Positions 1-64,000 of a DNA stretch of 64,000 nucleotides are shown piece after piece; position 1 is the first letter of the stretch; each line of letters opens with the position of its first letter. The DNA is from Amycolatopsis jiangsuensis. Its GTDB lineage: Bacteria; Actinomycetota; Actinomycetes; Mycobacteriales; Pseudonocardiaceae. The notes below the pieces were generated by a model. The model was not told where the DNA came from, did not search any database, and saw only the letters and a list, made by a program, of their open reading frames with translations. The position numbers and the translations under genes were made by a program. The stretch covers positions 3,560,501 through 3,624,500 of the forward strand of contig NZ_JACHMG010000001.1 in assembly GCF_014204865.1 (NCBI RefSeq), read 5' to 3'.

Positions 1-379
1 GGTCGATCCACCGTTTGCCCTCGTGCAGTGCCGTGATCACCGACGTGATGTGCACGGGCTCGGCGGATTTGCTGACGAAACCCTGTACCCCGAGTTTCAG
101 CGCTTTGCGCAGCACGCCCGGCCGCGCGTGCCGGGTCAGCATGAGGATCACCTGCTGCGGCCGGGTTCGACGGATCTCCGCCACTGCACCGAGACCGTCG
201 ACACCGGGCATCTCCAGGTCGATCACGAGCACGTCCGGCTCGTGCTCCAGGGTGGCGTGGATGGCCGAGGCACCGTCCTCAGCCTCGGCAAGCACGGTGA
301 TGTCGCCCTCCAGCGGCAGCAGGGAGGCAAGCGCCTTGCGCAGCAACGCTTCGTCGTCGGCGAGTACCACAGTGGTCAT
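1..379 (-). CDS. NarL/DesR-type response regulator, receiver part (cut by window edge)
   Basis: The visible 126 residues are a CheY-like receiver domain. The acidic pocket is at D8/D9, the likely phospho-acceptor is D54 in the IDLEMPG motif, the switch threonine is T82 and the conserved lysine is K104. The C-terminal DNA-binding domain, expected to be a LuxR-type helix-turn-helix, lies outside the window. The ATG overlaps the stop of the upstream sensor kinase by four bases (ATGA on the minus strand), so the two are translationally coupled and almost certainly form a cognate two-component pair. DesR-type regulators often respond to membrane or envelope conditions, but the stimulus cannot be read here. 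Confidence 0.9.
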   Translation of the reverse strand, partial: MTTVVLADDEALLRKALASLLPLEGDITVLAEAEDGASAIHATLEHEPDVLVIDLEMPGVDGLGAVAEIRRTRPQQVILMLTRHARPGVLRKALKLGVQGFVSKSAEPVHITSVITALHEGKRWID

Positions 380-1545
380 CGGCTGCCCTCCCCTGCGGAC
401 ATCGCCGGTACGGCGTCCTGGCGGACCCGCGGGAACCCGGCAGCGGTCAGGAACCGGCCGGCATTCTGCTCCACCTTCAGTTCTCCTCCGTTGTCCACCA
501 GCCGTTGCCGGAGCGTGGAAAGCCCTCGCAAGCCCGGGGCCGGTCCGTCCTCGGCACCGTCGTTCACGATGGAAATCCCCGATTCCGAGAGCACGATGTG
601 TACCTGCCGCGCCTGCGCGTGCCGCAGGATGTTGGTCGTCGTCTCCCGCAGGACCTGGCCGAGCAGCTCGCCCACACCGGGGTCGGCCTCGGCTTCGCGG
701 ACGACGCGCACGTGGATGCTCGCGGCCTCGAAGAGATTCTTCGCGTTCTCCAGCTCGGTGGACAGATTCAGCCGTCGTTGCGCGTAGGCGAGTTCCTTGG
801 TCTGGGTGATCGTGTCGGCAACCAGGGTGTGCACCTCCCGCAGTTCCTCCTGTACTCGGTCGAGGTCCCGGTGCAGCAGCTTCTCCGCGAGCGTGATCTT
901 CAGCTTCACCACGTGCAGCGTGTGGCCCTGGATATCGTGCAGGTCCCCGGCGAAGCGCATCCGTTCCTGCATCACCGCCAGCTCCGCCGCCCGTTCGCGG
1001 GCCTGGTCCAGTTCCTGGACCAGGTCGTAGAACTTCTTGCTGCCGAACATCAGCGCCGCCACCAGCGCGGCGACCCCGGTGGGCACGACGACGAACTCGG
1101 CCAGCAGGGTGGCGGGCTTGTCCGGTGCGGTGACATAACGCAGCGCACCCACCGCGGAGACGTAGCAGACCATGCCCACCGCCATCAGGCCACGGTGCCG
1201 CGGCAGCTCGGGGATGAGCAGCGAGCCGGCGATTGTCAGGCCGTAGAACGCCGTGGGCGCGCCCATCGCCAGCGCGCCCACCGGCCACACCGCCGCCGTG
1301 ATCGCGAGACAGGCCCACGAACCGCGCGAGACGTGGCCGCTCGACCACAGCACGAAAATCGCGAGCCCGGCCACCACTCCGATCGACAGCACCACGGCAT
1401 GCCACCAGGCTTTGCTTTCGAGCACTACCAGGAGGATCCCGACCGCGCCCAGCGGCGGGACAAGGGTGCGGATGTTGATCTTGCGCAGCCGTTCCTGCGT
1501 TGCGTCGCGAGGTTTGACGCCCGCGCGAGGTGGGCTGGGGTGCAT
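376..1545 (-). CDS. DesK-type sensor histidine kinase
   Basis: This is a membrane sensor kinase of about 389 residues. The N-terminal half has several hydrophobic segments. It is followed by a short coiled-coil-like linker and a HisKA_3 dimerisation domain with the motif GDLHDIQGH, whose histidine (about residue 203) is the expected phosphorylation site. The C-terminal HATPase domain has a recognisable N-box (TTNILRHA) and a late glycine-rich GLRGLSTLRQRL stretch. I chose the ATG at 1545 because GGAGAG lies at a suitable distance upstream; an in-frame ATG at 1587 is possible. It phosphorylates the response regulator that follows with a four-base overlap. Confidence 0.92.
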   Translation of the reverse strand: MHPSPPRAGVKPRDATQERLRKINIRTLVPPLGAVGILLVVLESKAWWHAVVLSIGVVAGLAIFVLWSSGHVSRGSWACLAITAAVWPVGALAMGAPTAFYGLTIAGSLLIPELPRHRGLMAVGMVCYVSAVGALRYVTAPDKPATLLAEFVVVPTGVAALVAALMFGSKKFYDLVQELDQARERAAELAVMQERMRFAGDLHDIQGHTLHVVKLKITLAEKLLHRDLDRVQEELREVHTLVADTITQTKELAYAQRRLNLSTELENAKNLFEAASIHVRVVREAEADPGVGELLGQVLRETTTNILRHAQARQVHIVLSESGISIVNDGAEDGPAPGLRGLSTLRQRLVDNGGELKVEQNAGRFLTAAGFPRVRQDAVPAMSAGEGSR

Positions 1546-1622
1546 GGCTGGCTCTCCGTGATCGGGCGGCGGACTCCGCCCCAGCATTCCTCAGCTGTCG
1601 CCGCACCACCAGTGACACCGCG

Positions 1623-2276
1623 TCATGGCTTGCCCCGCTCCGCTGTGGACAACGACACTGTCACCCGGGGCAGGAGGAATCCCACGAGCGGGCCGAGGCA
1701 CACCGCGATCAGCACGGTGCCGAAGCCCACCGTTCCCCCGAGCAGCCAGCCGGCCACCGCGACCACGACCTCGATCGCGGTGCGCACGACGGCGATCGGC
1801 TTGCCGGTGAGGCGGACGAGACCGGTCATCAACCCGTCTCGCGGGCCGGAACCGAACTGCGCGCCGAGGTAGAGCGCGTCGAAGAAGGCCAGCGCGACGA
1901 GCCCGCCGAGCAGGTAGCCGAGCTGGGCGGCGAACCCGTGCGGCTGCGGCAGCACCCGGGCCGTGGCGTCCGCGGAGAAGCCGACGAGGGCGACGTTCAG
2001 CACCGTGCCGAGTCCGGGCAGCTCTCGGATCGGTAGCCACGCGACGAGCACCGCCAGCGCGACCAGGTTCGTTGCCGAGCCGAACGACAGGTGCGTGCTC
2101 CGGGCGATCCCTTCGGTGAGCACGTTCCAGCTCGCCGCACCGAGCCCGGACCGCACGAGCAGCATCACCGACGCCCCGTAGCCGATCAGGCCGAGCAGCA
2201 GGTGCGAGATCCGGCGCGGCGTGCGCCCGGCACGCAGCTGCGCGAGCGGCCCGAGCCGCGCGATCGGAATGGTCAT
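1623..2276 (-). CDS. YczE/YyaS/YitT-family integral membrane protein
   Basis: A 217-residue, strongly hydrophobic protein with about five or six membrane-spanning segments. The pattern (SGLGAASWNVLTEG near the start, SGPRDGLMTGL in the middle) is typical of the YczE family of uncharacterised bacterial membrane proteins. It is transcribed divergently from a MocR regulator 61 bp away, an arrangement common in actinobacteria, which suggests the regulator controls it. The two-component genes follow 77 bases downstream on the same strand, so some readthrough is possible. The biochemical role of the family is unknown; export or membrane homeostasis is only a guess. Confidence 0.85.
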   Translation of the reverse strand: MTIPIARLGPLAQLRAGRTPRRISHLLLGLIGYGASVMLLVRSGLGAASWNVLTEGIARSTHLSFGSATNLVALAVLVAWLPIRELPGLGTVLNVALVGFSADATARVLPQPHGFAAQLGYLLGGLVALAFFDALYLGAQFGSGPRDGLMTGLVRLTGKPIAVVRTAIEVVVAVAGWLLGGTVGFGTVLIAVCLGPLVGFLLPRVTVSLSTAERGKP

Positions 2277-2294
2277 CTCGTCAGCCTCGCCGAA

Positions 2295-2321
2295 ATCTGG
2301 CTACCGATCCCAGGGCCAGAT
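2295..2321. promoter_or_regulatory. Inverted repeat between YczE and MocR genes
   Basis: ATCTGGC and GCCAGAT form 7-bp perfect arms with a 13-bp spacer containing the start of a second inner repeat (CCGATC/GATCGG). It sits in the 61-bp divergent spacer, the natural place for a MocR operator. No Shine-Dalgarno sequence precedes the MocR ATG at 2338, and CAATAC lies 7-12 bases upstream, so a leaderless transcript is possible. The operator assignment is inference from position and symmetry. Confidence 0.4.
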
Positions 2322-2337
2322 CGGCAATACTGGCCTC

Positions 2338-3726
2338 ATGTGGATCAGCGCGCACGCCGTGGCCCGGATGCTCGGTACCTGGCGAAACGGGCCGGGACCA
2401 GCGCATCAGCGGCTGTCCGACCGGCTGCGGCTGCTGGTCCTGGACGGACGCCTGCCGCTCGGCTCCGCGCTGCCCGGCGAGCGTGACCTGGCCACCGCAC
2501 TCGCGGCGAGCCGCACCACCGTGAGCACCGCGTACCGCACCTTGTCCGATCACGGCTACCTCGCCACCAGCCCGCGATCCCGAGCGACCGTGCGGCTTCC
2601 TGGACGGCGGACGGCGCGGCCGGCTCCTTCCCCGGACGGCACGATCGACTTGTCGGTGGCCGCGCCGCCGGCGCCGGTCGAGGTGCTGCACGCGGCGTAC
2701 GCGAGCGCGCTCGAGCAGCTGCCCCGGCATTTCGACCGCCACGGCTACGACCGGCACGGGACCACGGTGCTGCGCGAGGCCGTCGCCCGCGGGTACGAGC
2801 GCCGCGGCCTGCCCACCTCGCCCGGCCAGGTGCTGATCACCAACGGCGCCCAGCACGCGCTGGCCCTGCTGACCCGGGCCCTCGTCTCCCCGCGCGACCG
2901 GATCGTGGTCGACCATCCGACGTATCCGCACGCGATCCGGACGTTCGCCGAAGCCCGTGCCCGGCTGGTTCCGGTGGCGCTCACCGCGGACGGCTGGGAC
3001 CCCGGGCAGCTCCGGTCGGCGAGCCGCAACGCGGAACTGGCCTACCTCATTCCGGACTTCCACAACCCGACCGGCCAGTGCATGCCTTCGGCGGTACGCG
3101 AAGGGCTTTCCGCCGGCTGCCCGGTGATCGTGGACGAGACGATGACCGAACTCGCGCTGGACCAGCCCGTTCCGGAGCCGTTCGCCCGGTACGACCCGTC
3201 CGCGATCAGCATCGGCTCGGCCGCCAAGAGCATCTGGGGCGGGCTGCGGATCGGCTGGATTCGCGCGCGGCCGCCGATACTGGAGCGCGTCGCCCAGATC
3301 CGGTCCGGTCTCGACCTCGGCACTCCGGTCCTCGAACAGCTCGCCGCCGCGATCCTGCTGGACGAGCCGGACCGCCATCAGTCCGGGAAGCTCGAGAAAC
3401 TGCGTGCACAGCGGGACATACTCCGCACCGCGCTCGCCGAACACCTGCCGCAGCTCGCCGTGCCCCGGCCACCCGGCGGGCTCGCCCTGTGGACGACGTT
3501 TCCGAAGCCGATCAGTTCACGGCTGGCCGCGCTCGCCCCCGAATACGGTGTGACCATCGCTGCCGGGCCGAGATTCGGCATCGGCGGCGCGTTCGAACGC
3601 AACCTCCGGCTGCCTTACACGCTTCAGCCCGATCTGCTGACCGAGGCAGTCCAGCGGCTCGCTCGCGCACACGAAGCGGTGACGCGTGGAGAGACCGGGC
3701 ACCACGAACCAGCCTCCGTCGCGTAG
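2338..3726 (+). CDS. MocR/PdxR-type GntR regulator with aminotransferase domain
   Basis: A 462-residue protein. The N-terminal winged helix of the GntR family (GERDLATALAASRTTVSTAYRTL, roughly residues 35-80) is fused to a fold-type I aminotransferase domain. The PLP-binding lysine is in the SAAKSIWGGLRIGW segment (about residue 300), and YLIPDFHNPTG is the usual cofactor-binding strand. Such regulators bind PLP or an amino compound and act on a divergent promoter. Known targets in the class include pyridoxal synthesis and gabT-like genes, but here the neighbour is a YczE membrane protein. The start at 2338 is the first one compatible with the winged helix; it lacks a clear ribosome-binding site. 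Confidence 0.9.
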   Translation: MWISAHAVARMLGTWRNGPGPAHQRLSDRLRLLVLDGRLPLGSALPGERDLATALAASRTTVSTAYRTLSDHGYLATSPRSRATVRLPGRRTARPAPSPDGTIDLSVAAPPAPVEVLHAAYASALEQLPRHFDRHGYDRHGTTVLREAVARGYERRGLPTSPGQVLITNGAQHALALLTRALVSPRDRIVVDHPTYPHAIRTFAEARARLVPVALTADGWDPGQLRSASRNAELAYLIPDFHNPTGQCMPSAVREGLSAGCPVIVDETMTELALDQPVPEPFARYDPSAISIGSAAKSIWGGLRIGWIRARPPILERVAQIRSGLDLGTPVLEQLAAAILLDEPDRHQSGKLEKLRAQRDILRTALAEHLPQLAVPRPPGGLALWTTFPKPISSRLAALAPEYGVTIAAGPRFGIGGAFERNLRLPYTLQPDLLTEAVQRLARAHEAVTRGETGHHEPASVA

Positions 3727-3729
3727 CGC

Positions 3730-4275
3730 TCACCTGCGTGGGCTGATCCCGTCCACGGCAAGCGCGAGCAACCGTCGTGCCGCCGATGGATCGTCCTCGG
3801 TTGCGAGCACGAAGCCGGCGACCAGCGTCAGCAACTCCTTGGCAGTCACCTCCGGCGCCACCACGCCCTCGCGCACTGCACGCGACAGCAGCGGCTCGGT
3901 GGCCTCGGTCAGCTTCGTCGCACAACCGTCGTCCGCAGCGGAGCCATGATCGGGCAGCAACGCCTTCGCCATCCCTCGCGCCTCCGCCTCGTAGACGGTG
4001 ATCAGTCCCAGCCACTCGAGCAACGCGGTCCGCGCGTCCGCCACGTCGGTCAGCTCACCGGCGCGGGCGCACAACGCGTCGATGCGGTCGCGGAAAACGG
4101 CCTCCAGCAACGCTTGCCGGCCAGGGAAGTGCCGCCGCACCGTGCCCGACCCGACCCCGGCCACCCGGGCGACGCGTTCCAGCGAGATCTCCGCACCGTG
4201 AGCGGCGACCTCACGCTCGGCCACGGCGAGGATCCGCGCCTGGTTCCGCAGAGCGTCCGCACGACGACCGGCCAT
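3730..4275 (-). CDS. TetR-family transcriptional repressor
   Basis: A 181-residue regulator. The N-terminal TetR helix-turn-helix (residues about 10-55) is clear, with the sequence ISLERVARVAGVGSGTVRRHF, and is followed by an all-helical ligand-binding domain with TetR_C SbtR-like character (LEWLGLITVYEAEARGMAKALL). It is divergent from the NmrA-family gene. Two near-identical 21-bp palindromes lie between them, so it very probably represses both itself and the NmrA gene. The stop lies three bases from the end of the convergent MocR gene. The ligand is not predictable. Confidence 0.92.
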   Translation of the reverse strand: MAGRRADALRNQARILAVAEREVAAHGAEISLERVARVAGVGSGTVRRHFPGRQALLEAVFRDRIDALCARAGELTDVADARTALLEWLGLITVYEAEARGMAKALLPDHGSAADDGCATKLTEATEPLLSRAVREGVVAPEVTAKELLTLVAGFVLATEDDPSAARRLLALAVDGISPRR

Positions 4276-4288
4276 GCCACACCTCCAT

Positions 4289-4309
4289 AAACGGCGGGGG
4301 CCGCCATTT
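4289..4309. promoter_or_regulatory. TetR operator copy 1
   Basis: A 21-bp palindrome with arms AAACGGCGG and CCGCCATTT around a GGG core; eight of nine arm positions are symmetric. It lies 13 bp upstream of the TetR start. The matching copy at 4331-4351 has its centre exactly 42 bp away, about four helical turns, so two bound dimers would sit on the same face of the DNA. Confidence 0.75.
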
Positions 4310-4330
4310 CAGGTGTACGGTAGCAGACGT

Positions 4331-4351
4331 AAGTGGCGGACCCCGCCGTTT
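4331..4351. promoter_or_regulatory. TetR operator copy 2
   Basis: The arms AAGTGGCGG and CCGCCGTTT surround an ACC core, sharing the consensus AAAYGGCGG-N3-CCGCCRTTT with copy 1. The site ends 22 bp before the NmrA-gene start, just ahead of its AAGGAG ribosome-binding site, so occupancy would block that promoter. Together the two copies also form 12-bp inverted arms (TAAACGGCGGGG / CCCCGCCGTTTA). Confidence 0.75.
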
Positions 4352-4373
4352 AACCTCCTGTAAGGAGCTCACG

Positions 4374-5279
4374 ATGTCCGACTCCGCACCCGTTCTGGTC
4401 ACCGGCGCCACCGGCAAACAGGGCGGCGCCACCCTTCGCGCCCTGCGTGAGGCCGATGTGCCGGTCCGCGCGCTGGTCCGAGATCCGGCGAGCGACCGAG
4501 CCCGCGCCGTCGCGGCCCTCGGCGCCGAGCTGGTCACCGGCGACCTGCTCGACCTCGATTCGGTCCGCCGGGCAGCCGAGGGCGTCCGCGGCGTCTTCTC
4601 CGTGCAGATGCCCGATCTTCACGACCCCGAGGGCGATTCCGAATGGGTCCAAGGACGCAACCTGATCGACGCCGCCCGCGCCGCGGGGGTGCGGCAGTTC
4701 GTGCACACGTCGGTGTCCGGCGCCGGCGAGCACCGCGAGGCACCCGGCTGGACGGAAGGCCGCTGGGCGGCCATGGAGGACTACTACGAGACGAAGACAG
4801 CGCTCCAGGACCGGGTCCGGGAGGCCGGATTCGAGCACTGGACGCTGCTCAAGCCGGCGTTCTTCATGGAGAATCTCCTGCCACCGTCACCGCTGCTCCC
4901 GCGCGGTCCCGAGGGCGGCATCCTGACCATCATCAACCCGCACATCGAGCTGCCGTTCATCGCCGTCGCCGACATCGGTACCGCTGCCGCCGCGGCCTTC
5001 GCTTCGCCGGAGCGGTTCGACCGGGTCGAACTCGATCTTGCCGGAGAGCTGCTTCCGATGACCCGCGTCGCCGAGGTGCTCTCGGAGGCTTTCGGAGTTC
5101 CGCTGACCGCACCGGATCTGACGCCGGAAGAAGCCCTCGCCGCCGGAATGCCGGAAATGGGGCTCGCGTACGCGTGGCACAACGAAGTCGGCCAACCTGC
5201 CCGTCCGGCGCACGCCCGGGCGTTCGGCCTGCCGCTCACCGGCTTCGCCGAGTGGGCGGAAGCAAACGTGCGCCGATAG
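4374..5279 (+). CDS. NmrA-like NAD(P)-binding protein
   Basis: A 301-residue atypical short-chain dehydrogenase of the NmrA/HSCARG group. The N-terminal glycine motif is VTGATGKQGGATLRAL (residues about 8-23); the family reads the NADP(H)/NADP balance or acts as an NADPH-dependent reductase. The AAGGAG ribosome-binding site precedes the ATG at good spacing. The gene is divergent from a TetR gene, with two palindromic operators between them. TetR/NmrA pairs are usually local stress or xenobiotic responses, but no substrate can be named from sequence. Confidence 0.9.
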   Translation: MSDSAPVLVTGATGKQGGATLRALREADVPVRALVRDPASDRARAVAALGAELVTGDLLDLDSVRRAAEGVRGVFSVQMPDLHDPEGDSEWVQGRNLIDAARAAGVRQFVHTSVSGAGEHREAPGWTEGRWAAMEDYYETKTALQDRVREAGFEHWTLLKPAFFMENLLPPSPLLPRGPEGGILTIINPHIELPFIAVADIGTAAAAAFASPERFDRVELDLAGELLPMTRVAEVLSEAFGVPLTAPDLTPEEALAAGMPEMGLAYAWHNEVGQPARPAHARAFGLPLTGFAEWAEANVRR

Positions 5280-5345
5280 CCCTGAAAACGCGGACGTGGT
5301 CAGGGTGGTGCAGGCTGCCCGGTCTGCACGCTATGGATCACCGCG

Positions 5346-5891
5346 TCACTGAGCGCGCCGTGAATGCACCAGCCGGGTGTACTCGGCCAGCAACGCGGCC
5401 AGGTCGGAATCCGTGCCTTCGGCGAGCAGTTGCTGGTGGCCCACCAGCATTGCCAGCCCCAGCGAGGTGAGAGTGCGGGCCAGCGCACGGTCGCCGATCA
5501 GGCCACGCACCGCCCGGCCGACCGTGCGCACCCGGGCGTCGTCCACGCGTTTCTGCGCGGCCCGCACGGTTTCGTCGTTCATCGACCACGCCCGGATCGC
5601 CGCCTCGGCTTCGTGCGGCAACCCGAGCGTCAATTCCATCAACGCGGCGAAATCGGCGACCGGACCGGCGCTGCCGAAATGTCCGGCGGCGAGGATCCGG
5701 ACCTGCCGCTGCGCCCAGAATTCCAGCAAGCTGTCCACGAATCCGGGCCAGCCGCCGAAGTGGTGGTAGAACGAACCACTGGTCACGCCGAGGTCGCGGC
5801 ACAACCGGCCGACGGTGAGCCCGGCGAACCCGTCGGCAGCCAGCACGGCCAGCGCCGTGTCGAAGTACTGCTGCTTCGTGACCGACGGCAT
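5346..5891 (-). CDS. TetR-family regulator of the acyl-CoA ligase operon
   Basis: A 181-residue protein. The N-terminal helix-turn-helix runs through FAGLTVGRLCRDLGVTSGSFYHHF, and the C-terminal half is helical. Its ATG overlaps the stop of the acyl-CoA ligase by one base (TGATG), so the two are co-translated. A perfect 11-bp-arm palindrome upstream of the ligase is the likely operator, which makes this an autoregulated operon. By analogy with FadR/PsrA-type TetR proteins the ligand could be an acyl-CoA produced by the neighbouring enzyme; that is inference. Confidence 0.92.
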   Translation of the reverse strand: MPSVTKQQYFDTALAVLAADGFAGLTVGRLCRDLGVTSGSFYHHFGGWPGFVDSLLEFWAQRQVRILAAGHFGSAGPVADFAALMELTLGLPHEAEAAIRAWSMNDETVRAAQKRVDDARVRTVGRAVRGLIGDRALARTLTSLGLAMLVGHQQLLAEGTDSDLAALLAEYTRLVHSRRAQ

Positions 5892-7432
5892 CAGATTCCC
5901 CGGCTGCGGTCCTGCCAGTACGGTTCCCGCAGCGTCCGCTTGAGGATCTTGCCGGTGGCGTTGCGCGGCAAGGCTTCCCGCACGTCCACCGTGCGCGGGC
6001 ACTTGTAGTGCGCCAGCCGCTCGCGGCAGTACGCGATCAGCTCGTCCGCATCGACCCGCTCCCCCGGCGACGCCGCGACGACCGCCTTGACCTGCTCACC
6101 CCAGCGATCGTCGGGCACACCGATCACGGCCACCTCAGCCACCCCGGGGAACTCCGCCACGACCCGTTCCACCTCGGGCGAGTACACGTTCTCGCCACCG
6201 GTGATGATCATGTCCTTGACCCGGTCGGACAGGAAGAGGAACCCGCCCTCGTCGAGGTGCCCGACGTCGCCGGTGCGCACCCAGCCGTCCACGACCGTCT
6301 CCGCGGTCGCCTCCGGTTTGCCGAGGTACCCGGCCATCCGCTGGCCGGTGCGGATCCACACCTCACCGGTCGCGTCCGGCCCGGCGATCCGGAGTTCCAC
6401 CCCGGGCACCGGCGTGCCCGCGGACGCCAGGCGCTCCGGGTGCGCGGCGTCGCGATGCGCCTCCGGGTCCAAAGTGGTCACTGCGCCGGACAGCTCGGTC
6501 ATGCCGTACACCTGCACGAACTTCGTGTCCGGCCACGCAGTCAGCGCTGTGCGCAGCACCGGCAACGGCATCGGTGAAGCCCCGTAACCGAGGTACTTGA
6601 TGCGGGCGAACGCGGCGACCGCCTGTTCCCCCGCCTGCACCACGGCAGCGACGACAGCGGGCACCAGGAAGGCGTGCGTGGCGCCCGCGGCGAGCGCGCC
6701 GAACAACGACGGCGCGTCCGGCTCGCGGGTCATGATCGTCGGCTCACCGGAGAGGAAACCGAGGATCGCGTAACAGCTTCCGCCGACGTGGAACAGCGGC
6801 ATGGCAACCAGATTGCGGTCTCCCGGCCCCAGCGGGAACGCGGTGCCCACCGCCGTTCCGTGCGCGAGCACGCTTCGATGTGTGAGAACGGCACCCTTGG
6901 GAAATCCCGTGGTACCACTCGTGTATAGGACGAGCACGCCGTCGTCTTCGTCTACTTCGGACTCTTCGGTACGCGGCTGCGAGCCGGCCACCAGCGCCTC
7001 GAACTCGTCGTCCTCCCCACCGACCACGACCACCTCGCGGACCGCGGGAAGCCGGTCTCGAATGCTCGCCACGACCGGCAACAGCTCGGCACCGGCGAAC
7101 ACGATCTGCGCGCCGGAATCGTTGAGCACGTAGACCAGTTCGTCGGCCGACAGCCGCCAGTTGACGATCGCGGTGGCCGCACCCAGCCCGGCGGCCGCGA
7201 AGGTGACCTCCACACCGGCCGGGTGGTTCTTGTCCACGAACGCGACCCGGTCGCCGCGCCCGATACCCGCTCCGGCGAGCGCCGCGGACAGCCGCCGCAC
7301 GCGTTCGTCGAACTCTGCCCAGGTGCGCGTGCGATCGCCGAAGACGAGCGCCGGATCGTCCCCACGCTGCTCGGCCCACTGCGAAAGGAGCTCGCCGAGC
7401 AAACGGAATCGGGGACGGACGTCTGCGGACAT
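5891..7432 (-). CDS. AMP-dependent acyl-CoA synthetase (FadD-like)
   Basis: A 513-residue ANL-superfamily ligase that activates a carboxylic acid as acyl-AMP and then acyl-CoA. The P-loop VLYTSGTTGFPKGAV is near residue 165. The A5-type motif YGMTELSG, the GWVRTGDVGHLDEGGF hinge region, DRVKDMIITGGENVYSPEVE and the C-terminal catalytic lysine in NATGKILKRTLR are all intact. I placed the start at 7432 (GAAGGGA ribosome-binding site); an ATG at 7534 would add 34 unlikely residues and overlap the upstream gene. Chain-length specificity cannot be read; medium- or long-chain fatty acids are plausible. Confidence 0.92.
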   Translation of the reverse strand: MSADVRPRFRLLGELLSQWAEQRGDDPALVFGDRTRTWAEFDERVRRLSAALAGAGIGRGDRVAFVDKNHPAGVEVTFAAAGLGAATAIVNWRLSADELVYVLNDSGAQIVFAGAELLPVVASIRDRLPAVREVVVVGGEDDEFEALVAGSQPRTEESEVDEDDGVLVLYTSGTTGFPKGAVLTHRSVLAHGTAVGTAFPLGPGDRNLVAMPLFHVGGSCYAILGFLSGEPTIMTREPDAPSLFGALAAGATHAFLVPAVVAAVVQAGEQAVAAFARIKYLGYGASPMPLPVLRTALTAWPDTKFVQVYGMTELSGAVTTLDPEAHRDAAHPERLASAGTPVPGVELRIAGPDATGEVWIRTGQRMAGYLGKPEATAETVVDGWVRTGDVGHLDEGGFLFLSDRVKDMIITGGENVYSPEVERVVAEFPGVAEVAVIGVPDDRWGEQVKAVVAASPGERVDADELIAYCRERLAHYKCPRTVDVREALPRNATGKILKRTLREPYWQDRSRGI

Positions 7433-7457
7433 GCTGAAGTCCCTTCGGCCGGCACTG

Positions 7458-7481
7458 GCACCATAGAGGGCTCTATGGTGC
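7458..7481. promoter_or_regulatory. Perfect palindrome upstream of acyl-CoA ligase (TetR operator)
   Basis: The arms GCACCATAGAG and CTCTATGGTGC are perfectly complementary over 11 bp with a two-base GG spacer. The site sits 26 bp upstream of the ligase start, in the 67-bp gap after the iniC-like gene. Position, size and symmetry fit the operator of the TetR protein encoded at the end of this operon. Confidence 0.7.
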
Positions 7482-7499
7482 GTCGGCCGACCGTCGCCG

Positions 7500-8702
7500 T
7501 CAACCGGTGAACTGCACCAGCAGCCCTTCGACACTGCGCACCACTACGTGCGCGGCCGCACGCTCGGCCGGAGCTCGGTCAGGACGCTCCGCTTCGTGCC
7601 GCCAGCGGAGTACTGCGTCGAGACCGGCTTCGTAAACGTCTTGGGGATCGCTGCCGGTTTCGAGGCCGAGGCGTTCCTCCGGTGTTGTGCCCTGCGCGCC
7701 CAGCAGCTGCACTGCCTCCTCCGCGGGCTCACCGGACAACGCAGTGCGGCCACCACGGATGTCAGCGATCAGCCGTAGCTCACGAAAGTCGTGCGCGGTC
7801 GCCGAAAACCGCTCGACGCGCGCAGCGAGGCGATCACTGTACGGCCGTGGTTCGGCCTGCAGCACAGTCTCCAAACTGATGACCGCCGTCCGGGCGCGGA
7901 GCGCTTCGGCACGTGCGGCGAAACAGCCGGCGATGGTGTCCTGCAGTTCGCCGAGCCCGCTGCGACGCACGAGTTCAGCGGACAGCTTGAGCCTGTTGTC
8001 ACAACCCGTGCGAATCAACGTGAGCGCGAGCTTCACTCCGAACAGGCTGAACCGCGTGACGAGAGAACGCCGTGTCTCCGCCGACACCGGACCAGGGAAA
8101 GCCGGATCGGTGAACGCGTCAACGGAAAGCAGATACCGCTCCAGCTCCTCGCGCGGCACGGCCGCGAAGGCGGCCAGGAGTTCGAACTCGTCGTCGGTGG
8201 ACGCGCGCGCACCGTACCCGAGCTGCGCGGCCACGGCGATCACGCCCTGGAAACCACTGCACACCGGGTCTTCGCGCCACGCGCGACGCGCTAGCTGCTT
8301 CGCGGTGAGCAGCGCGTCGATCCGACCGGCGCCCGTCTCGTCGGCTCGCGCGAGCACCAGCACCGTGTCGACCGCAGTCTGTCGCGCGAAAGTCGAAGAC
8401 GCTGTCGGCCGGAGCGTGGTCAGCTCGTCCGGCTCGAGGTGTCGAAGCAGCTGTACCGACGCGTCGGTGAGAGTGGACGGCGAGGGGTCGTCCACGAGTT
8501 CGAGGTCGCGAAGCGCGCGCGACGGCCAATCACCGAGCGCTGCCGCAAGCGTGGTTTTCCCGGAGCCGGCGGCGCCGGTGACGCCTACGCGCAACGGCTC
8601 GTCGAGATGGTCGAGAGCTTCGCGCAACAACGCAGACGCGCGCCGGCTGTCTCGGTAAAATGCGCACGCGTCGGCCAGGAGCGTACGGACGTCCTCGGTC
8701 AC
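7500..8702 (-). CDS. IniC-like dynamin-family GTPase
   Basis: A 400-residue P-loop protein. The Walker A motif is GAAGSGKTT (residues 43-51), a VLVLARADETG segment follows at the place of the G4 motif, and a long helical stalk makes up the rest. In length, order and type it matches IniC of the mycobacterial iniBAC operon, whose dynamin-like products are thought to remodel or repair the inner membrane when cell-wall synthesis is inhibited. The canonical G4 N/TKxD is degenerate (ARAD), so GTP specificity may be weak. The GTG start overlaps the stop of the iniA-like gene (GTGA), so the two are coupled. Confidence 0.8.
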   Translation of the reverse strand: MTEDVRTLLADACAFYRDSRRASALLREALDHLDEPLRVGVTGAAGSGKTTLAAALGDWPSRALRDLELVDDPSPSTLTDASVQLLRHLEPDELTTLRPTASSTFARQTAVDTVLVLARADETGAGRIDALLTAKQLARRAWREDPVCSGFQGVIAVAAQLGYGARASTDDEFELLAAFAAVPREELERYLLSVDAFTDPAFPGPVSAETRRSLVTRFSLFGVKLALTLIRTGCDNRLKLSAELVRRSGLGELQDTIAGCFAARAEALRARTAVISLETVLQAEPRPYSDRLAARVERFSATAHDFRELRLIADIRGGRTALSGEPAEEAVQLLGAQGTTPEERLGLETGSDPQDVYEAGLDAVLRWRHEAERPDRAPAERAAAHVVVRSVEGLLVQFTG

Positions 8703-10471
8703 GCGGAAAGCTCCTTCGGTGCCCGTCCCGCGCGCAAGCCGAGCTCGCCCGCGCGCTGGTGCAACGCGGCGAGCCGGTCGATCTCACGGCGCAGCCGGGC
8801 AGTACGGCGTTCCCGCTCGGCCGAACCGGCGATGATCGTCTCGCGCTCGCGCGACAGCTCGTCGGCGAGATCGTCGGCAAGCGCGGTGAAATGGTCCCGC
8901 AACCTCCGCTGCACATGGCGGATCGCGTCGCGGCAGTCCTTGCTGAACCGCAGGAACACGTCGTCGACATGCCGTTGCGCGGTCATCTTCGCCACGGCCT
9001 GGCGACGTTGCAGCCGCATCCCGCCCTCGTCGCTGATCGTCTTCGCGGCGAACGCCACCCCGGCACCCAGTGAGATCGGGTTGAGCAGTGGCAGCCCGGC
9101 CAGACCGGTCACCAGTCCGAACATCAGCACCCCACCGTAGGAACCGCGGAGCCCGGTGAACGCCTTCTGGCCGATCTTGAACCGTTCGATGCGCGGCTGC
9201 CGGACCTCCGCGATCTGGTCGGCGCCGGACTCGGGCGGCGTCACCTCCGCGAGGTCGTACTGCACGCCGAAGGTCGCCGCCACGGCCTGCGCGATCCACT
9301 CCGCGCGGTCGGCGGTGAAGGTGTAGGTGGTCTCGACAGCCTCCGCGAGCGTGCGGTCCAGCCAGGGGCCGAATTCGTCCCACACCTTCACCGGATCACC
9401 CCGGTCGAACGTCTCATCGATCGTCTCGACGATCCGCCGGGTGCGCTCCCGGAGATCGTATTCGGCGTCCGACTGCAGATCGGCGATCTCGTCGGACAGC
9501 AGGTTCTGCCAGCGGCTGTTGCGGCGGCGGAGTTCGTCGGCCCGGCGCTGCGTGCGGTGCAGCAACGTGGCCTGGTCGACCCCGGCCTCCTGCCCGGCGG
9601 CCTCGGCACGCAGCCGTAACGTCTCCACGAGCTCGGCGGCCGCGGCCCGCACGCTCACCGCGGCCAGCAGCGCGGCGCGGGTTTCCGGCGGCTGCGAGAC
9701 CTGCCCGGCGATCCAGCCGAGCAGCTCCGGGAAGCCGGACCGGATGTTGAGCTCCTGGTCCCCCGCCTTCGCCGCGGCGAACCGGACGGTCGAGGACACC
9801 GGTAGCACGGCCGCGTCGATTCCCGCCTCGGACAGTGCCGCGCGGTTTCGTTCGGCGACCGCCCGCCAGCTGGGACAGACATCGATCTTGGTCAGCGCCA
9901 CCACGAGGTGCGGGCACCAGGTGCGGATGTGGTGCGCCAGGGCGAGCTCGGCAGGGCCGAGCTCCGTCGTGGCGTCGGAGACGAGGACGACCGCGTCCGC
10001 GTCGGCCAGCACGTCCAGTGCGGCCATCGTCCTCGGGGACCGCGGATCCCCGACCGCGGGCGTGTCGACGAGCACCAGGCCCGCGGAGAGCAGGTCCCGC
10101 GGCACGCCGACCTCGACACGCCGCAGCGAGCCGGCAGGCCGCGCGCCGACCTCTCCGGTCAGCCGTTCGACGGGCACCTCGACGCGTTCCTCGGCACGCC
10201 CGACGAGCGTCGCACCGGGTTCGGCGGCATAGCCGATCTCGACCGGAACCGCCGGGGTGGGTGCGTCGCCGACCGGGCAGACCGGTGCGTTGAGCACCGC
10301 GTTGACCAGGTAACCCTTGCCTTGTTTGGCGAACCCCAGCACCGCGATCCGGGGGCCTCTTGCCGGCCGGTCCCGGCGCCGGTGCAACCGCTGCGCCAAG
10401 TCCGCCCGGCCGTGCGCCCGGCAGGCATCCAAGGTCTCGTCGAGCACTTCGAGCCAAGCAGGAGCCGTCAC
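8699..10471 (-). CDS. IniA-like bacterial dynamin GTPase
   Basis: A large GTPase of about 590 residues. The G1 motif is GFAKQGKG (about 46-53), G3 is VDTPAVGDP and G4 is LTKID. A long helical stalk follows, with a hydrophobic glycine-rich paddle at about 460-500 (LVTGLAGLPLLNPISLGAGVAF split by short breaks) that would insert into membrane. This architecture is that of IniA, a dynamin-like protein known in mycobacteria to act on membranes. I propose the GTG at 10471 because the sequence upstream is not protein-like; no strong ribosome-binding site supports it. It is the second gene of an iniB-iniA-iniC operon and overlaps iniC by four bases. Confidence 0.82.
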   Translation of the reverse strand: MTAPAWLEVLDETLDACRAHGRADLAQRLHRRRDRPARGPRIAVLGFAKQGKGYLVNAVLNAPVCPVGDAPTPAVPVEIGYAAEPGATLVGRAEERVEVPVERLTGEVGARPAGSLRRVEVGVPRDLLSAGLVLVDTPAVGDPRSPRTMAALDVLADADAVVLVSDATTELGPAELALAHHIRTWCPHLVVALTKIDVCPSWRAVAERNRAALSEAGIDAAVLPVSSTVRFAAAKAGDQELNIRSGFPELLGWIAGQVSQPPETRAALLAAVSVRAAAAELVETLRLRAEAAGQEAGVDQATLLHRTQRRADELRRRNSRWQNLLSDEIADLQSDAEYDLRERTRRIVETIDETFDRGDPVKVWDEFGPWLDRTLAEAVETTYTFTADRAEWIAQAVAATFGVQYDLAEVTPPESGADQIAEVRQPRIERFKIGQKAFTGLRGSYGGVLMFGLVTGLAGLPLLNPISLGAGVAFAAKTISDEGGMRLQRRQAVAKMTAQRHVDDVFLRFSKDCRDAIRHVQRRLRDHFTALADDLADELSRERETIIAGSAERERRTARLRREIDRLAALHQRAGELGLRAGRAPKELSA

Positions 10472-10516
10472 GACGATGCAGTGTCCCCCAGGTACGGGGA
10501 GTATCGGAAGCGGGTG

Positions 10517-10553
10517 GTGGCTCCGCGGGCGCACCCAGCCCGCGGAGCCACCT
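10517..10553 (-). terminator. Strong hairpin between iniB-like and iniA-like genes
   Basis: A perfect 15-bp GC-rich stem (GGTGGCTCCGCGGGC against its complement) with a 7-nt loop lies 27 bases after the iniB-like stop and 46 bases before the iniA-like start. No U-tract follows on the minus strand. It is therefore more likely a partial terminator or an mRNA-stabilising hairpin that lets the repetitive IniB protein be made in excess over the GTPases. This role is inferred. Confidence 0.6.
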
Positions 10554-10579
10554 CCGGTACGGCGCTATTCAGCCTCTGT

Positions 10580-12010
10580 TCAGAGGGAAAGGTGCAGCTC
10601 GCCGCCGCCGTGCGAGGTCTCGGCACCTGCGTGCAGGTCCAGGCCGAGCCCGTCGTGAGCGGCGTCGGACACCGAGGACACGGTGTCGTGAACGGCGCTG
10701 ACCCCGGCGTCGGTGCCGTGGTGCACCGCGGTGTCGGCGCCGGCGCGCTCGGCACCGAGGTCCGGCGCGCTGTGCGAGAGCGACTGGACCTGATCGGTCG
10801 CGGTGTCCGCGACGTGGTTCAGGCTCTGCGCGCTGAGCGCGCCGGACAGGCTGCCGACGTGCCCGGTGGCGGTGCCGACCAGGTCGCTGACGTGACCCGC
10901 CGCGCCGCCACCGGCCTCGGCCAGGTGGTCGGCCATCTCGCCGGCCGGCTGCGCGGCAGCCGCGACGTCACCGGTGGACACCGGCGACGCGTCGGCGACC
11001 TGCCCAGCCACGTCCTGCGCCTGCCCGGCTACGTCCTGCGCCTGCCCGGCTGCCCCGGCGATACCGGCCGTACCGGCTGCTTGCGCGACCGGGGCGGAGT
11101 CCAGCCCGTGGGACAGGTCGTCACCGAGGGAGAACACATTGGCCGGGTCCTGCGCAATCCCGCTGACCGAGCCGATGGCGTCCTGCACCTCGCCGGCCCC
11201 CGGCACGGACGGCAGGTCGCCCGTGGGCAGACCGGGCACCGCGGGAACCGCGGGGATCCCCGGCACCGCCGGCACCCCGGGCGCACCCGAACCGACCGGC
11301 ACACCCGGCACGGACGGCGCACCCGAGCCGGCCGGAACACCGGGCAGGCCGGGCACCGAGGGCAGCTCGCCGACAGCCGGCAACCCGGGCACCGAAGGAA
11401 GCCCACCGACATCAGGCAGCCCAGGCACGTCACCGGCCGAGGGCAGCCCCGGCACCGAAGGCAGCCCACCAACGTCAGGCAGCCCAGGCACGTCACCGGC
11501 CGAGGGCAGCCCCGGCACCGAAGGCAGCCCACCAACGTCAGGCAGCCCAGGCACGTCACCGGCCGAGGGCAGCGACGGCAGCCCCGGCACCGAAGGCAGC
11601 TCACCGACACCCGGAAGCCCCGGCACCGGCGAAGGCTCACCGGCGCCGGTCACGTTCGCCAGGTCGCCGGTCGAAGGCAACGACGGCAGGCCCGGCACGG
11701 ACGGGGCGCCGACCGCGGGGAGGCCGAGGGACGCGGTGAGGGCCTGGAGCTGGTCGATGGCACCCTGGGGACCGTCCGAGACGGCACCGGTCAGGTCGCC
11801 CGCCTGCGGCAGCTGGCCGAGCGCGGCCGCGTTGTCCACCGGGATGTAGTCGAGTACCAGCGGGAGGACGTCGTGCACATCGGCGGCGCTGATGTCACCG
11901 AGCCCGGCGGCGGCGAGCGCCGACTGCGGGTCCTGGCCGAACGAAGCCAGCGCGGCCGGGTCGCTGAGCAGGGTGAGCGTGAAGTCGTGCAGAGTCTGCA
12001 CCGGGTCCAT
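10580..12010 (-). CDS. IniB-like protein with Gly/Pro/Val tandem repeats
   Basis: The 476-residue product starts with a compact IniB-type N-terminal domain (LHDFTLTLLSDPAALASF, residues about 6-50). A long low-complexity region built from PGLP, GLPSVP and GDVPGLPDV units follows, then an Ala/Gly/Asp/His-rich tail. There is no signal peptide. Three nearly exact 21-residue repeats lie in the middle. Mycobacterial IniB is of similar length and also Gly/Ala rich; it heads the iniBAC operon induced by cell-wall inhibitors. The start at 12010 has GGAG nine bases upstream. The gene is divergent from the Hsp70-like gene. Confidence 0.82.
   Translation of the reverse strand: MDPVQTLHDFTLTLLSDPAALASFGQDPQSALAAAGLGDISAADVHDVLPLVLDYIPVDNAAALGQLPQAGDLTGAVSDGPQGAIDQLQALTASLGLPAVGAPSVPGLPSLPSTGDLANVTGAGEPSPVPGLPGVGELPSVPGLPSLPSAGDVPGLPDVGGLPSVPGLPSAGDVPGLPDVGGLPSVPGLPSAGDVPGLPDVGGLPSVPGLPAVGELPSVPGLPGVPAGSGAPSVPGVPVGSGAPGVPAVPGIPAVPAVPGLPTGDLPSVPGAGEVQDAIGSVSGIAQDPANVFSLGDDLSHGLDSAPVAQAAGTAGIAGAAGQAQDVAGQAQDVAGQVADASPVSTGDVAAAAQPAGEMADHLAEAGGGAAGHVSDLVGTATGHVGSLSGALSAQSLNHVADTATDQVQSLSHSAPDLGAERAGADTAVHHGTDAGVSAVHDTVSSVSDAAHDGLGLDLHAGAETSHGGGELHLSL
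11399..11575. repeat. 63-bp tandem repeat in the iniB-like gene
   Basis: A 63-bp unit recurs with identical phase at 11429, 11492 and 11555, preceded by a slightly diverged partial copy. It encodes 21 residues (SAGDVPGLPDVGGLPSVPGLP in pieces of PGLP-type blocks). Because 63 is a multiple of three, copy-number change keeps the frame open, so this is a candidate length-variable tract. Confidence 0.85.
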
Positions 12011-12311
12011 GGGGGGGATCTCCACTTGTCGTCTTACGGGGAAAGCCCGACCCTCCCCGGCCGGGCTGGCGATCAAGGTAGGGAGGGGGCACCCCCGCTC
12101 ACATCGGGGTTTACACCCAGTCGCGCCTCGCTCAGCCGTTAGGGGGTCGATATGAGATCGTTAGGGAGTTAGGGGATAGGACACGCGGAACCCGGTTGGG
12201 TTAAATCCGACCCCACTCTTGCCCGATTAACTCAAACGGGTGAGGATGCGTACTCGTTCCGTGATTGCGCCACCTGGCCCAGCCCTGCTGCGACGAAGGG
12301 AGGAAGCGGCG
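12011..12311. promoter_or_regulatory. Divergent iniB / hsp70-like control region with GTTAGGG repeats
   Basis: A 301-bp non-coding spacer between the divergent iniB-like and Hsp70-like genes. Three direct copies of GTTAGGG lie at 12138, 12160 and 12168, and the last continues as GGGGATAGG, reminiscent of a MalT box. An AACCC/GGGTT inverted repeat follows at about 12190-12203. The neighbouring regulator is MalT/IniR-like, and MalT-type proteins bind arrays of short direct repeats. These repeats are therefore good candidates for its operator. Promoter elements were not assigned. Confidence 0.55.
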
Positions 12312-14051
12312 GTGCCCCACGTGCTCGGCATCGATGTCGGACCGGCCCGGACCCACGCCGCGACCCGTCACGGAAACGGCGAGCGGTGGGCCGATCCGGA
12401 ACCCCTGTGGCTGGGTGACACCGGCCCCGCCGCCGCGACCGCGCTCTTCCTCGACGACGAGGGTTACCTGCTCACCGGCGATGCCGCCGCGGGAGCGGGC
12501 GCCGGCGAGCCGTCCCGCTTGATCACCGGGTTCCACCGTCGCATCGGCGACGACGTCCCGATGTTCGTGGGCGGCGAACCGTTCACCCCGGAATCACTGA
12601 CCACCGTCGTCGTCGAAGGCGTCGCGGACCTCGCGAACGACGGCACGAGCCCGGCACCCCAGCACCTCGTCGTCACCCACCCCGGTGACTGGGGCGGTTA
12701 CCGTCGCGAACTCCTGCGCCAAGCACTGGCCGACGCCGGCTTCCGCGCGGCGACGCTCGTACCCAGCGCGGTCGCCGCGCTGTACGCGCACCTTCCACAC
12801 CCGGGCCCGGACGACCGGACAGCCGCGGTGTGTGAATTCGGCCCGGACGGCGTCACGATCACGCTGGCGACCTCGTCCGGCGCGGGTGGCTGGATTTCCC
12901 GCACCAGCACCGAGGGGGTGGCGCCCGCAGCCGCGGTGAGCAACGCGTTCGCCCTGGCCCACGCCGCCGCCGTCACCCCGGAAGCACTGGCCGGCATCGT
13001 CTTCTGCGGAGAACCCGGCCCCGGCACACTGCCCAGTCGCCTACCGTGCCCGGTGTTCGCCGACCCGCACCCCGCCCTGACCGCCGCCACCGGCGCAGCC
13101 GTCCTGGCCTCGCAACGAACCGGCGCCCTACCCTCCCAGCGCCCGGGCATCCCACGACACCCCGACGCCACCCGAGCCCCCGCCGCCCCACGCGAAACCG
13201 ACGACGCCCTACTGCAAGACCCCGATGCCCGGACACCACATCGTCCCGACGCACACGGCCCGGGCGCGCACGACACCGACACACAGGGCCGCAACGCGCA
13301 AGGTCGCAACGCACACGGCGCAGACACACACGGCCCCGACGCGCGGGGACGCAACACGCAAGGCCGCGACACTCACCGCGGCGCCGACACACCGGGTCGC
13401 AACACGCAAGGCCGCAACGCACACGGCGCAGACACACACGACCGCGATACACAGGGGCGCAACGCACCCGGCGCCGACGTACACGGCCCCGACCCGCGCG
13501 GGCGCAACGCACAGGGCGCAGACGTGGAGCGCCGCGACGCGCACGGCGCCGACGCCCGAACCCGGCGCTCGCCCGACGCCGTTGCGGAGCCGGGCGGCGC
13601 GCTCGCACCGTCGGACCAGCGTTCCGGTGCGCTCACTCGGTCCGAGCGGCGTACCGGCACTTGCGCAGCGTCCCGAACCGGCTCCCGCGCCCGGCAGCCT
13701 CACGGCCGCGATCCACGCCGCCACGACGTCCTCGACCAGTCCGTCCGGCCCGGCGCGGAGACCGTTTTGCTGCCGCGCGTCGACGAGCTTGCCGACCTGC
13801 CCGAGCGGCCCGAACGGCCGCCGGTCGAGATCACCCCGTTCGAACTGCCCGAGCCCGAAGGTGTCGCGAAACTGTTCCGCCGGTGGCGTCCGCTCGCCGC
13901 CGCGGCCGCCGTGCTCGCGATCGCCGCGTCCGTCCTGATCGCCACCCTGTCGTCGCATCCGGCGACAGCCGACCGAAATCCCGTCCCTCCCCCTGCCCCG
14001 AGCTCGTGCAGCCGCCCGGCCACGGCTCCCTCCGGTGAAGGTCACTGTTGA
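12312..14051 (+). CDS. Hsp70-like ATPase domain protein with repeat linker and C-terminal membrane anchor
   Basis: A 579-residue protein. Residues 1-270 form an actin/Hsp70-type fold starting LGIDVGPARTHAA (phosphate 1 loop) with VVTHPGDWGGYRRELLRQAL further on, as in actinobacterial Hsp70-family proteins. A linker of about 100 residues is made of five-residue repeats (HGADT, QGRNA, HGPDA). One transmembrane helix lies at about 525-548 with a short tail outside. There is no substrate-binding domain, so it is not a true DnaK. The GTG start has GGGAGG upstream. It is coupled to the LuxR regulator by a 4-base overlap, suggesting that the pair forms a membrane sensor and regulator for the iniBAC-like operon. 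Confidence 0.78.
   Translation: MPHVLGIDVGPARTHAATRHGNGERWADPEPLWLGDTGPAAATALFLDDEGYLLTGDAAAGAGAGEPSRLITGFHRRIGDDVPMFVGGEPFTPESLTTVVVEGVADLANDGTSPAPQHLVVTHPGDWGGYRRELLRQALADAGFRAATLVPSAVAALYAHLPHPGPDDRTAAVCEFGPDGVTITLATSSGAGGWISRTSTEGVAPAAAVSNAFALAHAAAVTPEALAGIVFCGEPGPGTLPSRLPCPVFADPHPALTAATGAAVLASQRTGALPSQRPGIPRHPDATRAPAAPRETDDALLQDPDARTPHRPDAHGPGAHDTDTQGRNAQGRNAHGADTHGPDARGRNTQGRDTHRGADTPGRNTQGRNAHGADTHDRDTQGRNAPGADVHGPDPRGRNAQGADVERRDAHGADARTRRSPDAVAEPGGALAPSDQRSGALTRSERRTGTCAASRTGSRARQPHGRDPRRHDVLDQSVRPGAETVLLPRVDELADLPERPERPPVEITPFELPEPEGVAKLFRRWRPLAAAAAVLAIAASVLIATLSSHPATADRNPVPPPAPSSCSRPATAPSGEGHC
13252..13562. repeat. 15-bp minisatellite coding for pentapeptide units
   Basis: About twenty imperfect 15-bp units encode five-residue blocks of the type [QHR]G[RAP][DN][TA]. 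They form the linker of the Hsp70-like protein. The pattern is not the classical A(D/N)LXX pentapeptide fold because the central leucine is absent. Units such as HGADT and QGRNA recur several times, which indicates recent slippage or unequal exchange. Confidence 0.8.
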
Positions 14052-17000
14052 ACGCACTGCTGGCGAAAACCGACACCGTGCACCCCGCGGCCCGCCGGCT
14101 GTTCGCGGGACACAACGCCTCCGCGACCCCAGTCCGGCTGGTCGTCGTCGCTCCCGGTGGCTACGGCAAAACCGCCCTCCTGGACGCGCTGGACCGCGGT
14201 TACCGAGCAGCGGGCGTCGATGCCACCCTGATCGACGACGCAGACCAGCTCGACGACGAAAACCTGGCGAAGCTCACGATGCTGGCCGCCTCCACCGACG
14301 GCCCGCTCGTGGTGGCGCACCGCCCGAACCCGCGCGCCGACGCCCTGCGTGGCCTGGGCGAAACGTTCCTGCTGCCCGCACTGGAGGTGGACGAGGTCGC
14401 CGAACTCGCCCGCCATCTGACCGGCCACACCGTGAACCCCACCGAAGCCGCCGCGCTGCATACCCGTACCGGCGGGGTCCCACGGCTGGTCGAACGCGTC
14501 GTGACGAATCGATGGGACGACTTCCGCACCGACTTGGCCGCACTGGACGACGACGTGCTGCGTTACCTCATCGCGTCCGAAGCCGGAGCAAGCCGCAATC
14601 TGGACCTGCTGTGCGCATTGCTGAAACGCACGCCGCACGCGCTGTCCGTGGTCGTGGACGGTGCCCGCGCGACCGGCCTGCTGGATCCCGAAGACGCGCT
14701 GCTGCCCGTCGCCGCGCAAGTCGTACGCACCTACGCCCCTCCCGCTCGGCGCTTGGCTGTCGTACAGCAGCTCGTGGAAACCCAGCTACGCCGAGGCCTG
14801 CCGATACTCGACCTCGCGTGCGCGCTGCTGGACGCGGGCAGCTCCGGCGCCTCCGCAGCGACCGCGTTCGCCACCGCGGCCCACGAAGCGCTGCCCAACG
14901 ACCTGAAACTCGCCGCCCGCCTCTTCGAAGCAGCCACCGACGCAGGCGCCCATGACGCAGCGACCACCACCGGCTGGGCCCGAGCCGCGGCACTGTCCGG
15001 AGACTTGGACACAGCCCTGCGCCTGGGCGACGGCATGCTGTCCGACGAGAACCCGGAGTCCCGTGCCGCAGGAGCGGAGATAGCCGCCACCGTCCTGGCC
15101 CACCGGGGCGAACTGGCCCGAAGCGCCGAGCTCTACCGCTGGGCAGCTGCCACCGACAACACCCAACGCTCCATCACCGCACCGACGTACGCACCGCGCC
15201 AGCCGCAACCCCACCCGTCGGCGCCCCACGCGCCTACCGAAACCCACACCCCGCCTCAGCCGTGCGCAACGTCACCAGCCCATGCCGCGGCACCCTCCTC
15301 CGCAGCGCCCACCCCAGCGACGTACTCCACGTCGCCCGCCCAAGCTCCGGGGCCCTATCCCCCACCCCCAGCGCGCGCCTCAGCGAGCTATCCCACACCG
15401 CCAACCCACGCTTCGGCGCCGGATGCCACAGTGCAAGCCGATACCCCGGTGCCCTACTCGACGCCGCCCGATCACGCGCCCTCGGTCCCGCATTCCGCAG
15501 CATCCGCGCACGCCGCATCGGCCGACCCCACGTCACCGGCGGGCTTTGATCCGTCGCAGGTGCCGGTGGCGTCCTCGATCGGCGAGACTCCGATCCAACC
15601 GGACACTTCGTTGTCCGCGGCCCCCGATCACCACACCGTCGGCCTCGTCGCCGGGCATGACGACCTCGCCTCCGGCGGACCGCACTACCTCGATCAGGGC
15701 GTCCTCGGCGACGGTTCACGCTCTCCGCGTGCTTTTCCCGGAAGTCACGCCGTCGGGGAGAGCTATCGGTGGGCCGGGCCCGGCGCGGTCGATGCCTTCG
15801 CCGCGATCACGCTCGTCGGCACCGGACAGGTCGCTGGTGGACGCGCGCTCGCGGAAGCTCCTGTCCCCGGGGTGGCGCCGACGTTGTTCACCGGCGCGGT
15901 GACGCGGACCGCGAACGGCATAGTGGAATCGGTGACCGGTCACGGCACCGAGGCGCTGCCGGAACTCGTCGGAGCCGCGGCGATGCTCGAACCGGCCTTC
16001 GCCGGAGCGCCGCTGCCGGACAGCCCGGCCGCGCTCGCCGCGCTCGCCGGTCTGCACTCGGGGGAGCTGGCTCTCGCGGAGTCGGTACTGCAGCGCGCGC
16101 TGGCCAACGGAGTCGGCGGCGACCTGCTCGTCCCTCGCCACCGGCTGCTGCTCGGCTGGGTCGCCATGACCGGTGGCCACCTCGCCACGGCGGCCGAACA
16201 CCGGGACGCCGTGGCCGGCACCAAGCTGGAAGCCCGCGACGAGCTGTTCTTCGCCACGCTCGAACTGGGCATCGCCCGGCGGACGAGCGACCTCGTCGGC
16301 CTCCAGCAGTCGTGGGACCGCGCTTACCAGGCGTCCATGCGCCAGCAAGTGGACCTTTTCACCCTGCTCCCGCTGGGAGAGCTGGCGATCGCCGCCGCGC
16401 GAACCGGCGCGCACGCGAAACTCTCCCGTCGTCTGGAGCGAGCCCACGCGATGCTCGGCCAGCTCGGTTACCCTCCATTGTGGACGGTCTCGCTGTGCTG
16501 GCACGAACTCCACGCCTCGATCACTTCGGAGGATCGCGCGGCTGCCGAACGGCAGCTCTCCGCACTGGCCGGGTTCGCGGACTGTGGACGCTATCCGGCC
16601 GCGCTCGCCCGCGCCGCGAAATGCTGGCTTTCGGTGGTCGGCGGCGCCTTCGATCCGGACGAGATCTCCGCAGCCGCCGCGGAGCTGCACGAGCTCGATC
16701 TTTGCTGGGACGCCGCCCGGCTGGCCGGACAGGCCGCGATCCGCACCTCCGACCGCAAGGCGATGGTCCAGCTCCTGGAAGCAGCCCGCCAGTTCCAGGG
16801 CACCACCGGTCGTCTCGAGTCTCCTGCCCCGGCCGCCGGCACCGTCCCTGGGCTCAGTGTCCTGAGCGAACGAGAGCTGGAGGTCGCGCGCCTGGTGGTC
16901 GACGGCCTGACCTACAAGCAGGCGGGCAGCAAACTCTTCATCTCCGGCAAGACCGTGGAACACCACATGGCCCGCATCCGCGGCAAGCTCGGCGCCTCCG

Positions 17001-17059
17001 ACCGCCGGGAACTGCTCGCCACCCTGCGCGAACTGCTCGTGAAGCCCGCCCAGTCCTGA
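14048..17059 (+). CDS. Large MalT/IniR-like LuxR-family regulator
   Basis: A 1003-residue STAND-type regulator. The N-terminal P-loop is APGGYGKTALL (about 35-45), as in MalT, with a LIDDADQL Walker B-like segment. A helical NTPase/arm region follows, then a Pro/Ala/Thr-rich insert of about 130 residues (roughly 375-510), a second helical-repeat region, and a C-terminal LuxR helix-turn-helix (LSERELEVARLVVDGLTYKQ, about 937-995). The start is a TTG overlapping the Hsp70-like stop (TTGA), so translation is coupled. IniR of mycobacteria is a regulator of this type encoded near iniBAC. The product is probably the iniBAC activator here, with ATP and an unknown effector as inputs. Confidence 0.82.
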   Translation: MNALLAKTDTVHPAARRLFAGHNASATPVRLVVVAPGGYGKTALLDALDRGYRAAGVDATLIDDADQLDDENLAKLTMLAASTDGPLVVAHRPNPRADALRGLGETFLLPALEVDEVAELARHLTGHTVNPTEAAALHTRTGGVPRLVERVVTNRWDDFRTDLAALDDDVLRYLIASEAGASRNLDLLCALLKRTPHALSVVVDGARATGLLDPEDALLPVAAQVVRTYAPPARRLAVVQQLVETQLRRGLPILDLACALLDAGSSGASAATAFATAAHEALPNDLKLAARLFEAATDAGAHDAATTTGWARAAALSGDLDTALRLGDGMLSDENPESRAAGAEIAATVLAHRGELARSAELYRWAAATDNTQRSITAPTYAPRQPQPHPSAPHAPTETHTPPQPCATSPAHAAAPSSAAPTPATYSTSPAQAPGPYPPPPARASASYPTPPTHASAPDATVQADTPVPYSTPPDHAPSVPHSAASAHAASADPTSPAGFDPSQVPVASSIGETPIQPDTSLSAAPDHHTVGLVAGHDDLASGGPHYLDQGVLGDGSRSPRAFPGSHAVGESYRWAGPGAVDAFAAITLVGTGQVAGGRALAEAPVPGVAPTLFTGAVTRTANGIVESVTGHGTEALPELVGAAAMLEPAFAGAPLPDSPAALAALAGLHSGELALAESVLQRALANGVGGDLLVPRHRLLLGWVAMTGGHLATAAEHRDAVAGTKLEARDELFFATLELGIARRTSDLVGLQQSWDRAYQASMRQQVDLFTLLPLGELAIAAARTGAHAKLSRRLERAHAMLGQLGYPPLWTVSLCWHELHASITSEDRAAAERQLSALAGFADCGRYPAALARAAKCWLSVVGGAFDPDEISAAAAELHELDLCWDAARLAGQAAIRTSDRKAMVQLLEAARQFQGTTGRLESPAPAAGTVPGLSVLSERELEVARLVVDGLTYKQAGSKLFISGKTVEHHMARIRGKLGASDRRELLATLRELLVKPAQS

Positions 17060-17072
17060 CGATCGGCCGGCC

Positions 17073-17816
17073 TCAGTCGCGACTCGGCCCGAACCGCTCC
17101 GTCCGGATCGATCGTGGATCCCGTCCGAGCGAGAGCAGGATGTCGGCCGCCGTCTCGACGAAGCCGGTCGGACCGCAGATATAGCTGGTGGCCTCGAAGT
17201 CCGCGGGCCACGCGGCACTGTTGAGCGTGGCGACGTCGAGCCGGCGCGGGATGCCGGCACGCCCTTCGGGCATCTCGCGCGTGTACACGTAGGTGATGTC
17301 GAGCCCGGCGTACGGCTTGCGGAGCTCGTCGGCGTAGTACAGCTCGTCCGGGGTCCGCAACGAGTACACGAGCCGGAACAACGCCCGGCTCCCGGCCGCG
17401 CGCCGTGCCCGGACCATCGCCATCAACGGCACGATGCCTGCGCCTCCCGCGACGAGCAGCACCGGTGCCCGATCGGCGGGACGCCACACGAACCAGCCAC
17501 CGATCGGCCCCCGGATCTCCACCGGGTCACCGATCGCATAGGGACCGGTGAGGTGCTCGGACACCTCCCCGCCCGGCACCCGTTGCACGGTCAGCTCGAC
17601 CCGGCCACCCTCGGCCGGCGCGGCGAGCGAGTAGCTGCGCTGGGCGGTGTACCCGTCGGCCGCGGTGAGCCGCACGTCGACGTGCTGCCCCGCGAGATGC
17701 CCTGGCCAGCCGGGAATGTCGAACACCAGGGTGCGTGCCGTCGCCGTCTCCTGCCGGATCGCGGCAAGCCTGGCGACCTGCCACGCTAGTCGCCCTGATA
17801 CCGCTGTTCCCGCCAT
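17073..17816 (-). CDS. FAD/NAD(P)-binding oxidoreductase (ferredoxin reductase-like)
   Basis: A 247-residue reductase of the FNR superfamily. RSYSLAAP is the FAD-binding strand (about 65-72), GPIGGWF follows, and VLLVAGGAGIVPLMAM is the NAD(P) phosphate-binding loop. The C-terminal YICGPTGFVETAADILLSLG motif is typical of the family. No 2Fe-2S domain is present, so electrons must pass to a separate partner. The ATG lies 31 bases inside the end of the molybdopterin oxidoreductase gene, which makes that enzyme the obvious redox partner. The gene ends 13 bases from the convergent LuxR gene. Confidence 0.88.
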   Translation of the reverse strand: MAGTAVSGRLAWQVARLAAIRQETATARTLVFDIPGWPGHLAGQHVDVRLTAADGYTAQRSYSLAAPAEGGRVELTVQRVPGGEVSEHLTGPYAIGDPVEIRGPIGGWFVWRPADRAPVLLVAGGAGIVPLMAMVRARRAAGSRALFRLVYSLRTPDELYYADELRKPYAGLDITYVYTREMPEGRAGIPRRLDVATLNSAAWPADFEATSYICGPTGFVETAADILLSLGRDPRSIRTERFGPSRD

Positions 17817-18385
17817 GGATCTCCGTAGTCGTGATAGCCGGCGGTTTCCCAGAACCCCGGATCGTCCTTGCCGGTCAGCCGCAGCTCGCGCACCCATTTC
17901 GCGGACTTCCAGAAGTACAGGTGCGGCACCACCAGCCGTGCTGGTCCGCCGTGTTCGGGGGTCAGCGGCTTGCCGCCGTACTCGTAGGCGATCCAGGCCT
18001 GCCCGTCGAGAAGGTCAGCGAGCGGAAGGTTCGTGGTGTAGCCACCGTAGCAATGCGCCATGGCGTAGTCGGCCGCTGTGTCGAGGTCGCCGATGAGCGT
18101 CTCCACACGCACACCCCGCCACCGGGTGTCGAGCTTGGACCACTGCGTCACGCAGTGAATGTCCACAGTGAACTTTTCGCTGGGCAGCGCCAGCAGCTCC
18201 GGCCACGACCACGAGCGCCGCTCCCCGTGCTCGGTCACCACGGCGAATTCCCACTGCCGCGTGGTCACCCGCGGAGTCGGCCCCACCGACAGCACCGGGA
18301 AGTCCTCGGTGAGGTACTGCCCAGGTGGCACCCTCGGATTGTCACCCCGCGCCCGCCCGGTGAAGCCCGGCGTGACGACTCCCAT
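17786..18385 (-). CDS. Sulfite-oxidase-like molybdopterin oxidoreductase
   Basis: A 199-residue protein consisting of the Mo-pterin-binding domain only. The motif DIHCVTQWSK carries the cysteine that ligates molybdenum, and YGGYTTNLPL plus GGPARLVVPHLYFWKSAKWV form the rest of the conserved cofactor site. There is no signal peptide or haem domain, so the enzyme is cytoplasmic, unlike MsrP. It overlaps the FAD reductase gene by 31 bases; the pair is common in actinobacteria, but its substrate is not established. Confidence 0.9.
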   Translation of the reverse strand: MGVVTPGFTGRARGDNPRVPPGQYLTEDFPVLSVGPTPRVTTRQWEFAVVTEHGERRSWSWPELLALPSEKFTVDIHCVTQWSKLDTRWRGVRVETLIGDLDTAADYAMAHCYGGYTTNLPLADLLDGQAWIAYEYGGKPLTPEHGGPARLVVPHLYFWKSAKWVRELRLTGKDDPGFWETAGYHDYGDPWREQRYQGD

Positions 18386-18427
18386 CGCGCTCCTCCCGGT
18401 GGCCGCGTCCCGGCAACTGCCGCGATC

Positions 18428-19051
18428 CTACCCGCGCACGTGCATGCCGAGCGATCTGACGAGCACCGTGGCCTGATCCGGCGACACGATCGCGCGGGCC
18501 AGCTTCGCGTGTACCGGATCGAGCGCCGAGAGGTCACTCCCGCGCAGCTCGGCACGGGTGAAATCGACCTCGTGGAGCTCAGCCCCGGACAGATCGGCGT
18601 CAGCGAAGACCGCTCCGGCGCAGTTCGCCGCTGCCAGGTCCGCCTCACGCAGCCGCACGCCGTGGAACGTGACACCACGCAGATCGGCGCCATGCAGGTC
18701 CACGAACGACCAATCGCCACCGACCACGCGCAGCGGCCGAAGATCACACTCGCGAAACCGGCTGCCCATCAGCTTGCACCCGGTGAATTCGGCGTCGAAC
18801 AGGTTGCACCGGGTGAACACGCACCCGGTGAAAGCCGAGTCCACGTGCCGCGACGCGTTGAACTGCACATTCCCGAATACACAATCGGTGAACGTGGTCC
18901 CGCGCGTGACGCCCTCGGTGAAGTCGAGCTCGTGAAACTCGCATCGCACAAATCGCCGTGCGACGATTTCCTCCGCGTACCAGTCCTCCCGGCGGTAGGC
19001 GCGTTCCTCGACTGTCTCGATGTCGGACGGCTCCGCAGGTTGCTCAGTCAC
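18428..19051 (-). CDS. Pentapeptide-repeat protein
   Basis: The 207-residue product contains about 25 five-residue repeats (FTRCNLFDAEFTGCKLMGSRF-like, shown here in part) that predict a right-handed quadrilateral beta-helix. Some members of the family (MfpA, Qnr) mimic DNA and protect gyrase from quinolones, but most have no known target, and this one lacks features that would tell. It is divergent from the LmeA-like gene. No operon partner is evident. Confidence 0.88.
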   Translation of the reverse strand: MTEQPAEPSDIETVEERAYRREDWYAEEIVARRFVRCEFHELDFTEGVTRGTTFTDCVFGNVQFNASRHVDSAFTGCVFTRCNLFDAEFTGCKLMGSRFRECDLRPLRVVGGDWSFVDLHGADLRGVTFHGVRLREADLAAANCAGAVFADADLSGAELHEVDFTRAELRGSDLSALDPVHAKLARAIVSPDQATVLVRSLGMHVRG

Positions 19052-19197
19052 CCCGCAAGGCTAACCTCGCCGGCCGGCCAGTCCACCTCGCAATCACCTC
19101 CGTTCTTCTGCAGCCTGTAACCGGCACAACGCACTCCGCGACGCGGCGAGCACCACAGCCGAGAGCGAGCGAATGCCGGCGGACCTACCATGACCCG

Positions 19198-20352
19198 ATG
19201 AGCGAAGGCCGATGGTTCGACGCCTGGGTGTCCTGGCCCGAGCTTTCGGGCCTGGCCGCCGCGGGCCGGGCTTTGCTGCCCCAGGTGCCCGCGACGCCGG
19301 CCGCGCTCGCTCGCACGGTCACCGAACAGCTCGTCGGCCGCCGCCTGACCACGGCTGTGGCAGGCCACGAGGTCGGCCTGACCCTGACCGAACTCGACTA
19401 CCCGGCCGACTCACTCCGGCTGGCGACCGGACGCATCGGCGACGTGCGCATCGTCGCCGAGGACGTCGACTGGCCGGAGCACACCGATCCGGCGGACCCC
19501 GTTGCCGGACGGAGCCACGACTCGGACATCCGCACTCGGCGCAAGAAGCCCGCGGCCAGCTCGTCTCGAGGACACGAACCGGCCACACCTGCGCGAAGCC
19601 AGGCCGACCAGCCGGAAAGCGACACGGCCACATCTCGCGCCCGGCCGAAGCACTCCACCGGCGACCCACCCAAACCCGGAACCCGGCACGGCCGCTCCTC
19701 CGGCGACGCGCCTGCATCCGATCGACGAGCCGGAGCCACCACAGGCGCATCGCCGGGAGCCGCCCGGCAATCCGGTGGCCACCCGAGTGGAGCCACTGCA
19801 CCAGCCGAACCGGAAGAAAAGCCCGCGGTGAACCGTATTCCGCTGCGCCGCGTGACCGTGCTGGCCAGAGACGTGCGACTGCGCGGACTGCCTTCGCCGG
19901 CAATCGTGCCGTCAGCCGTGGAGTTGCACATCGCAGTGAGCGGAAGCGTGCTGCAGGAACGAGTGGCCAGAGCCCGGCCAGCCATGCACGCAACCCCGCA
20001 TACGAACGGGTTCCGGGTGCGGTGGCGAAAACATCCACGTTGGGGATACCTGACGCTGTCCGCCAAAGTCGACGAATCCGGTGTGGTGCTGACGCCCACC
20101 ACCCTCCACATCGGACGCTGGACGAAACCCGTTCCCCACCGGCTCCGACCGATCGTGCTTCCCCTCCCGGACCTGCCGGAAGGCTTGCGGTTGACCGGAG
20201 TCCGGACCGCCGAAGACGAACTCGTGCTGACGACAGCAGCCGACGAATGGCCTGGCCGGCTGGCCCGGATCCCCTTTGTCGACATAGTGAACTGGCTGAC
20301 CACCGCAGCAATGACCTTGACCCTGCCCGGATTCGCACGTTCCCTCCCCTGA
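19198..20352 (+). CDS. Hypothetical protein, possibly DUF2993/LmeA-like lipid-binding
   Basis: A 384-residue protein with a conserved N-terminal segment (about 1-110), a charged Ser/Pro/Arg/Gly-rich linker (about 110-205) and a conserved C-terminal segment. The latter contains LPLPDLPEGLRLTGVRTAEDEL, which resembles the LmeA/DUF2993 family that binds phospholipid in the mycobacterial envelope. There is no signal peptide, so the location is unclear. The ATG at 19198 is the first with a protein-like downstream sequence. The family assignment is tentative; the reading frame itself is well supported by composition. Confidence 0.6.
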   Translation: MSEGRWFDAWVSWPELSGLAAAGRALLPQVPATPAALARTVTEQLVGRRLTTAVAGHEVGLTLTELDYPADSLRLATGRIGDVRIVAEDVDWPEHTDPADPVAGRSHDSDIRTRRKKPAASSSRGHEPATPARSQADQPESDTATSRARPKHSTGDPPKPGTRHGRSSGDAPASDRRAGATTGASPGAARQSGGHPSGATAPAEPEEKPAVNRIPLRRVTVLARDVRLRGLPSPAIVPSAVELHIAVSGSVLQERVARARPAMHATPHTNGFRVRWRKHPRWGYLTLSAKVDESGVVLTPTTLHIGRWTKPVPHRLRPIVLPLPDLPEGLRLTGVRTAEDELVLTTAADEWPGRLARIPFVDIVNWLTTAAMTLTLPGFARSLP

Positions 20353-20448
20353 TTCAGCACTGGCGCGCTCACCCGGCCGCGCCTCGGACCGGACACGGCG
20401 CACGCCGTCCGACCACCCCAGGATGCCCGAACGCACGTTCGAACCGCA

Positions 20449-20634
20449 TCACTCTTTGGGGTTCAATCGCCCAGGCCCACTCCCGGACGATCGCAAAGCC
20501 GCGATTTCACCGATATAGAAAGGAAAGTCAGCAAGGGGAACCTCGGCGGCGAGAAGGCAATAACTTCCGGCACCGCCCGCAGCACTCATGGCAACCACGT
20601 GTTCGCCCGAGTTCGGCGTCGAAGGCGCACTCAA
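20449..20634 (-). other. Possible small ORF in the gap after the LmeA-like gene
   Basis: The spacer from 20353 to 20873 holds no confident gene. A 61-codon minus-strand frame ends at 20449. Its last 45 codons (from an internal ATG) contain LLAAEVPLADFPFYIGEIAAL, which looks protein-like and is less GC-biased than the surroundings. I do not recognise it; it could equally be a relic. Confidence 0.25.
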
Positions 20635-20873
20635 GGCAAAGCCGTTGCGTCAAAACAAAACCGACTGACCATGTAGCTCGCGTATCCTCGGTTGTGGAGC
20701 GAGTGCCAGCAGAGAGAATCGAGGTGGATACCGCAGCCACCTCAGCCGGCATGCTCCGGCGTCACGTGCAAGGAGGTGGGAACGAGCGGCCGGGATGGGC
20801 GCGGTCTTCGTCACCTCGACCAGCAGAGCGGCGAACCCGGCCGGCTTGCTCAGCCACGGCGAGTGCCCGACTC

Positions 20874-20984
20874 GGAGCCTTCGCCACCGGCGCTCACATC
20901 GTCGTCGACGGCGGGCAGGCGCTCATGGGATCCTCGGCCTTCAACGAGACCGTCGCGGCAACGCTCACCGCTTCGACGCGCTGA
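20874..20984 (+). pseudogene. C-terminal remnant of a short-chain dehydrogenase
   Basis: Thirty-six codons ending at 20984 read GAFATGAHIVVDGGQALMG and onward, which is the C-terminal signature of classical SDR enzymes (substrate loop and IVVDGG). The upstream portion cannot be translated as an SDR. The fragment overlaps the 3' end of the LysR gene by 20 bases. It is the tail of a deleted gene. An intact SDR lies 1 kb away, so the fragment may be what is left of a duplicate. Confidence 0.65.
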
Positions 20985-21867
20985 CGCCCGTGCCCGACCA
21001 GTCCTGCCGCTTCAGCTCGTCCAGCAACGCGGTCTCCGCCCGGCCCGGAGCGCGGCGCAAGCCCGCGATCACCGGTTCCGACAGGGCGGGGCGAAGCGGG
21101 CGGGTCAGGTGTTGGAAGCCGTCGGGTACCGCGGAAGACGGCGCGATGGTGACGCCGAGGCCTTCCGCGGCGAGCCGCACCGCGGTGGAGATCTGCGAGG
21201 CCCGGCCGACCGTCCGCGGGGCGAGGCCGCGGTCGGCGAGCAGGCGCGCCAGGTACTCGTCGTGTTTGCTGGTGCGGCGAAAGCGCACCCACCCTTCGGC
21301 CGCGAGTTCCTGGAGCGGGAGCGGCTTGTCGCGACGCAGAAGCGGATGGTCCTGGGGCAGCACTGCGACGTACGACTCCTTCCCCAGCGCATGAATGTCG
21401 AACATGCAGCCCGGCGGGATCTCGTGCACCAGGACCATGTCGAGCGTGCCCTGGCGCGCGAGCCGCTCCATGTCCGTGGGATCGGGCTCCTCGTGGATGG
21501 TGACCTGCAGATGGGGATGACGGCGACGCAGCTCGCCGAGCGCACGTGGGAGCTGGCGGGCCCCGAGTCCCAAGTAGACAGCGATGATCAGCTCGCCCGC
21601 CAGGTCGCCGTCGGCCGCGCGAGCGGCGGTGAACGCACGCCGGGAGGCGGTGGCGGCAGCCTCCGCCTCCACCAGGAAGGCCCGCCCCGCCACGGTCGGC
21701 GTCATGCCCTGCGGGGTCCGCGTGAAAAGGCGCACCCCGACCTGCTTCTCCAACGTGCCGATCTGCTGGGACAGGGACGGCTGGGCCAGCCCCAGCCGCT
21801 CGGCCGCCGCCGTGATGCTGCCTTCCTCGGCCACAGTCAGCGCGTACTCGTACTGCCGCAGGTTCAT
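20965..21867 (-). CDS. LysR-type transcriptional regulator
   Basis: A 300-residue regulator. The N-terminal winged helix-turn-helix (residues 1-60: ALTVAEEGSITAAAERLGLA then QPSLSQQI) is followed by a periplasmic-binding-protein-like effector domain. I placed the ATG at 21867, just before the helix-turn-helix; upstream codons are not conserved-looking. It is divergent from an SDR gene, and a T-N11-A LysR box lies in the 127-bp spacer, so it most likely activates the SDR/quinone oxidoreductase unit and represses itself. Confidence 0.93.
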   Translation of the reverse strand: MNLRQYEYALTVAEEGSITAAAERLGLAQPSLSQQIGTLEKQVGVRLFTRTPQGMTPTVAGRAFLVEAEAAATASRRAFTAARAADGDLAGELIIAVYLGLGARQLPRALGELRRRHPHLQVTIHEEPDPTDMERLARQGTLDMVLVHEIPPGCMFDIHALGKESYVAVLPQDHPLLRRDKPLPLQELAAEGWVRFRRTSKHDEYLARLLADRGLAPRTVGRASQISTAVRLAAEGLGVTIAPSSAVPDGFQHLTRPLRPALSEPVIAGLRRAPGRAETALLDELKRQDWSGTGVSASKR

Positions 21868-21897
21868 TCGGAGCCGCCTCGATGCATAGAAGTGCCC

Positions 21898-21910
21898 TAT
21901 GTGGAGCATA
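21898..21910. promoter_or_regulatory. LysR-type T-N11-A box
   Basis: TATG-TGGAG-CATA is a 13-bp site with 4-bp inverted arms and the exact T-N11-A spacing used by LysR regulators. It lies in the spacer between the divergent LysR and SDR genes. This is a motif match and a position argument, not proof of binding. Confidence 0.6.
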
Positions 21911-21994
21911 CTATCCAACTCTTTGCTCCTATGCCCGGCGCGTGCGTACCTTGTGGACTGCACGTACCAGTTCGTGCCGGGAAAAGGAGAAATA

Positions 21995-22744
21995 ATGCGT
22001 CTCGCCGACAAGGTCGCTCTGGTCACGGGTGGCGGCGCGGGCCTCGGCCTGGCGATTGCCGAGAGGTTCGCGGCCGAGGGAGCCCACGTCTACCTCACCG
22101 GCCGCCGGAAGGAAGTTCTCGACGACGCAACGGCTTCCATCGAGGGCCGGGTCACGGCGGTCGCCGCGGACGCCACGTCGTCGAGTGATCTCGACGGTCT
22201 GGCCGAGATCATCAGAAGGGAAAGCGGGCGTCTCGACGTGCTCGTCGCCAATGCGGGCATGATCGAGCGGGCGGCCTTCGGCGAGGTGACCGAGGACCAT
22301 TTCGACCGCACGTTCGATGTCAACGCACGCGGCACAATGTTCACCGTCCAGACGGCGCTGCCGCTCATGCCGGTCGGCGGCTCGATCATCCTGGTGGGCT
22401 CGATCCAGGGGTTCAAGGGGCTTCCCGGATCGACCACCTACAGCGCGGCGAAGGCGGCGGTGCGCTCCTACGCGCGCGTATGGGCGGCCGAGTTCGGCGG
22501 CCGGGGGCTGCGGGTGAACGTGCTGAGCCCGGGCCCGTTCGACACACCCATCATCGACGGGCAGGCCGAGTACTTCGGACAGGACCCGACAGCCCTGCGC
22601 GCCCAGATGGCCACACACGTTCCTCTTGGCCGCCTCGGGCGCCCGGAGGAGCTCGCCAATGCGGCGCTGTTCCTCGCCTCGGACGAAAGCAGTTTCATGA
22701 CAGGTGCGGAGCTTTGCATCGACGGCGGTATGGCTCAGGTGTAG
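21995..22744 (+). CDS. Short-chain dehydrogenase/reductase
   Basis: A 249-residue classical SDR. The cofactor motif is TGGGAGLGLAIA (residues about 11-22), NAG is at about 87, the catalytic Ser lies in LVGSIQG, and the YxxxK pair is in TTYSAAKAAV. The C-terminal GAELCIDGGMAQV is intact. The ATG at 21995 has GGAGA upstream. Reaction specificity cannot be derived. The following quinone oxidoreductase reading frame, 30 bp downstream, is broken, so the SDR may be the only functional member of the LysR regulon. Confidence 0.93.
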   Translation: MRLADKVALVTGGGAGLGLAIAERFAAEGAHVYLTGRRKEVLDDATASIEGRVTAVAADATSSSDLDGLAEIIRRESGRLDVLVANAGMIERAAFGEVTEDHFDRTFDVNARGTMFTVQTALPLMPVGGSIILVGSIQGFKGLPGSTTYSAAKAAVRSYARVWAAEFGGRGLRVNVLSPGPFDTPIIDGQAEYFGQDPTALRAQMATHVPLGRLGRPEELANAALFLASDESSFMTGAELCIDGGMAQV

Positions 22745-22774
22745 CCGCCGGCACCATCGAATTCGGAGGAACAC

Positions 22775-23742
22775 ATGCGACGCGTGGTCTGCGAGGCATT
22801 CGGCGACCCACTGGCACTGCGGGTGGTCGAGGAACCGACAGCGCGACCGGCCTGGCGAAGTCCTCATCGAGGCGACAGCCGTCAGCGCCAGCTTCGTGGA
22901 CGGCTTGATCGTCCGCGGGGATTACCAGGTCAGGCCATCCCTGCCGTTCACGCCAGGTAGCTGCGTGTCGGGGCGGGTGGTCGCGGCGGGCGAAGGCGTC
23001 GAAGGCCCGCCTGTCGGCACTACGGTGGCGACGGTGCTCAGCCACTTCGGCGGCTACGCGTCCCACAGCGTCGTGCCTGCCGAGGTCGCCGTCCCGGTGC
23101 CGGACGCGGTGTCCGTCGATGTCGCCGCGGCCATGGAGAGCTACCTGACGCCGGCCTTCGCGACCACGCACCGCGTGACGATCGCGACGGGCGAGCACGT
23201 CGTCGTCCTCGGCGCGAGTGGCGGCATCGGGCAGGCCGCAATCGATACGGCGCGCAGTCTCGGCGCCCACGTCGTCGCGGTTGCCTCGACCGACGACAAA
23301 CGCGCCGCGGCCAAGGATGCCGGGGCCGAAGTGGTCCTGGGCTACGACAACCTGAAGGACGACATTCGCGCCGCCACCGGTGGCGGCGCGAATGTCGTCA
23401 TCGACCCGGTCGGCGGTTCCGCGGCGGAAAGCGCCCTACGTGCGCTGGCGACCGACGGGCGTTTCTGCGTACTCGGCTTCGCCTCCGGGGACATTCCGCG
23501 GTTGCCGTCGAACATCGTCTTGCTGCGCAATCGTTCCGTCGTGGGCGTCGACTGGGGTCACTGGTCGCGCGAAGCCGGCGGACCCCGGGGCAACGCAAAG
23601 CTGCTGGAAGGCATCCTCGCCAAGGTGGCGCGGCGAGCTGCATCCCGGACCGCCGTCGACCGCGCCCCTCGACGACGCCGGCCAGGTGCTCCAGCTGTTC
23701 GGCGAGCGCCGCGCGATCGGCAAGTACGTCCTGCATCCCTGA
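22775..23742 (+). pseudogene. Zinc-independent quinone oxidoreductase, two frameshifts
   Basis: The homology moves through all three frames. The N-terminal strand MRRVVCEAFGDPLALRVVEE starts at 22775, with GGAGG upstream. At about 22850 the protein continues in the next frame with PGEVLIEATAVSASFVDGL, including the cofactor motif LGASGGIGQAA. At about 23630 it moves again to give the tail GQVLQLFGERRAIGKYVLHP. Each shift is +1 in phase. The enzyme belongs to the MDR family of NADPH:quinone reductases. It is either a pseudogene or has two assembly errors; the decayed neighbours favour a pseudogene. Confidence 0.8.
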
Positions 23743-23820
23743 ACCGGCACCGCACCGGTGCCCCACGCGGCGGGGACAGTCCCGCGGCTGCCAGGAGCGT
23801 TTCCGCGGCCTGACTGGAAA

Positions 23821-24329
23821 TCACCGCTCACCGACAAAGTCCGCAGGCCCTCGTATGACGCGTCGATGCGCCGCATCGCGTCCTCTGCTCGGGCGCGATC
23901 GGCGCGCGCGGTCAGAGCGATGAGCGCTTCCACGAGTGTCAGAGCCGGAGCGAGCGAGGCCCGGGGAGTCGGGCTCTCCGACGGTGCGATGAGCGTGTGT
24001 TGCGCAGACGCCGCGAGGGGCGAGACCTCGGTGTCGGTCAGTGCGATCACCTGGACACCGGCTGAAGCGGCGGCCGCGGCAGCGTCGACAGTCGCCCGGT
24101 AGTAGCGTTGGAAGTCGATGACGCCCATCGCATCCTCCGGCCCGAGCAAGCCGAGTTGCTGAACCGTCGAGACGACGTCCACCGGCTGGTCGGCCGCGAC
24201 GCCCAGCAGCCGTAGCGAAGAACCGAGATGAGCAGCGACGGGTGCGGCGACGCCGAGACCAGTACGAGCACACGATGGGCTCGGGTCAGCGCTTCCGCAG
24301 CGTCGACGAGGTTTGAGGTTCACCGCGAA
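23821..24329 (-). pseudogene. RpiR-family regulator, SIS-domain fragment
   Basis: The minus strand encodes the sugar-isomerase (SIS) half of a MurR/RpiR regulator: DVVSTVQQLGLLGPEDAMGV, then IDFQRYYRATVDAAAAAASA and GVQVIALTDTEVSPLA. The upstream strand, NLVDAAEALTRAHRVLVL, is in another frame, with the shift near 24262. The helix-turn-helix half is missing, apparently cut off where an IS3 remnant begins at about 24330. No stop follows the family-length end, so the frame runs on into the neighbouring pseudogene. It is clearly non-functional. Confidence 0.7.
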
Positions 24330-24507
24330 CAGTGGACAGGGACTTATGCAGTTCAAGCAGCCGCTGTCAGCGACCGCTCGTAGGTGTCGGGACTGAGCAT
24401 TCCGATCGCGGAGTGCCTCCGCACACTGTTGTAGAACGTGACCCACTTGTCAATCGCTGCAACGAGTTCCGCCTTCGTGGCGTACACGTGTCGGTAGTAG
24501 TGCTCGT
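24330..24507 (-). mobile_element. Remnant of an IS3-family element (transposase tail)
   Basis: The minus strand carries the last 50 codons of an IS3-group OrfB, with VYATKAELVAAIDKWVTFYN and SVRRHSAIGMLSP followed by a stop at 24353. The putative outer end is near 24330. The rest of the transposase is absent: the fragment stops exactly where the intact IS3 element begins at 24508, and the sequence beyond that element does not continue it. Confidence 0.7.
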
Positions 24508-24558
24508 TGATGCGCCCCGGGTTTTGTGCAGGCTCTGATCTCAGGGAGGATGCAGAGG

Positions 24559-25874
<1,316 letters not shown>

Positions 25875-26047
25875 CAGGCAACGAGACCTGCACCAGACCC
25901 GGGGCGCATCACTACATCGTGTGCAGCTTGCCGGCCCGCGCCACCAGGGTCGTGGAAACTGGGCGGAGGCTGGCCTTGGGCTGCGGCACGCTGGGATGCC
26001 GTCTCATGGTCACTCTTGACCTTCTCAGTATCCGCCTCAGCCTGGTT

Positions 26048-26401
26048 TCAGCGTTCGATCGCCTCGCCCGCCTGCTCCTGAGCCCATCGCAGCGTTGCCG
26101 CGTGCAGGCCCTGCCAAGAACCCGCGTCGATGGACTGCAACCCTTCCGCTGCCTGGTTCGCGCCCAGCACGCCCGCGCAGGACGCGCGCGTCAGCACGTC
26201 ACCGATAGCCGAGGCATCCTCGGTCAGGAGGTCGAGACCATCGCTCCACCGGGTAGCGAACTCCATCAAGGCGTCATGCACACCAGCGTCACCGCACAGC
26301 CCGCGTAGCGCAAAACCCTCCTGGTCGTGCACGCTCTTGGTCAGGCCGTGCTCCAGGCTTGCTCCAGCTACTGGCCGGAAGTCCAACGCTGTAAAACTCA
26401 A
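26048..26401 (-). CDS. Small hypothetical protein, possibly type VII-secretion-associated
   Basis: A 117-residue frame between the IS3 element and tRNA-Ala. The middle (LCGDAGVHDALMEFATRWSD then GLDLLTEDASAIGDVLTRA) is predicted helical with a central Trp. It resembles small WXG100/EspC-like proteins of actinobacteria. No ESX partner is nearby. It lies in a tract of broken genes, so it could be an orphan or a relic. Confidence in the function is low and in coding moderate. Confidence 0.4.
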   Translation of the reverse strand: MSFTALDFRPVAGASLEHGLTKSVHDQEGFALRGLCGDAGVHDALMEFATRWSDGLDLLTEDASAIGDVLTRASCAGVLGANQAAEGLQSIDAGSWQGLHAATLRWAQEQAGEAIER

Positions 26402-26422
26402 TGTTCGATGACATCAAGAAAA

Positions 26423-26455
26423 CGCCCTACCTGCGGCTTTGAACCAGGTAGGGCG
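26423..26455 (-). terminator. Rho-independent terminator of tRNA-Ala
   Basis: A perfect 11-bp stem (CGCCCTACCTG with its complement) and an 11-nt loop lie 13 bases beyond the tRNA 3' end on the minus strand, and TTTTCTT follows directly in the transcript. This is a canonical intrinsic terminator. Confidence 0.85.
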
Positions 26456-26468
26456 GCGTTCGTCACGG

Positions 26469-26541
26469 TGGAGCTAAGGGGACTCGAACCCCTGACCCCC
26501 TCACTGCCAGTGAGGTGCGCTACCAGCTGCGCCATAGCCCC
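26469..26541 (-). tRNA. tRNA-Ala (GGC anticodon)
   Basis: A 73-nt cloverleaf on the minus strand. The acceptor stem is GGGGCTA/TAGCTCC with the G3:U70 wobble that identifies alanine tRNAs, the D arm is GCGCAGCTGGTAGCGC, the anticodon arm is CCTCA-CTGGCAG-TGAGG with anticodon GGC, and the T arm contains GGTTCGAGTCC. The discriminator is A. CCA is not encoded (CCG follows). It decodes GCC, the commonest Ala codon here. A terminator follows. The gene borders the decayed, IS-containing tract to its left. Confidence 0.97.
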
Positions 26542-27126
26542 GAAGCGAAGGTGTACTCCGCATCTCGTAGGGAAGAGACTACACCCCGGGTCGGCCCGGT
26601 TCCGATGGGGGTCGGTAGCTCGGCAGCGGCGACGGTGCCAGGAGATGTGGGCGTGACACGCAAGAGCGCAGAGTGCTCGTCACATAACTCTCTGCGCTTA
26701 CGATGCACGGTGCATTCGCCGGCGGTGACGCCACCGGCGTGTGCCGTTGGGCGCTCGGTGCGGGCAGCCGAAGCTTGAGTGCGATAGCTCGGCGGGGTGG
26801 CCAACGTGGTAGTCCAGCTGTACACCTGCGTCGGGACAAACGCGCAGAGCTGGCGATTCCGCGAGAACGGTGGCGGTTGCAGGCGGGCGCGCGAGACGGG
26901 GGCGGGATTCGCTCCGGGGAGGAGGCGAGAGGTCCTGATGCGGTGCGGCGCTCGCCCGGGCCATGGTGGCGTGACCAGCGGGGGCGGGGCGTTCCCGGGT
27001 CGTTCGGCGTTGGCTGGTTCGTGAGCGGGGCACCGGGCTGGTGCGGGGAGACGGCGGGCCGGTGATGCTTCTCCATGGCGGTACGCCTGTCATTCCTCCA
27101 GCGCTCGATCGTTCACACTTACCTCT
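26542..27126. other. Gap between tRNA-Ala and beta-helix gene, nothing certain
   Basis: The 585 bp hold several open frames on both strands, but none has recognisable family sequence or consistent codon use. A short plus-strand stretch near 27050 reads GGPVMLLHGGTPV, reminiscent of an alpha/beta-hydrolase oxyanion strand, but nothing before or after supports a gene. The promoter of the beta-helix gene must lie at its right end. Confidence 0.5.
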
Positions 27127-28800
27127 GTGGGTGGCACTACTTCTCCGAAGGCGACGCAGCCGGATCTGGGACCGAACGTCGTGATCTTCGATCCGTCGAT
27201 GCCGAGCGAGAGCATCCAGAACAGACTGGACAGCATCTTCGCGCAGCAGGAGAAGAACCAGTTCGGCGACGAGCGGTACGCCGTGCTGTTCACCCCGGGC
27301 ACCTACTTCAACGACGTCAACGTCGGCTTCTACACCCAGGTCCTCGGACTCGGCAGCACGCCCGACGCGGTCACCATCAACGGCGCGGTCCACGTGGAGG
27401 CCGACTGGTTCCCGCCGAACAATGCCACCCAGAACTTCTGGCGCGGGGCGGAGAACCTGTCGGTGAACCCGGCGGAGGGCGCGGACCGCTGGGCGGTCTC
27501 GCAGGCCAGCCCCTACCGCCGGATGCACGTCCGCGGGGATCTCCAGCTCGATGACGGCGGCTGGTCCAGCGGCGGGTGGATCTCGGACACGAAGATCGAC
27601 GGCCAGGTCCGCTCCGGATCGCAGCAGCAGTGGATCTCGCGGGATTCGGAGTTCGGCAGCTGGTGCGGCTCCAACTGGAACATGGTGTTCCTGGGCGTGC
27701 ACGGAGCGCCGACCGGGACCTTCCCTTCCCCGCCCTACACCACGATCGACGGCACTCCGGTGGTGCGGGAGAAGCCGTTCCTCTACGTCGACGACGGGGA
27801 CTACCGGATCTTCGTGCCGGCGCTGCGCACCGCGACCGCCGGCGTGACGTGGGCGAACGGCCCGGCACCCGGGACCTCGTTGCCGATCGGCCAGTTCCAC
27901 GTCACGAAGCCGGGCACGACCGCGGCCGAAATGAACGCAGCACTCGCTGCCGGCAAGAACTTGCTGGTCACTCCCGGCGTGTACCACCTCGACCAGACGG
28001 TGCAGGTGACCCGGCCGGGCACGGTGGTGCTCGGCCTCGGCATCGCCACGTTGGTCCCCGACCGGGGAATCACCGCGATGGACGTCGCCGACGTGGACGG
28101 TGTGAAGGTCGCCGGACTGCTGATCGACGCCGGTACCACGAACTCGGACACACTCATGCGAGTCGGGCAACCGGGCTCGCGCGCCGACCATGCGGCGGAT
28201 CCGACCTCGCTGCACGACCTGTACTTCCGGGTCGGCGGCGCGGTGGCGGGCAAGGCCACCACGAGCCTGGTCGTCAACAGCAACAACGTGATCGGCGACC
28301 ACATGTGGATCTGGCGCGCCGACCACGCCGCGGACGGCGGCTACGTCGGATGGGACATCAACACCGCCGACACGGGACTGGTGGTGAACGGCGCCGACGT
28401 GACCACTTACGGCCTTTTCGTCGAGCACTACCAGAAGACCCAGGTCGTGTGGAACGGAGAGGGCGGCCGTACCTACTTCTTCCAGAACGAAATGCCTTAT
28501 GACGTGCCGGATCAGGCCGGCTGGATGGACGGTTCGGCGAAGGGTTATTCCGCCTACCGGGTGAGCCCGGAAGTGACCAGCCACGAGGCCTGGGGACTGG
28601 GCAGCTACTGCTTTTTCAGCAGCAACCCCTCCGTGGTCGCCGCGCGGGCGTTCGAGGCACCGGAAACTCCGTACGTCCGATTCCACGGCATGGTGACCGT
28701 GTCGCTGAACCACCAAGGCGCCATCCAGCACGTGATCAACGACGCCGGCGACCCGACTCCGGACGGGACGAAGCCGGTGAACCTGGTGAGCTACCCGTAG
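27127..28800 (+). CDS. Right-handed beta-helix protein (actinobacterial 'coagulation factor 5/8'-type family)
   Basis: A 557-residue protein with the strand-turn rhythm of a pectin-lyase-like beta-helix: VVIFDPSMPSESIQNRLDSI at the start, then YAVLFTPGTYFNDVNVGFYT, and later KNLLVTPGVYHLDQTVQVTR and TTSLVVNSNNVIGDHMWIWR. The Streptomyces family with this core is often annotated as factor 5/8 domain or adenylyl cyclase, with little basis; a carbohydrate-acting or surface role is more likely. The attached carbohydrate-binding domain and signal peptide found in relatives are missing here. The start is a GTG without ribosome-binding site, so the true N-terminus may be lost or leaderless. A strong hairpin follows the stop. 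Confidence 0.7.
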   Translation: MGGTTSPKATQPDLGPNVVIFDPSMPSESIQNRLDSIFAQQEKNQFGDERYAVLFTPGTYFNDVNVGFYTQVLGLGSTPDAVTINGAVHVEADWFPPNNATQNFWRGAENLSVNPAEGADRWAVSQASPYRRMHVRGDLQLDDGGWSSGGWISDTKIDGQVRSGSQQQWISRDSEFGSWCGSNWNMVFLGVHGAPTGTFPSPPYTTIDGTPVVREKPFLYVDDGDYRIFVPALRTATAGVTWANGPAPGTSLPIGQFHVTKPGTTAAEMNAALAAGKNLLVTPGVYHLDQTVQVTRPGTVVLGLGIATLVPDRGITAMDVADVDGVKVAGLLIDAGTTNSDTLMRVGQPGSRADHAADPTSLHDLYFRVGGAVAGKATTSLVVNSNNVIGDHMWIWRADHAADGGYVGWDINTADTGLVVNGADVTTYGLFVEHYQKTQVVWNGEGGRTYFFQNEMPYDVPDQAGWMDGSAKGYSAYRVSPEVTSHEAWGLGSYCFFSSNPSVVAARAFEAPETPYVRFHGMVTVSLNHQGAIQHVINDAGDPTPDGTKPVNLVSYP

Positions 28801-28814
28801 CCACCACCCGGACA

Positions 28815-28854
28815 ACCGGTGCACGCCGCGGTGGCGGCCGCGGCGTGCACCGGT
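28815..28854 (+). terminator. 17-bp-stem hairpin after the beta-helix gene
   Basis: ACCGGTGCACGCCGCGG and its exact complement enclose a 6-nt loop 15 bases after the stop codon. The U-tract is weak (CCTCACTTTC). Such long GC stems commonly terminate transcription in actinobacteria. It separates the beta-helix gene from the signalling operon that starts at 28909. Confidence 0.75.
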
Positions 28855-28908
28855 CCTCACTTTCGCCGGTCTCCGCCGGAGACGCCACCACGCCGTAGGC
28901 TGTCGTCC

Positions 28909-30561
28909 GTGAGCCAGCCGATCCTGATGACCGTGGACGACGACCCCGCTGTGTCGCGGTCGGTCGCGCGGGACCTGCGCCGCCGCTACGGCAGGGATTA
29001 CCGGGTGATCCGCGCTGATTCGGGCGCGGACGCTCTCGACGCGCTTCGCGAGATCAAGCTGCGTGGGGACTCCGTCGCGGCCATCCTCGCCGACTATCGC
29101 ATGCCGCAAATGGACGGCATCGTCTTCCTGGAGAAGGCGATGGACCTGTTCCCCCACGCCCGCCGCGCGCTGCTGACCGCCTACGCGGACACCGACGCGG
29201 CGATCCAGGCCATCAACGTGGTCGACGTCGACCACTACCTGCTCAAGCCGTGGGATCCACCGGAGGAGAAGCTGTACCCGGTGATCGATTCCCTCGTGGA
29301 GGCCTGGCTGGCGGTCGGCGACCGTCCGGTGGAGCAGACGAAGCTGGTCGGCCACCGGTACTCGGCGCCGTCGTTCCGGATCCGGGACTTCCTCGCCCGC
29401 AACGCGGTGCCCTACCGGTGGTACTCCGTGGACGACGAGGAGGGCGGTCGCATCCTGCAGGCCGCCGGCGCCTGCGAGACCGACATTCCGGTCGTGGTCA
29501 CTCCCGGCGGAACAGTGCTGAAACAGCCTTCCGGCGGCGAAATCGCCGATGCAGTGGGTTTGTCCACCCGGCCCGCGCAGGATTTCTACGACCTCGTAGT
29601 GATCGGCGGCGGCCCGGCAGGCCTGGGCGCCGCCGTGTACGGCGCCTCGGAAGGCCTCCGCACGGTCCTGGTCGAGCGGAAGGCCACCGGCGGCCAGGCT
29701 GGCACCAGTTCGCGGATCGAGAACTACCTGGGCTTCCCGGACGGAGTCTCCGGTGCCCAGCTCACCGATCGAGCCCGGCGCCAGGCGCAGAAGTTCGGCG
29801 CCGAGGTGCTCACCGCACGCGACGTCACCGGCCTGGAAGTACGCGGCTCGAGCCGCGTGGTCACGTTCGGCGACGGCTCCGAGATCGCCGCCCATTCGGT
29901 GATCCTCGCCAGCGGTGTCACCTACCGCGCGCTCGAGGCCGAAGGCATCGAGGACCTGACCGGTCGCGGCGTCTATTACGGATCCGCGGCCACCGAGGCA
30001 CCTGAATGCCAGGGTGAGCACATCTACATCGTCGGCGGTGCGAATTCCGCCGGACAGGCCGCGGTGTTCTTCTCCCGGCATGCCGCCGACGTCACGCTGC
30101 TCGTCCGCGGCGCCTCCCTGGAGGCGTCGATGTCGCACTACCTCATCGAGCAGATCACCGCGATCGACAACGTCCACGTGCGCACCCACACCACCGTGGT
30201 CAAAGCTCATGGCAGTGATCACCTCGAATCCATCACGGTCTGCGAAAACGGTGTGACTGAAACACTCGGCACCGGGCACCTGTTCATCTTCATCGGAGCC
30301 GCCCCGCGCACCGGGTGGCTCGGGGAAGCGATCCTGCGCGACGGACACGGCTTCATCCGTACCGGGCCGGACCTGCTCGAGGACGGCCGGCGGCCGGCGG
30401 GCTGGCTCCTGGACCGTGACCCGCACTACCTGGAATCGTCCGTTCCCGGGGTGTTCGTGGCGGGCGATGTCCGTTCGCAGTCGGTGAAACGGGTGGCCTC
30501 CGCCGTCGGCGAGGGAGCCATGGCCGTGACCCTGGTCCACCGCTACCTGGAGGAACAGTGA
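28909..30561 (+). CDS. Response regulator-glutaredoxin-like-thioredoxin reductase fusion
   Basis: A 550-residue three-part protein. Residues 1-125 are a receiver domain with the acidic pocket D10-D12, phospho-acceptor D62 (LADYRMPQMDG) and lysine in LLKPWD. Residues about 145-220 look like a glutaredoxin/thioredoxin fold (SFRIRDFLARNAVPYRWYSV, then IPVVVTPGGTVL) but without CxxC. Residues 225-550 are a TrxR-like FAD/NAD(P)H module with GGGPAGLGAAVYGASEG, IENYLGFP and a second dinucleotide motif. The CxxC active site of TrxR is replaced by YGSAATEAPE, so it cannot reduce thioredoxin in the normal way. The GTG start precedes the receiver. It overlaps the sensor kinase by four bases (GTGA). It is probably a redox or NAD(P)H-reading signalling output. 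Confidence 0.9.
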   Translation: MSQPILMTVDDDPAVSRSVARDLRRRYGRDYRVIRADSGADALDALREIKLRGDSVAAILADYRMPQMDGIVFLEKAMDLFPHARRALLTAYADTDAAIQAINVVDVDHYLLKPWDPPEEKLYPVIDSLVEAWLAVGDRPVEQTKLVGHRYSAPSFRIRDFLARNAVPYRWYSVDDEEGGRILQAAGACETDIPVVVTPGGTVLKQPSGGEIADAVGLSTRPAQDFYDLVVIGGGPAGLGAAVYGASEGLRTVLVERKATGGQAGTSSRIENYLGFPDGVSGAQLTDRARRQAQKFGAEVLTARDVTGLEVRGSSRVVTFGDGSEIAAHSVILASGVTYRALEAEGIEDLTGRGVYYGSAATEAPECQGEHIYIVGGANSAGQAAVFFSRHAADVTLLVRGASLEASMSHYLIEQITAIDNVHVRTHTTVVKAHGSDHLESITVCENGVTETLGTGHLFIFIGAAPRTGWLGEAILRDGHGFIRTGPDLLEDGRRPAGWLLDRDPHYLESSVPGVFVAGDVRSQSVKRVASAVGEGAMAVTLVHRYLEEQ

Positions 30562-31985
30562 CCGGATCCGCTCTGTCGCGTGAGGAACTGCGCAGCTTGT
30601 TCCTGTTCGAACATCTCTCCGAAGAGCAGCTCGGGTGGATCGAAGAGCACGCCGCGGTCGAGGAGTTCAAGGGTGACTCCGTGGTCATCCGCGAGGGTGA
30701 TCCGGCGACCTGCTTCTACGTGCTGCTCGGCGGTGCGCTGCGGATGACCCGCCAGGTGGCCGGCGCCGAGGTCGAGACCAAACGGTCCGATCAGCGTGGC
30801 TCGTATTGTGGAGCCACGCAGTTCCTGGCCCACCAGGACAGCGAGGCCGCCTACAGCGCCACGATTTACGCGGTGAGCGATCTGACGTTCCTCACCCTGC
30901 CCGCGACCGAGTTCGCGGTGGAGTTCCGCCGGTGGTTCCCGATGGCCGCGCACTTGCTGGAGGGGATGTACCTCGGCTGGCGCAACAACGACGCTCTGGT
31001 GTCCTCGCGCCGACGGCTGGTCGCGCTCGGAGAACTGTCGGCCGGGCTCATGCACGAGCTGAACAATCCGGCCGCGGCCGCTGTGCGGGCCACGGCAGCC
31101 CTGCGTGAGCGGGTCGCGGGAATGCGGCACAAGCTGGCGGTCCTCGCCAAGAAGGACATCGACCCGACTCTGCTCGAGCTCCTGCTCGACGTGCAGGAGC
31201 GGCTCGTGCGGCAGGTCGGTGACGCGCCGAAACTCAGCGCGATGCAGCAAGCCGACCGCGAGGACGAGATCGGTGACTGGTTCGATGCACGTGGGATCGA
31301 CCAGGGTTGGGACCTCGCGAGCATTTTCGTCGCCGCGGGCCTCACGACGGAAAGCTTGGAACACGTCCTGGAATCGGTCGGGGAAGGACTGCTCGACGGC
31401 GCGATCCGCTGGCTCGCGTACGCGCTCGAGACGGAGATGCTGATGGGGGAGATCGAGGATTCCACCCATCGGGTTTCCACCCTCGTCGGTGCCGCGAAGC
31501 AGTACTCGCAGATGGATCGCGCACCGCACCAGTTCATCGATGTCCACGAAGGACTCGACTCCACGCTGGTGATGATGTCCGGCAAACTCGGCGAAGGCAT
31601 CCGCGTGGTCAAGGAGTACGACCGTGCGATCGATCGCGTCCCGGCATACGCAGCGGAACTGAACCAGGTGTGGACCAACATCATCGACAACGCGGTGTGC
31701 GCGATGGGCGGCCGGGGCACGTTGACCCTGCGCACGTGGCAGGTCGACAAGCAGATCCGGGTGGAGATCGGCGACACGGGTCCGGGTATCCCGGAGGAGA
31801 CGCGGCACCGGATCTTCGAGCCGTTCTTCACCACGAAAGGCGTGGGTGAGGGAACCGGACTCGGACTGGACATCTCGTGGCGCATCATCGTGGACCGGCA
31901 TTCGGGTGACATCAAGGTGACCTCGGCACCTGGCGACACGCGATTCGAGATCTGCCTGCCGGTGGAGGAACAGGCTTCGATCTGA
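30558..31985 (+). CDS. Cyclic-nucleotide-domain sensor histidine kinase
   Basis: A 475-residue soluble kinase. Residues 1-130 form a CRP/cNMP-binding-type beta-roll (LFLFEHLSEEQLGWIEEHAA, then VVIREGDPATCFYVLLGGAL). A HisKA-like helix has H166 in GLMHELNNPAA, a long helical linker follows, and the HATPase domain has NIIDNAVCAMGG, GDTGPGIPEE and TTKGVGEGTGLGLDI. There are no membrane segments. The GTG start overlaps the stop of the response-regulator/TrxR fusion, with GGAGGAAC upstream, so the two are made together and should form a phosphorelay pair. The ligand of the beta-roll is unknown; the canonical phosphate-binding cassette is not obvious. Confidence 0.9.
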   Translation: MTGSALSREELRSLFLFEHLSEEQLGWIEEHAAVEEFKGDSVVIREGDPATCFYVLLGGALRMTRQVAGAEVETKRSDQRGSYCGATQFLAHQDSEAAYSATIYAVSDLTFLTLPATEFAVEFRRWFPMAAHLLEGMYLGWRNNDALVSSRRRLVALGELSAGLMHELNNPAAAAVRATAALRERVAGMRHKLAVLAKKDIDPTLLELLLDVQERLVRQVGDAPKLSAMQQADREDEIGDWFDARGIDQGWDLASIFVAAGLTTESLEHVLESVGEGLLDGAIRWLAYALETEMLMGEIEDSTHRVSTLVGAAKQYSQMDRAPHQFIDVHEGLDSTLVMMSGKLGEGIRVVKEYDRAIDRVPAYAAELNQVWTNIIDNAVCAMGGRGTLTLRTWQVDKQIRVEIGDTGPGIPEETRHRIFEPFFTTKGVGEGTGLGLDISWRIIVDRHSGDIKVTSAPGDTRFEICLPVEEQASI

Positions 31986-31991
31986 CCCGGT

Positions 31992-32044
31992 CCGTCCGGC
32001 TCGCTGACGCTTCGGGATCCAGTAGTTTTCAGCGAGACGGACGG
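31992..32044. terminator. Bidirectional hairpin between convergent genes
   Basis: 16-bp arms (CCGTCCGGCTCGCTGA and a complement with one mismatch) surround a 21-nt loop. It lies just after the kinase stop and before the end of the convergent DHFR-like gene. On the plus strand TTTT occurs in the loop only. A factor-assisted bidirectional terminator is likely. Confidence 0.65.
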
Positions 32045-32051
32045 GCTGTGG

Positions 32052-32672
32052 CTATCGCTTCCGGACTGTGTAGGTCAGGTGCGTCACCCTCGGGGAAAGC
32101 TCCGTCCGGACCGGCTCCAGGGCCACGCGGCTCGCGTCGATGCCTTCGAACAGGCGGATTCCGGTGCCGAACAGCACGGGTGACAGCGCGATCGAGAACT
32201 CGTCGATCAGGCCGGCATTCACGTACTGCAGGATCGTCGCGCCTCCGCCCGCGACGCGGACGTCCCGGTCGCCCGCTGCCTCGCGGGCCTGCTCGAGCGC
32301 GGTCTCGATGCCGTCGTTCACGAAATGGAACGTGGTCCCACCGGGACGCTCCCAGGAGTCACGCTTCTCGTGCGTCACCACGAAAACCTGCGTGTGGAAC
32401 GGCGCATCCTCCGGCCACGCCTGCGCGCCGGCGTCGAACATGCGCTTGCCCATCACACTCGCGCCGGTGCGCTCGAACAGCTCCCGCACGATGTCGTTGT
32501 CGCGGCCCTCCTCCCCGCCCTCGCCCAGCCTGCCGTTCTCCCGGAAGAACCGCTGCGGGAAGATCCACTGCTGCAGTTCCATCCACTGCTGCCCCATCAA
32601 GTCCTCAATGGACTCAGGTGCGATGAACCCGTCCAGCGACATCGACACGCTGAAGAACACCTTGCCGGCCAT
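32052..32672 (-). CDS. Dihydrofolate-reductase-like (RibD C-terminal fold) protein
   Basis: A 206-residue protein of the DHFR/RibD_C superfamily. The start MAGKVFFSVSMSLDGFIAP is typical, ASVMGKRMFD and VRVAGGGATILQYVNAGLID are the nucleotide-binding elements, and the C-terminal strand is complete. The family reduces varied substrates with NADPH; it is not the housekeeping folate enzyme. It overlaps the AHSA1 gene by one base and is the last gene of an ArsR-controlled operon. Confidence 0.9.
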   Translation of the reverse strand: MAGKVFFSVSMSLDGFIAPESIEDLMGQQWMELQQWIFPQRFFRENGRLGEGGEEGRDNDIVRELFERTGASVMGKRMFDAGAQAWPEDAPFHTQVFVVTHEKRDSWERPGGTTFHFVNDGIETALEQAREAAGDRDVRVAGGGATILQYVNAGLIDEFSIALSPVLFGTGIRLFEGIDASRVALEPVRTELSPRVTHLTYTVRKR

Positions 32673-33166
32673 CAGCCCTGCGCTCCGTTCGAAACGATCT
32701 CGGTGACGTAAGCAGCCAGGTTGCCCAGGGTCTGCTGGCCGCCCTCGACCGCGTGGTACTTCTCGACCGCCTCGTCACGCAGTTCCGCGGTGGGGAACAC
32801 CGTGCGCATCTCGATCCGGGTCGCCGCGCCGTGCAGCGCGAACGTCAGCACCGACTCGAAGGCGTTCGGGTCGTCGCGGAATTCACCGTGCAGCAACGAG
32901 ATCCGCTCCGGCGGGACGATCTCGGTCCAACGGATCCACTCGGGATAGTCCGTCCCGTCCGGTCCCCGCATCGCGAAGTCCCACTCCCCGCCGACACGGA
33001 ACTCGAACGCCCGCGTCGTGGTGGTGAATCCGTCCGGCCCCCACCACCGCGAGAGGTGCCGCACCTCGGTGAACGCCTCGAACACCAGCTCTCGCGGGGC
33101 CTCGATCACCCGGGAAAGGACGATCTCGCGGTCGGCCGTCGGCGCTCCCGGTCCTGTCGTGCCCAT
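32672..33166 (-). CDS. AHSA1/SRPBCC-family protein
   Basis: A 164-residue START-like protein (ADREIVLSRVIEAPRELVFE, then AFTEVRHLSRWWGPDGF) of the type that follows ArsR regulators in actinobacteria. It is a hydrophobic-ligand-binding fold; its substrate is unknown. The ATG at 33166 has AGGAGG at ideal distance, so I prefer it to the GTG at 33169. The stop overlaps the start of the DHFR-like gene (TGATG). Confidence 0.9.
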   Translation of the reverse strand: MGTTGPGAPTADREIVLSRVIEAPRELVFEAFTEVRHLSRWWGPDGFTTTTRAFEFRVGGEWDFAMRGPDGTDYPEWIRWTEIVPPERISLLHGEFRDDPNAFESVLTFALHGAATRIEMRTVFPTAELRDEAVEKYHAVEGGQQTLGNLAAYVTEIVSNGAQG

Positions 33167-33169
33167 CAC

Positions 33170-33523
33170 CTAGTCCTCCTGCCTTGCCTGCTTGAGGTCC
33201 TGCACGTACGCGTCCAACCGGTCGAAGCTCTCGTTCCAGAACCGCTCGAACCCACCGGTCCACTCGTGAACCGGACGCAGCCCGCGGGCGTCGATGCCGT
33301 ACAGGCGCTGCTTGCCTGCCTTGCGGTCCCGCACCAGCCCGACATCCCGCAGCACCCGCAGGTGCTTGGACGCGCCCGGCTGGGACATCCCGAGCTCGCC
33401 GGCCACCTCGGTCACCGGCCGCTCGCCTGCCCGCAGCAGCACCAGAATCTCCCGCCGCCGCGGCTCGGCGATCGCGTTGAAGACGTCCGACGTGGTCGCT
33501 GCTCGTGCCATGACGGTCATCAT
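33170..33523 (-). CDS. ArsR-family winged-helix regulator
   Basis: A 117-residue ArsR regulator. The winged helix includes AEPRRREILVLLRAGERPVT, then GELGMSQPGASKHLRVLRDV. No metal-binding cysteines are present, so it belongs to the non-metal group usually linked to SRPBCC proteins. It is first in the ArsR-AHSA1-DHFR-like operon and is separated from AHSA1 by only a few bases. Two other ATGs (33520, 33511) could serve as the start. Confidence 0.9.
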   Translation of the reverse strand: MMTVMARAATTSDVFNAIAEPRRREILVLLRAGERPVTEVAGELGMSQPGASKHLRVLRDVGLVRDRKAGKQRLYGIDARGLRPVHEWTGGFERFWNESFDRLDAYVQDLKQARQED

Positions 33524-33936
33524 ATTCCCATATCGGCATACGTCAACTGCGATCCGCTCGGCTACGGAACCGATCACGCTGTGACCGCGTGGAACACCAA
33601 GGACCGCTGCCGGTGCCCACTCGGCCGGCCGGGGGGGTGGTGCGGCGAAGCCGGGCCACTGCACACGACAATCGGGGGCCGCCCATGGTGCCGGCACGCA
33701 CGGAGGCCGAGTCCGTCTCGGCACGGCAGGCACATCTGGTCTCCCTGTCCGGACGCTGTCAACGCAGGGCGCACAGGTACCGCGTGATGTGGCCGCCGAG
33801 GTCACCGAGCGCAGCGACGGCTGCCATCTCGTGGTGGGACTCCGGCGCACTGAACGTCTACCGCCGCCGGCACGGGAGCTTCACCGCGGCCGACCGCAAC
33901 ACGGGCTGCTGCTGGCCGTCGAACTCGCCCGCACCC
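33524..33936. other. Gap with no confident gene
   Basis: The 413 bp upstream of the ArsR operon carry its promoter (an AT-richer stretch at about 33525-33545) and a 68-codon plus-strand frame at 33789-33995 ending in LARTLTRHHTELDDPRLGRF, which I do not recognise. Nothing else stands out. Confidence 0.4.
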
Positions 33937-34576
33937 TCACTCGGCACCACACCGAACTGGACGATCCCAGGCTCGGCAGGTTCGGAGGTAGCTGAGGAAG
34001 GAGGCCTGCAGGCCGGTCAGGTGTGTTTCGTTCAGGATCGCACTGGTGACGGCTGCGCCGCGAGAGGTGAGGCCGTGCAGGATGGCGGCGGTGTTTGTGG
34101 CGGTGTTCTGGTAGATGCCCAGGTCTCCGAGAAGCTCTCGGTCGTTGAACGTGACGTGAAGTTTGGTGGCGTTGTCACTCATCTCCTTGAGCTGAGCGAA
34201 GACCTGGCTGTCTTCGCTGGCAATACCAGGACTGCCCGCGCCGATGCTTTCGAAGAACGCGTTGCCCGCGTCATCCTGCCCGCCTGAACTCCCGTCTCCA
34301 CCGCATCAAGGAACTTCTTGGCGACGGGCTCGCCGGGAGGAACGAGATCTCGATTGCGCAGCCGCGCCCAGTGCTGCGCCTCCTCGCCCGCGTAGCCGAC
34401 GCTGACTTGCAGGTACGGCTCAATCTTGTGCATGGGGTCGGCCTGACTGACGATCAGCGGAGCTGTCATACCCACGGCCCAGTTACCGTCGAGCACATAC
34501 ACAGCAGGCACTCGCGTCGTGGCGCGGTCGTAGCCTGGTGGCGTGGTGAGGTTCCCCCGCTTGGCCGGAGAGCGGA

Positions 34577-35470
34577 TTATCTGGTTCCGGCGGGGGCCGG
34601 TTGATGGTAGCTGGCCTCGTACTCGGTGGGCGAGTGCCAGTCCAGCTTCTTCTGGATCCGCTGGGTGTTGTACCAGCCATCAATGTAGGCGAACAGGGCG
34701 TTCTCGGCTTCTTCCCTTGTCCGCCAACTGTTCCGGTAGACCAGCTCGGTCTTGAGCGTGGAGAAGAAGTTCTCCATCAACGCATTGTCGTAACTGTCAC
34801 CGACCGAGCCCATCGATTGTACGATCCCGTTGTCCGCCAACCGGTTCGAGAACCGAAACGCCGTGTAGGTCGATCCCCTGTCCGAATGATGGATCAGCTG
34901 GCCTTCCCGGACCTGCCGCGACCACACCGCATACTCCAACGCGCCCAGCACCAGCTCGGTGTCGCAGCGATCCGAGCACTTCCAGCCCACGATCCGGTTG
35001 GAGAACGCATCGCGGACCGCAGCGAGCCACAACACGCCCTGACCAGTCACAATCCGGGTAGCGTCAGCTACCCACAACCGGTTCGGCTCGACCGCGGTGA
35101 AGTCCCGGTTGACCAGGTCCGGCGCCGGCGTGGCCCGCGGATCCTGCCGAGTAGACCCGGTTCGCCACTTCTTGCGCAGGAACGCGCCTTGCAACCCGGC
35201 ACGCCGCATCAGCCGCTCGACACGTTTACGACCCACCTGGATGCCTCGGCGGCGCAACATCGCGTGCACCCGCGGCGAGCCATAGGTACCGCCCGAGCAG
35301 GTGTGAATATCGACGATCTCAGCCACCAGACCATCGTCGGCTACCCGCCGCGCCGAGGGCTGTTTCGCCTGCTTGAGCCATCCGTAGAAGGTCGAGGACG
35401 CGATACCCAAAACCCGCAATACGAGATCGACCGGGTGCTGCGGATGCTCACGCACGAACCGCATCATCAC
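34577..35470 (-). CDS. IS3-family transposase OrfB
   Basis: A 297-residue DDE transposase. VNRDFTAVEPNRLWVADATR holds the first Asp, LIHHSDRGSTYT the second and NALMENFFSTLKTEL the Glu. HTH_21-like GGTYGSPRVHAMLRRRG is at the N-terminal side. The GTG start at 35470 overlaps the orfA stop (GTGA), so it can be translated by coupling or as a fusion by frameshifting. The reading frame is intact. Confidence 0.92.
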   Translation of the reverse strand: MMMRFVREHPQHPVDLVLRVLGIASSTFYGWLKQAKQPSARRVADDGLVAEIVDIHTCSGGTYGSPRVHAMLRRRGIQVGRKRVERLMRRAGLQGAFLRKKWRTGSTRQDPRATPAPDLVNRDFTAVEPNRLWVADATRIVTGQGVLWLAAVRDAFSNRIVGWKCSDRCDTELVLGALEYAVWSRQVREGQLIHHSDRGSTYTAFRFSNRLADNGIVQSMGSVGDSYDNALMENFFSTLKTELVYRNSWRTREEAENALFAYIDGWYNTQRIQKKLDWHSPTEYEASYHQPAPAGTR

Positions 35471-35772
35471 CTCCGGGTCGGGCCGATCTCGGAGGCGAAA
35501 TACGCGCTCGCATCACGCAGCACGGCGTTGACCCGCTCCAGGTCCGCGACCCGCTTGCGCAGCTGCTTGTTCTCCTCGACCATCTCACTGGTCGGCCGGT
35601 CGGCTCGCTCACCACAATCGGCCTCGTCCTGGCGAATCCAGTTCCGCAACGCCTCGTGATGCACGCCGAGCTGCTCGGCCAGCTTCCGGATCACCGGCTT
35701 CGGGTCAGACTCCCGGTACAGCCGGACCGCCCGGGCCCGCAACTCGTCGGAGTACTTCTTCGGTGCCGCCAC
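35467..35772 (-). CDS. IS3-family transposase OrfA
   Basis: A 101-residue helix-turn-helix protein. KKYSDELRARAVRLYRESDP and HHEALRNWIRQDE are followed by a leucine-zipper tail LRKRVADLERVNAVLRDASA. The start is a GTG at 35772 with GGAGG upstream. It overlaps orfB by four bases. Confidence 0.9.
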   Translation of the reverse strand: MAAPKKYSDELRARAVRLYRESDPKPVIRKLAEQLGVHHEALRNWIRQDEADCGERADRPTSEMVEENKQLRKRVADLERVNAVLRDASAYFASEIGPTRR

Positions 35773-35997
35773 TGATGTCCTCCTTCCGGCCCTATCGGAC
35801 CATGGCTTGGAGCTCTCCGTGAAAGCGGGGGAACCTCATGGTGACCCAGATGCCGTACTCAGACCCGCCGCTGGAACGCATCTCGAAGTAGTCGGTATCG
35901 GCAAGGCAACCCTGCCACATGGCACTCATCGGACGTCCTCCACTGGTGCGGGCCGACCGCGACGATGGGCGAAGCGCCAGGGCGCCGTCAGTCATTC

Positions 35998-36012
35998 TTT
36001 TCCAATGGATAA
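35998..36012. promoter_or_regulatory. Possible TetR operator
   Basis: TTTTCCA-A-TGGATAA is a near-palindrome (six of seven arm positions) directly upstream of the TetR start and in the divergent space before the esterase gene. It is AT-rich, unlike its surroundings. The assignment rests on position only. Confidence 0.35.
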
Positions 36013-36015
36013 ACT

Positions 36016-36594
36016 GTGGGAGTGATCGTGTCAAGCTCGGAACGCAAGGCTGACGCGCGCGAGCGTCTCCTGGCTCGGCTTCTCGACGCGTTCGGCGAGG
36101 ATCTGCCCCCGCCGGAGGTGTCGCTGCGCGAGGTCGCCGCCCGGGCCCAGACCAGTCACGCCCTCCTGCGGTACCACTTCGGGTCACACTCGGGCGTTCT
36201 GGCAGCCATGCTCAAGGCACACCGATCCCGTGACAACGCGGTGCTGTTCAAGACCGCCCGGCAGGGCACCTTCGACGATTTCGTCGTGGCGATCTGGCGG
36301 ACCTACACCCGCCCGAAGCAGCTCTCCCGTTCCCGCGGCTTCTTCCACGTCGCCGGGCTGGCCGCGTACCGCCCGGAAGATTTCGGTGAATTCATCGACT
36401 CCCTCGACGACCTGACGACGATGCTGGCCTCGCTCGCGGAACGCGAAGGCGCCGGCGCCGAGGAAGCGCTGACTCTGGCGACCGTCACGATCGCCGCCAT
36501 CCGCGGCCTGCTCCTGCGGGAAGTCCTGAATCCAGGCACCCACCCGGAGGACGCGGTCGCCTTCGTCCTGCGCATGAGCAAGCCCCACCCTTGA
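36016..36594 (+). CDS. TetR-family regulator next to the disrupted esterase
   Basis: A 192-residue regulator. The helix-turn-helix VSLREVAARAQTSHALLRYH is at residues about 35-60. The TetR_C domain includes RSRGFFHVAGLAAYRPEDFG. The start is uncertain among GTGs at 36016, 36022 and 36028; GGGAG upstream favours 36028. It was divergent from the esterase gene before the IS insertion, so it probably controlled it and has lost its target. Confidence 0.88.
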   Translation: MGVIVSSSERKADARERLLARLLDAFGEDLPPPEVSLREVAARAQTSHALLRYHFGSHSGVLAAMLKAHRSRDNAVLFKTARQGTFDDFVVAIWRTYTRPKQLSRSRGFFHVAGLAAYRPEDFGEFIDSLDDLTTMLASLAEREGAGAEEALTLATVTIAAIRGLLLREVLNPGTHPEDAVAFVLRMSKPHP

Positions 36595-36611
36595 TTCCCC
36601 GGCGGATACGG

Positions 36612-37292
36612 CTACCAGTAAGGGGAATTCATGAACGCGATCATTTCCGCGGGCCGGTCACCGTCATTGCGGAGCGCATGCGGCTTGCTGGCGTCGTACT
36701 CCACGAACTGCCGTTCCTCGAGGAGGTACTCCCGGTCGCTGTAGAGCAGGACCAGCTCGCCGGAGATCACCCATCCGAAGTCGCGGCCCTTGTGGGCCAG
36801 GACCTCGCTGAATGACGCACCCGGCTCGAACGTGACGAGCACGGCCTGCGCACCGGAGTAGTCGCTTTTCAGGAGCCGGTAGGTCACTCCCGCGCCGCGG
36901 TCGATCTGCTGCAAGCTCTCGGGGGCGACGATGGCGGGGCCGGCAGTGGTCTCGTCCTCGACGAGCAGTTCGCTCGCGCTGATCTTGTAGAAATCCGCCA
37001 GCCGGGAGAATCGCGAGAGCGAAATGTCCGCCTGCCCGCGTTCGAGCATGCTGAGAAAGGACATGGACAGGCCGACCTCGCCGGCCACCTGCTCGATCGT
37101 CAGTTTGCGAAGATGACGCAGCCGGCGAAGCCGCTCCCCGAGGCGTTGCTGCCGTTCCTCGCCGGGAGGGCCGGGAGGGGCCGCGGCGAGTTCCTCTTCG
37201 ATCTTGCGCGCCATGGGACTCAACACTCCGACTCGATCGATGACGGCCTCGGCCATGGTAGCAGCGAGCCGGCCACGCCCTGCGGTCCTCAT
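36612..37292 (-). CDS. XRE-cupin transcriptional regulator
   Basis: A 226-residue protein. A helix-turn-helix of the XRE type (LGERLRRLRHLRKLTIEQVA then GEVGLSMSFLSMLERGQADI, about 45-100) is followed by a cupin_2 sensor domain (VTFEPGASFSEVLAHKGRDF then GWVISGELVLLYSDREYLL). I chose the ATG at 37292 because AAGGAAA precedes it; ATGs at 37256 and 37214 are alternatives. The cupin pocket probably senses a small metabolite. It is divergent from the serine hydrolase-to-RidA operon and is its likely regulator. Confidence 0.9.
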   Translation of the reverse strand: MRTAGRGRLAATMAEAVIDRVGVLSPMARKIEEELAAAPPGPPGEERQQRLGERLRRLRHLRKLTIEQVAGEVGLSMSFLSMLERGQADISLSRFSRLADFYKISASELLVEDETTAGPAIVAPESLQQIDRGAGVTYRLLKSDYSGAQAVLVTFEPGASFSEVLAHKGRDFGWVISGELVLLYSDREYLLEERQFVEYDASKPHALRNDGDRPAEMIAFMNSPYW

Positions 37293-37623
37293 ATCCGCAG
37301 TTTCCTTACAGGCGAGGCGAAATCCAGCAGTACACGGGCGCACGAACGCTCCGGTGGACCGGAGATCGCCGAAGTGGTGATCCACTGCGTGGCCTCGCCG
37401 TCCATGGCCTTCTGACGCGCGCGGGGAGGGACTTGACGAGCCGAGGCATAGTCAACACAATGAAGAAATATCAACGATAACTATGAACCACCAGGAACGC
37501 TATGCCATTCAGTGCGCGACCAGTCACCGTGGGTGGCAATGCTGCCCGGCGCGCACCCGCGCTGTGCGCTCCGAGTGATGGCCCGCGCTCCTCGTCCGCT
37601 CTCCCCGACCCAAGGAAGTGACC
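37293..37623. promoter_or_regulatory. Control region between XRE-cupin gene and peptide-catabolic operon
   Basis: A 331-bp spacer with a short AT-rich island (37440-37500). A plausible promoter for the operon is TTGACG at 37433-37438 and CACAAT at 37456-37461, 17 bp apart. CATAGT at 37447 and ACTATG at 37480 form 6-bp inverted arms 27 bp apart, and TCAAC occurs twice between them; this could be the XRE-cupin operator. No gene was recognised inside. Confidence 0.45.
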
Positions 37624-39036
37624 ATGGTCGACCTGGACTCGCTGCGCGCGCATCTCACCGAAGTCCTCGACGCCCAGTCCGCGGCGACCGGGGTCGCCGG
37701 GGCAGTGGTCGGCGTCGCGGTGGGCGGCGATCAGTTCTCGCTCGCCCACGGCAGTGCGAACCTCAACACCGGCCAGGAGTTCACGACGGACACCGGATGG
37801 CTGCTCGGCTCGGTCACCAAGGTGCTGACGGCGACCGCCCTGCTGCGGCTGGTGGATGCCGGCACCGTCGACCTCGACGCGCCGGCGCGCCGGTACCTTC
37901 CCGAGTTCACCCTCGCCGATACCGATGCGGCCGAGGCCATCACGGTGCGGATGCTGATCAACCACACCAACGGCATCGACGCCGATGACCTGATGCCCGC
38001 CGCCGTACGGGGCCGCGACGCGACGCGATCCTACGTCGACCAGCTGCCCGACTTCGGCTGCCTGTTCGAGCCTGGCACAGGCATTCACTACTCCAACCCC
38101 GGATTCGTGCTCGCCGCGCGGATCCTCGAGGAGCAGACCGGGCTTCCGTTCGAGAGGGCGATCCAGACCGAGCTCTTCGAGCCGTGCGGCATGCGTGACG
38201 CGACCGCGGTCCAGACCCAGGCGTTCTTACGCCGCACCGCGATCGGCGCGCACGCCTCCGACGAGCCGGGGAAGCTGCGGGCGACGTCGCTGTTCAGCCT
38301 GCCCGAGTCCGCCGCCGGAGCCGGCGGGACACCGATCGTGACGGTCGCCGACATGATGGCCTTCGGCCGGATGCACCTGGCCGGTGGCCTCGCGCCGGAC
38401 GGCGGGCGGGTGCTGTCGCAGGAGCTCGCGGCGGCGATGCTGACCCCGACCTTCGACCTCGGACTCCCCTCGGTGCCGTCGATGGGCCTCGGCTGGTGGC
38501 TGACTCCGATCGCCGGGACGACGGCGGCCTGGCACGGTGGCGGTTCGCCGGGGGGCGCGTCGAGCTTCTGCATCGTGCCCGAACACGACGCCGTCATCGT
38601 CAGCTTTGTCAGCGGCCCCAACGCTTTGCTGAACGACAAGCTGCACACCGCCGTGCTCGAGCACCTCACCGGGCAGCAGGCGACCGCGCCGTTCGGCGGA
38701 GACCCGGCAGACGCCGACCCCTCCATGGCCGGCGGGTACACCGCCTTCCACGTCGACAAGAACATCAGCGTCCACGACGGCACCCTGCTCGTGCGGACGG
38801 CTTTCCCGTTCCACGACGAGGAGCTGGAGCGCACTTTGGACGGCTACGGGACGTCCGGCTCGTCCACCGTCACCTACGTGCCGGCCGCCCCCGGCCTCTT
38901 CCTGCCCGAGGACTCCGACCCGCGCACCACCGCCGGTTTCTACGGCCGGTTCAGCATCCTCGCCGACCTCCCTCCGGCGCCCGGACGACCACGCGGCATC
39001 CACACCGGACTCCGCTTCATACCCAAGACCAGCTGA
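37624..39036 (+). CDS. Serine hydrolase, class C beta-lactamase/D-aminopeptidase fold
   Basis: A 470-residue penicillin-binding-like enzyme. The nucleophile tetrad is S63-V-T-K66 in WLLGSVTKVL, the YSN triad is in GIHYSNPGF, and HGGGSPGG replaces the KTG box, as in many DD-peptidase/esterase-like members. There is no signal peptide, so it acts in the cytoplasm, which argues against classic periplasmic beta-lactam defence. A C-terminal lipocalin-like extension follows the catalytic domain. It is the first gene of the operon (AAGGA upstream of the ATG). Given its neighbours it probably hydrolyses an amide or peptide with a D-residue. Confidence 0.88.
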   Translation: MVDLDSLRAHLTEVLDAQSAATGVAGAVVGVAVGGDQFSLAHGSANLNTGQEFTTDTGWLLGSVTKVLTATALLRLVDAGTVDLDAPARRYLPEFTLADTDAAEAITVRMLINHTNGIDADDLMPAAVRGRDATRSYVDQLPDFGCLFEPGTGIHYSNPGFVLAARILEEQTGLPFERAIQTELFEPCGMRDATAVQTQAFLRRTAIGAHASDEPGKLRATSLFSLPESAAGAGGTPIVTVADMMAFGRMHLAGGLAPDGGRVLSQELAAAMLTPTFDLGLPSVPSMGLGWWLTPIAGTTAAWHGGGSPGGASSFCIVPEHDAVIVSFVSGPNALLNDKLHTAVLEHLTGQQATAPFGGDPADADPSMAGGYTAFHVDKNISVHDGTLLVRTAFPFHDEELERTLDGYGTSGSSTVTYVPAAPGLFLPEDSDPRTTAGFYGRFSILADLPPAPGRPRGIHTGLRFIPKTS

Positions 39037-39131
39037 TCGACGACCGAACCCGCCCCTCCGCTCGGAGAACGGCCTGACCGGAACGGATCCGCCACCCCAC
39101 CACGTTCGCGCTCTCCTGGAGGAGGCTGTCA

Positions 39132-40547
39132 ATGTCGACACCCCCGCTCACCACCGAAACGCACCCGAGAACCGGGGCTCTCGCCACGGCGATCCTCGGC
39201 ACCGTCATCCTCGTCCTCAACCTGCTCGAATCGATGCTCGTGCCGGCGCTGCCCCTGATCCAAGCCGGCGTGGGCGCTTCGACCGCTTCGATCACCTGGG
39301 TCTTCACCGGGCTGCTGCTGTCCGGCGCGGTCAGTACGCCGCTGATCGGACGACTGGCCGAACTCCACAACAAGAAGACGGTCTTCTTCGTCGTGTGGGG
39401 AGTGGTCGTGGCCGGCGTGCTGCTCAGCGCCCTCGCCACCTCGATCGTCCCGCTCGCGATCGGTCAGGTCCTCCAGGGCGCCGGGCTCGGTTTCGCCCCG
39501 CTGGCGATCGGCCTGGTGCGGGAGACGCAATCCGCCGAGAAGGCCAAGACCAGTACCGGCCTGCTCATCGGCATGTCCGCGCTGGGCTCGGTCGCCGGGC
39601 TGCTGTTGTCCGGCCCGCTGCTGACGGTGCTGTCCTACCATTGGCTCTACTGGCTCCCGCTGGCCGCGCTGGTGCTCCTCGGGATCGTGGCCGTGCCGGT
39701 GTTCCCCGCCACCCCGGCCGGCGGCGAGGGCAGGATCGACTGGGTGGGCGCGGTCCTGCTCAGCGCCGGGTTGTTCGCGGTGCTGATCGCTCTCACCGAG
39801 GCTCCGGCATGGGGATGGTCGTCGGCGCAGTTCCTCCTGCTCGCCGCGCTGGGCGTGGTGCTGCTGGCCGCGTTCACGACGGCAGAGCTGAAAATGGAGC
39901 AACCACTGGTCGATCTTCGCGCCGGTGGCAAAGCGGTGATCATCACCTGCGTGGTCGCCTTCGCCGTCGGCTGGGCGACCTACGCGGTCTACGTCGCGCT
40001 CCCGACCATCGTGGCGGCGCCCCCGTCCGTCGGATACGGACTCGGCGGGACACCGACCACGGCCGGATTGCTGCTGCTGCCACTGGGAGTGCTCGGCGCC
40101 GTCTCGGCGGCACTGACCGGCCGGCTGGAGCGGATCTTCGGGAGCAAGACGTTGATGATCCTGTCCTGCCTTCCGGTGGTGGCCTCCTCGGCGATCCTGT
40201 TCCTGGCCCGGCACGACGCAGCGGTGCTCGCGCTCGCCTCGGGACTGGCCGGGCTCGGCATCGGCATCGGGCTGACCCAGGCGATGAACATCGTGTCGTC
40301 CTCGGTGCCCGTGGAGCGGCTGGCCAGCGCGAGCGGCTTCCTCCTGGTCCTGCGCCAGGTCGGCGGGACGCTGGGGGCGCAGGTGTCGGGCAGTGTCCTG
40401 GCCGGCGGTCTCATCGAGGGGACACCGTTGCCCACGTGGTCGTCCTTCGGCGCGATCTTCTGGATATCGACGGTGGTCGGCCTCGGGGCGATCGCCACCA
40501 GCCTGGCTCTCCCCCGCCGTCTGGCCGGCGCCGCGGTGACGAGCTGA
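39132..40547 (+). CDS. MFS transporter
   Basis: A 471-residue permease with about 14 hydrophobic segments, GRLAELHNKKTVFF between TM2 and TM3 (motif A) and a DHA2-like arrangement. The ATG has GGAGG six bases upstream. It stands between the serine hydrolase and amidohydrolase genes, so uptake of the operon's substrate or export of a toxic product is plausible; the direction cannot be decided from sequence. Confidence 0.9.
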   Translation: MSTPPLTTETHPRTGALATAILGTVILVLNLLESMLVPALPLIQAGVGASTASITWVFTGLLLSGAVSTPLIGRLAELHNKKTVFFVVWGVVVAGVLLSALATSIVPLAIGQVLQGAGLGFAPLAIGLVRETQSAEKAKTSTGLLIGMSALGSVAGLLLSGPLLTVLSYHWLYWLPLAALVLLGIVAVPVFPATPAGGEGRIDWVGAVLLSAGLFAVLIALTEAPAWGWSSAQFLLLAALGVVLLAAFTTAELKMEQPLVDLRAGGKAVIITCVVAFAVGWATYAVYVALPTIVAAPPSVGYGLGGTPTTAGLLLLPLGVLGAVSAALTGRLERIFGSKTLMILSCLPVVASSAILFLARHDAAVLALASGLAGLGIGIGLTQAMNIVSSSVPVERLASASGFLLVLRQVGGTLGAQVSGSVLAGGLIEGTPLPTWSSFGAIFWISTVVGLGAIATSLALPRRLAGAAVTS

Positions 40548-40619
40548 GAATGACTGGCAAGTGACTATTCGACGTACTGCGTCCGGGCGACCGGATGCAG
40601 TCGATCAGGAAGGAAGGAA

Positions 40620-42065
40620 ATGGCACTGCTGTTGACCGGTGCGACCGTCATCGACGGCGTTTCCGAAGAGGGTGTCAGCGATCGAGCGATCCTGACCGAG
40701 AACGGCCGCATCGTGGCCATCGGTCGCGCGGCTGACCTGTCGATTCCGGCGGACACCGAAACCATCGACTTCAGCGGGAAGTTCATCATTCCCGGGCTGC
40801 TGAACGCCAATGTGCATCTGCTGGTCAGCGCCCTGCTCGAGACGCTGATCCGGTACGAGGGGCGCTACGAGGAGCTGATCACCGAGGCCGCCCAGGTCGC
40901 TCTGAAGAGCGGCATGACGACAGTCTTCGACACCTGGGGGCCGCGAGGTCCGCTCATGGCGGTCCGTGACCGGATCGACCGGGGGCTGGTCCCGGGCAGT
41001 CGTATCCGTTGCGCCGGTAACATCATCGGATTCGAGGGCCCGTTCTCCGACGACTTCAACAAGCGCATTCCCGGTGTGGGCAGCACTCATTTCGTGGACC
41101 GGGTGAATGCGACGTGGGTCGAGAACACCGGCCGGCATCTGATGTGGCTGACCCCCGAAGCAGTCGGCGAAGAGGTTCGCACGTACCTCGGGCGCGGGAT
41201 CGACTTCGTCAAATACGCTTCGAACGAGCACGGTGGCTCCTCGGCAGGCGCCTTCATCCAATTCTCCGAGCGCACGCAGCGCGTCATCGTCGAGGAAGCG
41301 CATCGTGCCGGCGTGACCGCGCAGGCCCACGCGCAATCGGTCGAGGGCTTGCGGATGGCGATCGAGGCCGGCTGCGACCTGATCCAGCACTGCAACATGA
41401 CGGGACCCACCGAGATCCCCCGCGAAACCCTCGAGCTCTTCGCGCAGGGAAACTGCGGCGCCGTCGTCTTTCCGTTGACCGACAACGGCCTGAACATCCT
41501 GAAGGAGTCCATTTCGGACTACGAGTGGACGATATGGAAGGCCTCGGACACCAACGTCCGCAATCTCATCAGCTCCGGCGCGACCATTCTCCTCGCCAAT
41601 GACGGCGGCATCCTCGCGCCGGAAGTCATGAAAGAGCCGATGATCAAGGGGACCTGGAACGGACTGCCCGAGGACGAGGGTCTGGGTCGCCTGGCGACGG
41701 GTCACTTCGTCTGGCTCAGGGCCATGGAGGAGAAGGGCATGTCGCCGATGGCGTTGCTGCACGCGGCGACCCGCAACATCGCCGAGGCCTACCAGGTCGA
41801 CGACGACCTCGGGACACTCGAGGCCGGCAAGGTCGCCGACATGGTCGTGCTCGACGAGGATCCGTTGCAGAGCGCGAAGAACTACCAAAGCATCCACGCC
41901 GTGATCAAGGACGGCGCCGTGGTGGATCTCGACGCGCTGCCGGAACAGGCGCTGTTGACCGCGGACCTTCCTCCCGCGCTGGAGGAAGAGGCCCACTACA
42001 AGGAATTCCTCCATCACGGCGAACGCCTGCCGGGCTGCCCCTCCTGTATGAACGGACATCACTGA
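40620..42065 (+). CDS. Amidohydrolase-superfamily hydrolase with altered HxH motif
   Basis: A 481-residue TIM-barrel enzyme of the imidazolonepropionase/prolidase-like amidohydrolases. Strand motifs are PGLLNANVHLL (residues 59-69), FVKYASNEHGG (possible carboxylated Lys), AQAHAQS, LIQHCN and ILLANDGG. The usual DxHxH metal motif reads N-x-N-x-H, so the first metal-binding His is Asn (N64) and the preceding Asp is Asn. A mononuclear site is likely. AGGAAGG precedes the ATG. It overlaps the dipeptidase by one base (TGATG). Confidence 0.88.
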   Translation: MALLLTGATVIDGVSEEGVSDRAILTENGRIVAIGRAADLSIPADTETIDFSGKFIIPGLLNANVHLLVSALLETLIRYEGRYEELITEAAQVALKSGMTTVFDTWGPRGPLMAVRDRIDRGLVPGSRIRCAGNIIGFEGPFSDDFNKRIPGVGSTHFVDRVNATWVENTGRHLMWLTPEAVGEEVRTYLGRGIDFVKYASNEHGGSSAGAFIQFSERTQRVIVEEAHRAGVTAQAHAQSVEGLRMAIEAGCDLIQHCNMTGPTEIPRETLELFAQGNCGAVVFPLTDNGLNILKESISDYEWTIWKASDTNVRNLISSGATILLANDGGILAPEVMKEPMIKGTWNGLPEDEGLGRLATGHFVWLRAMEEKGMSPMALLHAATRNIAEAYQVDDDLGTLEAGKVADMVVLDEDPLQSAKNYQSIHAVIKDGAVVDLDALPEQALLTADLPPALEEEAHYKEFLHHGERLPGCPSCMNGHH

Positions 42066-43054
42066 TGACGCGAACGACCCAGCCGGACTCCGCCACGCTC
42101 CACGCGCAGGCGCTGGTGTGGGAGCAGCACTGCTGTCTTCCGCTCGACCCGGACACCGACGTCGACGAGCTGTGGCGGTACGCCGAGTCGGGGGCGTCGT
42201 TCGTGTCGGTGAACGCCGGCTACGCGCCGCACGACATCGCGGACACCATCCGGGTGCTGTCGGGATTCCGGCGTCAGCTGCTCGCCGAGCCCGACCGCTA
42301 CGTCCTGGCGCGTACGACCGAGGACGTGCGCACGGCGAAGGCCACCGGACGGCTCGCGGTCGCGTTCGACCTGGAAGACACCCGCCCGTTGGGTGGCAGC
42401 GTCGACCTGGTCCAGACCTACTACGACCTCGGTGTGCGCACCATGCTGCTGACCTACAACCAGCGCAACGCCGCCGGTTCGGGCTGCCACGACGAGACCG
42501 ATGGTGGCGTGACGGAGTTCGGCCGGGAGGTGGTGGCCGAGATGAACCGGGTGGGAATGGTGGTCGACGCCGCGCACTGTTCCTACCGCACGTCGATGGA
42601 CGTCTTCGCGGCGTCGTCCGCGCCGGTCGTGCTCTCCCACACGGCGGCGCGTGCGGTGCACGATCACGAGCGCAACGTGTGGGACGACCAGATGCTGGCG
42701 TGTGCGGCCACCGGTGGCGTCGTCGGCATCGACGGCGTCGGCATCTTCCTCGGCGACAACGACGCGAGCACCGAGGCGCTCGTCCGTCACCTCGACCATG
42801 CCGTCGAGCTGGTCGGGTGGGAGCACGTGGGACTGGGCCTGGACTTCTGCTTCGGCAGTGCCGATGCCGAGCTCGCCGAGAACCCCGACCTGTTCCCGTC
42901 GAGCTACGCGCAGTGGGACCGCATGGAGTTCATCGAGCCGGAGCGCCTGCCCGCGATCACGGCCGCCCTGGCCGGCCGCGGGTACGCGCCGGAAGCCGTC
43001 CACGGGATCTTGGGCGGGAATTTCCTGCGCGTGGCGGAAAACGTGTGGCGCTGA
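42065..43054 (+). CDS. Membrane-dipeptidase-type (M19) peptidase, cytoplasmic
   Basis: A 329-residue renal-dipeptidase-fold enzyme. Metal ligands are the His of EQHCCLPL (H22), the Glu in AFDLEDTRPL and the His residues in VVDAAHCS and VVLSHTAAR. The second residue of the HxD pair is Cys24 rather than Asp, a variation I believe occurs in one M19 subgroup. M19 enzymes cleave dipeptides and tolerate D-amino acids at the C-terminal position. There is no signal peptide. It is translationally coupled to the amidohydrolase gene, with the D-amino acid oxidoreductase gene following. Confidence 0.88.
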   Translation: MTRTTQPDSATLHAQALVWEQHCCLPLDPDTDVDELWRYAESGASFVSVNAGYAPHDIADTIRVLSGFRRQLLAEPDRYVLARTTEDVRTAKATGRLAVAFDLEDTRPLGGSVDLVQTYYDLGVRTMLLTYNQRNAAGSGCHDETDGGVTEFGREVVAEMNRVGMVVDAAHCSYRTSMDVFAASSAPVVLSHTAARAVHDHERNVWDDQMLACAATGGVVGIDGVGIFLGDNDASTEALVRHLDHAVELVGWEHVGLGLDFCFGSADAELAENPDLFPSSYAQWDRMEFIEPERLPAITAALAGRGYAPEAVHGILGGNFLRVAENVWR

Positions 43055-43125
43055 TCGGCGAAGGCGCGGTCCCCGAACAGCCCCTGCCGCCGATTGCCGG
43101 CTGGCAACCCATTTCAGGAGTCGAT

Positions 43126-44364
43126 ATGAACGGAACATCTTCACCACGGCGCGTTGTCGTCGTGGGAGCCGGGGTGGTCGGGCTCTCGTGTGCGTGGTTC
43201 CTGCAGGAGCACGGCGCGGAAGTCACGGTTCTCGACCGGTCGGGGGTGGCGGCGGGCGCGTCGTGGGGCAACGCCGGCTACCTCGTACCGGCCATGGTGG
43301 CGCCGCTCGCGGAGCCGGCGATGCTGCGCGAGGGCGTGCGGAGCCTGTTCACCCCGGGTTCGCCGCTCGCGGTGGACCGGCGGCTGTCCGCGGCCACGGT
43401 GGCGTTCCTGGCCGGCTTCGCCCGGAACGCGACAGCGTCCCGGTGGCAGCGGGGAATGGCCGCGCTCGCGCCGCTGGCGGTGGAAAGCCTCGGCGCCTTC
43501 GACGAACTGGCCAAGGGCGGTGTCCCGGCGGAGGTCCACGAGCGGAGCATCCGGATCGGGTTCACGGCGGGCCAGGACACCGCGGGATTGGAGCACGAAC
43601 TCGCCGCCGCCCGCGCCGGCGGGCAGGAGGTGTCCTACCGGATCTCGGCGGGGCACGAAGCTCCGTTCTCCGGCCGGGTCGCGCAGGTGCTGCATCTGGA
43701 CGGGCAGCGGTTCATCGCGCCGGGCCGGTTCCTCGACGCGCTCGCCGGGTCGGTGCGGGAGCGAGGTGGCGAGATCGTCACGGGTGCCCACGTGCAGTCG
43801 ATCGGATTCGGTCCGGACGGGCTGCAGGTGGACACCTGGGCCGGGCCGCCGCACCGCGCCGACGCTGTCGTGCTCGCGACAGGTGCGTGGTTGCCGCAGC
43901 TGGGACGACGGCTGGGGGTGCGGGTGCCGGTGCAGGCCGGGCGTGGCTACTCGTGCAGCGTCCGGCTCGCCGAACCGCTCACCGGCCCGGTCTACCTGCC
44001 CGGTGCCCGTGCGACGCTCACCCCGTACGGAGACCGGGTCCGCGTCACCGGCACCATGGAGATCACCGACCGGGACGCGCCCTTCGACGGCAGGCGCCTG
44101 GACTCCATCCTGCGCTCGATCCGCCCGCTGCTCGACGCCGACTGGGACGACGTGCGCGAACCGTGGGTCGGGTCCCGGCCGCTGACGCCCGACGGCCTGC
44201 CGGTGATCGGTGCGACGAAGATCGCCGGCGTCCACGTCGCGGGCGGCCACGGCATGTGGGGGGTGACGCTGGGACCGGTCACCGGGAAACTGCTGGCCGG
44301 GCAGATCATGAACGGGACCCGCGCACCCGGGATGGCCCCGTTCGACCCGCTGCGCCGCGGGTGA
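43126..44364 (+). CDS. FAD-dependent D-amino acid dehydrogenase-like oxidoreductase
   Basis: A 412-residue DadA/DAO-family flavoenzyme. VVVVGAGVVGLSCAWFLQEH (residues 9-28) binds the ADP of FAD, GASWGNAGYLVP is the DadA-type second motif, and GGHGMWGVTLGP is the C-terminal flavin-binding loop. It deaminates a D-amino acid to an imine. AGGAG precedes the ATG at 43126; the frame is open much further upstream, but that part overlaps the dipeptidase gene. The RidA-family gene follows, which would hydrolyse the imine. Confidence 0.9.
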   Translation: MNGTSSPRRVVVVGAGVVGLSCAWFLQEHGAEVTVLDRSGVAAGASWGNAGYLVPAMVAPLAEPAMLREGVRSLFTPGSPLAVDRRLSAATVAFLAGFARNATASRWQRGMAALAPLAVESLGAFDELAKGGVPAEVHERSIRIGFTAGQDTAGLEHELAAARAGGQEVSYRISAGHEAPFSGRVAQVLHLDGQRFIAPGRFLDALAGSVRERGGEIVTGAHVQSIGFGPDGLQVDTWAGPPHRADAVVLATGAWLPQLGRRLGVRVPVQAGRGYSCSVRLAEPLTGPVYLPGARATLTPYGDRVRVTGTMEITDRDAPFDGRRLDSILRSIRPLLDADWDDVREPWVGSRPLTPDGLPVIGATKIAGVHVAGGHGMWGVTLGPVTGKLLAGQIMNGTRAPGMAPFDPLRRG

Positions 44365-44506
44365 ATCCGGGGACGGCATCGCCGGTTCCGGCCGGCGCCG
44401 TCTGCCGGTTCGGCGCGAATGCTCAGTTGCCCGCTCGGCGCCGCAACGATCAACCAGCGACCCGTCCGGGGACGCTGCTTCCTTCCCACGCACGAGGAGA
44501 GTTTCG

Positions 44507-44872
44507 ATGAGTCAAGACGCGATCACCCCGCCGCCCGCGCCGTCGTTTCGCCGGCAGGGCAATCTCCTGCTGCTGTCGGGCCAGGTCGGCGTGGACGAGA
44601 GCTGGCGGCCGGTGACCGGCGCCTTCCAGGACGAGGCTCGCGCGGCCTTCGCGAACGTCCGGCGGGTGCTGGCCGAGGCCGGCGCGCAACCGGACCAGAT
44701 CCTCAAAGTCACCGCCTACCTGACCGATTTCGGGAACTTCGCGCGCTACAACGAGGTCTGGACCGAGGAGTTCCCCGAGCTGCGTCCCGCCCGCACGACG
44801 ATCGGCGCGCAGCTGGTCCCGCCCTTTCGCGTCGAACTCGACGTCGTCGCGTGGCTCGACGACACTCCCTGA
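44507..44872 (+). CDS. RidA-family reactive imine deaminase
   Basis: A 121-residue YjgF/YER057c/UK114 protein. LLLLSGQVGVDESWRPVTG, the AFANVRRVLAEAGAQPDQIL helix and the VTAYLTDFGNFARYNEVW strand are typical, although the catalytic Arg of RidA sits in a variable context here (LRPARTTIGAQ). RidA releases ammonia from enamine/imine intermediates. As the last gene of the operon, it matches the DadA reaction upstream. A strong hairpin follows 17 bases after the stop. Confidence 0.9.
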   Translation: MSQDAITPPPAPSFRRQGNLLLLSGQVGVDESWRPVTGAFQDEARAAFANVRRVLAEAGAQPDQILKVTAYLTDFGNFARYNEVWTEEFPELRPARTTIGAQLVPPFRVELDVVAWLDDTP

Positions 44873-44888
44873 GCCAGCAGAACCGAAG

Positions 44889-44920
44889 GTGCCGCGGCCC
44901 ATCGTGATGGGCCGCGGCAC
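44889..44920. terminator. Bidirectional terminator hairpin
   Basis: 14 bp of perfect stem (GTGCCGCGGCCCAT with its complement) and a 4-nt loop CGTG lie between the convergent RidA and small-secreted-protein genes. It ends the catabolic operon and the gene opposite. Confidence 0.85.
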
Positions 44921-44935
44921 GGGTTCGAGATGTGC

Positions 44936-45166
44936 TCAGATCAGGTAGAGCCACCACTTCTGGCCGGCCGCGCTGCCGGAGTGCGGGCCGGTGCAGTCGT
45001 ACCGGCTCGCCTTACCGGACTTCACGTACTGCAACCCCGCGGTCCGGCAGGCGGATTCCGAGGAGTACTTGGCGTACGGGTCCTGTGCGGACGCTGTTCC
45101 CGCGCCGGCCAGCAGCATGCCGAACGCGGCCGAAGCCACCGCTGCCGTTGTCAGAACGCGTTTCAT
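44936..45166 (-). CDS. Small secreted protein
   Basis: A 76-residue protein. An N-terminal signal peptide (MKRVLTTAAVASAAFGMLLA, cleavage likely after GTASA) is followed by a 48-residue mature domain with two cysteines (ACRTAG, YDCTG) that could form a disulfide, and a Trp-rich end (KWWLYLI). Such small proteins are common in actinobacteria and of unknown function. The ATG has GGAGG upstream. It is convergent with the RidA gene across a hairpin. Confidence 0.85.
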   Translation of the reverse strand: MKRVLTTAAVASAAFGMLLAGAGTASAQDPYAKYSSESACRTAGLQYVKSGKASRYDCTGPHSGSAAGQKWWLYLI

Positions 45167-45301
45167 CGATATTCCCTCCAGTCGACGTTCACGATCGTCA
45201 TCATGGCATGCGGTTGTGCGGCGTGTCCGCCTCATTCGCCAGGATGAAACAGCACTGGGGAACGACGGGGAAAGCGGTCCCGGCGCTGCTATGTTCGGAA
45301 T

Positions 45302-46312
45302 ATGCGAGCGATCGTTTATTCCGAGACCGGCCCGTCCTCCGTTCTGCGGCTTGTCGAACGGCCCGAGCCCACCGCGGGTCCAGGCGAGGTGGTGGTGCGC
45401 GTCGTTCGTTCGGGGGTGAACCCGACGGACTGGAAACACCGTGCGGGAACAGGGCTGAGCACGCCCGGCGGTGAGGTCGGGCCGGGGCACGACGGCGCGG
45501 GCGTCGTCGAGGCGGTCGGGCCGGGCGTCGACCACGTCGGTACCGGCGACCGCGTATGGCTGCTGCTCGCCGGGACCGGCCCGGTGCACGGCACCGCCGC
45601 GGAACTGACCGTGCAACCGGCGAATCGTGTTGTGCCGCTTCCGGATGGCGCGTCCTTCGACCTGGGAGCCGCCTTGGGTGTCCCGTTCATCACCGCGCAC
45701 CGGTCGCTGACCTCCGGCACCGTGCCCCGGCTCGCGGCCGGTGCACTGGCGGGGCAGACCGTGCTCGTCGCCGGCGGTGCGGGCGCCGTCGGCAACGCCG
45801 CGATCCAGCTGGCCCGCTGGGCCGGGGCGACCGTCATCACCACCGTCAGTTCCGCGGAGAAGGCCGCACTGGCGCGAGCTGCCGGGGCGCACCACGTGGT
45901 GAACTACCGCGAGGGCGATCCCGCGGCCGAGATCCTGGCCGCCGCACCGGCCGGGGTCGACCTGATCGCCGAGGTCGCCCCGGCTGCCAACATCGCGCTC
46001 GATCTGGCGGTGGCCGGAAACCACGGCACGGTCGCGATCTACGCCGAAAACGGTGGCAACGAGGTGATGCTGCCGGCGCAGGCGGCGATGGGCAAGAACC
46101 TGCGCTTCGCGTTCGCCGTGCTGTACACCTTGGACGAAGCACTGGTGCAGGCCGCCGTCGAAGACCTCACCGCCGCCCTCGCCGACGACGCTCTACGGGT
46201 GGGAGAAGCGGCCGGACTTCCGCTGCACCACTACAACCTGGCCAACACTGCGGACGCCCACGACGCCGTCGAACGGGGGACGATCGGCAAGGTCCTGCTG
46301 GACCTGGGCTGA
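45302..46312 (+). CDS. MDR-family NADPH:quinone oxidoreductase
   Basis: A 336-residue zinc-independent medium-chain dehydrogenase. The GroES-like N-terminal domain starts MRAIVYSETGPSSVLRLVER and the NADP-binding motif AGGAGAVGNAAIQLARWAG is at about residue 160. Unlike the broken homologue at 22.8 kb, this copy is intact. It stands alone between the small secreted protein gene and a convergent hypothetical gene. Confidence 0.92.
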   Translation: MRAIVYSETGPSSVLRLVERPEPTAGPGEVVVRVVRSGVNPTDWKHRAGTGLSTPGGEVGPGHDGAGVVEAVGPGVDHVGTGDRVWLLLAGTGPVHGTAAELTVQPANRVVPLPDGASFDLGAALGVPFITAHRSLTSGTVPRLAAGALAGQTVLVAGGAGAVGNAAIQLARWAGATVITTVSSAEKAALARAAGAHHVVNYREGDPAAEILAAAPAGVDLIAEVAPAANIALDLAVAGNHGTVAIYAENGGNEVMLPAQAAMGKNLRFAFAVLYTLDEALVQAAVEDLTAALADDALRVGEAAGLPLHHYNLANTADAHDAVERGTIGKVLLDLG

Positions 46313-46313
46313 G

Positions 46314-46339
46314 CGGCCACACCACACCCGGAGTGGCCG
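46314..46339. terminator. Hairpin between convergent genes
   Basis: CGGCCAC and GTGGCCG form a 7-bp stem with a 12-nt loop between the stop codons of the quinone oxidoreductase and the 103-residue protein. It is short, so terminator activity is uncertain. Confidence 0.45.
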
Positions 46340-46348
46340 GTCGTGCCG

Positions 46349-46660
46349 CTACTTCCGCGATTCTCGTTCGATCCGGTACTGCTCGATCAGCTCGGGGTAG
46401 TCGTCCGGGTCAGCCAGGACCGGCAGCCGGCCGCCGACGCGCCGGGCGACGTCCTCGGCTGTCGACTGGTCCGCGCAGACTGTGAGCAGCAGACCGTTTT
46501 CGGCACTGCTCAGGCTCCATGGCACCGGACACGGCGGCGCATGGTTCTCGTCAGGGCACAGTTCCCGCGCGATGGACTCCTTCAGTTCGTCGCCACCCGG
46601 GACGACGATGTCATACACCTGCACCGGACAGACGGTAGTTTCCGGAAACCCGCCGCACAT
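46349..46660 (-). CDS. Hypothetical 103-residue protein
   Basis: I do not recognise the family. The product begins MCGGFPETTVCPVQVYDIVV, is acidic and has five cysteines in the first 70 residues, with no signal peptide. The C-terminal half (VCADQSTAEDVARRVGGRLP then VLADPDDYPELIEQYRIERE) looks folded and helical. The frame shows normal codon use. It lies 35 bases downstream of the TetR stop on the same strand and may be co-transcribed with it. Confidence 0.55.
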   Translation of the reverse strand: MCGGFPETTVCPVQVYDIVVPGGDELKESIARELCPDENHAPPCPVPWSLSSAENGLLLTVCADQSTAEDVARRVGGRLPVLADPDDYPELIEQYRIERESRK

Positions 46661-46695
46661 CAGGAATGTCCCGGATAGCCGGTCTCCGGGTCCGT

Positions 46696-47334
46696 TCAGT
46701 TCGCGGGGTCGTCGGCGGCGGGCTCCGGACGGTGAAGCAGGCCGTGCGCGACGACGTCGGTCGCGGCGGCGAGCAGCTTGCGCAGCTGCGGCTCGTCCTG
46801 GCGGAGACCGTCCGGGCGCCAGCCGAGGCTGATGATGCCGTTCCATGCCGCCCAGAGCACCGTGGCGGTTTCGCGGGGGTCGACGCGCCGGAGCTGCCCG
46901 GAGTCGATTCCGCGGACCAGCGCGTCGACGAGACGCCGGTTCTGCTCGTCGACCGTCACGGCGAGGCGTTCGGCGAGTTCCCTTCCCGCCGGATAGTGGC
47001 CCGGATCCCGTGGGAAGGCCAGCATCCGGAAGTACTCCGGATGGTCGAGGTACAGCTGCAGGTACTCCTCGGCCGCGGCGTAGATCTGCGCGAGCGGGGT
47101 GCGGGTCCCGGTGTAGGCGCGGTCCATGTGCTGCCGGTCGGCCTCGAGCGCACGCTCGACGAGCGCGGCGTGCAGGCCCGCCTTCGAGCCGAAGTTGTTG
47201 TAGAGCGAGCCGACGGCGACCCCGGCCCGTTCGGCGATCTCCTCGACGGTGACCTCGTCCACCGACCGGTCGCGGAACAGCTGCTCCGCGGCACTGAGCA
47301 GGCGGTCGAGGGTGCGTTGCTTGCGAGGGTCCAT
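46696..47334 (-). CDS. TetR-family regulator of the hydrolase/HD/amine-oxidase operon
   Basis: A 212-residue regulator. The helix-turn-helix VTVEEIAERAGVAVGSLYNN spans residues about 28-48. The C-terminal domain has the TetR_C pattern (LGWRPDGLRQDEPQLRKLLA). It is divergent from a six-gene operon across 102 bp that contain two TTGTAATC repeats in palindromic settings. It probably represses that operon. Confidence 0.93.
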   Translation of the reverse strand: MDPRKQRTLDRLLSAAEQLFRDRSVDEVTVEEIAERAGVAVGSLYNNFGSKAGLHAALVERALEADRQHMDRAYTGTRTPLAQIYAAAEEYLQLYLDHPEYFRMLAFPRDPGHYPAGRELAERLAVTVDEQNRRLVDALVRGIDSGQLRRVDPRETATVLWAAWNGIISLGWRPDGLRQDEPQLRKLLAAATDVVAHGLLHRPEPAADDPAN

Positions 47335-47344
47335 CAGGCCTCTC

Positions 47345-47415
47345 TTGTAATCGTTGCAGGACTCCGGTGTCGATGCTACCGTACCGGCACAGTTGTTGTA
47401 ATCACTATAAGAAGT
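47345..47415. promoter_or_regulatory. TTGTAATC repeats, putative TetR operators
   Basis: TTGTAATC occurs at 47345-47352 and 47396-47403. The second lies in the imperfect palindrome TTGTAATCACTATAA and the first in TGTAATCGTTGCA. The repeats are 51 bp apart in the spacer between the TetR gene and the hydrolase operon. The region is AT-rich relative to its surroundings. Confidence 0.5.
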
Positions 47416-47436
47416 GTGGATTCACGGAGGATCGGC

Positions 47437-48288
47437 ATGACCGTCGACAGCGGGACCACGCGAGAACTGACCCTCGACGGATGCCGGCTGCGCTACCGCG
47501 AGGCCGGCCGGGGCGAGCCGCTGCTCCTGCTGCACGGCTACCCGCAGAGCCACCTCACCTGGCGCCACCAGATCGGCTCGCTCGCCGCGCGCCGCCGGGT
47601 GATCGCGCCGGACTGGCCGGGCTGGGGTGCCTCCGGCCGTTCCCGTGCCCTCGGCTGCGAGTACGACGTCGAGGTCGCCCGGCTCGGCAGGCTCCTCGAC
47701 GCGCTCGGGCTGGACCGGGTCGATCTCGCCGGCCACGACTACGGCGGCTTCCTCGGTCTCGGCTTCGTGCTCGGGCATCCCGAGCGGATCGGCCGGTTCG
47801 CGATCCTGAACTCCCGGGCGCACCGTACTTTTCCGGCGCCGTACTACCAGTTGTTCGGGCTGCTGGGCATCCTCGGCCGCCGCCCGGTGCTCCGGGAACT
47901 CCTCGCCCGGCTGCCGATCGGCGGGATGAACCGGATCGCGCTGGCCCGCTACGTCCGCAAGGACTGCTTCGACCACGCCACGCTCGGGCACTACCTCGGC
48001 TGGCTCGACACCCGCGAAGGGCGCCGGTGGTTCGCGCACTACTTCGCCGGTTACGACGTGCGGCCCCGTCCGGAACTCGATGCGGGACTCTCCTCGATCC
48101 GTTGTCCCACAACGGTGATCTGGGGCGACCAGGACCCGGCGACCCCCTTCGCGATCGGCGAGGACCTCGCGCGCCGGATCCCCGGCGCCACGCTCGTCCG
48201 GATCCGCGGCGCCGATCACTACGTCATGGAGGAACGCCCGGACGAGGTGACCGCCGCGCTCACGACGTGGCTCGGCGAAACCCGATGA
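47437..48288 (+). CDS. Alpha/beta hydrolase with Asp nucleophile (epoxide hydrolase/dehalogenase-like)
   Basis: A 283-residue enzyme. HGYPQSHLTW is the oxyanion strand, GHDYGG carries the nucleophile D101 and GADHYVMEE the catalytic H261. An Asp nucleophile separates it from esterases and groups it with epoxide hydrolases and haloalkane/fluoroacetate dehalogenases. GGAGG precedes the ATG at 47437. It leads a tightly spaced operon; the HD gene overlaps it by four bases (ATGA). Confidence 0.9.
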   Translation: MTVDSGTTRELTLDGCRLRYREAGRGEPLLLLHGYPQSHLTWRHQIGSLAARRRVIAPDWPGWGASGRSRALGCEYDVEVARLGRLLDALGLDRVDLAGHDYGGFLGLGFVLGHPERIGRFAILNSRAHRTFPAPYYQLFGLLGILGRRPVLRELLARLPIGGMNRIALARYVRKDCFDHATLGHYLGWLDTREGRRWFAHYFAGYDVRPRPELDAGLSSIRCPTTVIWGDQDPATPFAIGEDLARRIPGATLVRIRGADHYVMEERPDEVTAALTTWLGETR

Positions 48289-49031
48289 CCGCGGGCCGGA
48301 CGACGCTGGGCAGCCGGAAGTGGGCTGCCACCACCCGGGGAGAACTCAGCCTGCGGGACCGCCTGGCCTTCGCCAGGGACGCGGTGGTCGGCCAACTGTC
48401 CGCGCTGACCGGCCCTCGCGCCCGGGCGGCGGGCGTCGCCGGTCGGGAACCACCGGACACGCCGCTCGTACGGGACGTGGTGGCGCTCGCCGAGTCGGCC
48501 TACCCGCGAGCACTGTTCGAGCACTGTCTGCGCTGCTGGTGGTGGGGCAGCATCCTGTCCACAATGGACGAGCTGGCGGTCGACGACGAGTTGCTGTACG
48601 TGTCCTGCCTGCTGCACGACTTCGCGCTCACCGAACGGTATCGGGTCGGCGAAGCGCACTGCTTCGCCGTGCACGGCGGGGATATCGCCTTCGCCACCTT
48701 GGCCGGTTACGGCGCGCCGACGGCGTTCGCCGAGCGGGCCGCCGAGGCGGTCACCGCGCACATGAACGTCCGGGTCTCCTCCGGCCTGGGACCCGAAGCT
48801 GTGGCGCTGCAGGCCGCAGCGCATCTCGACGTCGGTGGCACCCGCGCGCGTGAGCTGCCCCGCGCGGCGATCGAACGAGTCGTCGCGCGTCATCCCCGGG
48901 ACGGGTTCACCGCCTGCTTCCTGGACTTGATGCGCACCGAGGCGGCGCAGCGGCCGCACTCCCGCGCCGCGGTGCTGTGGCGGCTCGGGATGCGGCTGCC
49001 CGCGTCGGTCAATCCCCTGGACCGGAGGTGA
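48285..49031 (+). CDS. HD-domain hydrolase (cyanamide hydratase-like)
   Basis: A 248-residue metal-dependent HD protein. The motif order is H (EHCLRCWWWG), HD (LLHDFALTE), H (AVHGGD or TAHMN) and D (AHLDVGG), as in the Ddi2/cyanamide hydratase group. Those enzymes hydrate nitrile-like or cyanamide substrates, but the group is diverse. The ATG overlaps the alpha/beta hydrolase stop. The flavin oxidase gene starts two bases after its stop, so the three proteins are made together. Confidence 0.85.
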   Translation: MTAGRTTLGSRKWAATTRGELSLRDRLAFARDAVVGQLSALTGPRARAAGVAGREPPDTPLVRDVVALAESAYPRALFEHCLRCWWWGSILSTMDELAVDDELLYVSCLLHDFALTERYRVGEAHCFAVHGGDIAFATLAGYGAPTAFAERAAEAVTAHMNVRVSSGLGPEAVALQAAAHLDVGGTRARELPRAAIERVVARHPRDGFTACFLDLMRTEAAQRPHSRAAVLWRLGMRLPASVNPLDRR

Positions 49032-49032
49032 C

Positions 49033-50397
49033 ATGGATACCGATGTCGTGGTGATCGGAGCGGGACTCGCCGGATTGGCCGCCGCGCGGCAGCTGACCCG
49101 GGCGGGACGTTCGGTGTGCGTGCTGGAAGCCCGCGACCGGGTCGGCGGCCGCACGCACAACGCCGAGGTCGGCGACGGCAGGTTCGTCGAGCTCGGCGGC
49201 CAGTTCACCGGCCCGGGGCAGGACGCCATCCAGCGCGTGGCCGCGGAGGTCGGGGTCGGCACGTTCGCCACGCACAACACCGGCGCGCATCTGCTCGACC
49301 TGGACGGCAGGCTGCGACGCAGGCGCGACTTCACTCCTTCGGCCGGCGCGCTGGCTTCTCTGGGTTTCCTTCGGGCCCAACGGGAACTGAACCGGATGGC
49401 ACGACAGGTGCCGTCCGAAGCGCCGTGGCTCGCACCGCGGGCTCAGGAGTGGGACGCCGTGACGCTGGCCGGATGGATGGACCGACGGCTGCGGTCCGCC
49501 CGGGCTCGCGCACTGCTGACGACCGCGGTGCGGGTGGTCTGGGCGGCGGAGCCGGACGAGATGTCGCTGCTGCACGTGCTGGCCTACATCAGCGCAGGCG
49601 AGAGCCTGCAACGGCTGGCGGGCACGCGCAACGGCGCGCAGCAGGACCGTTTCACCGGCGGGTCCCAGCTGATCGCGCAGCGGCTGGCTGAGCAGCTGCC
49701 GCGGTCGCCGGTGCTGGCGACGCCGGTGCGCCGGATCGTCCAGGACGATTCCGGTGTCGTCGTCCACGCCGACGGCCGAACCGTCCGGGCCGGGCAGGCG
49801 ATCGTGGCCGTGCCCCCGATGCTGGCCGCGCGCATCGACTTCACCCCAGCCATGCCCGCGGGCCGTGAACAGCTGCTGGCCCGGATGCCGCAGGGCACGA
49901 CGCTGAAGTACCTCGCGGTCTACGACGAACCGTTCTGGCGTCACGACGGGCTTTCCGGGCAGCTCGCGAGTGACCGGTTCCCCGTCAGCGCGACGTTCGA
50001 CAACTCGCCACCCGACGGGCGGCCGGGCGTCCTGCTCGGTTTCGTCGTCGGGCGGCACGCCAAGCAGATGCTGAACCTGGCGGCGGCGGATCGGGAAAGC
50101 GCGGTCAAGGACTGTCTCAGCGGCTGGTTCGGTCCGCGGGCGGGCGCACCGCGGCAGCTGCTGGAGGCATCCTGGACCGAGGACGAGTGGACGAGGGGCT
50201 GCTACTGCAGCAACCTCGTCCCCGGGGCCTGGACGTCGTTCGGCCCCTGGATCCGCGAGCCCCACGGCCGCGTGCACTGGGCCGGCTCGGAAACCGGCGT
50301 CCGCTGGTACGGCTCGATGGACGCCGCGGTCACCTCCGGCGAGCGCGCCGCGGCCGAAGTGCTCGCCGCGGCACCGGCCGGCGTGAGCGCGTCATGA
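49033..50397 (+). CDS. Flavin monoamine oxidase-family protein
   Basis: A 454-residue amine oxidase. VVVIGAGLAGLAAARQLTRA (residues 5-24) and EARDRVGGRTHN bind FAD; GGQF and the C-terminal HWAGSETGVRWYGSMDAAV complete the fold. WTRGCYCSN aligns with the segment where MAO-A/B carry the Cys bound to the flavin 8-alpha position, so covalent FAD is possible. It would oxidise an amine to an imine or aldehyde with H2O2. It overlaps the next gene by four bases. Confidence 0.92.
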   Translation: MDTDVVVIGAGLAGLAAARQLTRAGRSVCVLEARDRVGGRTHNAEVGDGRFVELGGQFTGPGQDAIQRVAAEVGVGTFATHNTGAHLLDLDGRLRRRRDFTPSAGALASLGFLRAQRELNRMARQVPSEAPWLAPRAQEWDAVTLAGWMDRRLRSARARALLTTAVRVVWAAEPDEMSLLHVLAYISAGESLQRLAGTRNGAQQDRFTGGSQLIAQRLAEQLPRSPVLATPVRRIVQDDSGVVVHADGRTVRAGQAIVAVPPMLAARIDFTPAMPAGREQLLARMPQGTTLKYLAVYDEPFWRHDGLSGQLASDRFPVSATFDNSPPDGRPGVLLGFVVGRHAKQMLNLAAADRESAVKDCLSGWFGPRAGAPRQLLEASWTEDEWTRGCYCSNLVPGAWTSFGPWIREPHGRVHWAGSETGVRWYGSMDAAVTSGERAAAEVLAAAPAGVSAS

Positions 50398-50795
50398 CCA
50401 GACGAAGCTGGCGGATCGTCCTGTCCGGTTTGGCGATCGTCTATCTGGCGCTGGGTGGCTGGGCCGCGGTCGACGCGTCGTCCTTCGGCACCGTCGTGGC
50501 CCCGTTCGGCGCTGCCAACCCGCACCTGGTCCGCGATTTCGCCGCCTGCGCGGCGACGTTCGGGCTGGGCCTGCTCATCGCCTCCCGGCGCTACACCTGG
50601 CGGACGCCTGCGCTGACCTTGGCCGCGATCTGGAACGGAGCACACGCGGTCATCCACATCGTGGACATCACCGAGGCACACCCGTTCTTCGTCGGCCCGC
50701 TCGAGGCCGCCCTGCTGGTCTTCGCCAGCGCACTGTTCACCACGCTCGCGCTGCTCAGCGCCCGAGGAGGATCCCGTGACCACCGTCCACAGTGA
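50394..50795 (+). CDS. Small four-TM membrane protein
   Basis: A 133-residue protein with four predicted membrane spans (LSGLAIVYLALGGWAAV, DFAACAATFGLGLLIA, LAAIWNGAHAVIHIV, AALLVFASALFTTLALL). I do not recognise a named family with confidence; DUF4345-like is possible. It is translationally coupled to the amine oxidase (ATGA) and followed by the first SnoaL gene with a 20-base overlap. Confidence 0.85.
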   Translation: MTRRSWRIVLSGLAIVYLALGGWAAVDASSFGTVVAPFGAANPHLVRDFAACAATFGLGLLIASRRYTWRTPALTLAAIWNGAHAVIHIVDITEAHPFFVGPLEAALLVFASALFTTLALLSARGGSRDHRPQ

Positions 50796-51207
50796 CCTGC
50801 ACCAGCTCGCCCGAGACTACGGCAAGGCGTGGAACGCCCATGCCCTCGACGACATCATGGCGATGCACACCCAGGACACCGCGTTCCGCCTCCATCTGCT
50901 CGGCGCCCCTCAGGTCACCGGACACGAAGCCGTGCGCGGCGCCTTCGCCGGCCTGCTCACTGCCTGGCCCGACATCGACTTCGCCACCGAGAGCCTGCAC
51001 TACGGCGACGGCTTCTTCGCCCACCGGTACTTGCTCACCGCCACCCTGGCCGCTCCCCTGGCTTTCGGTGGCGTCACCGTCGAGCCGACCGGCGAGCCCG
51101 TCCGGTTCAGCGGCATCGACCTGATCACGACGAACGCGAACCTGGTGCACCAGAAGGAAACGTACCTGGACATCGCGGACGCCATGACGCAGCTGGGCGC
51201 ACTCTGA
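50776..51207 (+). CDS. SnoaL-like (NTF2-fold) protein 1
   Basis: A 143-residue protein of the SnoaL/polyketide-cyclase fold. LARDYGKAWNAHALDDIMAM and VTGHEAVRGAFAGLLTAWPD are typical. Family members act as cyclases, isomerases or small-molecule binders. The start is a GTG with AGGAGG upstream. It overlaps the second SnoaL gene by one base (TGATG). Confidence 0.88.
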   Translation: MTTVHSDLHQLARDYGKAWNAHALDDIMAMHTQDTAFRLHLLGAPQVTGHEAVRGAFAGLLTAWPDIDFATESLHYGDGFFAHRYLLTATLAAPLAFGGVTVEPTGEPVRFSGIDLITTNANLVHQKETYLDIADAMTQLGAL

Positions 51208-51674
51208 TGAGCGACTGGCCGAGCCTGCACGAGTCCGTCGTCCGGGATTTCGCCGCAGCCTGGGCCGAACCGGACCCGCGCGCGTTCGACGCCCTCCTCG
51301 CCGAGGACGTCGAACTCGTCCAGCCGCTGCTGGCGGCCTGCACCGGCAAACGGCGGTGGCAGGGCGAACTCGAGCGGCTGCTGGACTTCGTGCCCGACCT
51401 GCGCAGTACGGTGCTGAGCTGGTCCGGCCGGGCGGAGATCCTGTTCATCGAACACCGGCTGGAAGCCACCATCGGCAGTGGGTCGGTGCGCGTGCCGGCC
51501 GTGGACAAGCTGTGGCTCACCGAAGCAGGCCTGATCGCACGCCGCCACGCGTACTTCGACCCGCAGCCGTTCACCCAGCGAGTCGTTCAGCACCCGGGCT
51601 ACTGGCTGCCGTGGTGGCGCTCCGGCCTCGGCCCGCTGCTCGGCCGTCGCCGGCTCCCCGGGTTCACTCGCTGA
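51207..51674 (+). CDS. SnoaL-like (NTF2-fold) protein 2
   Basis: A 155-residue paralogue-like partner. DFAAAWAEPDPRAFDALLAE and VDKLWLTEAGLIARRHAYFD fit the fold. Its sequence differs strongly from the first copy, so a heteromeric or sequential role is possible. It is the last gene of the six-gene operon and ends seven bases before the convergent SDR gene. Confidence 0.85.
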   Translation: MSDWPSLHESVVRDFAAAWAEPDPRAFDALLAEDVELVQPLLAACTGKRRWQGELERLLDFVPDLRSTVLSWSGRAEILFIEHRLEATIGSGSVRVPAVDKLWLTEAGLIARRHAYFDPQPFTQRVVQHPGYWLPWWRSGLGPLLGRRRLPGFTR

Positions 51675-51681
51675 CCGCCGT

Positions 51682-52512
51682 TCACAAGAAGAAGCCGCCG
51701 CCGCAGACCAGGGTTTGCGCGCTGACGTAGTCGGATTCGGGCAGGCACAGCAGATACACCGCGCCCGCGGCCTCGGCGGGGGTGCCGGCCCGGCCCAGCG
51801 GGATCATCTGCTCCATCGTCTCGAGCAGATCGGGGTTGACCCCGACATGGATCTCCCGGCCGGCCACGTCGATGGTGCTCTCGCCGGTCGCGGGCGCCTC
51901 GGTGAGCCGGGTCCTGATCAGTCCGAACGCGACAGTGTTGACGGTGACGTTGTAGCGGCCCCATTCCTTGGCCAGTGTCTTGGTCAGGCCGGTGACCCCG
52001 GCCTTGGCGGCGGCGTAGTTGACCTGTCCGGCGTTGCCGCCGAGCCCGGCGATCGAGGAGATGGTGACGACCTTGCGGCAGGGCACCGGCTCACCGTCGC
52101 GGCGGGCTTGTTTCACCGCCGCGGAGATCACCGGCTGGGCCGCGCGCAGGATCCGGAACGGAGCCTTGAGATGCACGTCCAGTATGGCGTCCCACTGCTC
52201 GTCGGACATCTTCTGGATGACGCTGTCCCACGTGTAGCCGGCGTTGTTGACGATGATGTCCAGCCCGCCGAAGGTCTCGGTGGCGGTGCCGACGAACCGG
52301 TCGGCGAAGTCGTCGTCGGTGACGCTGCCGGTGCAGGCGACGGCCCGCCCACCGGCGTCGCGGATATCGGCGACTGTCTGCTCGGCCGGGGCTTCGTCGA
52401 GGTCGTTGACCACGACCGCGGCGCCGTCGCCGGCGAGCTTGAGCGCGATCTCCCTGCCGATCCCGCGGCCGGAGCCGGAGACGATGGCGGTCTTCCCGTC
52501 CAGCTTTCCCAT
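51682..52512 (-). CDS. Short-chain dehydrogenase (beta-hydroxyacyl-CoA dehydrogenase-like)
   Basis: A 276-residue SDR with AIVSGSGRGIGREIAL as cofactor motif, NNAGYT, the catalytic Ser in VVTISSIAGLGG and YxxxK in VNYAAAKAG. It is last in the operon thiolase-MaoC-MaoC-SDR, so oxidation of a 3-hydroxyacyl-CoA after hydration is the expected role. Fourteen bases separate it from the MaoC stop. Confidence 0.92.
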   Translation of the reverse strand: MGKLDGKTAIVSGSGRGIGREIALKLAGDGAAVVVNDLDEAPAEQTVADIRDAGGRAVACTGSVTDDDFADRFVGTATETFGGLDIIVNNAGYTWDSVIQKMSDEQWDAILDVHLKAPFRILRAAQPVISAAVKQARRDGEPVPCRKVVTISSIAGLGGNAGQVNYAAAKAGVTGLTKTLAKEWGRYNVTVNTVAFGLIRTRLTEAPATGESTIDVAGREIHVGVNPDLLETMEQMIPLGRAGTPAEAAGAVYLLCLPESDYVSAQTLVCGGGFFL

Positions 52513-52526
52513 GTGCGGTACGCCTT

Positions 52527-52937
52527 TCAGCTTTCCGGTGCGAGGTCGACAGTGGCTTCCCCGGTGAGGGTCACGGTGCCGTCGGCCAGCGTGACGGCCA
52601 GTTCGACGGTGGCCACGGTCCCGGCGAGCGCGACCACACGTCCGGTACAGGTGGGCTCGCCGTGTACCGGGGTGACCGCGGCGAAACGCACGCGCAGCGA
52701 GCGGATGCGTTCCTGCGGGGCCCAGCCGGTGAGCAGCCCGCCGAGGTAGGCCATGGAGAGCATGCCGTGGGCGAACACGTCGTCGAGGCCGGCGGAGCGG
52801 GCGACGTCGAGGTCGATGTGGATGGGATTGTGGTCGCCGGAAGCACCGGCGAACAGTGCCAGCGTCGTCCGGGAGATCGCCGGCAGCCGCAACGGCGGCA
52901 GTTCGGTGCCGACCCGGACTTCGCTGAGGACGCTCAT
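52527..52937 (-). CDS. MaoC-like hydratase (catalytic half)
   Basis: A 136-residue single-hotdog protein. FAGASGDHNPIHIDLDVARS contains the R-hydratase-2 motif with the catalytic Asp and His. Together with the FAS1-like partner encoded upstream it probably forms a two-subunit enoyl-CoA hydratase, as in the ChsH1/ChsH2 type of steroid side-chain enzyme. It overlaps that partner gene by four bases (ATGA). Confidence 0.9.
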   Translation of the reverse strand: MSVLSEVRVGTELPPLRLPAISRTTLALFAGASGDHNPIHIDLDVARSAGLDDVFAHGMLSMAYLGGLLTGWAPQERIRSLRVRFAAVTPVHGEPTCTGRVVALAGTVATVELAVTLADGTVTLTGEATVDLAPES

Positions 52938-53392
52938 GAGGTCACCTCCGGTTCACGCACCACAATGACGCTGTCCAGATCCGCGACCGGGCTACCATCG
53001 ACGTGGGTGACAGCCGTGCGCTTGACGACGAACTGCAACGCGCCACCCTTCTTGCGGTAAACGTCGGCGATCTGCGGGGAGGCGACGAGCGTGTTCCCGG
53101 AGTAGGCCATGGCGTGGTAAGTGAACGCCTGCTCGCCGTGCAACACCCAGCGCAGGTCCACCCCCAGGCCGGTGAGCCAGGCGAACGGGTCCGGCTGCTC
53201 CAGCTCGATCGCGAACAGAAACGTCGGCGGCACCGGAAGGCCGGGCAGGCCCGCATTCCGCGCGGCGAGTGGATCGCGGTAGACCGGGTCGGGCTGGCCG
53301 GTCGCCCCGGCGAAGGACGCCAGCCGCCCGGCTTCCAGCGTCATGGTGACCGACGGGAGCCTCGTGCCTTTGACGGAGTCGTCGATGGGCAT
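52934..53392 (-). CDS. FAS1-like (MaoC_dehydratase N) hotdog subunit
   Basis: A 152-residue hotdog-fold protein with FAGATGQPDPVYRDPLAARN and PVPPTFLFAIELEQPD, lacking the HIDxxxA catalytic pair. It is the expected non-catalytic partner of the MaoC subunit encoded next. The ATG lies two bases beyond the thiolase stop, showing co-transcription. Confidence 0.9.
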   Translation of the reverse strand: MPIDDSVKGTRLPSVTMTLEAGRLASFAGATGQPDPVYRDPLAARNAGLPGLPVPPTFLFAIELEQPDPFAWLTGLGVDLRWVLHGEQAFTYHAMAYSGNTLVASPQIADVYRKKGGALQFVVKRTAVTHVDGSPVADLDSVIVVREPEVTS

Positions 53393-53394
53393 GG

Positions 53395-54579
53395 TCAGCG
53401 CAGCTTCTCGTACAGGGTCACGACGGCCGCGCCACCGAGGCCGATGTTGTGCTGCAGCGCCACGTTCACGTCCTCGACCTGCCGCGGCCCCGCCTCACCG
53501 CGCAGCTGCCAGGTCAGCTCGGCGCACTGCGCCAGGCCGGTCGCGCCGAGTGGATGTCCCTTGGACAGCAGCCCTCCGGACGGGTTGGTCACCACGCGGC
53601 CGCCGTAGGTGTTGTCACCGTCGGCGATGAACTTCTCCGCGGTGCCCTCCGGGGTCAGGCCGAGCGCCTCGTAGCTGATCACCTCGTTGGTGGTGAAGCA
53701 GTCATGCAGTTCGACCACCGGGATGTCCTCCGGGCCGATGCCCGCGGACTGGTACACCTGCCGAGCGGCGGCCGCGCTCATGTCATAGCCGACCAGTTTC
53801 AGCGGGTCGCCCTCGAACGAGCTCGAAGTGTCGGTGGTCATCGCCTGCGCCGCAATCGCGACGTCGGTGCGGAGACCATGGGCGCGGGCGAACTCTTCGC
53901 TGGTGACGACCGCGGCCGCGGCACCGCAGGTCGGCGGGCAGCACTGCAGCCGGGTCAACGGCCCGTAGATGTGGGGTGCGCCCAGCACCTGCTCGATCGT
54001 CACGCTGTCCCGGAACACCGCGTAGGGGTTGTTCGCCGCGTGCCTGCGCGCCTTGACCGAGATCGCGGCGAACGTCTCCGGCCGGGCGCCGTAGCGATCG
54101 GCGTACGCGGCACCCGCGCTGCCGAAGTAGCGGGGCGCCATCGGTACGCCCTCGACCGGGTCCCCGACCTGGTCGAGCACGGTGTCGAAGCGCTCGAAGG
54201 GGCTCGGACGGTCGTCCCAGTGCGAGGTCAACGCGCCGCGCTGCATCTGTTCGAACCCGACCGCGAGCACACAGTCGGCCGCGCCGGAGGCCACCGCCTG
54301 CCGGGCCAGGAACAGCGCGGACGAACCGGTCGAACAGTTGTTGTTCACGTTGAGCACCGGCACGCCGGTCATGCCCACGCGGTACAGCGCCCGCTGCCCA
54401 CAGGTCGAGTCGCCGTACACATAGCCGGCGTAGGCCTGCTGCACCATCGCCAGTTCGGTGCCCGCATCGGCGAGCGCGGCCCGGACGGCGGCCTCCGCCA
54501 GCGCGTCGTAGGGATCGCTCTTCCTGGGCGTGGCGAAGGGAACCATCCCCACGCCCGCCACCAGCACTCGTTGGATCAT
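53395..54579 (-). CDS. SCP-x/lipid-transfer-type thiolase
   Basis: A 394-residue thiolase. NNNCSTGSSALFLARQAVA holds the nucleophilic Cys, VELHDCFTTNEVISYEALGL is typical of the lipid-transfer (SCP-x) subfamily, and SKGHPLGATGLAQCAE has the His/Gly motif. It cleaves a 3-ketoacyl-CoA. It heads an operon with two MaoC subunits and an SDR, together a set for beta-oxidation of a fatty or steroid side-chain acyl-CoA. A promoter TTGACA...TAACCT lies upstream. Confidence 0.92.
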   Translation of the reverse strand: MIQRVLVAGVGMVPFATPRKSDPYDALAEAAVRAALADAGTELAMVQQAYAGYVYGDSTCGQRALYRVGMTGVPVLNVNNNCSTGSSALFLARQAVASGAADCVLAVGFEQMQRGALTSHWDDRPSPFERFDTVLDQVGDPVEGVPMAPRYFGSAGAAYADRYGARPETFAAISVKARRHAANNPYAVFRDSVTIEQVLGAPHIYGPLTRLQCCPPTCGAAAAVVTSEEFARAHGLRTDVAIAAQAMTTDTSSSFEGDPLKLVGYDMSAAAARQVYQSAGIGPEDIPVVELHDCFTTNEVISYEALGLTPEGTAEKFIADGDNTYGGRVVTNPSGGLLSKGHPLGATGLAQCAELTWQLRGEAGPRQVEDVNVALQHNIGLGGAAVVTLYEKLR

Positions 54580-54615
54580 CAGCCCACCCTGGCCTAGTGT
54601 CCGTTCACATAGACG

Positions 54616-54643
54616 AGGTTAATGGCTGACGTACTGTTGTCAA
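54616..54643 (-). promoter_or_regulatory. Promoter of the thiolase operon
   Basis: On the minus strand TTGACA (54643-54638) and TAACCT (54621-54616) are 16 bp apart and lie 37 bases upstream of the thiolase ATG. It is one of the few near-consensus sigma-A-like promoters in the window. No operator was identified with confidence. Confidence 0.6.
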
Positions 54644-54775
54644 CAGGCAAGGATCGAGCAAGGACAGCTTTCAGCGATTCACAAGTCGGGGACGATGCGA
54701 GGGGGACGCCAGGCCGCAGGGGCGCCCGCGACGCGACGAACAGCTGTCCGTCGCGTCGGGGGTCGTGCTCCGGGC

Positions 54776-55561
54776 TCAACCGGCCCGATGCACCTCGACG
54801 CCGCTTTCCGCCTCGATCTCCGCCAGTTGTGCGTCCAGCAGACCGCCGTCAGTGATCACCAGGTCCAGCTCGGCCAGGCCGAGGATGCGGTACCGGGCGA
54901 AGCTTCCGTACTTGGAGCTGGCCGCGACCAGCACCGACGTCTCGGCCGCGGCGACGGCGGCCTGTTTGGGATCCACTTTGGACTCGGCGGGAATGGTGAC
55001 CCCGCGGCGCAGGTCCCACGAGCTGGTGCTGAGAAACGCGATGTCCAGGGACAGCTCGCGCAACGCGAGTGCCGGCAACCGGCCGACGGTGGACTGGTTG
55101 CGCTTCTCCACCCGGCCGCCCAGCGTGATGATCTCGATCGACGGGTGGTCCACGTAGGACGCCGCGATGACGAGATCGTTGGTGACCACGGTCAGGTCAC
55201 CGAAGCCGTCCAGGTGCGGACGCAGCGCCTGCAGGGTGGTGCCCGCGTCGAGGTAGATCGTCATCGACTCACGCACCAGAGTGGCCGCGTACCGGGCCAT
55301 GGCGTCCTTCTGCGCGACGTCGGCCCCGGCCTTTTCGGTGCGCGGCGGCTCCGCGGCCAGCCGCGCCACGATCTTCGCGCCGCCCTGGGTGGCCACGACC
55401 CGCCCCTGTCGCTCCAGCTCGGCCACGTCGCGGCGGACCGTCATGTGGCTCACGCCCACGAGTGCCGCGAGCTGCCGGTAGCTGAGCACGGAGTCGCGGC
55501 GCAGGTGGCCGAGGATGAGGTCCCGTCGCTGCTCCGGGATGAGCGGCGGTGCGTCCGTCAT
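54776..55561 (-). CDS. DeoR/GlpR-family sugar-phosphate regulator
   Basis: A 261-residue repressor. HTH SYRQLAALVGVSHMTVRRDV is at residues 27-46, and the DeoRC domain has YLDAGTTLQAL (phosphate-binding), VVTNDLVIA and SSKYGSFARY. It responds to a phosphorylated sugar. It follows the aldolase and kinase genes on the same strand, 28 bp beyond the aldolase start-side neighbour's operon, and probably controls the sugar-acid locus. Confidence 0.92.
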   Translation of the reverse strand: MTDAPPLIPEQRRDLILGHLRRDSVLSYRQLAALVGVSHMTVRRDVAELERQGRVVATQGGAKIVARLAAEPPRTEKAGADVAQKDAMARYAATLVRESMTIYLDAGTTLQALRPHLDGFGDLTVVTNDLVIAASYVDHPSIEIITLGGRVEKRNQSTVGRLPALALRELSLDIAFLSTSSWDLRRGVTIPAESKVDPKQAAVAAAETSVLVAASSKYGSFARYRILGLAELDLVITDGGLLDAQLAEIEAESGVEVHRAG

Positions 55562-55589
55562 CTCCGACCTCCTTAACGCCTCGTCGAGT

Positions 55590-56222
55590 CTAGCGAGCGT
55601 CCCACGCGGTTCCGTTGCGCCGAGTCAGGTCGCCGATCGCGCCGGCGTCCAGCAGCCGGGGGCGGCGGCCGTCGGTCAGCAGCACGATCCGGCACGTCTC
55701 CTCCAGTTCGACGGCCGCGGTGAGCGCGTCGCCGAGGTCCGCGCCGCTGGTGACCTGGCCATGGTTGGCCAGAAGCGCCGCGCGGAAGGAAAACGGCGGT
55801 GCGGCCAGCAGCGCGCCGAGTCCGGGATCGCCCGGCGCGCGATACGCGATCAGCGGCGCCTGGCCGACACGCATCAGGAAGTACGGCGTCAGCGGCGGTA
55901 CGGCGCTCGTCTCCGACCACGGCGGCAGGCACGCCACGGCGACCGCGTGCGGCGAGTGGACGTGCACCACCGCCGTATGGTCCCGGTTGCGCGCGTACAT
56001 CGCGAGGTGCACGGCGACCTCTTTGGACGGTCGCGGTCCGCCGACGTGCGCACCCTCGGCGTCGAGCACGGCGACGCTGTCCTCGCCCAGCCGGCCGAGA
56101 TCCGCGCCGGTGCCGGTGACGAGGATGTGCTCACCGTCGCGCACGCTGAGGTTTCCGCTGCTGCCCGGGCTGATCCCGGCGTCGGCCAGCCGTCGTCCGG
56201 CGGCCACCAGTGCGTCGATCAC
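55590..56222 (-). CDS. Class II aldolase/OtnC-like protein
   Basis: A 210-residue AraD/FucA-type metal enzyme. GSSGNLSVRDG is the phosphate-binding loop, HVHSPHAVAVAC carries two zinc His residues and NHG in ALLANHGQVTSG carries the third. The preceding proteins suggest the role of OtnC, which decarboxylates a 3-oxo-tetronate 4-phosphate. The start is a GTG overlapping the kinase stop (GTGA), so the two are translated as a pair. Confidence 0.9.
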   Translation of the reverse strand: MIDALVAAGRRLADAGISPGSSGNLSVRDGEHILVTGTGADLGRLGEDSVAVLDAEGAHVGGPRPSKEVAVHLAMYARNRDHTAVVHVHSPHAVAVACLPPWSETSAVPPLTPYFLMRVGQAPLIAYRAPGDPGLGALLAAPPFSFRAALLANHGQVTSGADLGDALTAAVELEETCRIVLLTDGRRPRLLDAGAIGDLTRRNGTAWDAR

Positions 56223-57436
56223 CGCAGCACCTCCCACGCCGTGACGAACATGTCCGGCGTACCGAAGTTGCCCGACTTCAACGCCAGCGCGACCCGGTCT
56301 CCCGCAGCGGTGACGCCCTCGGCCCAGCAGACTCCGGGAGCGATCAGCCCGCCGATGCGCAGCGCGTGCACGCCGAGCCGGTTGACGACCGCACCCGACG
56401 TCTCCCCGCCCGCGACGACGCACTGCGTGACCCCCGAAGCGATGGCCGCTTCGACGATACGAGACAGCGCTTCTTCGGTCCGCGCAGCGGCTTCCGGTCC
56501 GGACCGCACATCGTCCAGGTCGCCGACGGAGTAGATCACCGGCGCGCTCGCCGGGTCCTGCGCGGTGAACCATGCGAGGGCGTCCCGCACCACCCCGCCC
56601 GGATCCGAAGCGAGCCCGCCGACGTCGAGACGCAACGTCGGCTGGCCGTTCTCCGCCGCGTGACGGACCTGCTCACGAGTGCGCGCGGAGGCGCTGCCGC
56701 ACACGACGAGTCGTCGTCCGGCCGGTGTCGGCCAAGCCTCGGACGGGTCCGCGTCACCGCGAGCGCTGCCCAAGGCGAGTCCCGCCGCGCCGGACACGAG
56801 CACGTCGCCGGAAGTCGCTTCGGCGATCGTCACGAGGTCGTCGTCGGTGAGAGTGTCCACGACCAGGTACTTTTCCGCGGCTGCGGCGAGTGTTCCGGCC
56901 AGCTGCGCGGCGCCGGCGCGCACGATGTCCGCGTGGATTTCGCCGACGTCGTACCGTGTCTGCGGACGCAGCAGCTCGGCGACGCGCGAACGGGTCATCG
57001 GCGTGAGCGGGTGGTGCCGCATGGGCGAGTCCTCGAGCAGGACGTCGCCGACGTACAGCAAGCCGTCCCGGATCGTGCGGCCGTTGCCGGGGAAAGCCGG
57101 CGCGACGACCACGTGCTCCGCGCCGGTGCGCTCGGCCAGCGCGTCGAGCACCGGGCCGATGTTGCCGCGGTCGGTGGAGTCGAACGTGGAGCAGTACTTG
57201 AACACGAACCGCTCGCAGCCCAGCGCGCGCAGGCGTTCGCAGGCGGCCAGCGACGCTTCGACGGCCTCGGCGACCGGCGCTGTCCGGGTCTTCAGCGCGG
57301 CCACGACGACGTCGTTGCCCTCCGGCGGTTCGCCCGGGCCCGTGAGCACGACGGACCGTCTGCCGCGCGACGCGTAGGCCGCCGCGATGTCCGTCGCGCC
57401 GGTGAAGTCGTCGGCCACCACGCCGATCCTGACCAC
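56219..57436 (-). CDS. Four-carbon acid sugar kinase (OtnK/DUF1537 family)
   Basis: A 405-residue kinase. IGVVADDFTGATDIAAAYAS is the conserved substrate-binding start, FKYCSTFDSTDRGNIGP follows, and the C-terminal nucleotide-binding domain has VAGGETSGAVV and LKSGNFG. Members phosphorylate tetronates such as D-threonate, L-threonate or their 3-oxo forms. I chose the GTG at 57436 (GGAGGG at good spacing). It is divergent from a SAF-domain dehydrogenase across 118 bp. Confidence 0.92.
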   Translation of the reverse strand: MVRIGVVADDFTGATDIAAAYASRGRRSVVLTGPGEPPEGNDVVVAALKTRTAPVAEAVEASLAACERLRALGCERFVFKYCSTFDSTDRGNIGPVLDALAERTGAEHVVVAPAFPGNGRTIRDGLLYVGDVLLEDSPMRHHPLTPMTRSRVAELLRPQTRYDVGEIHADIVRAGAAQLAGTLAAAAEKYLVVDTLTDDDLVTIAEATSGDVLVSGAAGLALGSARGDADPSEAWPTPAGRRLVVCGSASARTREQVRHAAENGQPTLRLDVGGLASDPGGVVRDALAWFTAQDPASAPVIYSVGDLDDVRSGPEAAARTEEALSRIVEAAIASGVTQCVVAGGETSGAVVNRLGVHALRIGGLIAPGVCWAEGVTAAGDRVALALKSGNFGTPDMFVTAWEVLR

Positions 57437-57554
57437 GGTTTCCCTCCGCTCTGCCACTGTTCCCGACAGCATACGTGACGCCATGTGAACTTCTTTGAAT
57501 AATTTATACGACCGATGTTACAGTGGCGGCACACAGCGAGTACAGCGAGGACCG
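57437..57554. promoter_or_regulatory. Divergent promoter region of the sugar-acid locus
   Basis: The region contains an AT-rich stretch (57490-57510), TTGAAT at 57495-57500 as a possible -35 for the rightward genes with TTACAG 17 bp on, and inverted arms CCACTGT (57454) and ACAGTGG (57520). These are candidates for the DeoR operator. Assignment is by composition and symmetry. Confidence 0.4.
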
Positions 57555-58844
57555 ATGGTGATCCAGCACGAGACCGACACCCGTGGCGCACCCCTCCGGG
57601 TCGCCCTCACCGGGGCGCACGGCGGCTACGGCCGCACGCTTCTGGCCCAGCTGAAAGCGGTTCCCGGGCTGACCCCGGCCGTGCTGGTGGACCCGGACAC
57701 CGCAGGCGTGCACACGATGCTCGCCGAGCTGGGGCTGACCGGCGTCGCCGTGGTGCCCGGCGGGTCGGGAGTGGACTGGTCCGAAGTGGACGTTCTCGTC
57801 GAGGCGACCGGGCGCGTCACCGCGGGAGTCGGGTACGCGCGGGCCGCGATCGCCGCCGGATGCCACGTCGTCATGGTGAGCAAGGAGATCGAGACGGTCG
57901 CGGGTGTCGCGCTGGCACGGGAGGCCGCCGCGGCCGGCGTCCGTTACCTGCCCGGCGACGGCGACCAGCCCGCGAACCTCATCCGCCTGCTGGCCTGGGT
58001 CGAACGCGTCGGCCTGGAGGTCGTCGCGCTGGGCAAGTCCAGCGAGTACGACCTCGTCTTCGACCCCGCCACCGGCAAGCTCACCCAGCTGGATACGACG
58101 ATCGACGCCCCCGGCATGGCGGAGCTGCTGGAGCTGAGCGAAAACACCCTCGAACGCCGGGCCGAACTGGTCGCCGGTCTCAAACGCCGCGCGGCTGCCG
58201 ACTACTGCGAGATGACCGTGGTGTCCCAGTACACCGGGGCGCTGCCGGACACCGAGAGCCTGCATTACCCGGTCGCGCGGCCCGCCGAACTGGCCGACGT
58301 CTACGCCGAGCGCGAGCACGGCGGCCTGATCGGCACCCCGCGTTCGGTCGACGTTTTCTCCGCCCTGCGGCTGCCCGGTGAAGCGAGCTTCGCCGGTGGC
58401 GTGTTCGCCGTGGTGCGCACCAACGACCCCGAGACGTGGCAACTGCTCGCGGGCAAGGGCCACGTGGTCAGCCGCGACGGCCGGTACGCCTGCATCTACT
58501 GGCCCTACCACCTGATGGGCGTCGAAACCCCGCTCACCATCCTCGCCGCGGCCCACGGACCCGACCCGGCCCCGCCGGCGCGGCACGCGGTCCTCGCCGG
58601 CCGCACCGGGCGCGCCTTCCAGGCCGGAGACACCTTCGCGGTCGAGGGCCACCACCACGAGGTCGCCGGGATCGATCCGGTGATCCGGCCCGCCGAACCG
58701 GGCGACACGCTGCCGTTCTACCTGCTCGGCGGCGCCCGGCTGGTCCGCGACGTGCCCGCCGGGCACCTGCTCGGCTTCGCCGACGTGACCGGCTACGACG
58801 AGACGGCGGCCGCTCTCTTCCACGCGGCGGGTGAGGGCCGATGA
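57555..58844 (+). CDS. NAD(P)-binding dehydrogenase with C-terminal SAF domain
   Basis: A 429-residue protein. The N-terminal dinucleotide-binding fold VALTGAHGGYGRTLLAQLKA is of the homoserine dehydrogenase type. VMVSKEIETVAG and YLPGDGDQPANLIRLLAWVE follow, then a SAF domain (LPFYLLGGARLVRDVPAGHL). It resembles proteins encoded with sugar-acid kinases but lacks an assigned reaction in my knowledge. It probably oxidises the four-carbon acid ahead of phosphorylation, replacing LtnD/DenD. It overlaps the GntP gene (ATGA). Confidence 0.85.
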   Translation: MVIQHETDTRGAPLRVALTGAHGGYGRTLLAQLKAVPGLTPAVLVDPDTAGVHTMLAELGLTGVAVVPGGSGVDWSEVDVLVEATGRVTAGVGYARAAIAAGCHVVMVSKEIETVAGVALAREAAAAGVRYLPGDGDQPANLIRLLAWVERVGLEVVALGKSSEYDLVFDPATGKLTQLDTTIDAPGMAELLELSENTLERRAELVAGLKRRAAADYCEMTVVSQYTGALPDTESLHYPVARPAELADVYAEREHGGLIGTPRSVDVFSALRLPGEASFAGGVFAVVRTNDPETWQLLAGKGHVVSRDGRYACIYWPYHLMGVETPLTILAAAHGPDPAPPARHAVLAGRTGRAFQAGDTFAVEGHHHEVAGIDPVIRPAEPGDTLPFYLLGGARLVRDVPAGHLLGFADVTGYDETAAALFHAAGEGR

Positions 58845-60184
58845 CCGCCGGGGAACTGCACCTGGTCTTCGCCGGGATCGCGATCGTGCTGGTCGTGGTC
58901 GCGATCGCGAAGCTGAAGATGAACCCGTTCCTCGCGCTGCTGCTCGGCGCCGTGCTGCTCGGGTTCGCGAGCGGCCTAGGGGTCGACGGCACGGTCGGGG
59001 CATTCGAATCCGGTTTCGGCGACACGCTGTCGGACACTGCACCGGTGATCGGGCTCGGCTCGTTGCTGGGCGCGATCATCACCGGCACCGGCGGCGCGAG
59101 CCGGATCGCGGACGCGTTCATCGGTCACCGCCCGGTGAAGTGGATCCCGATCAGCATCGGGGTCGCGGCGCTGATCATCGGGCTGCCCAACATCTTCGAC
59201 GTCAGCTTCGTGATGCTCGTGCCGCTGGCGTACGCGCTGGCCCGCCGCACCGGCAGCCACCTGCTGTTCATCGGCATGCCGCTGGCCGCCGGGCTGTACA
59301 CCGCGCACGGCCTGCTGCCGCCGCACCCGGCGCCGACCGCCGCGGTCAGCGCCTACCACGCGAGCTTCGGTCTCACGCTGGCTTTCGGGCTGATCATCGC
59401 CGTGCCGACGCTGATCCTGTGCGGCCCGCTGCTGACCCGGTTCACGCGCCGCTGGTTCGGTCCCACACCGGACCTGGACGCGGGACCGGCCGCGGGCACC
59501 GAGGAGAAGGCCGAACGGCGGCCGCCGCTGTGGCTCGCACTCGGTGTCGTGCTGCTGCCGCCGGTGCTGCTGGTGGTCGGCGCGTTCGGCGTCGACAACA
59601 CCGCCGAGGGCAGCGTCGCGCACACGATCTTCTCCTTCTGCGACGATCCGGTGGTGGCGCTGCTGCTGTCGGTCGTGGCCGCGATGATCGGCCTCGGCCG
59701 GTCGTCCGGCCTGCGTGCCGGGCAGCTGCAGGGCATCGCGGCGAGCGGGCTGAAGACCGTCGGGCCGGTGCTGCTCATCGTCGGCGCCGGCGGCGGGCTC
59801 GCGGAAATGCTGGCCAAGACCGGGGTGAGCGACGTGATCGTGTCGTTCGCCAAGGGCTGGCACATCCCCGCACTGGTGCTCGCCTGGATCATCGCGGCGC
59901 TGCTGCGGATCTGCCTCGGCTCGGCGACCGTCGCCACGGTCACCGCGGCGGGCATCGTCGCGCCCATCGCCGCGGCGACCCCGGGGCTGTCCCCGGAACT
60001 GCTGGTGCTCGCGACCGCGTCCGGAGCGGTCATGCTGTCGCACGTCAACGACTCCGGGTTCTGGCTGTTCAAGGAGTACTTCCAGCTGACGGTCAAGCAG
60101 ACCTTCCGCACCTGGACGCTGATGCTGTCCCTCCAGTCGGTGATCGGACTGGCCGGCACGCTGGTGCTGTCGCTGTTCGTCTGA
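58841..60184 (+). CDS. GntP-family gluconate/sugar-acid permease
   Basis: A 447-residue permease with about 12-14 hydrophobic spans. GIAIVLVVVAIAKLKMNPFL at the start, HGLLPPHPAPTAAVSAYHAS in the middle, and DSGFWLFKEYFQLTVKQTF near the C-terminus are GntP hallmarks. The ATG overlaps the SAF dehydrogenase stop. It most likely imports the tetronate that the neighbouring enzymes use. Confidence 0.93.
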   Translation: MTAGELHLVFAGIAIVLVVVAIAKLKMNPFLALLLGAVLLGFASGLGVDGTVGAFESGFGDTLSDTAPVIGLGSLLGAIITGTGGASRIADAFIGHRPVKWIPISIGVAALIIGLPNIFDVSFVMLVPLAYALARRTGSHLLFIGMPLAAGLYTAHGLLPPHPAPTAAVSAYHASFGLTLAFGLIIAVPTLILCGPLLTRFTRRWFGPTPDLDAGPAAGTEEKAERRPPLWLALGVVLLPPVLLVVGAFGVDNTAEGSVAHTIFSFCDDPVVALLLSVVAAMIGLGRSSGLRAGQLQGIAASGLKTVGPVLLIVGAGGGLAEMLAKTGVSDVIVSFAKGWHIPALVLAWIIAALLRICLGSATVATVTAAGIVAPIAAATPGLSPELLVLATASGAVMLSHVNDSGFWLFKEYFQLTVKQTFRTWTLMLSLQSVIGLAGTLVLSLFV

Positions 60185-60218
60185 GCCCGGCAGCCGGCGT
60201 CACGTACCGTGGGCAGCG

Positions 60219-61901
60219 ATGACACACGCACAGTCCTCACGCACCACGCTCTCCGACCTCGCCCGGCGGCTCACCTCGCTCGACGGGCAGAGCTACGGCC
60301 GGTACAAGAGCCTGCAGGGCGCCTGGCGCGGCGACGGCTACACCGTCGACATCCGCAAGGCGCAGACGGACCCGTTCGCACCGGCGAGCCGCGTCGAGGT
60401 ACGCGTGCCCGCCGCGCACGCGGGCTTCCCCCGCGAGCTGTGGGACACGCCGGTTCGAGCGCGGGCGCTCGCCGACCAGCTGTTGCGCACACTGGGCGCG
60501 AGCCTGCGCGGCACGTTGCTGAGGGCCGACGTCGGCGGGCAGCAGGTGCTCGACCGCAGCGCGCTGCGCGTCCACGACGGTGCGCTGACGATCCACCTCG
60601 GCATCGACCTGCCCGGCCCGCGCCGTCGCATCGACGGGCACAGCGCGCGTAAAGCGTTGTGCGAGCAGCTGCCTCGCGCCGTCGAGACACTGCGCTACGC
60701 CGCGCTCGACCCGGAGCTGCTCGCAGCGTTCGTCGACTCGGTCGAGGACAGCGATGCGCTGCGCCGCGCGCTGCCCGAGCTGGGACTGGTCGCGTTCGTG
60801 GCCGACGGCGCCATGCTCGCGCGCCGCAGCGGAACCGACGACCGGCCGCTCACCGACGGCGTCGCGTTCCGTTCACCCGAGTCGATGCGCGTCACGGTGG
60901 AGCTGCCGAATCGCGGCACGGTCACCGGCATGGGCATCGCGGAGGGCATCACGCTCATCGTCGGCGGCGGATTCCACGGCAAGTCGACACTGCTGCGCGC
61001 GCTCGAACGGGGGGTGTACGACCACGTCCCCGGCGACGGCCGCGAGCTTGTGGCCAGCCGGGCCGCGACCGTGAAGGTCCGTGCCGAGGACGGACGCAGC
61101 GTGCAGCGCGTCGACGTCAGTGCCTTCGTCGGCGAGCTGCCGACCGGCGCGGACACGCGGGACTTCTCCACGTCCAACGCCTCCGGTTCGACCTCACAGG
61201 CGGCCACCACCGTCGAGGCACTCGAAGCGGGTGCCGAGGTGCTGCTGATCGACGAGGACACCGCCGCGACCAACCTGATGATCCGGGACGGCCGCATGCA
61301 GGAGCTCGTCGCGAAGGGCAACGAGCCGCTCACGCCGTTCGTCGACCTCGTGCGTCCGCTGCACGCCGAGCACGGCGTGTCGACGGTGCTCGTGATGGGC
61401 GGCTCCGGCGACTACCTCGACGTCGCCGACCGCGTGCTCATGATGGCCGCGTACGAGCCGGAGGACGTCACCGCACGCGCCGCGCAGCTGCGTGTGGAGA
61501 CCAGAACCGTTGAGGCGAAAGGCTTCCCCGCTGTGCGGCACAGGGTGTGCGCGCCGAGGTCGCTGTCCCCGGAGGTGAAGGGACGCCGCAAGGTGAAGCA
61601 GCGCGGCATCGACACGCTCACCTACGGCGAGGCCGACATCGACCTGCGCGCCGTCGAACAGCTCGTGGACCCCGGCCAGGTCATGGGCATCGGGCTCGCC
61701 CTGGCCCACGGCGTCGAAACGGGTCTGTTCGACGGCGAGCGCACGGTCGCCGAATTCCTCGACCGGCTGGAGGACGACCTCGCGAACGGCGCCGACGCGA
61801 TCGGCCACGGCTACCTCGGCGACTACGTCGTCCCACGCCGCTACGAGGTCGCCGCCGCGCTCGCCCGGCTCCGTCCACTTCGGATCGCGCGCTTCCGCTG
61901 A
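60219..61901 (+). CDS. ABC-class P-loop ATPase (COG3044-like)
   Basis: A 560-residue single-chain ATPase. The N-terminal half has GQSYGRYKSLQGAWRGDGYT and GIDLPGPRRRIDG, the Walker A motif is GGGFHGKSTLLRALE (about 248-262), a signature-like NASGSTSQAA follows and Walker B is VLLIDEDTAATNLMIRD. It is a soluble 'predicted ATPase of the ABC class' with no transporter partner; the family may handle RNA, but the role is unproven. It ends 14 bases from the end of the convergent Rhs gene. Confidence 0.9.
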   Translation: MTHAQSSRTTLSDLARRLTSLDGQSYGRYKSLQGAWRGDGYTVDIRKAQTDPFAPASRVEVRVPAAHAGFPRELWDTPVRARALADQLLRTLGASLRGTLLRADVGGQQVLDRSALRVHDGALTIHLGIDLPGPRRRIDGHSARKALCEQLPRAVETLRYAALDPELLAAFVDSVEDSDALRRALPELGLVAFVADGAMLARRSGTDDRPLTDGVAFRSPESMRVTVELPNRGTVTGMGIAEGITLIVGGGFHGKSTLLRALERGVYDHVPGDGRELVASRAATVKVRAEDGRSVQRVDVSAFVGELPTGADTRDFSTSNASGSTSQAATTVEALEAGAEVLLIDEDTAATNLMIRDGRMQELVAKGNEPLTPFVDLVRPLHAEHGVSTVLVMGGSGDYLDVADRVLMMAAYEPEDVTARAAQLRVETRTVEAKGFPAVRHRVCAPRSLSPEVKGRRKVKQRGIDTLTYGEADIDLRAVEQLVDPGQVMGIGLALAHGVETGLFDGERTVAEFLDRLEDDLANGADAIGHGYLGDYVVPRRYEVAAALARLRPLRIARFR

Positions 61902-61914
61902 GGCCGGGCACGCC

Positions 61915-64000
61915 TCAGGCGCGATGCCGGTAGGGCCGGGCGTTGCCGGTCTCGGAGTCGTACTTGGTGATGTCCGTGATCCCGTTGTCCCGCAGCCGCG
62001 GGTACTCGATGGTGTCCCACACGTTGCCTTCGCGGCGGTGGGAATAGATGTCGTCCGGGCCGCTCTCTTTGGAGGACAGGTCGATGCGTGAATGCGCGTC
62101 GGGCCTGCCGGGGAACACGACATGGGCGCTTCCCGGGCTGTTGTTGGCCCACCGCTCCGAGACGTACTTCCACTTCTCCTCGACGAGCGCTTTCCTCGGG
62201 TCGTTGGGATCGTTGACCCAGCCGGGCATTTTGATCTTGTTGTCGTACAACGTGCCTTCGAGGGTGTTGCCGCCGTGCTGCCTCGCGATCTGGGTGGCCC
62301 GGTCCTGCAGCGGGCCGAGATACGGGTCGCTGGTGTCGCCGGGAGCCCGCCGCCGGTCGAGGAAGCCACCGGACCAGAAGAAGTGCTTGTCCGCCTTCAG
62401 CATTTCGTCGAGCTGGGGTTTGAACCGCTCGAACTCCTCCTTCGTCATGCTGTCCACGTCGTGCCGGAAGTCGGTGCGCTCCCGGAACTCCCTACGTCGC
62501 GGCGGTGGTCCCGGAAGGGAACGCGTCCCGCCCTGCGGACCGGTGGCACCACAGGTGCCCACGAGCCCGAGCGGATCACCGACGAGCAGCGGCTGGTCGA
62601 CATAGCCGACCGGGTTGGGCGCGGCCGCGAGGCCGATCGGATCCTGGCTGAGGTAGCGCGTGGTCTGCGGGTCGTAGTACCGGTACACGTTGTAGTGCAG
62701 CCCGGTCTCCTCGTCACGGTGCTGACCGGGAAACGCCAGCGGGATCGCCGCGGAGTCGGCGCCGGGCAGCGGCGCGCCCCAGAAGCTGCTGCGGTCCTGC
62801 CACACCAGCGCGCCGTGCTCGTCCAGCAGCTCGGTCGGCTTTCCGGCCGGTGAGGTGATCACCGCACGGAACCGGGCGGGAGAACCGGGACCCGCGGTCT
62901 CGACCTGGACGACCGGGCGATCGTCGTCGTAGAGGTGCTCCCACGTGAGGATCCGGTAGGAGTTGTCCGCGGGCCGGTACTCGACTCGTTCGACGAGGGT
63001 CATCTCGTTCCACAGGAACCGGAAGTCGTCGGTGAGTTCGGCCTCGCCGCCTTCCCCGGCGGCGAAGCGGCGCTTCGCGAAGCGCCGTCCGAGCGGGTCG
63101 TAGTGGTAGGTCCAGAGCGCGCCGTCGGGGGTGACCGCGGAGCGGAGACGGTCGAGGTGGTCCCACGCGTAGGTGCAGGACGGCCCGCCCTGCCGGCTGG
63201 TGTCGTACCGTCCGGTGACCCGGCCCTGCGCGTCGGCGCTGTAGTAGGTGTCGCCGGCGGAGACGATCCAGTTGCCCGCGTACGTCCGCGGCCCCGGCAA
63301 CGACGGCGTCACCGCCGAGGTCATGGTGCCCGCCGCGTCGTAGGTGAACTGTTCGACGCCGGCCGGCCCGCGCGCCTCGCTGACGCGGCCGGCGTTGTCG
63401 AACGAGAGCTGCCACGGCCGGATCGCGTCGCCGACCGCGGCGAGCCTGCCGTCCGGGCGGTAACTGTAGGTGCGCAGGCCGACGCCCGCGACGTCCTCCT
63501 CGGCGAGCCGGTCCTCCGCGTCGAACCGCCGCTGGAGCACCACGGTTCCGTCGACGCTGCGCGTGCTCTCCCGTTCCACGTCGTCGTAGGCGAATTCGAC
63601 GTCGTGACCGGCGATCCGCAGCGACCGCGGCAGCCCCGACTCGCCGAACCGCCACTCACTGTCCACACCGGACGAGGTCCGGCGGACGAGCTTCTCGCCG
63701 TCGTGACGCCAGCACACCCCGATCCCGTTGATCGTGTCGGTGATGACCCGGTCGCTGCCGTCACGGACGATCTCGACCCGCGATTCGGTGTTCTCGGCGA
63801 CCGTCAACCTGCCGAGCGCGTCGTACTCGTAGAGCGTGAGGTCGTCCGGGGTGCGCCGCACCACCACGTTGCCGTGGACGTCGTAGTCGTACTCGGTCGG
63901 AACACCCATGCCGTTGGTCATCCGGCGCAGCTGACCCGCCGCGTCGTAGGTGTAGGCGAGCCTGCGGCCGTCGTAGTCGATCTCCTCGACGAGCCTGCCG
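61915..64000 (-). CDS. Rhs/YD-repeat protein C-terminal part with ADP-ribosyl-cyclase-like toxin tip (cut by window edge)
   Basis: The 695 visible residues hold many YD repeats (YDYDVHGNVVVRR, YEYDALGRLTV) ending in the Rhs core motif ETGLHYNVYRYYDPQTTRYL, DPIGLAAAPN. About 210 variable residues follow: KHFFWSGGFLDRR, then GGNTLEGTLYDNK, EKWKYVSERWANN, AHVVFPG and NVWDTIEYPRLRDNG. The WSG, TLE, W-x2-VS-x2-W/F and final helix order match the ADP-ribosyl cyclase/NADase (CD38-like) fold. Rhs C-terminal tips are contact-delivered toxins. No immunity gene follows: the convergent ATPase is 13 bases away. The N-terminus, including any secretion signal, lies outside the window. Confidence 0.85.
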   Translation of the reverse strand, partial: GRLVEEIDYDGRRLAYTYDAAGQLRRMTNGMGVPTEYDYDVHGNVVVRRTPDDLTLYEYDALGRLTVAENTESRVEIVRDGSDRVITDTINGIGVCWRHDGEKLVRRTSSGVDSEWRFGESGLPRSLRIAGHDVEFAYDDVERESTRSVDGTVVLQRRFDAEDRLAEEDVAGVGLRTYSYRPDGRLAAVGDAIRPWQLSFDNAGRVSEARGPAGVEQFTYDAAGTMTSAVTPSLPGPRTYAGNWIVSAGDTYYSADAQGRVTGRYDTSRQGGPSCTYAWDHLDRLRSAVTPDGALWTYHYDPLGRRFAKRRFAAGEGGEAELTDDFRFLWNEMTLVERVEYRPADNSYRILTWEHLYDDDRPVVQVETAGPGSPARFRAVITSPAGKPTELLDEHGALVWQDRSSFWGAPLPGADSAAIPLAFPGQHRDEETGLHYNVYRYYDPQTTRYLSQDPIGLAAAPNPVGYVDQPLLVGDPLGLVGTCGATGPQGGTRSLPGPPPRRREFRERTDFRHDVDSMTKEEFERFKPQLDEMLKADKHFFWSGGFLDRRRAPGDTSDPYLGPLQDRATQIARQHGGNTLEGTLYDNKIKMPGWVNDPNDPRKALVEEKWKYVSERWANNSPGSAHVVFPGRPDAHSRIDLSSKESGPDDIYSHRREGNVWDTIEYPRLRDNGITDITKYDSETGNARPYRHRA

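What the first reader, a model, noticed from the sequence alone, without database searches (positions are those of the whole stretch)
7500..17059. An iniBAC-like envelope-stress locus with a divergent Hsp70-like/IniR-like sensor pair
An IniB-like repetitive protein, an IniA-like dynamin and an IniC-like P-loop protein form an operon, as in mycobacteria. Directly divergent is an Hsp70-fold membrane protein coupled by a TTGA overlap to a 1003-residue MalT/IniR-like LuxR regulator. In mycobacteria IniR controls iniBAC; here an actin/Hsp70-type ATPase appears to be built into the control circuit. This suggests a membrane-anchored sensor-regulator complex for cell-wall damage.
Basis: partly seen in the sequence, partly recalled or inferred. 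Interest (0 to 1): 0.72.

Follow-up and report, generated by a model that had tools for sequence, protein, structure and literature searches.

The report
Ini stress locus with degenerate Hsp70 partner
This soil actinobacterium carries the same cell-envelope stress locus that mycobacteria switch on under cell-wall drugs, and comparison shows that an Hsp70-derived protein with worn-out catalytic residues is a standing but little-noticed member of such loci, here joined by dynamin-like proteins that also seem to have lost GTP hydrolysis.

Summary
At 7500-17059 lie IniC-, IniA- and IniB-like genes (minus strand) and, divergently, an Hsp70-derived membrane protein overlapping an IniR-like regulator by TTGA. 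The genus is Amycolatopsis. The Hsp70-like gene lies directly upstream of iniR in 105 of 124 IniR loci examined (4 of the 19 misses are contig ends) and is present in all 125 examined loci with both IniA and IniC, some without IniR. It thus tracks the dynamin pair at least as closely as the regulator. In the papers seen it appears only as a 'dnaK-like gene' beside iniR in M. smegmatis. Further: (1) an oriented TTAGGGG box occurs in 106 of 119 divergent intergenic regions (164 copies one way, 1 the other), the likely IniR operator; (2) the Hsp70-like protein has lost Hsp70 catalytic residues in 102 of 105 loci where it adjoins iniR, but by few ancestral events; (3) in Amycolatopsis IniA lacks the P-loop Ser and switch-1 Thr (19 of 19 rows, 18 genomes); the Ser is needed for hydrolysis in M. 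smegmatis IniA, yet selection stays purifying. Best reading: a non-hydrolysing Hsp70-derived coupler between dynamin pair and IniR. The coupling is inferred, untested.

The parts
7500..8702 (-). IniC-like dynamin-family protein, 400 aa; P-loop kept, switch-1 region deleted, G3 motif altered
8699..10534 (-). IniA, dynamin-like protein (611 aa; probable start 10471, 590 aa); P-loop GKG instead of GKS, Pro instead of switch-1 Thr
10580..12076 (-). IniB-like repetitive protein (probable start ATG at 12010)
12139..12145 (+). TTAGGGG box 1, predicted IniR operator
12161..12166 (+). TTAGGG box 2 (followed by A), predicted IniR operator
12169..12175 (+). TTAGGGG box 3, 8 nt from box 2, predicted IniR operator
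12240..14051 (+). Hsp70-derived protein (probable start GTG 12312): degenerate nucleotide-binding domain, expanded repeat linker, RPPVEITP motif, TM helix, short tail ending EGHC
14048..17059 (+). IniR-like ATPase/LuxR regulator, 1003 aa, TTG start overlapping the Hsp70-like stop codon

Best explanation
This is an ini envelope-stress locus of the kind found in Mycobacteriales. Shown: homology of the parts, stable gene order, a conserved oriented TTAGGGG box between the two transcription units, loss of catalytic residues. Inferred: IniR (ATP-binding, MalT-like) binds the boxes when the envelope is damaged and turns on iniBAC, probably with its own hsp70-iniR operon. The Hsp70-derived protein is a non-hydrolysing partner that sits at the membrane in this genus and links the IniA/IniC dynamin pair to IniR, so that the effectors' state (free, or recruited to damaged membrane) can feed back on the regulator. 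In Amycolatopsis the dynamins themselves are predicted not to hydrolyse GTP and to act as a membrane coat or tether rather than as a scission machine.
For: Hsp70-like gene directly upstream of iniR in 105 of 124 IniR loci (recounted in 117); present in 125 of 125 examined loci with IniA and IniC, 10 of them without IniR in the stretch. Boxes in 106 of 119 intergenic regions, 164 forward to 1 reverse, 189-fold denser than in the rest of the loci; without the 7 named genus loci 99 of 112, 150 to 1; the only TTAGGG copies in the 64 kb window; recognition helix KTVEHH 98-100% conserved over 123 IniR rows. Catalytic residues lost in 102 of 105 iniR-adjacent copies. IniA P-loop Ser to Gly and switch-1 Thr to Pro/Ala in 19 of 19 Amycolatopsis rows; of 120 other rows 119 have Ser or Thr at the first site (one gap) and 115 Thr at the second. 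In M. smegmatis IniA S50A or R63A drastically lowers hydrolysis, and the double mutant forms puncta but gives no fission or tolerance (PMC6715688, passages). dN/dS 0.13-0.50. Hsp70-like distances correlate with IniC (partial r 0.25) and IniR (0.23) more than with IniA (0.09). ChIP peak of IniR upstream of iniBAC (PMC5760070, passages).
Against: No physical interaction is shown; no Hsp70-IniR fusion ORF was found in the loci. The link between adjacency and degeneracy is not independent: degeneracy needs only 3 changes on the tree, and the pair test has too few pairs to decide (p = 1). In 11 of 124 IniR loci both genes are present but apart (L061, L064-L067, L105, L128, L133, L187-L189). 49 of 112 adjacent rows have no TM segment. 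R63 is Arg in only 24 of 120 IniA rows outside the genus, so GTPase requirements may differ between groups. The structure prediction failed (pLDDT 36.5). TTAGGGG as IniR site rests on conservation alone; it is missing in 13 of 119 regions, and IniR loci L128, L166, L187 and L189 have no TTAGGG in the whole stretch. Another regulator, HpoR, is reported on the mycobacterial iniBAC promoter at a different motif (PMC13413693, passages).
Confidence: 0.45

Rival explanations
1. The Hsp70-derived protein serves only the dynamin pair (recruitment, assembly or disassembly at the membrane) and lies beside iniR merely because the operon is convenient; it has no part in signalling.
For: It accompanies IniA/IniC without IniR (L167, L168, L169, L183, L190; also L181 and L191, where another AAA-LuxR protein lies near); L190 has IniA-IniC-Hsp70 in one operon with 4-nt overlaps; IniR paralogues without IniA/IniC (L157, L159, L162) have no Hsp70-like gene in the stretch.
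Against: Directly upstream of iniR in 105 of 124 IniR loci; partial distance correlation with IniR about as strong as with IniC.
Confidence: 0.3
2. One reading: a membrane-anchored Hsp70-type ATPase senses cell-wall damage and gates IniR by its ATPase cycle.
For: TM helix and a short tail with conserved Cys in Amycolatopsis (35 of 36 rows read end in EG[HR]C); intact relatives in L184 and L185 carry a C-terminal beta-propeller and lie next to LuxR-type response regulators.
Against: Catalytic residues lost in 102 of 105 iniR-adjacent copies; TM absent in 49 of 112 adjacent rows; Pfam HSP70 not hit by the window protein.
Confidence: 0.15
3. The locus is decaying in Amycolatopsis: nucleotide sites are lost because the system is losing its function.
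For: Loss of nucleotide motifs in Hsp70-like, IniA and IniC together; low-complexity expansions in the window copy.
Against: No internal stop codons in IniC, IniA, Hsp70-like and IniR of the four genomes compared and dN/dS 0.13-0.50; double box beside the Hsp70-like gene in 53 of 60 genus genomes (with 77); Hsp70-like match at E 1e-60 or better in 50 of 60 genus genomes, weaker in the other 10.
Confidence: 0.1

Closest known systems
Mycobacterial iniBAC operon with IniR (M. tuberculosis/M. marinum/M. smegmatis)
   Same: IniB-IniA-IniC order on one strand, divergent IniR-type regulator, IniB N-terminal domain, IniA by sequence; TTAGGG pairs also upstream of iniR and between iniB* and the iniA side in five unnamed loci with that layout (L061, L064-L067).
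   Different: An Hsp70-derived gene overlaps iniR; no separate iniB* gene; IniR is 1003 aa and under the equivalog cut-off; IniA and IniC lack GTPase residues.
Bacterial dynamin pairs (Campylobacter Cj-DLP1/2, Streptomyces DynA/B)
   Same: Two dynamin-like proteins side by side in an operon (PMC6104087, passages).
   Different: No Hsp70-like partner is named for them in the passages seen; here it is constant, and the GTPase motifs are degenerate.
Hsp70/DnaK
   Same: Nucleotide-binding-domain homology by profile, 5.3e-60.
   Different: No substrate-binding domain seen, about 95 residues missing, catalytic residues lost, C-terminal TM anchor; not a chaperone by these features.
MalT of E. coli
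   Same: ATPase with LuxR-type HTH; asymmetric direct-repeat sites (MalT boxes, recalled).
   Different: Box sequence, partners and the inferred signal differ; only the HTH matches the MalT model.

Membership tests
iniBAC operon | IniA homologue, dynamin-like by sequence | tested here: met
   6j72, E 1e-89 over residues 28-588
iniBAC operon | IniB N-terminal domain | tested here: met
   NF038175, 74.7 bits, cut-off 40
iniBAC operon | IniC, second dynamin-like protein directly after IniA | tested here: met
   family profile to 2j68 and 6j72; 4-nt overlap with IniA
iniBAC operon | induction by cell-wall inhibitors | not testable with these tools
   needs RNA data
IniR (NF038181 equivalog) | score over the curated cut-off of 750 bits | tested here: not met
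   377 bits; only 24 of 298 order genomes pass it. Filed as an IniR-like homologue, not as the equivalog
IniR-like regulators | N-terminal P-loop ATPase, middle domain and LuxR HTH with conserved recognition helix | tested here: met
   two stretches that together span the model; helix KTVEHH conserved
Hsp70 | nucleotide-binding-domain homology | tested here: met
   through the family profile: DnaK 5.3e-60; the single protein is not hit by Pfam HSP70, 21 of 25 family members are
Hsp70 | catalytic residues (DnaK K70, E171, D194, T199; numbering recalled) | tested here: not met
   H, S, E, G in the window protein
Hsp70 | substrate-binding domain | tested here: not met
   linker, TM helix and short tail follow the first domain
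dynamin GTPase (active) | P-loop Ser/Thr and switch-1 Thr | tested here: not met
   IniA Gly and Pro; IniC switch-1 region deleted
IniR regulon | IniR binds TTAGGGG | not testable with these tools
   conservation only

The most novel reading that the evidence does not exclude
Ini-type dynamin systems are four-part machines: two dynamins, a repetitive IniB and a dedicated Hsp70-derived coupler that began as an active ATPase working on the dynamins (as in the IniA-IniC-Hsp70 operon of L190, outside the order) and was later wired to IniR, losing its catalysis. In Amycolatopsis the effector NTPases have lost hydrolysis, so that an entire dynamin-based stress response runs by nucleotide-independent assembly, reported to the promoter through the Hsp70-derived protein.
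Probability: 0.3. Interest if true: 0.82.

Novelty: new variant of a known kind. Interest (0 to 1): 0.62.

Why it matters
The iniBAC response is a well-known reporter of cell-wall drug action in mycobacteria, and how damage reaches IniR is not settled. A constant but little-noticed Hsp70-derived neighbour is a named candidate for that link, and a conserved box gives a direct operator test. Amycolatopsis offers a natural experiment on whether dynamin-like proteins need GTP hydrolysis to protect the envelope. Held papers: iniBAC with Hsp70 gave 1, an unrelated review by title; iniBAC with dnaK gave 7, of which only the iniR paper was opened, with one sentence on the gene; bacterial dynamin with Hsp70 and operon gave 3, one opened, Hsp70 only in its reference list; dynamin with DnaK-like and actinobacteria gave 0; iniBAC with TTAGGG gave 16 listings, unrelated by title. 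Most subscription papers are not in this library.

Tried and rejected
First relatives search failed by machine error and was repeated with the folded part of the protein only. Hsp70-IniR fusion proteins: none among the ORFs of the window and the loci. The idea that adjacency to iniR causes loss of Hsp70 catalysis: strong as a raw table but not independent on the tree, so kept as a correlation only. AlphaFold2 of the Hsp70-like protein (first row from Amycolatopsis jejuensis, 8 close relatives): mean pLDDT 36.5, uninformative, no fold search run. The RPPVEITP linker as a remnant of the Hsp70 interdomain linker: suggestive (69 of 112 adjacent rows, 0 of 40 others) but not tested further. Distribution across the phylum: IniR in 8 of 296 genomes, 6 of them of the order. 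Weak dynamin-like loci as controls: 12 of 15 fetched have no Hsp70-like gene over 180 bits, 3 do (L192, L202, L203); L192 and L202 fall outside the ini clade, L203 is not in the thinned tree. The second structure job was not used: the rule admits only window proteins and loci of named searches, which are too alike to deepen the alignment.
Full report
What is there. The window lies in an 8.0 Mb genome; 59 of the 99 relatives drawn share its genus, and the 8 loci found with an 83-85% identical IniA are named Amycolatopsis. On the minus strand lie IniB-like (10580-12076), IniA (8699-10534) and IniC-like (7500-8702) genes, IniA and IniC overlapping by 4 nt; on the plus strand an Hsp70-derived gene (12240-14051) and an IniR-like gene (14048-17059) overlap by TTGA. 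IniA matches the solved M. smegmatis IniA at 1e-89. IniB passes the IniB_NTERM cut-off. IniC alone gives only weak P-loop hits, but a profile of 13 IniC proteins hits bacterial dynamin (1e-16) and IniA (7.6e-14). The regulator scores 377 bits on the IniR model, cut-off 750, so I call it IniR-like.

The Hsp70-like protein. Alone it has no Pfam hit and a weak DnaK match, 1.6e-5. A profile of 25 family members hits DnaK at 5.3e-60, and 21 of the 25 hit Pfam HSP70. In Amycolatopsis about 95 residues of the nucleotide-binding domain are missing and DLGGGTFD reads EFGPDGVT or close to it. One TM helix and a short tail follow. Of 40 genus rows tried 36 were read by the script; 35 of them end in EG[HR]C with the same TGTTGA junction to iniR (some genomes enter twice). 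The window copy has an expanded repeat linker, 579 aa from its probable start against 380 in the 7 relatives of A4.

How widespread. The IniR model gave matches in 115 of 298 genomes of the order and in 8 of 296 of the phylum, 6 of these in the order. IniA gave 134 of 298, including weak dynamins. I fetched 119 IniR neighbourhoods and one companion contig, 20 stretches chosen for IniA or Hsp70-like hits, most of them apart from a listed IniR, and 20 from the phylum search plus weak dynamin-like controls; with the window, 161 stretches entered the counts. Three IniA hits of over 200 bits were not fetched (G266 second copy; G265 and G125, on other contigs than their IniR). Of 124 loci with IniR, the Hsp70-like gene is directly upstream in 105. 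The 19 others: 4 contig ends (L080, L089, L101, L148); 5 with the layout iniR-iniB* and the Hsp70-like gene beyond iniC (L061, L064-L067), the layout closest to that described for the studied mycobacteria; 6 with IniR elsewhere in the cluster (L105, L128, L133, L187-L189); 3 IniR paralogues with an IniB-like gene only (L157, L159, L162); and L166, which has IniA and a weak IniC but no Hsp70-like gene. The table was corrected by inspection: L114 and L182 to adjacent, L179 to unknown.

What the Hsp70-like gene follows. All 125 examined loci with IniA of 400 bits or more and IniC of 200 or more have it, 115 with and 10 without IniR in the stretch; three of the ten are contig-split (L149, L179, L186). 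Of the other seven, L181 and L191 have another AAA-LuxR protein nearby. Five IniA-like genes without IniC have no Hsp70-like gene (L175-L178, L180). Part of the set was chosen for Hsp70 hits, so the IniR-less cases are not a random sample. In L190 IniA, IniC and Hsp70-like form one tight operon without IniR; in L165 IniA, IniC, Hsp70-like, IniR and IniB lie on one strand with intact Hsp70 motifs, an arrangement that looks intermediate. Chance is small: the window's own genome has six Pfam HSP70 matches in 8.0 Mb, so a random 17 kb stretch would hold one about once in a hundred; cannot give this rate because it scored five candidates per genome.

Catalysis. Four residues of Hsp70 catalysis are all kept in 3 of 105 iniR-adjacent copies (L156, L165, L182) and not in 102. 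Of non-adjacent copies outside the window's genome 23 are intact and 17 degenerate, the latter being second copies in iniR clusters of one family, the five L061-type loci and L133; 10 partial or contig-edge rows and L179 were left out, and the 7 named genus loci (all adjacent and degenerate) are not in the 105. On a tree of 107 rows (thinned at 85% identity, short search) 102 rows fall together (98%) apart from DnaK; six of these do not lie at IniA loci. Degeneracy needs only 3 changes, adjacency 6, and the pair test gives p = 1 with too few pairs to decide. So the association is real as a pattern and unproven as cause.

GTPase motifs. In 19 of 19 Amycolatopsis IniA rows (18 genomes, L044 and L164 being one) the P-loop Ser is Gly and the switch-1 Thr is Pro or Ala; of 120 other rows, 119 have Ser or Thr at the first site (one gap) and 115 Thr at the second. 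In M. smegmatis S50A and R63A, singly or together, drastically lower hydrolysis; the double mutant forms puncta but does not cut membrane or give tolerance (PMC6715688, passages). R63 itself is Arg in only 24 of 120 other rows. IniC of the genus lacks the switch-1 Thr region in 19 of 19 rows and the G3 glycine in 17 of 19; but IniC motifs are loose elsewhere too: of 115 other rows 59 have that Thr, 65 the G3 glycine, and 10 have Arg for the P-loop Lys. dN/dS in four of the six pairs of four genomes is 0.13-0.24 for IniC, 0.17-0.32 for IniA, 0.20-0.30 for IniR and 0.27-0.50 for the Hsp70-like gene, so these do not look like pseudogenes.

Operator. TTAGGGG occurs in 106 of 119 divergent intergenic regions; 164 copies point with hsp70-iniR, 1 against; density is 189 times that of the rest of the loci. 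Without the 7 named genus loci it is 99 of 112 and 150 to 1. The window has three TTAGGG copies in all, at 12139, 12161 and 12169. A double box lies within 300 nt of the Hsp70-like gene in 53 of 60 genus genomes; misses are G001, G002, G013, G028, G040, G045, G051 (by eye). The pattern read backwards, as control, gave matches in most of these genomes too, but their places are not listed. The IniR recognition helix KTVEHH is almost invariant over 123 rows. No TTAGGG occurs in the IniR-less loci L167, L168, L169, L181, L183, L190, L191, nor in L128, L166, L187 and L189, which do have IniR. The iniR paper reports a ChIP peak upstream of iniBAC and prints no such box in its main text (PMC5760070, section 10 and passages). 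A 2026 paper reports a second regulator, HpoR, at a palindrome in the iniBAC promoter of BCG, and prints no such box either (PMC13413693, passages).

Mechanism. IniR is described as the iniBAC activator in M. marinum and M. tuberculosis and as responding to trehalose (PMC5760070, title, passages and section 10). The likely circuit here is IniR on TTAGGGG boxes activating both units. The Hsp70-derived protein is best placed as a coupler: its distances follow IniC (partial r 0.25; 0 of 300 permutations as high) and IniR (0.23; 2 of 300) more than IniA (0.09; 23 of 300) in 56 loci thinned from 103. This is indirect. Membrane anchoring is seen in 63 of 112 adjacent rows only, so the anchor cannot be essential to the general mechanism.

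Novelty. Each gene family is known and a dnaK-like neighbour was noted once. Not met in the searches (listings, with passages of four papers) are the constancy of that neighbour, its catalytic decay, its presence with the dynamins without IniR, the oriented box and the loss of GTPase residues in Amycolatopsis.

Noticed in passing
L184 4506-11292; L185 3696-7729; L173 6868-12020: Related intact Hsp70 proteins beside LuxR-type response regulators; L184 also has a dynamin-like GTPase. In L184 and L185 the Hsp70 protein carries a beta-propeller in its C-terminal part: a possible second sensor system of this kind.
   Followed up: partly
L157, L159, L162: A second IniR with a divergent IniB-like gene but no dynamins and no Hsp70-like gene in three Amycolatopsis genomes; TTAGGGG (L159, L162) or ATAGGGG (L157) between them.
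   Followed up: partly
window 12011-12138: A second conserved element, CATCGGGG, between the boxes and iniB, in 70 of 119 intergenic regions (63 of 112 without the named genus loci).
   Followed up: no
window 13249-13555: Tandem 15/45/60-nt repeats expand the linker of the Hsp70-like protein; IniB carries 63-nt repeats at 11379-11580; IniR is also longer than in the congeners.
   Followed up: no
L175-L178, L180: Solitary IniA-like proteins with Met in place of the P-loop Lys and no IniC, Hsp70-like or IniR in the stretch.
   Followed up: no
window 5891-7534: Acyl-CoA ligase directly downstream of iniC on the same strand; possible operon member.
   Followed up: no
window 26698-30540 and 30543-31901: Two adjacent minus-strand ORFs of 1280 and 452 aa without Pfam hits at 1e-5; an RHS-repeat protein at 61915-63921.
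   Followed up: no
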